DNA from: Candidatus Zipacnadia bacterium | GTDB lineage: Bacteria; Armatimonadota; Zipacnadia; Zipacnadales; UBA5352 | Assembly: GCA_029820295.1 (NCBI GenBank) | Contig: JALGVA010000046.1 | Coordinates: forward strand, 1 to 32,904 | Direction of reading: 5' to 3' | Length of the DNA stretch: 32,904 nt | Shown here: positions 1-32,904 of the stretch, one piece after another | Layout: each line of letters starts with the position of its first letter | Position numbering within the stretch: the stretch's first letter is position 1 | Position numbers and translations under genes: made by a program | Notes under the pieces: generated by a model | Database searches by the model: none | What the model saw: only the letters and a program-made list of their open reading frames with translations | Told to the model about the DNA's origin: nothing

Positions 1-369
1 CTCGCGACATGGAGTGACCGCGCGATCGTCAGGGAACTGACCTCGCTGGCGCCGTGGACGAGTCGCGGCCTTGGCTACGCCTACCGATGCACCGAAGGCA
101 GCCCGTTTCATCTGATCTTCGTGACCGAGGCCGGCCGCGAGTTGGACGTGCTCCTTGCTTGTGACAGTTGTGCCAGCGCCGAGCCCGTGTGGCGCGACGG
201 CCGGGCGGGCTGGACCGTGCCGGAGTTGCTGACTCGCGTTGGCGAGTTGCTCATCAACGAGCCCGTCGCGCAGGCGTACGCCGACCGGTACGACGAAGAG
301 CGGCGCGAGTACCACGCCCGCTGGCTCTACTGGGCGCAGGACCCGTGGGACGTACATGTGGAGGACTGA
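1..369 (+). CDS. Hypothetical protein, 5' end outside the window
   Basis: The reading frame is open from base 1 to the TGA at 367-369, so the gene starts upstream of the window; 122 codons are visible. The C-terminal part is rich in Trp, Tyr, Arg and acidic residues and ends WDVHVED. A GTG at 121 is possible but the frame is open before it, with ordinary-looking protein (for example TSRGLGYAYRC). I see a short cysteine pair (CDSC) and no recognisable domain, signal peptide or membrane segment. The stop lies 5 nt before the next start and the Shine-Dalgarno of the next gene (GGAGG, 360-364) lies inside this gene, so the two are very probably co-transcribed and translationally coupled. No function is proposed. 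Confidence 0.6.
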   Translation, partial: LATWSDRAIVRELTSLAPWTSRGLGYAYRCTEGSPFHLIFVTEAGRELDVLLACDSCASAEPVWRDGRAGWTVPELLTRVGELLINEPVAQAYADRYDEERREYHARWLYWAQDPWDVHVED

Positions 370-374
370 CCACC

Positions 375-1151
375 ATGCCCGGCATGCCCATGGTCTCGCT
401 CGGCCCGCTGACCGTCAGCCGCTTCATCCTCGGCGGCAACCCGTTCTCGGGCAACTCCCACCAGTCGCCCGAGATGAACGACCGGATGCGCCACTGGTGG
501 ACCTCCACGCGCATCAAGGACTGCTGGCGTGAGTGCGAGCGCTTCGGTGTCAACACCTTCCTCGGGCGCGGTGACAACCACATCCAGCGGCTGCTGCTGG
601 AGTACTGGGACGAGGACGGCGCCATCCAGTGGATCTGCCAGACCGCGCCCGAGCGCAAGTCCATCGAGGCCAACATCCGTCAGGTGTGCGCCACCGGCGC
701 GCAGGCCTGCTACCTGCACGGGGGCATGGTCGACGGCATCTTCCGCGATGGCGACCCCGAGCAGATGCGCGACTGGATCGCGCTCATCCGCGAGCTGGGC
801 ATGGTCGCGGGGCTGGCCTCGCACTACTGGGAGTATCCGCTGCGCGCCGAGGAGATGGACCTGGGCTGCGACTTCTACATGTGCAGCTTCTACGACCTCT
901 ACGGCCGCGGCGGCGAGATCTACGAGCACGAGGACCGCGTGGCGATGTGCGAGACCATCCGGCGCATTGACAGGCCCTGCATCGCCTACAAGATCATGGC
1001 CGCCGGGCGCAACGAGCCGGAGGAGGCCTTCGAGTTCGCGTTCGCGAACATCAAGCCCACCGACCCGGTCTGCGTGGGCGTGTACACCGAGAATCAGCCC
1101 GACCAGGTGGCCGAGAACGTGACGCTGACGATGCGCCTGGGCGCGCTGTGA
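375..1151 (+). CDS. TIM-barrel protein, aldo/keto reductase-like
   Basis: 258-residue protein. It starts LGPLTVSRFILGGNPFSG, which resembles the first strand of aldo/keto reductase-type barrels (LG.T.l.vs.l.lGg). Alternating strand/helix text follows with barrel-like segments such as GVNTFLGRG, ACYLHGG and CIAYKIMAAGR. I cannot identify the Asp-Tyr-Lys-His tetrad of true aldo/keto reductases, so it may be a barrel of unknown substrate. ATG 375 is chosen because GGAGG at 360-364 lies 10 nt upstream; in-frame ATGs at 384 and 390 are alternatives. The frame stays open upstream to 168, but that extension is an Arg-rich shadow of the preceding gene. It probably forms a unit with the preceding gene and ends 18 nt before the promoter of the fab cluster. 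Confidence 0.65.
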   Translation: MPGMPMVSLGPLTVSRFILGGNPFSGNSHQSPEMNDRMRHWWTSTRIKDCWRECERFGVNTFLGRGDNHIQRLLLEYWDEDGAIQWICQTAPERKSIEANIRQVCATGAQACYLHGGMVDGIFRDGDPEQMRDWIALIRELGMVAGLASHYWEYPLRAEEMDLGCDFYMCSFYDLYGRGGEIYEHEDRVAMCETIRRIDRPCIAYKIMAAGRNEPEEAFEFAFANIKPTDPVCVGVYTENQPDQVAENVTLTMRLGAL

Positions 1152-1169
1152 GGACCGGCCGGAGGCTGC

Positions 1170-1198
1170 TTGACAAGTGCGGGGCGGGGCGATATACT
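1170..1198 (+). promoter_or_regulatory. Sigma-70-type promoter of the yceD-rpmF-plsX-fab cluster
   Basis: TTGACA at 1170-1175, a 17-nt spacer and TATACT at 1193-1198. The -35 is a full consensus match and the -10 matches 5 of 6. Transcription would start near 1205 and give a leader of about 40 nt before the yceD ATG at 1247. This is one of three promoters of the same design in the window (also 21192 and 25769). Confidence 0.8.
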
Positions 1199-1246
1199 CT
1201 TCATCACTTGAGTTCGCCAGCCCCGATGGCTGGCGGCGTTGCAATT

Positions 1247-1765
1247 ATGCGATACGACATCCGGGACCAACTGATCAAGCGTGACAGCCAGGTCACGCTT
1301 GAGTTTGACGCGCTCGCACCACCCGGCACTGATGTTGAGTTCGTTGGCAACGTGACCGGACAGATCACGCTCCAGAACGTCGGTGGCGAGTTGGCGGTGT
1401 GGGGGCGGCTGCGTGCCGTGGCGGTGGCCGAATGTGGCCGCTGCCTGCGCGAGCACGCCGTGCCCCTGGAGTTCGAGTTCTCGGAGACGTGCAAGTTCGC
1501 GCAGATCGATGAGCCGCTGTCGTACACGCAGGTTACCGACGAGGATGAGCCGGCGCCCATCCCGGTGCTGGACGGCGACGCCATCGACCTCTCCGAGCTG
1601 GTGCGGCAGTTGCTCGTGCTGCACCTGCCGGCGCGCTCGTTGTGCCGGCCTGACTGCCGGGGCATCTGCGCGTCATGCGGCGCCGATCTGAACGAGACCA
1701 CCTGCGCGTGCGGGTCCGAGGAGATCGACCCTCGGCTGGCTCCCCTGCACGAGCTTCTGCGGTAA
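1247..1765 (+). CDS. yceD: YceD family (DUF177) protein
   Basis: 172-residue protein of the YceD/DUF177 family, which is typically encoded directly before rpmF and in E. coli is linked to accumulation of 23S rRNA. It has the family's central Cys pair (C63, C66 in ECGRCL) and a C-terminal cysteine cluster (C133, C137, C141, C144, C153, C155) containing CRPDCRGICASCG, so it probably binds zinc, as many non-proteobacterial members do. I chose ATG 1247 (MRYDIRD) over the in-frame ATG/GTG codons from 1148 on, because those lie upstream of or inside the promoter at 1170-1198. The Shine-Dalgarno is weak. The next gene, rpmF, begins 39 nt after the stop, the usual arrangement. Confidence 0.9.
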   Translation: MRYDIRDQLIKRDSQVTLEFDALAPPGTDVEFVGNVTGQITLQNVGGELAVWGRLRAVAVAECGRCLREHAVPLEFEFSETCKFAQIDEPLSYTQVTDEDEPAPIPVLDGDAIDLSELVRQLLVLHLPARSLCRPDCRGICASCGADLNETTCACGSEEIDPRLAPLHELLR

Positions 1766-1804
1766 GCTCTCTTCCGTCCGGTCAGTTCCCAGAAGAGGTG
1801 TACC

Positions 1805-2011
1805 ATGGCTCTGCCCAAGAGGAAACACTCGAAGTCGCGCACGCGCAGGAAGCGGCAGCACAAGGTCACGCTGGCGCCGGCTCTCTCACGCTGCCCGCAG
1901 TGCCAGGGGCCGGTGCTCCCGCACAACGCCTGCGGCAAGTGCGGCTTCTACAAGGGCCGCAAGGTGGACCACACGGTCCGCGAGGAAGAGAAGAAGCCGC
2001 GCGAGGCCTGA
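1805..2011 (+). CDS. rpmF: 50S ribosomal protein L32
   Basis: 68-residue L32 of the large ribosomal subunit. The N-terminus MALPKRKHSKSRTRRKRQ is the typical basic L32 start, and a four-cysteine zinc ribbon follows (C30, C33, C43, C46; CPQC...CGKCG), so this is the zinc-binding (C+) form. Length is normal for the family, with a short charged tail (REEEKKPREA). AGAGGTG a few bases before the ATG serves as ribosome binding site. It lies between yceD and plsX, the conserved order that ties ribosome assembly to phospholipid synthesis. Confidence 0.96.
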   Translation: MALPKRKHSKSRTRRKRQHKVTLAPALSRCPQCQGPVLPHNACGKCGFYKGRKVDHTVREEEKKPREA

Positions 2012-2071
2012 CGCCCCTCACCCCGATACCGTAGCTGACGCACAGCCTGCCGGTCGCGAACGGGACACCGC

Positions 2072-3076
2072 ATGCGAATCGCCGTAGACGCCATGGGGGG
2101 CGATTTCGCCCCTGAGCAGATAGTGGATGGTGCGCGCCTGGCGGCGGGTGAGCTGGACGCCATCATCAGCCTCGCCGGGCCGCCGGAGGCCATCGAGAGC
2201 TGTCTGCGCGAGCTTGGCCCGCGGCCGGACAACATCGAGATCGAGCCCGCCACCGACGTCATCGCAATGGAGGAGAGTCCGCGCGCCGCGCTGCGCGGGC
2301 GCGATGGCAGCTCGGTGGCGCGCGCTGTCGGGCTGGTCGCCGAGGGGCGCGCCCAGGCGGTGGTCTCCGCCGGCAACTCCGGCGCCTTCATGGCGCTCTC
2401 GGCCGTGCGCCTCGGGACCATCCCCGGCGTGCGTCGCCCGGCCATCGCCTGCCCCATGCCCAGCCCGACCGGCCCGTGCGTGCTGCTCGACGCCGGGGCC
2501 AACGCCGACTGCCGGCCCGAGCATCTGCGCGACTTCGGCCTGATGGGCGCGCTTTACGCCGAGCACTCCCTGGGCATCGGCAACCCGCGCGTGGCGGTGC
2601 TCAGCATCGGCGAGGAGAAGGGCAAGGGCAACGAGCTGACCAAGGCCGCCTACGACCTGCTGGCCGAGACCGAGCTGAACTTCGTCGGCAACGCCGAGCC
2701 CGGCGACATCTACGGCGATGGCTGCGACGTGGCCGTGTGCGACGGCTTCGTGGGCAACGTGGTGCTCAAGACCAGCGAGGGCGTGGCCTCCCTGATGGTG
2801 GATCAGCTCAAGCGCCTGATCCAGGGCAGCCTGGCGCTCAAGCTGGTGTCCCCGCTGCTGCGCTCGGGGCTGCGGCAGATGATGCGCGAATTCGATTACT
2901 CGGAGTACGGCGGCGCGCTGCTGCTGGGGGTCAACGGCGTGAGCATCGTGGGGCACGGCTGCTCGGATGCCCGCGCCATCCGCAACGCGGTGTGCTTCGC
3001 CCACAGGGCGGTGCAGAGCCGGCTCGTGGAGCATATCTCGGAGGTCTTCGCCCAGCGGGCCGAGACCGTGGCCTGA
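2072..3076 (+). CDS. plsX: Phosphate acyltransferase PlsX
   Basis: 334-residue peripheral membrane enzyme that converts acyl-ACP and phosphate into acyl-phosphate, the acyl donor for PlsY in phosphatidic acid synthesis. Family hallmarks are the N-terminal AVDAMGGDFAP, SAGNSGAFMA (residues about 104-113), DAGANADCRP and the C-terminal GGALLLGVNG; length is normal. The start ATG 2072 is fixed by the conserved MRIAVDAMGG N-terminus. It lies 60 nt after rpmF and precedes fabH after 157 nt, the usual neighbour. A PlsX/PlsY route fits a bacterium without a nearby plsB; plsY and plsC are not in this window. Confidence 0.97.
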   Translation: MRIAVDAMGGDFAPEQIVDGARLAAGELDAIISLAGPPEAIESCLRELGPRPDNIEIEPATDVIAMEESPRAALRGRDGSSVARAVGLVAEGRAQAVVSAGNSGAFMALSAVRLGTIPGVRRPAIACPMPSPTGPCVLLDAGANADCRPEHLRDFGLMGALYAEHSLGIGNPRVAVLSIGEEKGKGNELTKAAYDLLAETELNFVGNAEPGDIYGDGCDVAVCDGFVGNVVLKTSEGVASLMVDQLKRLIQGSLALKLVSPLLRSGLRQMMREFDYSEYGGALLLGVNGVSIVGHGCSDARAIRNAVCFAHRAVQSRLVEHISEVFAQRAETVA

Positions 3077-3233
3077 CCCGGCCTGACGTGCACGGTCGCC
3101 ATCGGTCGTGAGCTGTTGTCCTCCGTCGTTGGCTGACGCAATCAGCCGTTCGCTGCCGTACCCTGCCCGGTCTCAAGAGGCCACCGGGCCGGTCTGTGTA
3201 CTGGATGCCCCGCGAGAGGGTGCTGGTCCGTTG

Positions 3234-4232
3234 ATGTCGCTACGTCCTGCCGTGATAACCGGCGTGGGCTCCTACGTCCCCGACCGGGTGCTGACCAACG
3301 CGGACCTTGAGCAGATCGTGGACACCACCGACGACTGGATCGTCAGCCACACCGGCATCCGCGAGCGGCGCATCGCCGCCGATGACCAGGCCAGCTCCGA
3401 CCTGGGGCTGGCGGCGGCGCGGCGGGCCCTCGAGGACGCCGGGCTGGGGCCCGAAGACATCCCGCTGATCATCTGCGCCACCATCACGCCCGACCACCTC
3501 TTCCCGGTCACCGCCGCCTTCATCCAGGACGGATTGGGCGCGCCGGCCGCCGCCTACGACCTGCTCAGCGGCTGCACCGGCTTCGTGCAGGCGCTGTGGA
3601 CCGCGCGCCAGTTCGTCGCCACCGGCGAGTGCGAGCATGTGCTGGTGGTCAGCGCCGACAAGCTCACCTCGATCACCGACTGGAGCGACCGCAGCACCTG
3701 CGTGCTCTTCGGCGACGGTGCGGGCGCCGCGGTGGTGTCCGCCGGTGAGGGTGATCCGTCGGCCACCGGGCTGCTGGCCTTCGAGCTGCAGACCTACGGC
3801 GAGCACGGCTCGTTGCTGCGCGTGCCCGCGGGCGGCTCCCGGCGGCCGGTGGACCAGGAGGCGCTCGATGCCCGCGAGCATTGCCTGCGCATGGAGGGCC
3901 CGGAGCTGTTCAAGCTCGCCGTGCGCGGTATTCCCGACATCGCCGAGAGAAGCCTCGCCAAGGCCGGCCTGACCTACGAGGACATCGACTGGCTTATCAT
4001 GCACCAGGCGAACCTGCGCATCATCGAGGCCGCCGCCCGGCGCCTGCGCGTTCCTGACGACCGCCTGGTCATCAACATTGACAAGTACGGCAACACCTCC
4101 GCGGCATCCATGGCCATCGCGCTCGACGAGGTCTATCGGGACGGCCGGCTGCAGCCGGGCCACAACATCCTGATGGTCAGCTTCGGTGCGGGCTTCAGCC
4201 TGGGCGGCGCGGTTATCCGCTGGGGTTCATGA
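3234..4232 (+). CDS. fabH: 3-oxoacyl-ACP synthase III (KAS III)
   Basis: 332-residue condensing enzyme that starts fatty-acid synthesis by joining an acyl-CoA primer to malonyl-ACP. The catalytic triad is visible: Cys114 in LLSGCTGF, His in MHQANLRI and Asn in DKYGNTSAAS. The Cys motif reads SGCTGF where many homologues have AACAGF. The start is ATG 3234 (MSLRPAVITGVGSY); TTG 3231 directly before it is in frame and sits closer to the GAGAGGG at about 3214-3220. The longer in-frame stretch from 3108 has no family similarity. Upstream lies a 157-nt gap from plsX with a small hairpin (GGCTGA at 3131-3136, TCAGCC at 3142-3147). The acyl-CoA dehydrogenase gene follows after 39 nt. Confidence 0.96.
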   Translation: MSLRPAVITGVGSYVPDRVLTNADLEQIVDTTDDWIVSHTGIRERRIAADDQASSDLGLAAARRALEDAGLGPEDIPLIICATITPDHLFPVTAAFIQDGLGAPAAAYDLLSGCTGFVQALWTARQFVATGECEHVLVVSADKLTSITDWSDRSTCVLFGDGAGAAVVSAGEGDPSATGLLAFELQTYGEHGSLLRVPAGGSRRPVDQEALDAREHCLRMEGPELFKLAVRGIPDIAERSLAKAGLTYEDIDWLIMHQANLRIIEAAARRLRVPDDRLVINIDKYGNTSAASMAIALDEVYRDGRLQPGHNILMVSFGAGFSLGGAVIRWGS

Positions 4233-4271
4233 GTCGGCCACACCGTTACCGAGAGCTGGGAGGGACATCCC

Positions 4272-5420
4272 TTGGACTTCAGGTTCACCGAAGACGAGCA
4301 GATGATCATCGATGCCGTGCGCGAACTGGGCGAGGAGGAACTCGCGCCCCACGCGTCGGAAGTTGCTGAAAAGGGCGAGTTCCCCTACGACGCGGTCGAG
4401 CTGTGCCGCGAGATGGACCTGTTCGGTATCCCCGTCGAGGAGCAGTGGGGCGGCCTGGGCATGGGCTTTCTGATGTGGGGCACCGTCGGCGAGCTGCTCA
4501 GCTACTACTGCCAGACCACCGGCTCGGTCTTCGGCGCCCACGTCCTGGGCCAGTACCCCATCATGGCCTTCGGCACCGACGAGCAGAAGGAGAAGTACCT
4601 GGCGCCGCTGACCACCGGCGAGCATATCGGCGCCTTCGGCCTCACCGAGCCCAACGCCGGATCGGACGCGGGCTCGGTCGCCACCAGGGCCGAACTGCAT
4701 GGCGACAGGTACATCCTCAACGGCACCAAGATATTCATCTCCAACGGCGGCGTGGCGCAGACCTACGTCATCATCGCCAACCTCGACCCCCGCAAGGGCA
4801 CGCGCGGCCTGACCGCGTTTATCGTCGAGAAGGGCATGCCGGGCTTTGAGTTCGGCAAGGACGAGAAGAAGATGGGCTGGGACGCGCTGCCCAATCGCGA
4901 GCTGATCTTCCAGGACTGCGAGGTCCCGGTCGAGAACGTGCTCTACAAGCCCGGCCGCGGCTTCCGCGTCGCCATGGACACGCTCGGCGTGGGTCGCATC
5001 GGTATGGCTGTGGGCGCCGTGGGGCTGGCGCAGGCCGCCTTTGACGCCGCCATCCTCTACGCCCAGCAGCGCGAGCAGTTCGGCCAGAAGATCGCCGAGT
5101 TCCAGGCCATCCAGTTCATGCTCGCCGACATGGCCACCGACATCGAGGCCTCGCGCCTGCTCTACCAGAAGGCGGCCTGGCTCAAGGACCAGGGCGAGGC
5201 CTTCGAGATGATCGCGTCGATGGCCAAGGTCTACTCCTCCGAGGCGGTGAACCGCGTGACCTCGCAGGCGGTGCAGATCCACGGCGGCGTCGGCTACACG
5301 TGCGACTTCCCGGTGGAGCGCTACATGCGCGACGCCAAGCTGTTCGAGATCGTCGAGGGCACCTCGGAGATCCAGCGCGGCATCATCTCCAACCGGCTGC
5401 TGCGCGAGCATCGCATCTAG
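4272..5420 (+). CDS. Acyl-CoA dehydrogenase
   Basis: 382-residue FAD flavoprotein of the acyl-CoA dehydrogenase family, full length. Signatures are [14 protein letters not shown] (residues about 122-135), the FAD-loop text [24 protein letters not shown] and the C-terminal EGTSEIQRG, whose Glu362 matches the catalytic base of short-chain enzymes. It interconverts acyl- and enoyl-thioesters with Etf as partner. The start is TTG 4272: GGGAGGG at 4258-4264 lies 7 nt upstream and the protein then begins [10 protein letters not shown], typical for the family. AGGG (4261-4264) can pair with CCCT (4269-4272), a small hairpin that might mask the ribosome binding site. etfB and etfA follow directly. 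Placement between fabH and fabD is unusual and is discussed as a finding. Whether it works on CoA or ACP substrates, or in the reductive direction, cannot be read from the sequence. Confidence 0.93.
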
Positions 5421-5453
5421 GCGCCGCGCGCGACCACGCACTGGAGTTGACCG

Positions 5454-6236
5454 ATGAACATCATTGTGTGCATCAAGCAGGTTCCCGACACCTCGGAAGT
5501 GCGCATCGACCCCGAGACCAACACCATCGTCCGCGAGGGCGTGCCGTCGATCATCAACCCGTTCGACGAGAACGCCATCGAGGAGGCGCTGCTGCTGCGC
5601 GAGCAGCATGGCGGCAAGGTGACGGTCATCAGCATGGGCCCGCCGCAGGCCGAGGCGGCGCTGCGCGAGTCGCTGGCCATGGGCGCCGACGAGGCCATCC
5701 TGGTCTCCGACCGCTGCTTCGCGGCCAGCGACACGCTCGCGACCTCCTACGTGCTCTCCACCGCCATCCGGGCGATCGGCGAGTACGACCTGATCTTCTG
5801 CGGCAAGCAGGCCTTCGACGGTGACACCGCCCAGGTGCCGCCGGGGATCGCCGAGCAGCTCGGCATCCCGCAGATCACCTTCACCATCGGCCTCGAGGTG
5901 GACGGGCGCAAGGTCCGCGGCCGGCGCATGCTCGAGAGCGAGTTCGAGGTGGTGGAGGTGCGCATGCCCGCGCTGGTCTCGGTGGTCAAGCAGATCAATG
6001 AGCCGCGCCGCCCGGGCATCAAAGCCAAGCTGGCGGCCAAGAAGAAGGAAGTCACCATCTGGGACTCGGCGTGCATGGACATCGAGCCCTGCCTGTGCGG
6101 CCTCGACGGCTCGCCCACACGCGTGGTGCGCACCTTCGCCCCCACGCGCGAGATCAAGGGCGAGAAGTTTGAGGGCGAGCCCGCCGAGTGCGCCGCCGCG
6201 GTCATCGACCGCCTGATCGGCCAGAAGATCATCTGA
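5454..6236 (+). CDS. etfB: Electron transfer flavoprotein beta subunit
   Basis: 260-residue EtfB, the subunit that with EtfA carries electrons between acyl-CoA dehydrogenase and other carriers. It begins MNIIVCIKQVPDTSEV and carries INPFDENAIEEAL, ISMGPPQAE, MGADEAILVSDR, SDTLATSY and FDGDTAQVPPGIAEQLG. The DTLATSY and GDTAQV segments resemble Etf beta subunits of the bifurcating (Bcd/CarDE-like) type, which hold FAD where mitochondrial-type proteins hold AMP; this comparison is from memory. The C-terminal segment contains two extra cysteines (PCLCG). The start ATG 5454 is fixed by the conserved N-terminus, 33 nt after the acyl-CoA dehydrogenase stop. etfA follows after 99 nt. Confidence 0.95.
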   Translation: MNIIVCIKQVPDTSEVRIDPETNTIVREGVPSIINPFDENAIEEALLLREQHGGKVTVISMGPPQAEAALRESLAMGADEAILVSDRCFAASDTLATSYVLSTAIRAIGEYDLIFCGKQAFDGDTAQVPPGIAEQLGIPQITFTIGLEVDGRKVRGRRMLESEFEVVEVRMPALVSVVKQINEPRRPGIKAKLAAKKKEVTIWDSACMDIEPCLCGLDGSPTRVVRTFAPTREIKGEKFEGEPAECAAAVIDRLIGQKII

Positions 6237-6335
6237 CGTGCGCGCGCGGCACAGGTCGGGCAGCCCTGCCCACGCCGTTGCGTGCGGTGCGGCGCGAGAC
6301 ACCGGGTCCGCGTGCGACCCTTCGGGAGCGAAGAG

Positions 6336-7535
6336 ATGGCGATCTACATCGACGAGCCCAAGTGCATCGGCTGCGAGGCCTGCATTCCGGCGTGCCCCTA
6401 TGCCGCCATCGACATGGTCGATGGCATCGCGAAGTTCAACGAGAACTGCACGGGCTGCGGCGCCTGCGCCTACGCCTGCCCGACCGGAGCGATCGTGCTC
6501 GAGATGGCGCGCAAGGGGGAGGTGGACACCTCTGAGTACAGCGGCCTGTGGGTGGTGGGCGAGATTACACCCGAGGGCAAGCTGCACGGGGTGACCACCG
6601 AGCTGCTGGGCGAGGGGCGCAAGCTCGCGGCGGAGCTGGACACAACCGTGAGCGTGGTGCTCATCGGCCACCACATCGGCGAGCTGGCGAAGACCGCGGC
6701 GGGCTACGGCGCCGACCGCGTCTTCGTGGTCGATCACCCGACGCTGGAGCGTTACCGCACTCAGCCCTACACCAACGTGCTCACCGGGCTGATCAACAAG
6801 CACAAGCCCGAGATCGTGCTCATCGGCGCCACGCCCATGGGCCGCGACCTGGCCTCGCGCGTGGCCGCGCGCATCAAGGCCGGCCTGACCGCCGACTGCA
6901 CCGAGCTGACCATCAACCCCGAGACGAAGCTGCTCGAGCAGACCCGGCCCGCCTTCGGCGGCAACGTCATGGCCACCATCCTGTGCGAGTTCACCCGGCC
7001 GCAGATGGCCACGGTGCGGCCCAAGGTCATGGCCCCGCAGCCCTTCGACCAGAGCCACGAGGCCGAGATCATCGACATCCCCGTGGACATCGATGAGCGG
7101 GCCATCGCCACCAAGATCATCGAGATCATCAAGGACGACAGCGGCAGCGACGTCAACCTGACCGAGGCCGACATCATCGTCTCGGGCGGGCGCGGGCTGG
7201 GCGGCCCCGAGCACTTCGCGCTCATCCGCGAGCTGGCCGAGACCCTGGGCGCCGCGGTCGGCGCCTCCCGCGCCACGGTGGACGCCGGCTGGATCCCGGC
7301 CACCCACCAGGTGGGGCAGACGGGCAAGACCGTCCACCCCAAGCTCTACGTCGCCTGCGGCATCTCCGGCGCCGTGCAGCACCTGGCGGGCATGTCGTCG
7401 TCCGACTGCATCGTCGCCATCAACAAGGACCCGGACGCGCCCATCTTCAACGTCGCGCACTACGGCATCGTCGGCGACCTGTTCGAGGTCGTCCCGGCGA
7501 TGATCGCGGCCTTCAAAGAGCGGCGGGGCGACTGA
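6336..7535 (+). CDS. etfA: Electron transfer flavoprotein alpha subunit with N-terminal 2[4Fe-4S] ferredoxin domain
   Basis: 399-residue fusion. Residues 1-55 are a bacterial-type ferredoxin with two CxxCxxCxxxCP motifs (C10, C13, C16, C20 and C38, C41, C44, C48), predicted to bind two [4Fe-4S] clusters. The rest is EtfA: an N-terminal alpha/beta domain from about residue 70 and a C-terminal FAD domain with [39 protein letters not shown] and [11 protein letters not shown]. The same fusion is known in CarE of the caffeyl-CoA reductase complex of Acetobacterium woodii, which couples enoyl-CoA reduction by NADH to ferredoxin reduction. ATG 6336 is chosen because GGGAG at 6324-6328 is 7 nt upstream and the ferredoxin starts at once. 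The stop is 2 nt before fabD, so this redox trio is translated together with the fab genes. Confidence 0.95.
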
Positions 7536-7537
7536 CC

Positions 7538-8464
7538 GTGATTGCCTTCGTCTTCCCGGGCCAGAACTCGCACTACGTGGGCATGGGCCGCGACCTGCAT
7601 GACGCCGGCGGCCCCGCGCGCCCGGTCTTCGAGGTCGCCGAGGCCAGCCTCGGCGCCGACCTGCTGTCCGTCATGTTCGATGGGCCCGAGGAGGCGCTGA
7701 CCCGCACCGACAACCAGCAGCCGGCGATCGTCACGCACTCGCTCGCGGCGCTGGCGGAGTTGAGCGCGGCGGGCATCGCGCCCGACTTCGTCGCCGGCCA
7801 CAGCCTGGGTGAGTACTCCGCGGTCGCCTGCGCCGGCTGCCTGGATGTCGAGGGCGTGCTGGGGCTGGTGCGTTTCCGCGGCGAGCTGATGGCGCGCGCG
7901 GGCGATCAGGCGCCCGGCGCCATGGCCGCGGTGCTGGGCCTCGACGGCGAGGCGGTGACCGCCGCCGTTGAGGCCGCGCGGGAGGACGGCGTGGTCGTGG
8001 TCGCGAACTACAACTCGCCCGGGCAGGTCGTGATCTCCGGCGAGGTCGATGCCGTGGCGCGCGCCGGGGAGCTGTGCTCGGAGGCGGGCGCCAAGCGGGT
8101 GGTCGCGCTGGACGTAAGCGGCGCCTTCCACTCGCCGCTGATGGAGCCGGCGGCGGCGCCGCTTATCGAGCGGCTGGCGGCGACCGAGCTGGCGCCGGCG
8201 CGGGTGCCGGTCATCTCGAACGTGGACGCGCAGCCGCGCACCGAGCCCGACGCCATCCGCGACGCGCTCGGCCGGCAGATGACCAGCTCGGTCATGTGGG
8301 AGCACAGTGTCCGCCGCCTCGCCGAGGAGGGCGTGCACACCATCGTCGAGGTCGGACCGGGCACGGTGCTGGCCAGGCTCATCGGCCGCATCGACCGTGA
8401 GGTCAAGGTGCTGGGCGCCGACACCGTCGAGGACATCGAGGCCGTGGTCGAGCAGCTCGCCTGA
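7538..8464 (+). CDS. fabD: Malonyl-CoA:ACP transacylase
   Basis: 308-residue enzyme that transfers malonyl from CoA to acyl carrier protein for chain extension. The N-terminal FPGQNSHYVGMG forms the oxyanion hole, GHSLGEY holds the nucleophile Ser89, RFRGELM gives the conserved Arg, and SGAFHSPLM gives the catalytic His198. Length is normal. The GTG start at 7538 is only 2 nt after the etfA stop, so translation is probably coupled. fabG follows after 29 nt. This is the conserved fabD-fabG-acpP-fabF order. Confidence 0.97.
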   Translation: MIAFVFPGQNSHYVGMGRDLHDAGGPARPVFEVAEASLGADLLSVMFDGPEEALTRTDNQQPAIVTHSLAALAELSAAGIAPDFVAGHSLGEYSAVACAGCLDVEGVLGLVRFRGELMARAGDQAPGAMAAVLGLDGEAVTAAVEAAREDGVVVVANYNSPGQVVISGEVDAVARAGELCSEAGAKRVVALDVSGAFHSPLMEPAAAPLIERLAATELAPARVPVISNVDAQPRTEPDAIRDALGRQMTSSVMWEHSVRRLAEEGVHTIVEVGPGTVLARLIGRIDREVKVLGADTVEDIEAVVEQLA

Positions 8465-8493
8465 GCGGCGGGCTGCTCCCGGGAGGGTTTGTC

Positions 8494-9237
8494 TTGCAGC
8501 TTGAGGGCCAGGTCGCGCTCATCACCGGAGCGGGTGGCGGCATCGGCGCCGCCATCGCTCACGCGCTCGCCTCGGCCGGGGCCGGCGTCGTCATCAACGA
8601 CGTCGTCGAGGCCGCGGCCCAGAAGGTGGCCGATGAGGTCGCCGCCGCGCATGGCGTCGAGACCATGATCAGCACCGCCAACATCACCGACGCCGAGCAG
8701 GTTCAGGCGATGGTGGACGAGGTCATGGAGCGCTTCGGGCGCCTCGACATCCTGGTCAACAACGCGGGCATCACCCGCGACGCGTTACTGGTGCGCATGG
8801 ACGAGCAGGCGTGGGACCTGGTGCTCGACGTGAACCTCAAGGGCGCCTTCCTGTGCACGAGGGCGGTGGCGCGGCCGATGATGAAGGCGCGCGCCGGACG
8901 CATCATCAACATGGCCTCGGTCTCGGGCGTGGGCGGCAACGCGGGTCAGGCGAACTACTCGGCCTCCAAAGGCGGGCTGATCGCCCTGACCAAGACCACC
9001 GCCCAGGAGCTTGCCGGCCGCGGCATCACCTGCAACGCGCTCGCGCCGGGCTTCATCGAGACCGCCATGACCCGGGAGCTTCCCGAGGAGGCGCGCGCGG
9101 CGTGGCTGGAGCGCATCCCGCTGCGGCGGCCGGGCACACCCGAGGACGTCGCGCAGGCCGTGCTGTTCCTGGCCGGGCCGGGGGCCACCTACATCACCGG
9201 CCAGGTGCTCAACATCGACGGCGGACTGATCATGTAG
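8494..9237 (+). CDS. fabG: 3-oxoacyl-ACP reductase
   Basis: 247-residue short-chain dehydrogenase/reductase that reduces 3-oxoacyl-ACP to 3-hydroxyacyl-ACP with NADPH. The cofactor motif TGAGGGIG (residues 11-18), NNAG (89-92), and the catalytic Ser142, Tyr155 and Lys159 (YSASKGG) are all present; it ends in the family-typical TGQVLNIDGGLIM. The start is TTG 8494, supported by GGGAGGG at 8481-8487, 6 nt upstream, and by the fit of MQLEGQVALITGA to the usual FabG start. Acyl carrier protein genes follow. Confidence 0.96.
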   Translation: MQLEGQVALITGAGGGIGAAIAHALASAGAGVVINDVVEAAAQKVADEVAAAHGVETMISTANITDAEQVQAMVDEVMERFGRLDILVNNAGITRDALLVRMDEQAWDLVLDVNLKGAFLCTRAVARPMMKARAGRIINMASVSGVGGNAGQANYSASKGGLIALTKTTAQELAGRGITCNALAPGFIETAMTRELPEEARAAWLERIPLRRPGTPEDVAQAVLFLAGPGATYITGQVLNIDGGLIM

Positions 9238-9260
9238 CCGCGCATGGAGCTGACACTCGC

Positions 9261-9506
9261 ATAAGCGTCGCCGAGCGCGTGAAGTCGATCGTCGTGGAAG
9301 AGCTGGACGTGACCGAGAGCCAGGTCACCGACTCAGCCCCCTTCGAGGGGGATGTGCAGGCCGATTCGCTGATGGTGGTCGAGTTGATCATGGCGCTCGA
9401 AGACGAGTTCGACGTGGAGATCCCGGAGCAGGAAGCGCAGGAGATCACCACTGTCGGCGACGCCGTGCGCTACATCGAGGCCAGGGCCGGCAACGCGGGC
9501 GTCTGA
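9261..9506 (+). CDS. acpP: Acyl carrier protein, first copy, with unusual start codon (ATA)
   Basis: Acyl carrier protein of about 81 residues. The phosphopantetheine serine lies in [22 protein letters not shown] and the C-terminus reads [15 protein letters not shown]. The expected start position, just before [10 protein letters not shown], is ATA (9261-9263). GGAG at 9246-9249 lies 11 nt upstream, the same distance as GGAG to ATG in the second copy, and counting from ATA puts the active serine at residue 36, as in the second copy. Alternatives are GTG 9279, which would lose six residues of helix 1; a -1 frameshift from the ATG at 9244, whose frame stops at TAA 9262-9264; or a one-base assembly error. 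The residue after the DSL serine motif is Met where most ACPs have Asp. It lies 23 nt after fabG. Confidence 0.85.
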
Positions 9507-9598
9507 CGCGGCCCGGCGTCGGCCCGGCGCACAGGCAGGATAGTCCGGGCGGCCTTCGCCCGATCGCAGTGAGACAACGAAACGGAGATGAGACACTC

Positions 9599-9832
9599 AT
9601 GGCGCTGTTCGAGCAGGTGAAGGAAGTCATCGTGCGCGAGCTTTCCGTCCCCGAGAGCTGGGTCACGGAGTCGGCGACCTTCGAGGGCGACCTCAAGGCC
9701 GATTCGCTTGACGTCGTTGAGCTGGTGATGGCGCTCGAGGACGAGTTCGACGTTGACATCCCTGAGGACGACGCACAGCAGATCCAGACGGTGGGCGACG
9801 CGGTGCGCTATCTCGAGGAGAAGTCCAAGTAA
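9599..9832 (+). CDS. acpP: Acyl carrier protein, second copy
   Basis: 77-residue acyl carrier protein, the carrier of growing fatty-acyl chains. Ser36 in [18 protein letters not shown] is the site of 4'-phosphopantetheine attachment, and the acidic helix and the ending [14 protein letters not shown] are typical. The start is ATG 9599 with GGAG at 9584-9587; in-frame codons from 9569 add a non-homologous Arg-rich stretch. It shares about half its residues with the first copy 92 nt upstream, so the pair looks like an old tandem duplication rather than a recent one. This copy has the standard DSLD motif and is the likelier general carrier. A perfect hairpin (9874-9902) separates it from fabF. 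Confidence 0.96.
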
Positions 9833-9842
9833 GCCGACCCGC
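9827..9842 (+). repeat. 16-nt exact repeat at the stop of acpP copy 2 (second copy at 29893-29908)
   Basis: AAGTAAGCCGACCCGC covers the stop region of the second acpP and occurs again at 29893-29908, across the end of the acidic HTH gene. Both copies precede an inverted repeat: 9874-9902, and a weaker one at 29908-29936 (CGGGCAC/GTGCCCG). With only two copies in a GC-rich window this may be chance. Confidence 0.3.
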
Positions 9843-9873
9843 ACAGAGAGTGGGGAGACTGCGGAATGGCCAT

Positions 9874-9902
9874 CACCCGCACACTTTCCCGGTGTGCGGG
9901 TG
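9874..9902 (+). other. Perfect 11-bp stem-loop between acpP and fabF
   Basis: CACCCGCACAC (9874-9884) pairs fully with GTGTGCGGGTG (9892-9902) around the 7-nt loop TTTCCCG. There is no T run after it and fabF starts 38 nt later, so full termination is less likely than partial attenuation, mRNA processing or 3'-end stabilisation of the acpP message. acpP often needs much more product than its operon partners, which would fit such an element; this is inference. Confidence 0.6.
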
Positions 9903-9940
9903 CAGGCCAGTATCCGTCGCGGTAGTGAGGGCCTGAGCTG

Positions 9941-11182
9941 ATGAGCAGACGCGTTGTTATCACCGGACTGGGCACCATCTCGGCTGTCGGTCGCGGCCTG
10001 GACACGCTGTGGGAGGCGTGTCTGGCGGGCCGCACCGGCATCGGTCACATCCAGCGCTTCGACCCGTCCGAGTACAAGACGCGCATCGGGGCGGAGGTCG
10101 ACGCGGACTTCGACCCGAGCGACCGCATCGACGAGAAGCTGATCAAGCGCGCCGATCCCTTTGCCAAGTACGGCCTGTGGGCCGCGGACGTCGCGCTCGA
10201 GCAGTCCGGGCTGGTCATCGACGACGGCAATCGCGCTGAGGTGGGCGTACTCATTGGCTCGGGCATCGGCGGCATGAGCACGTGGGAGGAGCAGTTCGAG
10301 CGGCTGCTCAGCCGCGGCCCCGGCCGCGTGTCGCCCTTCCTCGTGCCGATGATGATCATCGACATGGCGTCGGGGCTGATGTCGATCCACAGCGGGGCCA
10401 TGGGGCCCAACTCGGCGGTGGTCACCGCCTGCGCTTCCGGCTCGCACGCCATCGCCGCCAGCGTGGACCTGATCAAGGCGGGGCGCGCGCAGGCGGTCAT
10501 CACCGGCGGCGCCGAGGCGGGCATCAGTCAGAGCGCACTGGCCGGCTTCTGCTCCGCCGGGGCGCTGTCGGAGCGCAACGACGACCCGGCCACGGCCTGT
10601 CGCCCCTTCGACAGGACCCGCGACGGTTTCGTCATGGGCGACGGCGCCACCGGCGTAATCGTCGAGAGCCTGGACTACGCGCGTGAGCGCGGCGCGCCCA
10701 TCCTGGCGGAGATCATCGGCATCGGCATGAGCGGCGATGCCCATCACATCACCGAGCCCTGCCCGGACGGGGCCGGTGCCGCGCTGGCGATGGACGCCGC
10801 GTTCAAAGACGCCGGCCTGTCGCCCGCGGACATCGACTACGTGAACGCCCACGCCCCCGGGACCCTCGCGGGCGACGCCGGCGAGGCCTGCGCCCTCAAG
10901 CGGTCCTTCGGCGAGTACGCCGGCAGCGTCCCGATCTCATCGACCAAGCCGGTGCACGGACATATGCTCGGGGCCACCGGGCCGACCGAGCTGGGGCTGT
11001 GCATCAAGGCGATGCAGGAGGGCATTATCCCGCACACGCTCAACTGCACCGACCCGGAGCCCGAGGGGCTGGACATCGTCATGGGAGAGCCACGCGAGGC
11101 CGAGGTGCGGGTGGCCATGTCCAACTCCTTCGGCTTCGGCGGACACAACATCTCGCTCATCATCCGCCGCTTCGAGGAGTGA
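9941..11182 (+). CDS. fabF: 3-oxoacyl-ACP synthase II (KAS II)
   Basis: 413-residue condensing enzyme that extends acyl-ACP with malonyl-ACP. The catalytic residues are present: Cys164 in VTACASGSHAIA, His304 in VNAHAPGT and His341 in VHGHMLGATG, with the Lys of SSTKP and the C-terminal NSFGFGGHN. The loop after the first His is unusual: most KAS II proteins read NAHGTST, here it is NAHAPGT, so the first of two conserved Thr residues that contact the phosphopantetheine arm is replaced while the second is kept. ATG 9941 gives the standard start MSRRVVITGLG. It lies 108 nt after the second acpP, and rnc follows after 49 nt. Confidence 0.95.
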   Translation: MSRRVVITGLGTISAVGRGLDTLWEACLAGRTGIGHIQRFDPSEYKTRIGAEVDADFDPSDRIDEKLIKRADPFAKYGLWAADVALEQSGLVIDDGNRAEVGVLIGSGIGGMSTWEEQFERLLSRGPGRVSPFLVPMMIIDMASGLMSIHSGAMGPNSAVVTACASGSHAIAASVDLIKAGRAQAVITGGAEAGISQSALAGFCSAGALSERNDDPATACRPFDRTRDGFVMGDGATGVIVESLDYARERGAPILAEIIGIGMSGDAHHITEPCPDGAGAALAMDAAFKDAGLSPADIDYVNAHAPGTLAGDAGEACALKRSFGEYAGSVPISSTKPVHGHMLGATGPTELGLCIKAMQEGIIPHTLNCTDPEPEGLDIVMGEPREAEVRVAMSNSFGFGGHNISLIIRRFEE

Positions 11183-11231
11183 AGCCGCCCGCCGGTCGGC
11201 AGCGAGGAGCCGGTGCGGCCGGTGACATCAG

Positions 11232-11933
11232 GTGCCCGATCGTCTGCGCGAACTCATCCAGCGGCTCGATCTGCACGACCTGCCCGGCGATCTCGTGGAA
11301 CTCGCCTTCCGTCACACGTCGTACACGCGGGAGCTGTCCCTGCCTGAGGTCGCCAGCAACCAGCGGCTTGAGTACCTGGGTGACGCGGTGATCGACCTGG
11401 TCTTCGCGGATCACCTCTACATAACCTATCCGGAGCTGACCGAGGGCGACCTGACGCGTTTGAAGGCCGCCCTCGTGCGCAAGTCGGCGCTGGCCTCGGT
11501 GGCGCGCAAGCTGAGCCTCGGGGACTTCCTGCTGCTGGGCTACGGTGAGGAGAACAGCGGCGGCCGCAACAAGGCTTCGCTCCTTGCCGACCTCGTCGAG
11601 GCGCTGCTCGGCGCCATCTTCATCGTGCGCGGCTACCAGGGGGCCTACGACTTCGTGCTCGAGCACTTCGACGACCTGCTCGAGGACGTGGTCAACCGCG
11701 ACAGCCTCAGCGACGACAAGTCGGCGCTGCAGGAGCTGCTTCAGGCCCGGGGCGAGGCGCCGCCGAACTACGTGGTCGTGTCCACGGCCGGACCCCCGCA
11801 TGACCGCTGGTTCACCATCGAGGCAGTGCTGCGCGGGCAGGTCATCGGTCGTGGGGAGGGGCGCTCCAAGCGGGCCGCGGAGCAGGCGGCGGCGGCCGAT
11901 GCCCTCGATGCGGTGGATGAGTGGCTGACATGA
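11232..11933 (+). CDS. rnc: Ribonuclease III
   Basis: 233-residue double-strand-specific endoribonuclease for rRNA and mRNA processing. The signature NQRLEYLGDAVIDLVFADH (about residues 44-62) carries the metal-binding Glu and Asp; ADLVEALLGAIF holds the second catalytic Glu. A C-terminal double-strand RNA-binding domain (from about residue 160; KSALQELLQ, GRGEGRSKRAAEQAAA) completes the normal length. The start is GTG 11232 (MPDRLRELIQRL). Its place after fabF/acpP is widely conserved. Its TGA (11931-11933) overlaps the ATG of the next gene as ATGA. Confidence 0.96.
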   Translation: MPDRLRELIQRLDLHDLPGDLVELAFRHTSYTRELSLPEVASNQRLEYLGDAVIDLVFADHLYITYPELTEGDLTRLKAALVRKSALASVARKLSLGDFLLLGYGEENSGGRNKASLLADLVEALLGAIFIVRGYQGAYDFVLEHFDDLLEDVVNRDSLSDDKSALQELLQARGEAPPNYVVVSTAGPPHDRWFTIEAVLRGQVIGRGEGRSKRAAEQAAAADALDAVDEWLT

Positions 11934-14350
11934 TCCGCCCGCACGCGGCGCCGGCCGTCGCCACGATCCTCTGCCTGGCCGCCCTCGCCGCCTCCGCGTT
12001 CGCCGCCGATCGCCCCGGCCCGTTCGTCTACGTCTACGGCCTGCAGGGCCCGGGCGCGGCCGCGACCGCTCGTGCCATCGGCTGCAACGCCCTCTACTAC
12101 GACCTCCCCGATGACGCTCCCCTGCGCCTCGATGAGGTGCGCGCGCTGATCGCCGAAGCCGCCGGCCAGGGCCTGCAGGTCATCGTGGGGCTGCGCACCA
12201 AGCTGGGCGGCGAGTTCCGCGTGTCGGCCCGCGACCCGGAGTACGTGGCGGCGGCCAGCGAGTGGATCGAGGCGGTCGTGGGCGGACTCCGGGGCACGCC
12301 GGGCATTGCCGGCTGGGCGACCGATCACTACCTCGAGCGCAACGTGCGGACGGGCGAGGACGACTTCCGCGCCTTCCTGCTCGAGCGCTACGGCTCCATG
12401 GCGGCGCTCAACGCCGCCTGGGGCACGGACTACGGGCGCATCGACGCGGTGACTCGGGCGCGGGCGCGCGAACTCGACGATGACCAGGTCTACGGCATCG
12501 GGCGCCCGAGCGTCGATGTCGCGGAGTGTGAGCGCGCCACCTTCCACGACGTGATGGCGCTGTGGGCCGACTGTGTGCGCCGCGCCGATCCCGACACGCC
12601 GCTGCTCACCGGGCGCATCTCGCTCTACCGCAGCCTCACCGCCATCCCGGGCACCTACGACGTCGTGCAGGTGCACATGCCGCCGGACATCCTCGAGCCC
12701 GACCTGCTCACGCACAACGTGCACGCGGTGTCGATGGCGCGCCGCGGCGGGCGCTTCGAGGTCATCCCGTGGCTGCGCGTGCCGCTGCCGCCCAGCGAAG
12801 CATACAGCGGCCTCGCGCTCACCCGCTGGGTGCTGGAGGCCGGGCTGCGAGGGGCGGTGGGGGTGTGCCTCGAGGACTACCAGCGCATGTCCGAGCAGGC
12901 GCCGGTGTTCAACAACACGGTCTACCAGCTCTCCGCCGCGCTCGCTCAGGCGCCCTTCGGCGGTGACCCGCCCGCGCCGCCCGCCGCGGTCATCTACGAG
13001 CCCTACGCCGGCGGGCATCAGTTCGCCGGTACGCCCGCCTACGGATACATGACCGACTACCCGGTCAACGATCTGGCCGCCCTGGCCTTCGGCTACCGGC
13101 TGGGCACGGTGCTCGGCGGGCTGGACTACCTGTGCCCCGAAGACCTGGTCGATGCCGACCTCGATCGCTACGGTGCGATCCTCGCGCCCGCATGCCTGAG
13201 CCTGCCGCCCGCGGTAGTGGCCGCGCTCGGCGACTGGGTCGAGCGGGGCGGTGCGCTCTTCGGGGATCTGGGCGCGGGGATGGTCGAGGGCGGCTCGTGG
13301 GAGCCGGCCGCCGGCCCGCTCGCCGGGCTCTTCGGCATCTCCGCGTCACTCGACCCCAGCGATCGCTTCGGCTCGTTCACCGTCGGCGAGGCGCATCCCG
13401 CGCTGCCATCGGTGAGCATCGGCATGGAGGCCGCGGGCACCTTCGTCCCCAGGCAGCCGCAGGGCCTGTCGATGGGGCACGTGAGGCGGTACACCTTCCA
13501 GGGCACCGCGACCGAGATGAAGGGCTACGCCTTCTACGGCCCGAGCTGGTACGTGCACCCGCGCACCGGCGTCATCCCGCTGGCCACCGAGGCCGTGCGC
13601 TTCGACGACCAGCAGCGCCCCTACTTCCTCGGCCTGACTGTGGCGCGGGTCGGGCACGGGCTGGCGGTGTTCGCGCCCTTCCCGTGCTGGAGCTACTGGC
13701 CGCCGGAGGACGAATTGCACGCGGCGGTCCACGGTGACCTGATCGCCCGACGGGCGCGCTACCGGTTGGTGGGGCCCGCGCTCATCGACGCCGGCATGGG
13801 CCTCGCGGGCACCGACGACGCGGTGCGCCTGCTCAGCCGCGGCGCCGCGACCGGGGCCGAGGTGCTGGCCGCGGCCGCCGACCACCGCGTCTACCTGGGC
13901 GCGACCTGTACCTTCTCGGCCACCTCACGCTCCGCCGATGGCCAGCGCAGCGGCACGGCGCTGCTGGCCGTCGAGGTCACGCCCGGCGGCATGGCGCACT
14001 GTGAGGCCATCCCGGTGCGCGTGCGCCCTGAGACCGGGCAGGCACACGCGCGCGCGGCGGTCTACGCGCCGGGACTGGTCATGCTGGACGTGGGCGGCAC
14101 CGGCGCGCAGTGGGGGCGCGCCCGCCGGGACGGGCCCATCGGCTTCCACGGCGGCGTGCCCACGCGCGTGCGCTTCGGCATCGACGACGGCGCCTACCCG
14201 ATCGAGCCGGGCTCGCAACACACGGTGACCCTGGAGGAGGGTCGGGAGCAGCCGCAGAGGCTGACCGTCACCGCCGATCACCGCGGCCGCCTCGACTTCT
14301 GGCTCACCGTGACCGGCGGGCGCCTGAGCGTCGCCCCCGCCGCGGGATGA
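11930..14350 (+). CDS. Secreted GH42-like glycoside hydrolase-fold protein
   Basis: 806-residue exported protein. Residues 1-26 are a signal peptide (hydrophobic core ATILCLAALAASAFAA, likely cut near 25/26). A TIM-barrel part follows, resembling glycosyl hydrolase family 42: GIAGWATDH, then FLLERYGSMAALNAAWGTDY, which matches the family text for a chain of the beta-galactosidase type. A glutamine-amidotransferase-like middle domain (about residues 340-480; AILAPACLSLPPAVVAALGDWVERGGALF) also fits GH42. The acid/base motif that usually reads DNEYG is here TDHYLE, so the expected Asn-Glu pair is not seen and activity is uncertain. ATG 11930 overlaps the rnc stop by ATGA; the in-frame GTG 11921 is less likely because it adds charge to the signal peptide. 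The last 170 residues look like beta-sandwich. The substrate is unknown. Confidence 0.7.
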   Translation: MIRPHAAPAVATILCLAALAASAFAADRPGPFVYVYGLQGPGAAATARAIGCNALYYDLPDDAPLRLDEVRALIAEAAGQGLQVIVGLRTKLGGEFRVSARDPEYVAAASEWIEAVVGGLRGTPGIAGWATDHYLERNVRTGEDDFRAFLLERYGSMAALNAAWGTDYGRIDAVTRARARELDDDQVYGIGRPSVDVAECERATFHDVMALWADCVRRADPDTPLLTGRISLYRSLTAIPGTYDVVQVHMPPDILEPDLLTHNVHAVSMARRGGRFEVIPWLRVPLPPSEAYSGLALTRWVLEAGLRGAVGVCLEDYQRMSEQAPVFNNTVYQLSAALAQAPFGGDPPAPPAAVIYEPYAGGHQFAGTPAYGYMTDYPVNDLAALAFGYRLGTVLGGLDYLCPEDLVDADLDRYGAILAPACLSLPPAVVAALGDWVERGGALFGDLGAGMVEGGSWEPAAGPLAGLFGISASLDPSDRFGSFTVGEAHPALPSVSIGMEAAGTFVPRQPQGLSMGHVRRYTFQGTATEMKGYAFYGPSWYVHPRTGVIPLATEAVRFDDQQRPYFLGLTVARVGHGLAVFAPFPCWSYWPPEDELHAAVHGDLIARRARYRLVGPALIDAGMGLAGTDDAVRLLSRGAATGAEVLAAAADHRVYLGATCTFSATSRSADGQRSGTALLAVEVTPGGMAHCEAIPVRVRPETGQAHARAAVYAPGLVMLDVGGTGAQWGRARRDGPIGFHGGVPTRVRFGIDDGAYPIEPGSQHTVTLEEGREQPQRLTVTADHRGRLDFWLTVTGGRLSVAPAAG

Positions 14351-14442
14351 CCGGGAGCAGGACTGCGGCGGGCGCGCGGCGAAGTGCTTCCTCGGTCTGA
14401 TCATCGCTCCTGTTCCTGTGCTCCGGATTCGAGGTGTGCAGC

Positions 14443-15468
14443 ATGATTCACAGAGCCTGCAAGCTGCTCGTGGTGTCAACCATCGCCGTCATCCTCGCCG
14501 GGTGCGCGGGCGGCGGTCTGCTTGCGCTGCTGGGGTTGATCGCGGTCGGCAACGTGGTGACCGAGGTCACCGACCTCATCGGCGGCAACGATCCCGACGA
14601 ACTCGACGTCTACCTGGACGGCCAGCTCCTGCCGCAGCACCCGGATAGCAGCGGCGACCTGCGCCTGCAGGGCCTGCCCGAGGGCCGGCACCTGCTGCAG
14701 GTCATCGCCCCCAACCGGCACGACGGCGCCGTCGCGCTGGTCACCGTCGATCCGGACGCCAGCCTGCAGCTCGGCGACCTCGACTCCGAGGAGGGCGGGC
14801 GCATCCGCGGGCGCGTGACGGTGCAGGACGCCGGCGGGCCCGCGCGCGCAGCGGTACGCGTGCCGGTGTACGCCATCCCGGGCGGCGCGGCCCTGGTGGC
14901 GACCGGCGCCTCGCGCGTCGACGTGCCGCCCGACGGGACGCACTTCGTCGCCTTCACCGACGGCAACGGCAACTTCAGCCTCGACGCAGTTGCTCCCGGC
15001 GATTACCTGGTGACCGCGGCGGTGGCGGGCTATGACGCCGATGCGCGGCTGGTCGAGGGGCTCAGCGCCGGGCAGGTCGTTCGCGACCAGGACCTGACGC
15101 TGGCCGCCGACGGCATCGCCACCGGGTCGGCCCGCGGCGTCGTCGCGGGCGAGGTAGGCGGCGGCACGCAGTCGCTGCCGGGAGCGGCGCTGCGCGCCGA
15201 CCTGCCCGCAGCCTTCGAGCCTGCTGTGCCGCAGGACGTCATCGACCGCATCGCCGCTGAGTCGGGCTCAGCACTGCGCGCGTCGCCCTGGTTCCGCTGG
15301 CAGGTCCTGTCCACGCTCACGGACGCCGGTGGCTCGTGGTCGCTCAGGCTGCCTGTCGGCACCTCGCGCATCAGTTGCTTCGCCTACGCCTACCGTCCCG
15401 GCTTCCTGGATGTGCCCGTTGCGGCCGGCGCCACCAGCCAGACCGACTTCACGCTGCAGCACCGCTGA
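14443..15468 (+). CDS. Lipoprotein with carboxypeptidase-regulatory-like repeats
   Basis: 341-residue predicted lipoprotein. The signal ends in lipobox ILAG-C with Cys21, so signal peptidase II cleavage and lipid anchoring are expected. After a short Gly/Leu-rich stretch come beta-sandwich segments of the carboxypeptidase regulatory-like/PEGA kind: LDVYLDGQLLPQ...LPEGRHLLQVIAP, then RIRGRVTVQDAGG...DGNGNFSLDAVAPGDYLVTAAVAGYDA, then TDAGGSWSLRLPVGTSRISCFAY. Such domains usually serve as structural or adhesive modules. The start is ATG 14443 with GAGGTG at 14431-14436; the GTG inside that Shine-Dalgarno (14434) is in frame but less likely. It lies 92 nt after the GH42-like gene and 34 nt before a membrane protein. 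No enzymatic role is apparent. Confidence 0.75.
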   Translation: MIHRACKLLVVSTIAVILAGCAGGGLLALLGLIAVGNVVTEVTDLIGGNDPDELDVYLDGQLLPQHPDSSGDLRLQGLPEGRHLLQVIAPNRHDGAVALVTVDPDASLQLGDLDSEEGGRIRGRVTVQDAGGPARAAVRVPVYAIPGGAALVATGASRVDVPPDGTHFVAFTDGNGNFSLDAVAPGDYLVTAAVAGYDADARLVEGLSAGQVVRDQDLTLAADGIATGSARGVVAGEVGGGTQSLPGAALRADLPAAFEPAVPQDVIDRIAAESGSALRASPWFRWQVLSTLTDAGGSWSLRLPVGTSRISCFAYAYRPGFLDVPVAAGATSQTDFTLQHR

Positions 15469-15502
15469 ACCGCAAGGCGACAGTCGCCAGCGAAAGACCG
15501 AC

Positions 15503-16429
15503 ATGGAAGACAGCCGACGCATCTTCGGCGCCCACGTCAGGCGCCGGTACAATATCCTGCTGGCAGTAAGCACCTACGGCGTCGCGGCGCTACCCTTCGG
15601 CGTTGGCCTGCTGCTGCTGCACCTGCTCTGGCCGGAGGGCAATGGGCCGGGGCCGATCATCGTGGCCACCGCGGCGCTGGTGCTCGCGCCGCTGGGCACC
15701 TGGCTGGTGCATAACCGGCTGGCGCTGGCGGGCAATCACGTCCTGCGGCGCCGGCTGCTGCAGCGCATCGCGGCCGAGGGGCACACCTTCCCTGACGGTC
15801 TGCGGCCCGCGTTCGTCGGCTTCTCCCCCGGCGGCGAGCCGCTGGTCTGGGATGGCGACACCGACCGCGACATCGGCTTTCTCCTCGCCTGGGGCGACTC
15901 GCTGGTGTACTTCGGCGATGAGTTCTCGTGGCATCTGCCGCGCAACCGCATCGACCTGATCGAGCCGGTGCAGCCCGTGGCCGGCCTCAGCCGCATCCTC
16001 ATCCGCTGGCACGCGCCGCGGGAGAGCAATCGCGCCTTCACGCTGGTCTCGCGCGAGGCCGCCGACCTGCGCGGCGCCCGTCAGGCCACGCGCGAGCTGC
16101 TCAACCAGCTCTACGCCTGGGTGGCGCGCGGCCCGGAGGCGGAGACCGAGCCGCCGCGGCTGGGTATGCCGCCAGTGGACACCACCGGTGGGGTCGCCAT
16201 GGATGCCGCGCCCGGGGGCTCGTGCGTGGCGCTGTCGGCGGTGATCGCCGCCACGGTCGTGGCCGCGTGGCACGTGGGCGCCCCGCTGGTCGCCGCGCAG
16301 AAGTACTCCCACGCCGTGCTCGCCTCGGGCGGCGTGTTCGTGCTCGGATTCGCCGTGCTCAACTCCGTCTTCCGGCTGCTGCAGTGGGCCGAGGAGCGCG
16401 ATCACGCCGACCAGGCCGCCGCATCGTAG
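15503..16429 (+). CDS. Membrane protein of unknown function
   Basis: 308-residue protein with four predicted membrane segments in two pairs: about residues 18-41 (LLAVSTYGVAALPFGVGLLLLHLL), 50-66 (IIVATAALVLAPLGTWL), 235-255 (CVALSAVIAATVVAAW) and 270-290 (AVLASGGVFVLGFAVLNSVF). Between the pairs lies a soluble domain of about 165 residues with FVGFSPGGEPLVWDGDTDRDIGFL and a PH-like run of strands (DSLVYFGDEFSWHLPRNRI). I do not recognise the family. ATG 15503 is chosen since the longer in-frame stretch from 15329 lies inside the preceding gene. It ends 11 nt before alr and its stop overlaps the alr Shine-Dalgarno (AGGAGG, 16428-16433). Confidence 0.7.
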   Translation: MEDSRRIFGAHVRRRYNILLAVSTYGVAALPFGVGLLLLHLLWPEGNGPGPIIVATAALVLAPLGTWLVHNRLALAGNHVLRRRLLQRIAAEGHTFPDGLRPAFVGFSPGGEPLVWDGDTDRDIGFLLAWGDSLVYFGDEFSWHLPRNRIDLIEPVQPVAGLSRILIRWHAPRESNRAFTLVSREAADLRGARQATRELLNQLYAWVARGPEAETEPPRLGMPPVDTTGGVAMDAAPGGSCVALSAVIAATVVAAWHVGAPLVAAQKYSHAVLASGGVFVLGFAVLNSVFRLLQWAEERDHADQAAAS

Positions 16430-16440
16430 GAGGACACCCC

Positions 16441-17574
16441 GTGCGCGCCGCCTTCCTGGAGATCGACCTGTCCGCCATCCGTCACAACGTGCGCGCCATC
16501 CAGGCGATGGTGCCCGAGGGTACGCAGATCGCGGCCATCGTCAAGGCGAACGCTTACGGCCACGGCGCCCCCGAGGTCTCGCGCGCCTGCGTCGAGGCCG
16601 GCGCGACGCTGCTGTGCGTCGCCATCGCCGACGAGGGCGTCGAGCTGCGCGAGGCCGGCATCGACGCGCCGGTCCTCGTCCTCGGCCCGCCCGACCCGGG
16701 GGAGGCCGATCTCTACCTGCGCCACGACCTGATCGCTACGCTCAGCGATCCCGAGCACGCGCGCATGATGGCCGCCGCCGCGCGTGAGGCCGGTGGCGTG
16801 GCGCGTGTGCACGTGAAACTCGACAGCGGCATGGGCCGCCACGGCGCGCGCGGCGCGGTGGCCGAGGAGCTGGCCCGCACCCTCTCCGACTGTCCCGAGG
16901 TGCGCGTCGAGGGCGTGTTCTCGCACCTCGCCGACGCCTGCAACGAGGACCTGTCGTGGTCGTGCGAGCAGCTCCGGCGCTTCCTCGCCACGCTCGGTCT
17001 CTTCGGCGTGGACACCGCAGGGAAGCGCCCGATGATCCACCTGGCCAACTCGGCGGCCATCGTGCGTATGCCGACGACGCACCACGATGCGGTGCGCCCG
17101 GGCGCGATCCTCTACGGCCTCAACCCCGGCTTCGCGCCCGAGCTGATGCTCGATGACCTGCGCCCCGCCCTGTCGCTGCGCGCGCGCCTGGCGACGGTGA
17201 AGACGGTCGAGGCCGGCGAGCCGGTCGGCTACAATCGCGCCTGGTTCGCCGAGCGCGACAGTCGCATCGCGGTGCTCCCGCTGGGGTACGCGGACGGCTA
17301 CCCGCGCACGCTCTCGAACAACGCCGATGTGCTCGTCGCCGGGCGGCGCTGCCCGCTGGTCGGGCTGGTGTCGATGGACGCGATCACCATCGACGTGACC
17401 GACGTGCCGGGCGCGGCGATCGGCGACGAGGCGGTGCTCATCGGCGCGCAGAGCGGCGAGCGCGTCACCGTCGAGGAGCTGGCGGCGCGCGCGGGCACCA
17501 TCGTCGAGGAGATCGTCGGCCGTCTCACCAGGCGCCTGCCGCGCGTCTTCCTGGGCCGGGAGGATGCCTCATGA
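16441..17574 (+). CDS. alr: Alanine racemase
   Basis: 377-residue PLP enzyme making D-alanine for peptidoglycan. The PLP-binding lysine is Lys35 in AIVKANAYGHG, and the second catalytic base is Tyr264 in PVGYNRAW. LDSGMGRHG, HLANSAA, RPGAILYG, PLGYADGYPR and SMDAITIDVT are family motifs; length is normal. The start is GTG 16441 with AGGAGG 7 nt upstream; the frame is open far upstream through the preceding gene, but that part is shadow. It overlaps thrB by ATGA (17571-17574), so the two are translationally coupled. Confidence 0.95.
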   Translation: MRAAFLEIDLSAIRHNVRAIQAMVPEGTQIAAIVKANAYGHGAPEVSRACVEAGATLLCVAIADEGVELREAGIDAPVLVLGPPDPGEADLYLRHDLIATLSDPEHARMMAAAAREAGGVARVHVKLDSGMGRHGARGAVAEELARTLSDCPEVRVEGVFSHLADACNEDLSWSCEQLRRFLATLGLFGVDTAGKRPMIHLANSAAIVRMPTTHHDAVRPGAILYGLNPGFAPELMLDDLRPALSLRARLATVKTVEAGEPVGYNRAWFAERDSRIAVLPLGYADGYPRTLSNNADVLVAGRRCPLVGLVSMDAITIDVTDVPGAAIGDEAVLIGAQSGERVTVEELAARAGTIVEEIVGRLTRRLPRVFLGREDAS

Positions 17575-18476
17575 CCGATCGTAGCGTCACGGTGCAGGTT
17601 CCGGCCACCACCGCCAACCTCGGCCCGGGCTACGACTGCCTGGGCCTGGCCCTGGCCCTGCACAACGAGGTCACGCTCACTCTCGCCGACGCCCTCTCGG
17701 TGGAGATCGAGGGTGAAGGCGCGGATTCGCTGGCGCGCGATGCCTCGCATCTGTCGCTGGTCGCCACCGCGGCCGCCTGCGCCGCCGCGGGGCGCGAGCT
17801 GCCCCCGCTGGCGCTGCGCCAGGTGAACCGCATTCCGCTCGCGCGCGGCCTCGGCTCCAGCTCCGCAGCCATCGTCGGCGGCATCGTCGCCTCGGATGAG
17901 CTGCTGGGCCTCGGCCTGTCCACGCGGCAGATGCTCGATGTCGCCACGGCTGTCGAGGGCCATCCCGACAACGTCGCGCCCGCGCTGCTCGGCGGCCTCA
18001 CGGTCTCCTGCACCACCGATGACGAGGTGCTGGTCGAGCGGCTCGAGGTCGCGCCCGGCCTCTCGTGCGTGGTGGCGGTCCCTGACTTCGAGGTCTCGAC
18101 TCACGAGGCCCGCCGGGCGCTGCCGGACATCGTGCCGCACGCCGACGCGGTTTTCAACCTGTGCCGCGCCGGCCTGGTCGTGGCGGCGCTGGTGTCCGGC
18201 GACTTCGCCCGCCTGGGCGAGGCCATGCGCGACCGCCTGCACCAGCCCTACCGCGCGCGACTGGTGCCCGGCATGGACGAGGCCATCGCGGCCGCGCTGG
18301 CCGCCGGAGCGCACGGCGCCTGCCTCAGCGGCTCGGGTCCGACCGTCGCCGCCTTCGTCAGCGGGGGCGGGGAGGAAGTCGGCGCCGCGATGGTGAAGGC
18401 GTTCGCCGGCGCCGGTACCACCGCCATCACCCGCGCGCTGCCGCTCTCAGCCGAGGGCGCGCGCATCGTCCCGTAG
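17571..18476 (+). CDS. thrB: Homoserine kinase
   Basis: 301-residue GHMP-family kinase that phosphorylates L-homoserine on the threonine route. The N-terminal VPATTANLGPGYDCLGLAL and the ATP-binding loop IPLARGLGSSSAAIVGG are diagnostic, with EGHPDNVAPALLGG and the C-terminal GACLSGSGPTVAAF. Length is normal. It starts at ATG 17571, overlapping the alr stop by 4 bp. thrA and thrC are not in the window. The unit appears to end here: a double hairpin repeat follows at 18491-18548. Confidence 0.95.
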   Translation: MTDRSVTVQVPATTANLGPGYDCLGLALALHNEVTLTLADALSVEIEGEGADSLARDASHLSLVATAAACAAAGRELPPLALRQVNRIPLARGLGSSSAAIVGGIVASDELLGLGLSTRQMLDVATAVEGHPDNVAPALLGGLTVSCTTDDEVLVERLEVAPGLSCVVAVPDFEVSTHEARRALPDIVPHADAVFNLCRAGLVVAALVSGDFARLGEAMRDRLHQPYRARLVPGMDEAIAAALAAGAHGACLSGSGPTVAAFVSGGGEEVGAAMVKAFAGAGTTAITRALPLSAEGARIVP

Positions 18477-18490
18477 CCCTCGTATGTCGT

Positions 18491-18548
18491 CTCCCCTCTC
18501 CGGGACGGAGAGGGGAAGGAGACCGCGATAGCGGTCTCAGGGGAGAGG
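18491..18548 (+). repeat. Compound palindromic element downstream of thrB
   Basis: Two adjacent perfect hairpins: CCCCTCTCCG (18493-18502) pairs with CGGAGAGGGG (18506-18515) around GGA, and GAGACCGC (18519-18526) pairs with GCGGTCTC (18531-18538) around GATA. A further AGGGGAG (18539-18545) can instead pair with CTCCCCT (18491-18497), enclosing the second hairpin, so two folds compete. The design resembles dispersed REP-like intergenic elements of GC-rich bacteria and may also act as terminator or mRNA stabiliser. Only one copy is in the window. Confidence 0.6.
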
Positions 18549-18640
18549 CCAGCCGCCGTTGCTGTCCGCCGTTCGCTTGCGGCTTGTGACCTATGACTTG
18601 CAGCTCAGGACGCGCTACGCCCGGATCGGAGTGAGATACG

Positions 18641-19891
18641 TTGAGCGAAGTTACCCCCCAGCAGGTGTCGGATGCCGTCGATGCGCGCGCCGAAGAAGCC
18701 CGCGAGTGGCTGATGGACATCATCGCCTTCGAGAGCACCCAGGGCAACGAGGCCGGGGTCCAGGCGTACATGCTCGACCTCCTCAACAGCCTGGGCCTGG
18801 ACGCGGAGTACCGCGAGATCCCCAACGAGATCTTCGACGATCCCGAGTACTCGCACAATGAGAACGAGATGCCCTACGACGGCCGGCCGAATGTCGTCGG
18901 CGTCCTCAAGGGCACCGGCGGCGGTCGCAGCATGATCGTGCAGTCGCACACCGACGTGGTGCCCGGCGCCGACTGGGAGGACGCCTTCACCCCCAGATTC
19001 GATGGCGAGTACGTCATCGGCCGCGGCGCGATGGACGCCAAGGGCCAGGTGATCATGCAGACGCTGGCCATCGCCACGCTGCTGGACCTGGGCGTGCAGC
19101 TCAAGGGCGACATCGAGCAGCAGGTGGTCATCGAGGAGGAGCCCGGCGGCAACGGCGCGCTCTCGCTCATCCGCCAGGGCTGCTCCGCCGATGGCGTCAT
19201 CGTCGGCGAGGGTTCGTCGCTGAACGTCTTCCCGGCGAACCGCGGCGCCATCTGGTTCCGCGCCCGCACCTTCGGCACCCCCATGCACATGGGTCGGCGC
19301 TTCGAGGGCCAGAACGCCATCGAGAAGATGATGGAGGCCATCCGCCTGATGCTCATCTACGAGCAGAAGATCGTCGCCGAGAGCGCCAACTACCCGCTCT
19401 TTGAGCGCTACGAGGCCCCCGTCCAGCTCTGCCTGGGCATCATCCGCGCCGAGGGCTGGCCGTCGATGGTCGCCGGCGAGTGCGTGCTCGAGGGCGGCGT
19501 GGGCTTCCTGCCCAACAAGTCGATGGAGGAGGTCAAGGTCGAGCTGCTCGAAGCGGTCATGCAGACCGAGGACGAGTGGCTGCGTGAGCACTTCGAGCTG
19601 ACCTTCCCCAAGCTGCACAACGACTCGTACGAGATCCCCGGCGACCACCCACTGCCGGTGACGCTTCACGACGCGGTGATCAACTGGGAGCCGGGCTCGG
19701 AGATCTTCGGCTGGAACGTGAGCTGCGACGCGCGGCTCTACAACCGCCTCGCCGGGCTGCCCACGGTGGTCTACGGCGCCGCCGACATCAAGCAGGCGCA
19801 CTCCGACGGCGAGAAGGTGTCGATGACCGAGCTGCTCAACGGCGCCAAGGGCCTGGCTCTCGGCCTCGTCAACTGGTGCAACGGGGAGTAG
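18641..19891 (+). CDS. M20-family metallopeptidase (ArgE/DapE/ACY1 type)
   Basis: 416-residue zinc hydrolase of the M20 family, which removes acyl or aminoacyl groups from amides or small peptides. The metal ligands are visible: His103 and Asp105 in SHTDVVP, Asp132 in GRGAMDAKG, the Glu pair near 165-167 in VIEEEPGGNG, Glu190 in VGEGSS, and a C-terminal His in QAHSDGE. The dimerisation domain lies in the middle (PMHMGRRFEGQNAIEKM). The start is TTG 18641 with GGAG at 18628-18631, and MSEVTPQQVSDAV gives a plausible helix. It is close to acetylornithine deacetylase/succinyl-diaminopimelate desuccinylase-like proteins, but the neighbours (oxidoreductase, aminotransferase) do not identify the substrate. 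Confidence 0.88.
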   Translation: MSEVTPQQVSDAVDARAEEAREWLMDIIAFESTQGNEAGVQAYMLDLLNSLGLDAEYREIPNEIFDDPEYSHNENEMPYDGRPNVVGVLKGTGGGRSMIVQSHTDVVPGADWEDAFTPRFDGEYVIGRGAMDAKGQVIMQTLAIATLLDLGVQLKGDIEQQVVIEEEPGGNGALSLIRQGCSADGVIVGEGSSLNVFPANRGAIWFRARTFGTPMHMGRRFEGQNAIEKMMEAIRLMLIYEQKIVAESANYPLFERYEAPVQLCLGIIRAEGWPSMVAGECVLEGGVGFLPNKSMEEVKVELLEAVMQTEDEWLREHFELTFPKLHNDSYEIPGDHPLPVTLHDAVINWEPGSEIFGWNVSCDARLYNRLAGLPTVVYGAADIKQAHSDGEKVSMTELLNGAKGLALGLVNWCNGE

Positions 19892-19995
19892 GCTCACGGG
19901 GCTCAGGAGCGGCCGTCGCCGGCTCCAGGGCGCCCGTGGAGGGGATAGCCGCGCGCGCGGCGAACACCATCGCGGCAGGATATCCGAGAGCCCCG

Positions 19996-20013
19996 GCCGG
20001 GCATGCGCCCGGC
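19996..20013 (+). other. Short stem-loop in the 160-nt gap before the Gfo/Idh/MocA gene
   Basis: GCCGGGC (19996-20002) pairs with GCCCGGC (20007-20013) around ATGC. It lies 38 nt upstream of the GTG start at 20052, too close to that gene to be a simple terminator for its message. The rest of the gap (19892-20051) holds no promoter that I can recognise. Confidence 0.35.
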
Positions 20014-20051
20014 TCGACATCTTCCGCACTCCAGGCAGGGAGGAATCTGAC

Positions 20052-21131
20052 GTGGCACAGGCACGCATTGGCGTCATCGGTCTGGGCGAGTTCGGCATTC
20101 AGCATCTGCGCTGCTTCCGCCAGATGGGCTACTGGGGCGAGGCGCAACTCGTCGCGGCATGCGAGATCAACGAGGAGTTGCTCGAGAGGCGCATGCAGGA
20201 GTTCGACTTCACCGGCTACACCGACTACGAGGAGATGCTCGACAGGGAGGATCTCGACGGGGTCACCGTCGTCACGCCGGACTATCTGCACCGCATGTTC
20301 GTGGTCGCCGCTGCCGAGCGGGGCATCCATGTGCTGAGCGAGAAGCCACTGGATGTGACCATGGAGGGCTGCCGCGAGATGATCGAGGCGGCCGAGCGCA
20401 ACAACGTGCTCCTGCAGGTGGACTTCCACAAGCGCTTCGACGAGTACCACATCGCCATGAAGCAGAAGATTGACGCCGGCGACCTGGGCGAGATCGAGTA
20501 CGGTTACGCGCACATGGAGGACCGCATCGAGGTGCCGCGTGACTGGTGGCCCGCGGCGGCCGAGAAGAGTTCTCCCGCCTGGTTCCTCGGCATCCACTTC
20601 TACGACCTGGCGCGCTTCCTCATGAACGGCGCCAGGGGCACGCGCGTCTGGGCCACAGGCGTGAAGAAGAAGCTCAAGAGCCTGGGCGTTGACGCCTGGG
20701 ACAGCATCTCGGCGAAGGTCGAGTTCGACAACGGCGCCACCGTCATGTTCGACACCTCGTGGATCATGCCCGACCCGTTCGAGGCCATCGTCAACCAGGG
20801 CATCCGCCTGGTCGGCACCGAGGGCATGCTCGAGTGCGACTCGCAGGACCGCGGCACGATCACCTGCACCTACGAAGAGGGCATGATGACGCACAACAAG
20901 AGCTTCCTGCGCGAGAGGATCGACAAGCAGGGGCGCCAGATCTTCGAGGGCTACGGCATGGACTCGATCGCCGACTTCGCCCGCAACGTCAACGTGTTGA
21001 TCGACGGCGGGACGCTCGAGGACCTGGGCGACTACGCCAGCGGCTACGATGGCCTCGAGGCCACCCGCATCGGCGTGGGCGTGCACAAGTCGATCGAGAC
21101 CGGCGAGGTCGTTGACCTCACCGAGCTGTAG
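20052..21131 (+). CDS. Gfo/Idh/MocA-family oxidoreductase
   Basis: 359-residue NAD(P)-dependent dehydrogenase. The Rossmann motif GVIGLGEFG (residues 7-15), the family's EKP (97-99 in LSEKPL) and the catalytic-type HFYDLARFL (GIH..D) are present, followed by the C-terminal beta-sheet domain. Members act on sugars, inositols or related polyols. It starts at GTG 20052 with GGGAGGA about 8 nt upstream. It follows the M20 gene after 160 nt, with a terminator-like hairpin after its stop (21158-21186). The substrate is unknown. Confidence 0.9.
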   Translation: MAQARIGVIGLGEFGIQHLRCFRQMGYWGEAQLVAACEINEELLERRMQEFDFTGYTDYEEMLDREDLDGVTVVTPDYLHRMFVVAAAERGIHVLSEKPLDVTMEGCREMIEAAERNNVLLQVDFHKRFDEYHIAMKQKIDAGDLGEIEYGYAHMEDRIEVPRDWWPAAAEKSSPAWFLGIHFYDLARFLMNGARGTRVWATGVKKKLKSLGVDAWDSISAKVEFDNGATVMFDTSWIMPDPFEAIVNQGIRLVGTEGMLECDSQDRGTITCTYEEGMMTHNKSFLRERIDKQGRQIFEGYGMDSIADFARNVNVLIDGGTLEDLGDYASGYDGLEATRIGVGVHKSIETGEVVDLTEL

Positions 21132-21157
21132 CGCGCACAACCTGCACGGTGACCAAC

Positions 21158-21186
21158 GGCGGCGGCCTCGATCCGGGGCCGTCGCC
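21158..21186 (+). terminator. Terminator-like hairpin after the Gfo/Idh/MocA gene
   Basis: GGCGGCGGCC (21158-21167) pairs with GGCCGTCGCC (21177-21186) over 10 bp with one G-U pair and a 9-nt loop, followed by TTGGTTTG. It starts 27 nt after the stop and is followed 5 nt later by the next promoter's TTGACA, so it marks a transcription-unit border. Confidence 0.6.
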
Positions 21187-21191
21187 TTGGT

Positions 21192-21220
21192 TTGACAGCC
21201 CGCCGGCGCGGCGGTATACT
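21192..21220 (+). promoter_or_regulatory. Sigma-70-type promoter of the class III aminotransferase gene
   Basis: TTGACA (21192-21197), 17-nt spacer, TATACT (21215-21220): the same two hexamers and spacing as the promoter at 1170. Transcription from about 21227 gives a leader of about 78 nt to ATG 21305. Confidence 0.8.
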
Positions 21221-21304
21221 CAGGCCGCTCGGGTGGGCGCTGTTCACCCGGCGTGACTCATGTACGCTGTCCGACCGGCAATCCCTGCAGAGAGGCGAGC
21301 CGCC

Positions 21305-22639
21305 ATGCCGAAGATCGTCACCGAAGTCCCCGGGCCGAAGTCCCGGGAGATCATCGCGCAGGCCGAGAAGTACGAGCCGCAGTCGATGGGCGACCAGATG
21401 CCCGTGGTCTGGGACCACGCCGAGGGCTGCGTCGTCACCGACGTTGATGGCAACGAATACCTCGACTGGTGCAGCGGCGTGCTGGTGACCAACGTCGGCC
21501 ACTGCCACCCGTACTACGTCGAGCAGGTCAAGGCGCAGTGCGACAGGCTATTCAACTGCTACGACTTCGTCACCCGGCCGCGCGCGGACCTGGCGCGCAA
21601 GCTGGTCGAGATCACCCCCGACTACCTCGACAAGGCCTTCCTGGTGACCACCGGCAGCGACGCCACCGAGGCCGCCATGCGTATGGCCCGCCGGGTCAGC
21701 GACGGCTTCGAGATCATCGGCTTCGACGGCGCCTTCCACGGCCGCACCTACGGCGCCGCCTCCGCCGGCGGCATGCGCGGCAGCAAGCAGGGCTACGGGC
21801 CCATGACCCCGGGCTTCCTGCACGCGCCCTTCCCGTACCTGTATCGCGCGCCGCTGTGCCAGGGCAAGAGCGAGGAGGAGGCGTCGCAGGCCTGCCTGGA
21901 GTACCTCGACTGGCTGGTCGACCGCCAGTCCTGCGGCGCACTCGCCGCGGTCATCACCGAGCCCTACCAGGGCGGCGCCGGCGGCATCATCCCGCCGAAG
22001 TCGTGGATCGAGGGCCTCGACCGCTGGTGCAAGGACCGCGGCCTGATCTTCATCCTCGACGAGGTGCAGTCGTCCTTCGGGCGCTGCGGCAAGATGTTCT
22101 GCATGGAGCACTGGGACATCAAACCCGACCTGATCACGCTCGGCAAGGGCCTGGGCAGCGGCATCCCGTGCTCGGCGGTCGTGGGCCGCAGTGAGGTCAT
22201 GGACGCGCTGCCGCCCGGCTCGATGGGCAGCACCAACGGCGGCAACCCGATCTCCTCGGTCGCCGCGCTCGCCGCCATCGAGATCATCGAGCGCGAGGGC
22301 CTGGTCGAGAACGCCGCGCGCATGGGCGAGCTGTTCGAGGCGCGCTTCCTCGACATCCAGCAGCGCGTGCCGCAGCTCGGCGACGTGCGTGTGCTCGGGC
22401 TCATGGGCGGGCTGGAGTTCGTGACCGACCCCGAGAGCCGCGAGCCCGCGCCCGACCTGACCCGCGCGGTCGTCTCCGAGTGCCTCAAGCGCGGCCTCAT
22501 CTGCATCGCGCCCATCGGCCTCTACAGGAACGTGATCCGCGTCGCGCCGCCCCTGGTCATCACGCCCGAGCAGGCGAGCGAGTCGCTGGACATCTTCGAG
22601 GAGTCGGTGGTCGAGGCCGTCAGGGCCAGCGGTCTGTAG
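21305..22639 (+). CDS. Class III (PLP) aminotransferase
   Basis: 444-residue PLP-dependent aminotransferase of class III (4-aminobutyrate/ornithine/acetylornithine-like). Motifs are DWCSGVLVTNVGHCHP, VTTGSDATEAAMRMAR (phosphate-binding), FHGRTYGAASA, the cofactor Asp252 in LDEVQSSFGR, and the Schiff-base Lys281 in TLGKGLGSGIP. ATG 21305 is chosen because GAGAGG lies about 9 nt upstream and MPKIVTEVPGPKS is a normal start for the group; ATG 21260 is in frame and also inside the transcript but lacks a ribosome site. The gene has its own promoter and is followed by a long perfect hairpin (22667-22699), so it is probably monocistronic. The amino donor cannot be predicted; a 4-aminobutyrate-type substrate is plausible. 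Confidence 0.92.
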   Translation: MPKIVTEVPGPKSREIIAQAEKYEPQSMGDQMPVVWDHAEGCVVTDVDGNEYLDWCSGVLVTNVGHCHPYYVEQVKAQCDRLFNCYDFVTRPRADLARKLVEITPDYLDKAFLVTTGSDATEAAMRMARRVSDGFEIIGFDGAFHGRTYGAASAGGMRGSKQGYGPMTPGFLHAPFPYLYRAPLCQGKSEEEASQACLEYLDWLVDRQSCGALAAVITEPYQGGAGGIIPPKSWIEGLDRWCKDRGLIFILDEVQSSFGRCGKMFCMEHWDIKPDLITLGKGLGSGIPCSAVVGRSEVMDALPPGSMGSTNGGNPISSVAALAAIEIIEREGLVENAARMGELFEARFLDIQQRVPQLGDVRVLGLMGGLEFVTDPESREPAPDLTRAVVSECLKRGLICIAPIGLYRNVIRVAPPLVITPEQASESLDIFEESVVEAVRASGL

Positions 22640-22903
22640 CTCGCCGTCGAGCGAGTCATCAGACTCCCCGGGCGACGGCCGGATCGGCCGTCGCCCGGGC
22701 GCCACTCGCAGCACATCGGAAGGACAACCTTCTCAACTGGCCGCCAAGTAGGGACAACTGCCCGTTGGCCTCCCATTCCTTCGCTGCTTAGCAAAGAAAA
22801 TCGCGGTTCGCTTGTCTTGCGGAACTCATGCCCACAGTGGTTTGTCTAAGCGGGTGGGCAATGCAAACAAGACGCGATTTGTTTGTGTAGTGGGAGGAGT
22901 CCC
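22640..22903 (+). other. 264-nt intergenic stretch, AT-richer than its surroundings, before the Fic gene
   Basis: Largest gene-free stretch in the window. After the hairpin at 22667-22699 the base composition drops visibly (about 22720-22890). It contains spaced inverted pairs: AAATCGCG (22798-22805) with CGCGATTT (22873-22880), and GCTTAG (22786-22791) with CTAAGC (22846-22851), the latter flanked by CAAA/TTTG. The heptamer GGACAAC occurs twice (22722 and 22752). I see no convincing -35/-10 pair, open reading frame or tRNA. It could be an operator region, a folded leader or the remnant of a small insertion. Confidence 0.4.
22667..22699 (+). terminator. 15-bp perfect hairpin after the aminotransferase gene
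   Basis: CCCGGGCGACGGCCG (22667-22681) pairs fully with CGGCCGTCGCCCGGG (22685-22699) around GAT. It begins 27 nt after the stop codon. No T run follows, but the stem is extremely stable. Being symmetric it could work in both directions. Confidence 0.65.
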
Positions 22904-24088
22904 GTGTTCCCTGACGGGCCAGTCGAGACATCGACAGGGCGGGCAGTGCCGATCCACGACGGCTACTGGGCCTTCGTTCCGCGTCCGCTGCCCCCGGAGA
23001 TCGAGTACACGCCCGCGCTGGCCGCGCTGCTCGCCGAGGCCAGCGCCGGGCTGGCTGCGCTTGCGGCGACCGCCGATGCGCTTCCGGGCGCCGGCCTGCT
23101 TGCGGCGCCGTACCTGCGCATCGAGGCGGTCAGCAGCTCGCGCATCGAGGGGACGCGTACGTCGCTGGGGGGGCTGCTGCGCGCGGAAGCGGATGCATCG
23201 GCCGGTGAGCCGACCGACGACGCGCGCGAGGTGCTCAACTATGTGCAGGCGACGGACTGGGGCCTGCGCAGCGTCGGCCGTCTCGGCCTGTCGATCCGGC
23301 TGATCCAGGCGCTCCACGGGATACTGGTGCGCGGCGTGCGTGGCGCGGTGCGCTCACCGGGGCAGTTCCGGCGCGATCAGGTGCACATCGGGCCGCCGGC
23401 CGGGATCGCCTTCGCCAGCTACATCCCGCCGCCGCCCGGCGACGTTCCCGGGCTGATGGCCGGTCTCGCGGACTTCCTGCGCGAGCCACCGCGCGGCCTG
23501 CCGCCGCTGGTCCAGGCGGCGCTGATGCACTGGCATTTCGAGGCCATCCATCCGTTCGAGGATGGCAACGGCCGCATCGGCCGGCTGCTGATCACGCTGC
23601 TGCTGTGCGCGCGCGGAGTGCTGCCGGGGCCGCTGCTGTGCCTGAGCCCGTTCATCGAGGCCCACCGCGGCGACTACTACGACGGCCTGCTCGCGGTCGG
23701 CCGCGACGGTGAGGTTGAGGGCTGGCTCACGTTCTTCCTCGCGGGAGTCGTCGCGCAGGCCGGCGTCGCGACGCGGACGCTTCGGGCCGCGGCGAAGCTG
23801 CGCGATGAGCTGCGCCGGCGGCTGCGCGAGGAGAGCCGGTCGCCGAACCTGCCGGTGCTGCTCGACCTGCTGCTCGGCAACCCGTTCGTCACGGCGCCGC
23901 GGGCCGCGGCTGTGATGGGGGTCAGCGGCCAGACCGCGCGCAACCTGCTGGACACGCTGATGGAGTTCGGGCTCGTCGAGCAGTTCGGCGAGCGTCGGCG
24001 CAACCGCATCTACTACGCCCCCCGCCTCCTGCGCATGCTCGAGGAGGCCGCGGGGCCGCCCGACCGGATGGACCCGCGCCGCCCATGA
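22904..24088 (+). CDS. Fic-family protein (predicted AMP-transferase, self-inhibited class II)
   Basis: 394-residue Fic/DOC protein. The active motif [12 protein letters not shown] (residues 216-227) matches HxFx(D/E)GNGRxxR completely, including the catalytic His216. An N-terminal helix carries SSRIEG (S78xxxE82G83), the class II inhibitory motif whose Glu blocks ATP binding. The C-terminus (about 320-385) is winged-helix-like: [34 protein letters not shown], then [17 protein letters not shown], typical for this Fic subgroup. These enzymes usually transfer AMP to Ser/Thr/Tyr of target proteins; the target is unknown. GTG 22904 is chosen because GGGAGGAG (22892-22899) is just upstream; TTG 22883 is in frame but upstream of that site. 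It overlaps the next gene by ATGA. Confidence 0.92.
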
Positions 24089-24816
24089 AGATCGGCCGCA
24101 TCTTCGGCATCGCCTTCGTCACCGGCTTCTCGGGCGCCATGATGCCCGGGCCCATGCTCACGCTCGTCCTCGGCCAGGTGCCGAGGTACGGCATGGCGGC
24201 CGTCTGGGCCATCGTCGGCGGGCATGCGGTGCTCGAGGTCATCGTGGTGCTCCTGCTCATAGCCGGTCTGCGGCCGGTGCTGCAGCGCCCGGCGCTGCGT
24301 GGTGGCATCGGCATGGTCGGCGGCGCCTTTCTGGCGTACATGGGCGTCACCATGATGGTGGACGCGGGCACGGTGTCGCTCGCCAGCGGGGGCGCCGCTG
24401 AGGCGCTACCGTGGGGTCTGCTGATGCTGCAGGGCGCCTTCGTCTGCATCCAGAACCCGTACTTCATCGGGTGGTGGGCGACGATCGGCAGTGGTCAGCT
24501 CGCCCATGCCGCGCCGTGCAGCATCGGCGAATACGTTACCTTCTACCTCGGCCACGAGCTGTCGGACTTCGTATGGTATGCGCTTGTGGGCCTGATCATC
24601 GTGACCGGGGCGAACTGGCTGTCGCCCGCCGTATACACCTGGCTGGTCCTCGTCTCCGGCGCGGCCCTGGTGGTGCTCAGCCTCTGGTTTATCCGGACCG
24701 GAGTGCGCTTCATCTGGTCGGGGACCGGGGACGAGGCCGCCGGCCTGCCGACCGCCGAGATGTTGACCGAGGCCTGCGCCGGTGCCGGTGCGGGCGAGAC
24801 CGACACCGAGGAGTGA
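24085..24816 (+). CDS. LysE-family exporter
   Basis: 243-residue membrane protein with about six hydrophobic segments. The N-terminal [18 protein letters not shown] is the LysE/RhtB signature (GxxxxxxPGPxxxxxxxx), and [14 protein letters not shown] matches the second conserved segment. Such proteins export amino acids or related small molecules by proton exchange. It ends in an acidic Ala/Gly-rich tail. ATG 24085 overlaps the Fic stop by 4 bp, and hisG starts 6 nt after its stop, so all three are coupled. The link with hisG hints at an amino acid substrate but does not prove it. Confidence 0.85.
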
Positions 24817-24822
24817 CCACTG

Positions 24823-25707
24823 ATGTCCGACAGGCAGCTTCGCATCGGGCTCCCCAAGGGCAGCCTGCAGAACTCGACCGTCGAGCTGTTCCGCAAGGCC
24901 GGCTTCTCCGTCACCGTCGATGAGCGCGCGTACTCGCCCGACCTGGGCGACCCCGAGCTGTGGGGCGTGCTGCTGCGCGCCCAGGAGCTGCCGCTGTACA
25001 TCGACCACGGCGTGCTCGACTGTGGCCTGACCGGCTACGACTGGATCCTCGAGCGCGACGTCGACCTCGTCGAGGTCAGCGACCTGATCTACGCCAAGGG
25101 CGGCATGCGCCCCTACCGCTGGGTGCTCGCGGTGCACGAGAACTCCGACATTAACGGCGTACAGGACCTGCAGGGCAAGCGCATCGCCACCGAGCTGGTC
25201 GATGTGACCCGGCGCTGGCTGGCCGAGCATGGCGTCGAGGCCGAGGTCGAGTTCTCCTGGGGCGCCACCGAGGCCAAGTGTCCCGACCTGGTGGATGCGG
25301 TCATCGAGGGCACCGAGACCGGCAGCACGCTGCGCGCGAACAACCTGCGCATTATCGAGACCCTCTTCGAGTCATGCACGAAGTTCGTGGCGAATCAGGA
25401 GGCCTGGGCCGATCCGTGGAAGCGCGAGAAGATCGAGACCATCTCGTTGCTGCTCAACGCGGCGCTGGCGGCCGAGACGAGGGTCGGACTGAAGATGAAC
25501 GCGCGGGAGGCGGACCTGCCGGCGGTCATCGCCGCGCTGCCCGCGCTGAAGAACCCGACTGTGTCTCCGCTGGCCAACGGCGGCGAGCCGTGGGTGGCCG
25601 TTGAGACCATCGTGGACACCGCGATGGTCAAGGACCTGATCCCCGCGCTGAGGGCCGCCGGGGCCCAGGGGATCATCGAGTACCCGCTCACCAAGGTCGT
25701 CCTCTGA
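24823..25707 (+). CDS. hisG: ATP phosphoribosyltransferase, long form
   Basis: 294-residue first enzyme of histidine synthesis, joining ATP and PRPP. The N-terminal RIGLPKGSLQ, GLTGYDWI and the PRPP-binding motif VIEGTETGSTLRANN are characteristic. The length and the C-terminal ACT-like part (about residues 215-294; TRVGLKMNAREADLPAVIAALPAL, ending AQGIIEYPLTKVVL) make it the HisG(L) form, which is inhibited by histidine and needs no HisZ. ATG 24823 follows the LysE-type gene closely. No other his gene lies in the window. A perfect hairpin follows 30 nt after its stop. Confidence 0.96.
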   Translation: MSDRQLRIGLPKGSLQNSTVELFRKAGFSVTVDERAYSPDLGDPELWGVLLRAQELPLYIDHGVLDCGLTGYDWILERDVDLVEVSDLIYAKGGMRPYRWVLAVHENSDINGVQDLQGKRIATELVDVTRRWLAEHGVEAEVEFSWGATEAKCPDLVDAVIEGTETGSTLRANNLRIIETLFESCTKFVANQEAWADPWKREKIETISLLLNAALAAETRVGLKMNAREADLPAVIAALPALKNPTVSPLANGGEPWVAVETIVDTAMVKDLIPALRAAGAQGIIEYPLTKVVL

Positions 25708-25736
25708 GGTCTGCCGTGAGCCGCTTGAGGGCCATG

Positions 25737-25764
25737 CGGGGCGCACGAGCGGTCGTGCGCCCCG
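25737..25764 (+). terminator. 12-bp perfect hairpin after hisG
   Basis: CGGGGCGCACGA (25737-25748) pairs with TCGTGCGCCCCG (25753-25764) around GCGG, followed by TTGCTTG. It lies 30 nt after the hisG stop and directly before the next TTGACA (25769), the same hairpin-then-promoter layout as at 21158-21220. Confidence 0.7.
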
Positions 25765-25768
25765 TTGC

Positions 25769-25797
25769 TTGACAGCCCATCGGGTTTGCGGTAAGTT
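25769..25797 (+). promoter_or_regulatory. Promoter of the zinc-ribbon/TPR gene group
   Basis: TTGACA (25769-25774), 17-nt spacer, TAAGTT (25792-25797; 3 of 6 consensus bases). The palindrome CAATATTG (25815-25822) lies just past the expected start site and could be an operator. The leader to ATG 25876 is about 70 nt and AT-richer than the surroundings. Confidence 0.6.
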
Positions 25798-25875
25798 ATC
25801 CTTGAGGTAGTGTGCAATATTGGTTGTGAAACTGCGACAAAGCTCCACTGCCATCCTCTCACGGTGTTGATTGCC

Positions 25876-27297
25876 ATGGCACAGTGCACGGAGTGCGGAG
25901 CACGCAACGCCGAGCAGGCCACCTTCTGCGTCCGCTGTGGCGCCGAGCTGCGGGCGGAGGCCGCGCCGGGGGGCGTGCCCGGTCAGGACACGGACCGCAT
26001 CGACCCGGTCGAGGGCGACATCGTCGCCGAGGGCGCGCCGGAGCAGACGATGGTGATGGAGCCGTCGGAGGCGCCGGCGGCCGCGCCGGTTCCGGAGGCC
26101 GAGCGGCTGCTGCGCGATGCCTCGGCCAAGCTGGGCCGGGGCGACGCCGATGGTGCGGCCATGGACTGCCGCGAGGCGATCTCGCTCGCCCCGGACCTGG
26201 TCGGCGCGTACTCGCTGCTGGGCATGGCCGAGGAGCAGCGCGGCAACACGGTGGCGGCGGCGGGGGCTTACCGGCGCGTGCTGCAGCTTGACCCGGGGCG
26301 CAACGTTGAGCGGGAGAAGCTGGAGGCGCTCTACGAGACCGGCGGGGCATCGCGCCCCGAGGGGGAGGAGTTCGACGAGGCCGGGGAGAGTCCGGTGCTG
26401 CGCTTCGCGCCCTGGATCGCGGCGGCGGCGGCGGCCTTTTTCGTGCTGATGATCCTGACCGCCGTCGGCCTGCGCGTGCACAGCGCGCGCCAGGCCGAGC
26501 GAGCGTACGACCGGCAGATGGCCGTGGCTGAGCAGGCGATGGAGACCGGCGACTACGGCGCCGCGGTTGACGCCTTCCAGGCGGCGCTGCGCTTGCGGCC
26601 CGGCGACGAGGAGGCCGAGAAGCTGCTGCGCTGGGCGCGGCGCAAGTCGGCCATGGCGCAGTCGCCCGGCGGCTACGCGGACATCCCCCGGCCCGTGCCC
26701 CGGCTCGCCGATGTGCTGCCGTCGACCGGCCCGAACCCGTTCCTGCCTGTGCCCATCGGCAAGCGCACGCCGGCGCCCGACGCGCTCGACCAGCCGCAGA
26801 CCCGGCAGTCGCGCACGCCGGCGACGCGCCCGCCGATCGTCTCCACCGAGCGCGTTGTCGGCGGGCAGCAGGCGACCGGCACCGGCACCGGAACCACCGA
26901 GCCGGTGCCCTTCGGGCCGCTGGATGTCCCCGACGAGGGCGGTGGCCAACCCGCCGCCGAGGATCAGGGGGAGGAGACCGGCGAACCCGCGCCCGAGCCC
27001 GAGCCGCGCGGCGAGATCTCGATCTGGGTGAGCGACGCCCCACCGCAGGGGAGCCAACAGCAGCCGCCGACGGCCTCCCGCAGCCTGGGGGCTTCGCAGG
27101 CCGCGGAACTGCGCAGCCAGGCCGATCAGGCACGTGCCGGCGGCGACTGCGAGCGCGCGTCCGAACTCTACGGCGCGGCGATTGAGGCGTACCGCTCCGA
27201 CACCGAGAGCAATCCGGGCAATCGCCAGGTGAACGAGGCCGCCATCGAGGCGTGCGAGCGCGCCCGCAGCCTGTGCGAGGCCGCGGAGGGGCAGTGA
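25876..27297 (+). CDS. Zinc-ribbon, TPR-containing membrane protein
   Basis: 473-residue protein with a clear domain order. Residues 1-25 are a zinc ribbon (C4, C7, C18, C21; CTECGARNAEQATFCVRCG). Residues about 75-155 are TPR-like (DADGAAMDCREAISLAPDLVGAYSLLGMAEEQRGN). One membrane helix lies near 177-199 (WIAAAAAAFFVLMILTAVGL). A second short TPR follows (about 210-250), then a long Pro/Gly/Thr-rich linker (about 260-400) and a C-terminal TPR-like helix pair (about 410-470). TPRs on both sides of a membrane helix suggest a scaffold. ATG 25876 places the zinc ribbon at the very N-terminus; GTG 25864 is also in frame. It overlaps the next gene by 4 bp. The function is unknown. Confidence 0.75.
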   Translation: MAQCTECGARNAEQATFCVRCGAELRAEAAPGGVPGQDTDRIDPVEGDIVAEGAPEQTMVMEPSEAPAAAPVPEAERLLRDASAKLGRGDADGAAMDCREAISLAPDLVGAYSLLGMAEEQRGNTVAAAGAYRRVLQLDPGRNVEREKLEALYETGGASRPEGEEFDEAGESPVLRFAPWIAAAAAAFFVLMILTAVGLRVHSARQAERAYDRQMAVAEQAMETGDYGAAVDAFQAALRLRPGDEEAEKLLRWARRKSAMAQSPGGYADIPRPVPRLADVLPSTGPNPFLPVPIGKRTPAPDALDQPQTRQSRTPATRPPIVSTERVVGGQQATGTGTGTTEPVPFGPLDVPDEGGGQPAAEDQGEETGEPAPEPEPRGEISIWVSDAPPQGSQQQPPTASRSLGASQAAELRSQADQARAGGDCERASELYGAAIEAYRSDTESNPGNRQVNEAAIEACERARSLCEAAEGQ

Positions 27298-29000
27298 GCG
27301 TGTTGAGGCACTCGCGTGCCGCGCTCGGGCTGGCCGCGTTGCTGGCGCTGCTGGGCGGGTGCGCGCTCAGCGCGGCCGGGCAGCCGGCACGCACCGTCGG
27401 GCTCATGGTGGCCCCCGCCGGGGAGCGGCTCGCTGAGCATGAGGCGCTGTTCGCCGACGCGCTTGTGGGCGAGCTGGTCGCCATGGATCTGCAGGCGGTC
27501 TTCCTGCATGACGCCTCCCCGCTGTTGAGCGCCACCGGCGCGTCCCTGCCCGCCGTGACCGCCACCGATGACTGGACGCCCCTCGCGACTGTCCTCGACC
27601 GTCTCGCCGCCCGCCTGCGCCTCGATTACGTGGCGCTGGTCGCGATCGGCGCCTCCGGATCTGCCGAGGCGCCGAAGGCGATGCTCGTGGCGCGCGGGGG
27701 GGCCTCCGCGTCCGGCTCGTGCCAGGCGCCGGTGACGCACAGCGCGGAGGACCTCGCAGCCGCCGTTGCCGGGCGCCTCGCGGCGTTGATGGCCGAGGTG
27801 GGCGAGCCGCGCGAAGCGGACGATGAGCCGGTCGTGGCGGCGGACACCGGCGAGGCCGCCGCTCCGGCGCCCGCCGCGGACGAGGACACCGTCCCGCCTG
27901 CCGTCCCCGCCGCGGAAACGCCCGCCACCGACGAGCCGCCCGTCGAGGGCGAGCAGACGCCCGCCGCTCCTGAGGCCGGAGGCGAGCCCGCCGGCCCGAC
28001 CGACGATCCCCTGGGCGCGGCGCGTGCGGCCTACGAGCGCGGTGACTACGAGCGCGCCGCGATCCTGCTGCGTGAAGTCGCCAACGAAAGCGGCCCGACC
28101 GCACAGATGTACCTGCTGCGCGCGCGCGTGCGCGTGGCGCTGCAGCTCCGCGACGAGGCGCTCGATGACCTGCAGCGCGCGGTCGCGCTCGACCCCGAAC
28201 TCGTCGAAGCGCGCGTGTGGCTGGCAGGGATGCTCGCCGAGCGCGGGCTGTGGCAGAACGCCATCGATCACTACCGGCAGGCGCTGGCCGTAGACCCGAT
28301 GAACGTCAGCGCATCGCTCGGGCTGGCGCGCGTCTACCGCGATCACGGCCATCGCCGCAAGGGCATTGCGCTGCTCAGCGACGCGATCAGGGCCGGACAG
28401 AGCGACCCGTCGCTGCTGGTGCTGCTGGCCGAGCTGCACCAGCTCGAGGGCAACTTCGAGCAGGCCGAGGCCGCGCTGCTGCAGGTAGTCGCGGTCACCT
28501 CGGGCGAGGCGCAGGCGGCGGCGCTTGAGCGCCTGGGCGACCTCTACGCGGGCGCCGGGCGCAACCGCAATGCCCTTACGTGCTACCTGCGCGCCGCCGA
28601 GCTGAGTCAGTCGCGCGCCAGCATGGTGCGGCGGCGCTACCTCGACGTCATGGCCGCCGCGGATAACTCCGTGCACGAGGCGCTCACCTCCGGCTGGAGC
28701 GCCTTCGAGGAGTACGCTCGCGATGGCATCGGCGAGCGCGAGATGGTCTACCGCCGCCTGAGCGAGGTGCGCGCACAGCTCCAGGAGGCGATGAGCTTCG
28801 CCGACAGCGTGCGCCCGCCCGAGGGACTGCGCGCCGAGCACGCGCGCAGGCAGTACGCCTACTCGCTCGCGGTCGAGGCCACGGTGGCGGCGCTGTCGTA
28901 CCTGGACCTGGGCGACGACGCCATGCGGGAGCGCGCCACCATGCGCCAGCGGGACGCGATGGCCGAGTTCAACGGCCTGCGCGCCGGGCCGGGCGGCTAG
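27294..29000 (+). CDS. TPR-repeat lipoprotein
   Basis: 568-residue predicted lipoprotein. The signal LALLGG-C places the lipidated Cys at residue 23. Residues 30-165 form an alpha/beta domain resembling periplasmic ones that precede TPRs (RTVGLMVAPAGERLAEHEALFADALVGELV). Residues about 170-240 are Pro/Ala/Glu-rich. Five or so TPRs follow (from about 243; AARAAYERGDYERAAILLREVAN, DLQRAVALDPELVEARVWLAGML, AIDHYRQALAVDPMNVSASLGLARVY, AERLGDLYAGAGRNRNALTCYLRAAEL). GTG 27294 overlaps the preceding stop (GTGA); GTG 27300 has better distance to GGAGGG (27285-27290). It is probably a partner of the TPR membrane protein before it, on the cell surface or in the periplasm. Confidence 0.75.
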   Translation: MSVLRHSRAALGLAALLALLGGCALSAAGQPARTVGLMVAPAGERLAEHEALFADALVGELVAMDLQAVFLHDASPLLSATGASLPAVTATDDWTPLATVLDRLAARLRLDYVALVAIGASGSAEAPKAMLVARGGASASGSCQAPVTHSAEDLAAAVAGRLAALMAEVGEPREADDEPVVAADTGEAAAPAPAADEDTVPPAVPAAETPATDEPPVEGEQTPAAPEAGGEPAGPTDDPLGAARAAYERGDYERAAILLREVANESGPTAQMYLLRARVRVALQLRDEALDDLQRAVALDPELVEARVWLAGMLAERGLWQNAIDHYRQALAVDPMNVSASLGLARVYRDHGHRRKGIALLSDAIRAGQSDPSLLVLLAELHQLEGNFEQAEAALLQVVAVTSGEAQAAALERLGDLYAGAGRNRNALTCYLRAAELSQSRASMVRRRYLDVMAAADNSVHEALTSGWSAFEEYARDGIGEREMVYRRLSEVRAQLQEAMSFADSVRPPEGLRAEHARRQYAYSLAVEATVAALSYLDLGDDAMRERATMRQRDAMAEFNGLRAGPGG

Positions 29001-29011
29001 GCGGGCGCCGG

Positions 29012-29239
29012 ATGATGGAGCAGATGGGGCGCGTGCTCATCATCGTGGGGGCCGTTGCGCTCGCCGCGGGGGTGCTGCTGGTCGTGCTGGGCCGGTTCGC
29101 TCCCGAGGGGCGACTGCTGCCCGGAGACATCGTCATCCGGCGGCCGGGCTTTACGCTTTACCTGCCGCTGGCAACTATGATCGTACTCAGCCTGGCCCTC
29201 AGCGGGCTGATGTGGCTGATCGCCTACCTGCGGCGATGA
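29012..29239 (+). CDS. DUF2905-type small membrane protein
   Basis: 75-residue protein with two membrane helices (about 8-27, VLIIVGAVALAAGVLLVVLG, and 50-71, LPLATMIVLSLALSGLMWLIAYL) joined by GRLLPGDIVIRRPGFTLYLPL. The GDI.i.r......PL connector is the hallmark of DUF2905, a small family of unknown function found in many phyla. It starts at ATG 29012 or 29015, 12 nt after the TPR lipoprotein, and is probably in the same transcript. Confidence 0.85.
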   Translation: MMEQMGRVLIIVGAVALAAGVLLVVLGRFAPEGRLLPGDIVIRRPGFTLYLPLATMIVLSLALSGLMWLIAYLRR

Positions 29240-29279
29240 GCGCGCACCGACGCGCTCCACCGGAAGGGGCACAGTTGTC

Positions 29280-29894
29280 ATGCTGATGCACGAGTGGATC
29301 CGCTACCGCAACCAGCAGGTGAAGCCCACCTCCAACGAGGAGGAGGGCGCCGAGCTGGCCGCCGAAGAGCGGGAAGCCGAGGACGCGGTCGAGACCGCAA
29401 CCGATCAGGCCGAGTTGGTGGCAGAGCCCGAGGAGGAGGCGGCCGACGAGCCGGCCGTCGAGGAAGCCGAGCCCGCGCCCGCGGCTCAAGCGCCGCCGGC
29501 CGATGCCGAGAGTACCGACAGAGAGCGGGAGAAGGTGCTGTCCTCCCTGCACGAGGAACTCGAGCGCGCAGGGGAGAGCATCCGCGAGCGCGTGCGTCAG
29601 TTGCAGGCTCGGCAGAAGCAGTTGCCCATCGAGATCGAAGAGCCCGTCGAGGAAGAGGACGAGGAGCGGCCGCGGCGGGCCAGCGAGACGCGCCAGGAGC
29701 TGGTGCAGCGCCTGCTCGACCCGACGCTGACGCTGCGTGAGGCCTCACTGCTGCTGGACGTGTGCCCGACGACGGTGCGCCGTTACACGAATCGCGGACT
29801 GCTCAACTGCTTCCGCACGCCCGGCAACCAGCGGCGCTTCCACCTGTCGGACGTCCTCGAGTTCATGGAGCGCCGCGAGCAGGGCGAGGTGTAA
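29280..29894 (+). CDS. Acidic protein with C-terminal MerR/BldC-like helix-turn-helix
   Basis: 204-residue protein. Residues 18-80 are a Glu/Ala/Pro-rich, probably disordered segment; 81-115 look like a coiled coil (REREKVLSSLHEELERAGESIRERVRQLQARQ); 118-130 are very acidic. Residues 149-198 form a helix-turn-helix of the MerR/excisionase kind: LTLREASLLLDVCPTTVRRYTNRGLL...TPGNQRRFHLSDVLEFM, with the wing motif Q-R-R-F typical of BldC-like DNA-binding proteins. The HTH at the C-terminus instead of the N-terminus is uncommon. ATG 29280 follows GGAAGGGG (29262-29269) by 10 nt. The response regulator gene lies 71 nt downstream. It is likely a transcriptional regulator; its target is unknown. Confidence 0.8.
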   Translation: MLMHEWIRYRNQQVKPTSNEEEGAELAAEEREAEDAVETATDQAELVAEPEEEAADEPAVEEAEPAPAAQAPPADAESTDREREKVLSSLHEELERAGESIRERVRQLQARQKQLPIEIEEPVEEEDEERPRRASETRQELVQRLLDPTLTLREASLLLDVCPTTVRRYTNRGLLNCFRTPGNQRRFHLSDVLEFMERREQGEV

Positions 29895-29965
29895 GTAAGC
29901 CGACCCGCGGGCACCCCTCCCGGTCTCCCGTGCCCGAAGCCCAACTCGACCGCGAGGGATGCCCC

Positions 29966-30646
29966 ATGTCCGCACGAGTCTGGCTGATGATGGCCCCGGG
30001 CGACACGCGCGAGCGCACCGCCCGTGGCCTCGAGGATCGGCGCATTGCCGTGGATGTCTTTGCGGACTCCAAGGCTGCGCTGGCGGCTGAAAACGTGACG
30101 CGGCCTGACGTCGCGGTCGTCGAGCTGGATCATGGCGACGGCTCGGCCGCTGAGATATGCCGGCGGGTGCACGCGACAACGGGGGCAGCGGTGATCGGCC
30201 TGGGCCATCCCGCTCGCGTCTCGGCCGTGGAGGTGGTGCGCGCCGGGGCCGACGACTTCGTGCCGTCGATGATCGGCCCGGACGAGCTGGTGGCGCGCGT
30301 GCGGGCGCTGCTGCGGCGGATCATCGAGTACCGCGGCGTGAGGTCGCGCGTGATCCGGGCGGGGGAGGTCGTCGTGGATCGGGAGCGCCATGCCGTGAGC
30401 GTGTGCGGTCGCGACGTGGCGCTCACGCCGCGCGAGTTCGACTTGCTGTGCGAGCTGGCCCGCGGCGCCGGCGAGCTGATGCGGCGCGAGGACCTGCTGG
30501 CGAAGGTCTGGGGCCTCGACGAGTCGATCTCGACGCGCACGCTGGACGTGCACATCGCCCGGCTGCGCAGGAAGATCGAGCGCGACCCATCGCGCCCCGA
30601 GCTGATCGTGACCGTCCCGCGCGTCGGCTACCGCATGGCCGCCTGA
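29966..30646 (+). CDS. OmpR/PhoB-type response regulator with degenerate receiver
   Basis: 226-residue protein. The N-terminal 120 residues have receiver-like length and layout (RPDVAVVEL, VVRAGADDFV, DELVARVRALLRR), but the active site is lost: the acidic pair after strand 1 is Met-Met-Ala (8-10), the phospho-acceptor is Glu53, the Thr after strand 4 is Gly (VIGLGHP) and the conserved Lys is absent (DDFVPSMIGP). The C-terminal winged helix is intact: VALTPREFDLLCELAR, LMRREDLLAKVWG, TLDVHIARLRRKIE and VPRVGYRM. It should bind DNA without normal phosphorylation. ATG 29966 follows GAGGG by 7 nt; upstream in-frame codons belong to the preceding gene region. No histidine kinase gene lies nearby. 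Confidence 0.9.
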   Translation: MSARVWLMMAPGDTRERTARGLEDRRIAVDVFADSKAALAAENVTRPDVAVVELDHGDGSAAEICRRVHATTGAAVIGLGHPARVSAVEVVRAGADDFVPSMIGPDELVARVRALLRRIIEYRGVRSRVIRAGEVVVDRERHAVSVCGRDVALTPREFDLLCELARGAGELMRREDLLAKVWGLDESISTRTLDVHIARLRRKIERDPSRPELIVTVPRVGYRMAA

Positions 30647-30692
30647 TGCCGCGCGTCACCGCTCCGGCGGGCGACGGCCTGCGGCGCGGCAG

Positions 30693-31826
30693 ATGGAGCT
30701 GGTGACTGCGCAGATGACCATCACGACCGTCGAGCCGCGCCACCTGCTGGTACCGCTCGACGCCCCCATCCCGGCTTCGGCGGCCCGTCCGCTTACCGAG
30801 GCGCTCACCATCCACCTCGTGCGCGTTGCCTGCGATGACGGCTCCGTTGCCTGGGGGGAGGCGTGGTGGGCGGACGCCGCCGAGGTGGACGAGGCCATCG
30901 CCACGCTCGGCCCCGTCGTCTGCGGCGCTGACCCTCTCGATCGCGGCGCGCTGTGGGAGCGCATGGTCGATCGGCTCACCGGCATGAAGCAGCCCCTCCC
31001 CGGCGGCGCCGCGGCACTGAGCGCCATCGACGTCGCCCTGTGGGACCTGGCGGGGCGCGCCGCGGGGATGCCGGTCTACCGCATGCTCGGCGGTCGGCGC
31101 CTCGCGCGCCTCGACGCCTACGCCCTCGGCATCTACCTTGAGGAGCCCGACATCGCCGCCCGCAAGGCGCGCGAACTGCTCGAGCGCGGCTTCCACGCGC
31201 TCAAGATCAAGTTCGGGGCCGGGCTCGAGCGCGACCTGGCGGTGCTCGAAGCGGTGCGCGAGGCGGTGGGGCCGCAGGTGCCCGTGCTCGTGGACGCCAA
31301 CCAGGCGGGCACGGACCGGGCCGCGGCGATGGAGGTCGGCGCGGCACTGGACCGGCACGAGGCGTTCTGGTACGAGGAGCCGCTCCCGCCGGGCGACTGG
31401 AGCGACTACGTGGCGCTGCGCCATGCCCTCGACACGCCCATCGCCGGTGGCGAGCGCCTGCGCTCGCCGGGCGCCTTCCTCGAGGCCTTGCGCGTGGGCG
31501 CGCTCGACGTGGCCATGCCCGACGTGCGCCTGTGCGGCGGCATTACCGGGCTGGTGAAGACCGCGGAGCTGTCGCGGTGGTTCGGCGTGCGCGTCAGCCC
31601 GCACAACTGGATCTCGCGGCTGGGGGCCATCGCCTCGGCACATGCAGCGGTGACGCTCCCCAACTGCCTGATGACGGAGATCGAGGCCACGCCCACGGTG
31701 GTGGACCAGCGCCTGCTCGACCCACCGCTGCGCCTCGAAGACGGCTTCGTGGTGGTGCCCGAGGGCCCGGGGCTGGGCGTGACCGTGAACGAGTCGTTCG
31801 TCGAGGAGTTCGCCACCGGCGCCTGA
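30693..31826 (+). CDS. Enolase-superfamily enzyme, mandelate racemase subgroup
   Basis: 377-residue (beta/alpha)7-barrel enzyme that abstracts the alpha-proton of a carboxylate. Mandelate-racemase-type residues are all visible: K171-x-K173 (LKIKFG), metal ligands Asp201 (VDANQ), Glu228 (YEEPLPP) and Glu254 (GGERL), the Asp277/His304 dyad (MPDVRLCGG and SPHNW) and a Glu near 329. This pattern favours the racemase/sugar-acid dehydratase subgroup rather than muconate cycloisomerase. ATG 30693 is used; GTG 30702 and ATG 30714 are in-frame alternatives, with GGAG at 30695-30698 that would suit one of them. The substrate is unknown, probably an acid sugar. It begins 46 nt after the response regulator and ends 34 nt before the next gene. 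Confidence 0.88.
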   Translation: MELVTAQMTITTVEPRHLLVPLDAPIPASAARPLTEALTIHLVRVACDDGSVAWGEAWWADAAEVDEAIATLGPVVCGADPLDRGALWERMVDRLTGMKQPLPGGAAALSAIDVALWDLAGRAAGMPVYRMLGGRRLARLDAYALGIYLEEPDIAARKARELLERGFHALKIKFGAGLERDLAVLEAVREAVGPQVPVLVDANQAGTDRAAAMEVGAALDRHEAFWYEEPLPPGDWSDYVALRHALDTPIAGGERLRSPGAFLEALRVGALDVAMPDVRLCGGITGLVKTAELSRWFGVRVSPHNWISRLGAIASAHAAVTLPNCLMTEIEATPTVVDQRLLDPPLRLEDGFVVVPEGPGLGVTVNESFVEEFATGA

Positions 31827-31860
31827 GTCGCGCGGCCGGGCGATCGAGAGGAAGCGCGCC

Positions 31861-32904
31861 ATGACCGGCGAGGAACTCGTCAGCAGGATCCGCGAGTCCA
31901 GCCGCCGCCGCCAGGCGGTCATCGACTCCGTCTGCGGCGCGTGCGAGAACAAGTGCTGCAAGCAGATGACGATGATGGGCGGCCAGGACCTGCGGCGGCT
32001 GCTGCGCGGCATGCTGCTCGACCCGGAGTTCGAGGCGCGGGTGCGCAGCGGACTGCGGCGCGTGGCCGACCGCCTCGACGTGGACCTGCGCGTCGTCCAG
32101 CACGTGACCGAGCTGCTGGCGGCGTCCCAGCCCGACGACCGCGCCAACGACATCGCGGCGCTGCGCGCCAGCGTGCGCGACTGGGCCGAGTTCGTCGCCT
32201 GGCTGCGCAGCGACTTCGACCTGACACTCGACGAGCTGCGGCGCCTGCTCATGTTCTCGGCCATCCGCTCGAACACCCTCAACGCGCTCTCGCGCTTCAC
32301 CGGCGGCCTGGGCGCGCTGGTGAACCTGTCCGGCGATGAGGCCAGCTTCCGCTTCCACGGTCGCCGCATCGCGCCGCCGCCATGCCTGTTCTACCTCGAC
32401 GACCTCGGCTGCATCTGTGCCGACGCCAAGCCCGCCAAGTGCGCCAACTTCTTCTGCGCGGGCGTGCCCAACCTGCTCGAGGAGCTGCGCCGTGAACTCA
32501 GCTTCGACGACTTCGTGCTCGCGAACTTCGGCGTCACCTCGGTGGCCGAGGCCATCCGCATGATGCGGCTGGAGCGCCGTCTGGGGTCGGAGTTCGTCGA
32601 CCCCAAGGTTCTGCTGGGCGCGACCGAGGAGGATGTCGAGGCCGTGGCGGCGGCGCTGGGGCGCTCGGGCGAGACCGTGCGCCTCAAGCGGCTCGACCGG
32701 CCGGGTATGCGCTCCGCCGCTGAGGTTGAGCAGGAGCTGGCGAGCATCCCCGAAGACACGGCGCTCATCGAGGCCTACCCGGCGATCGGCGGCAACACGC
32801 TCTACGAGCTGGCGCTGGCCCTGGACCGCATCCGGCTGCGTGACGAGCACCCGAGCTTCGTGCTGATCGCGCGCGAGCTGGCCGCCACCCCCGCCGCACA
32901 CCCG
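31861..32904 (+). CDS. YkgJ-like cysteine-cluster protein, 3' end outside the window
   Basis: The frame is open for 348 codons from ATG 31861 to the window edge. The N-terminus has CGACENKCC (C25, C28, C32, C33), and a second cluster follows near residues 177-201 (CLFYLDDLGCICADAKPAKCANFFC). These match the YkgJ family layout (CxxCxxxCC ... C.fl....C......P..C..f.C), thought to bind zinc or iron-sulfur. About 145 residues separate the clusters, much longer than in plain YkgJ proteins, with a helical insert (LRRLLRGMLLDPEFEARVRSGLRR). It begins 34 nt after the enolase-superfamily gene. The function is unknown. Confidence 0.7.
   Translation, partial: MTGEELVSRIRESSRRRQAVIDSVCGACENKCCKQMTMMGGQDLRRLLRGMLLDPEFEARVRSGLRRVADRLDVDLRVVQHVTELLAASQPDDRANDIAALRASVRDWAEFVAWLRSDFDLTLDELRRLLMFSAIRSNTLNALSRFTGGLGALVNLSGDEASFRFHGRRIAPPPCLFYLDDLGCICADAKPAKCANFFCAGVPNLLEELRRELSFDDFVLANFGVTSVAEAIRMMRLERRLGSEFVDPKVLLGATEEDVEAVAAALGRSGETVRLKRLDRPGMRSAAEVEQELASIPEDTALIEAYPAIGGNTLYELALALDRIRLRDEHPSFVLIARELAATPAAHP

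Follow-up and report, generated by a model that had tools for sequence, protein, structure and literature searches.

Published frequencies show that response regulators with a degenerate receiver are a kind already known. According to passages of a 2025 review, one count gives pseudo-receivers a share of about 6% among the receivers of bacteria, and Asp-less receivers amount to about 4% over all life (PMC12632262); an excerpt of another study puts the Asp-less share of OmpR-type architectures at 2% (PMC4395418). The same review states that pseudo-receivers apparently arose on many independent occasions, and it calls the switching of the bacterial ones a mystery (PMC12632262). Orphan atypical regulators of the OmpR/PhoB type with a degenerate receiver include HP1043 of Helicobacter and CosR of Campylobacter, and HP1043 functions without phosphorylation and is a dimer in solution (PMC8345958, abridged source). 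ChxR of Chlamydia, another atypical OmpR/PhoB-type regulator, is without the catalytic residues including the Asp, and forms a phosphate-free dimer that binds DNA (excerpt of PMC3960148). HP1043 and ChxR thus serve as precedents for phosphate-free dimeric DNA-binding regulators. Pseudo-receiver regulators under the control of a partner protein, namely Rem of Agrobacterium and BldM/WhiI of Streptomyces, are also described in the passages of the review (PMC12632262).

The window, which is the whole stretch of DNA analyzed here, is one entire contig of 32,904 bases (C42 of a 5.6-Mb genome). The regulator and its neighbors are listed in Table 1; TPR protein 1 possibly starts at 25873 instead. Elsewhere in the window, positions 2072-11933 hold what we take, from the reading of the open reading frames, to be a fatty-acid synthesis run (plsX, fabH, fabD, fabG, acyl carrier proteins, fabF, and rnc). 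Between fabH and fabD lie presumably an acyl-CoA dehydrogenase gene and both electron-transfer flavoprotein genes, and the flavoprotein alpha gene presumably encodes a ferredoxin-like N terminus.

Table 1. Positions of the atypical regulator, its two parts and the neighboring genes in the window.
Feature	Position	Strand	Evidence
TPR protein 1, N-terminal zinc ribbon, conserved operon member	25810..27297	+	TPR_1, Zn_Ribbon_1; synteny
TPR protein 2, conserved operon member	27252..29000	+	Pfam TPR models; synteny
DUF2905 small protein, conserved operon member	29012..29239	+	PF11146 67.7 bits; synteny
BldC/MerR-like HTH protein, 204 aa, acidic N-terminal half; conserved upstream neighbor	29280..29894	+	
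Complete gene of the atypical OmpR/PhoB-type response regulator (226 aa)	29966..30646	+	translation; PF00486; AlphaFold2
Receiver part (M9, A10, E53, G80, S101 = five catalytic positions)	29966..30330	+	alignments
Winged-helix effector domain	30353..30643	+	PF00486; conserved recognition helix
Mandelate racemase/muconate lactonizing-type enzyme, downstream neighbor	30693..31826	+	PF13378 206 bits, PF02746 45.3 bits; synteny

The regulator consists of a degenerate receiver (residues about 1-121) and a winged-helix DNA-binding domain (residues about 130-226). The original prediction had described a receiver stripped of its active-site residues, with Glu53 at the phospho-acceptor position and an intact winged helix, and this description was confirmed. 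In alignments with canonical regulators of the same clade, none of the five residues that mark a canonical phospho-regulator (acid pair, Asp, Thr/Ser, and Lys) was retained. The acid pair is replaced by M9 and A10, with M8 standing just before the pair; the Asp is replaced by E53, the Thr/Ser by G80, the Lys by S101, and the Pro after the conserved Lys by M102. The range given earlier, 29966-30330, held for the receiver part, but the whole gene extends to 30646, and small corrections of the numbering were made. PF00486 (Trans_reg_C) matched the protein with 89.8 bits (cut-off 26.2) and extended to residue 224, as found in OmpR/PhoB-type regulators, and PF00072 scored 26.8 bits (E 6.2e-6), which is below its curated cut-off of 30.2. 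The AlphaFold2 model showed a receiver-like fold, with a mean pLDDT of 92.1 and a pTM of 0.59; the latter value indicates that the two domains were well predicted singly and that their mutual placement is unreliable. Both halves matched solved response-regulator domains in fold and PDB comparisons. Judged from its residues, the protein appears to have no phosphorylation site left, and phospho-free activity is predicted.

Among the matches listed, the canonical regulators MtrA, RegX3, KdpE, and RpaA were closest to the window regulator by sequence and fold. Compared with them, it has mostly kept the dimer-face and DNA-contact residues, whereas all five catalytic residues are lost. It scored 145.5 bits with the MtrA equivalog model NF040689 (cut-off 300) and stayed below every NCBIfam cut-off among the models listed. 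The degenerate receiver resembles those of HP1043 and CosR, both of which were among the fold matches. The gene neighbors of HP1043 and CosR differ from those of the window regulator. In the PDB sequence search, HP1043 (2hqr) matched with an E value of 3.6e-12, versus 3.2e-32 for MtrA and 4.6e-33 for RegX3; a grouping with HP1043 was rejected, since 2hqr ranks behind many canonical regulators. The window regulator is like ChxR in having lost the catalytic residues including the Asp, but here a phosphate-free dimer would only follow by inference. A grouping with ChxR was rejected as well, since ChxR was absent among the best 60 of 68 PDB sequence matches and among the 50 fold matches listed, which leaves kinship possible. 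Taken alone, the window regulator is an ordinary atypical regulator. No paper on the degenerate regulators of these families was found in a literature search that mostly lacked subscription journals, a result that says little on novelty.

Ten genomes of the same family (f1), including that of the window, were compared, and an ortholog was found in eight. The acid pair, Thr, and Lys were gone in all eight. In the other two genomes (G006 and G008), both flanking genes were present with only about 104 and 73 bases between them, a gap so short that the regulator gene must be absent there. Across the order, the upstream HTH gene was found in 38 of 41 genomes, and an OmpR-type regulator lay next to it on the same strand in 32 of the 37 testable genomes. 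The distance from the HTH gene to the regulator was within about 0.4 kb between match edges, with the exception of G034 (1.9 kb). The five genomes with the HTH gene and no regulator were G006, G008, and the f3 genomes G013, G015, and G016; where the regulator is absent, the mandelate racemase/muconate lactonizing-type gene directly follows the HTH gene. The testable genomes do not include G021, G024, and G028, in which the HTH gene was not found, or G014, whose contig ends 310 bases from the HTH gene. In G010 and G011, which are among the 32, a contig end truncates the regulator; both copies look degenerate, and they were omitted from the active-site counts. The G017 regulator was read from a TTG start.

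Thirty full-length regulators occupied this slot in the order, and 29 of them, including the window protein, were degenerate. The exception was a canonical regulator with all five residues in family f5 (G025). Among the 29 degenerate syntenic orthologs, the first acid and the Lys were never found, the second acid (Asp) was present in 4, and Thr at position 80 in 1. None of the five residues was kept in 19 orthologs and one in 10; in no case was more than one kept. These counts agree with the original prediction in that the regulator would be cut off from Asp phosphorylation. As to whether relatives carry a normal Asp and Lys, an Asp at position 53 was found in 5 of the 29, but the Lys in none, and the regulators of this slot that have all five residues (G025, G051, and G052) all lie outside the degenerate clade. 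The Y-T coupling pair (Tyr/Phe plus Thr/Ser) was looked for and found in 0 of the 29 orthologs.

Of 34 PF00072 matches in the genome of the window, 30 other receivers were inspected, and only one (L029, which is the same gene as L046) also retained none of the five residues. All five were present in 23 of 24 canonical regulators of the same genomes. A scan of the genomes' contigs gave 80 loci, and the active site, inspected in 40, was intact (5/5) in 38; the remaining two (L099 and L100) were cut or poorly aligned at the start. The degenerate state of the slot regulator recurs in 29/29 full-length orthologs, with only one more such receiver in the own genome, so it is more than chance.

Two side observations were made in this survey. 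A second group of OmpR-type regulators with conserved surroundings exists in the same family, comprising L046 (G000:C60:14514-15197), L041, L042, L043, L047, L052, L053, L057, and L058. L042 (G005) is canonical, L041 (G001) is part-way, and the other seven are degenerate; this group seems to lose its active site independently. In addition, the genome of the window encodes a partly degenerate receiver (L026, G000:C63:24524-24841) with two of the five residues in a rough alignment; the receiver gene next to it (L012) retains all five.

The original prediction had put forward that Glu53 may mimic the phosphorylated state, which could keep the regulator always in its active form. According to the consulted passages of the review, Glu is the commonest substitute for Asp in Asp-less receivers and partly activates many regulators, and the effect of such a Glu perhaps depends on its binding to the conserved Thr and Lys (PMC12632262). 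Glu53 was found in the window protein and four others of the 29 orthologs. However, among the eight family members three had Glu at position 53, four had Asp, and one had Arg, with Asp in the other genome of the same genus (G004), and across the 29 orthologs Asp occurred in 5 and His in 7, with Val, Cys, Gln, and others elsewhere. Because the Thr and Lys presumed to bind the Glu are both lost and the Glu changes within the genus, the phosphomimic reading fails, and we regard it as very unlikely. Glu53 as the key feature was likewise rejected, as position 53 is not conserved. By its distribution among the orthologs, Glu53 is incidental and would not serve as a switch.

Both the receiver and the winged helix are under purifying selection. 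The dN/dS of the receiver was 0.14-0.45 (eight computable of 10 close pairs), and that of the DNA-binding domain was 0.11-0.27 (10/10 close pairs). A decaying, functionless gene heading for loss could also account for a stripped receiver. In the degenerate groups the receiver does diverge faster than the DNA-binding domain (identity ratio of receiver to DNA-binding domain 0.66-0.76), whereas in canonical groups it does so less or not at all (0.87-1.13), and the whole gene is gone in f3, G006, and G008. Decay is nevertheless extremely unlikely: none of the 29 full-length copies has an interrupted reading frame, the receiver is constrained as above, the regulator is kept in four families, and the residues for dimerization and DNA contact are conserved. 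In the recognition helix, R191, D194, H196, R199, and R201 are invariant in 29/29 orthologs.

For the dimer face, the pairs Lys87-Glu107, Asp97-Arg111, Asp96-Arg118, and 92-113 of alpha4-beta5-alpha5 were taken from portions of two papers (PMC8329863, PMC4773095). The window protein has D96, D97, E107, R111, R113, and R118, and Ala87 where Lys87 is expected. E107, R113, and R118 were each found in all 29 orthologs, D96 in 21, D97 in 17 (Glu in 11), and R111 in 17 (His in 11); Lys87 was missing in 29/29. A D97/R111 or E97/H111 pair was present in 26 of the 29, and the E97/H111 pair was limited to f6, where it may represent one event. As far as sequence can show, the dimer face is largely kept and the recognition helix near-invariant. 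Two places after the lost Lys, Ala, Ile, Leu, or Val stood in 20 of the 29 orthologs, whereas 22 of the 24 canonical regulators have Phe there. Residues A, I, L, and V at this site move CheY toward active forms, as stated in the passages of the review (PMC12632262).

Selection on a receiver despite its lost catalytic site would also be expected if it sensed a small molecule, the redox state, or another modification instead of phosphate, and RitR (5u8m), a redox sensor that descends from response regulators, was among the fold matches. The 29 receivers share no newly conserved cysteine or pocket residue, however, and C65, the commonest residue at its position (19/29), is frequent in canonical regulators too (75%). 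We therefore consider sensing of this kind quite unlikely.

The direction of the change was traced with genomes outside the order. In G051 (f7) and G052 (f8), which belong to the same class, the regulator that comes after the same HTH gene retains all five residues, and neither regulator was found to have a kinase gene beside it. G054 and G055, also of this class, carry the HTH gene but no regulator. Among more distant genomes of the phylum, 169 of which had an HTH match, no regulator after the HTH gene was seen in the 28 loci inspected. An RpoB tree built from 29 genomes united f1, f2, f3, f4, and f6 in a clade with an SH-aLRT of 100 and placed G025, G051, and G052 outside it. The full-length regulator tree did not join the canonical f5, f7, and f8 copies to the degenerate clade, and long branches and shared catalytic residues may distort the tree at these copies. 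The tree of the DNA-binding domain only was poorly resolved, with 29 of 58 inner branches open, and a clade of all HTH-linked regulators was not rejected (p-AU 0.35), which is non-rejection and no proof. The trees do not include L039, L054, L059, and L060, which are short, cut, or divergent. As the regulator tree does not join the copies, descent in place rests mainly on the shared slot and on this non-rejection.

The ancestor would have been an ordinary phospho-regulator, an orphan whose gene directly followed that of a BldC/MerR-like HTH protein, and phospho-chemistry would have been lost in the common ancestor of f1, f2, f3, f4, and f6, most simply once. The whole gene would subsequently have been lost in f3, G006, and G008. 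A single ancestral loss followed by whole-gene losses fits these distributions as the simplest account, judged from the trees and the synteny, and the whole-gene losses show that the regulator is dispensable.

In line with the original prediction that no kinase gene adjoins the regulator, no HATPase_c domain was found anywhere on the contig of the window, where the regulator lies 2.3 kb from the contig end. The genome encodes 24 HATPase_c domains elsewhere. Canonical regulators often, though not always, share an operon with a kinase gene. In relatives whose contigs are longer, the nearest kinase domains listed on the same contig were about 8 kb (G018), 15 kb (G025), 33 kb (G032), 37 kb (G031), and 60 kb (G001) away.

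The HTH protein encoded upstream matched HTH_17 (48.7 bits) and MerR_1 (27.3 bits). Its HTH domain is related to BldC of Streptomyces, although it scored 36.5 bits with the BldC model NF033787, below the cut-off of 77; BldC has 68 residues according to the part of the source available (PMC5859096), in contrast to the 204 residues and acidic N-terminal half of the upstream protein. Of 291 genomes of the phylum, 211 carried the HTH domain, often without the regulator. Among ten further genomes queried for this HTH, only an Armatimonadetes genome (CSP1-3) gave a match, which suggests that the phylum is Armatimonadota. In two f6 genomes (G030:C35:61896-62285 and G027:C205:6343-6684), the HTH gene match contains one in-frame TGA, which is a sequencing error, a frame choice, or a real break.

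The original prediction had named this protein as a possible partner. One explanation is that it controls the regulator, which would be inactive unless the two form a complex on shared DNA sites. The conserved adjacency of the two genes (32/37), which also holds for canonical regulators, speaks for such a link, as do the finding of no degenerate regulator in genomes shown to be without the HTH gene and the partner control of BldM/WhiI among atypical regulators, the last as described in passages of the review (PMC12632262). On the other hand, the HTH gene is far more widespread and outlives the regulator in 5 of 37 genomes, which indicates that it does not need the regulator, and the pairing is older than the loss of phospho-chemistry. 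The protein thus stands as a conserved neighbor and a possible partner, and an obligate complex is rather unlikely.

A broader form of this idea can be offered only tentatively, as we doubt it. The HTH protein and the regulator would form one DNA-binding unit, in which the common ancestor of these families came to rely on binding of the acidic partner instead of phosphate. The operons would then make up a natural series, some with a canonical regulator (f5, f7, and f8), some with a degenerate one, and some with none, that traces how a phospho-switch becomes a partner-controlled switch. No shared DNA site was recognized by eye in the 71-134 bases that separate the HTH gene from the regulator in eight f1 genomes. 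A promoter scan of 25600-30760 gave no promoter-like site, and a terminator scan of this interval gave one terminator-like site versus 0.9 expected. Between hisG and the first TPR gene (25705-25872), a GC-rich hairpin followed by TTGACA and TAAGTT spaced 17 bases apart was seen by eye and missed by the scan; this stretch is perhaps the end of one transcription unit and the start of the next.

The window regulator is probably a phosphorylation-independent DNA-binding regulator with a pseudo-receiver, subject to control through its abundance or a partner, in which the loss of catalytic residues is ancestral and Glu53 incidental. Its receiver would have been stripped of phospho-chemistry while the protein was retained to bind DNA. 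Dimerization through alpha4-beta5-alpha5 would proceed without phosphate, and the activating-type residues two places past the lost Lys may help it. Control would be exerted through how much regulator is made or through a protein partner, for which the BldC-like neighbor is a candidate.

The clade offers a clean series, with most simply one loss, canonical relatives in the same slot, degenerate copies under selection, and clean gene losses. If this holds true, the question of what substitutes for phosphate would become approachable by comparing ancestor-like and derived proteins of one locus.
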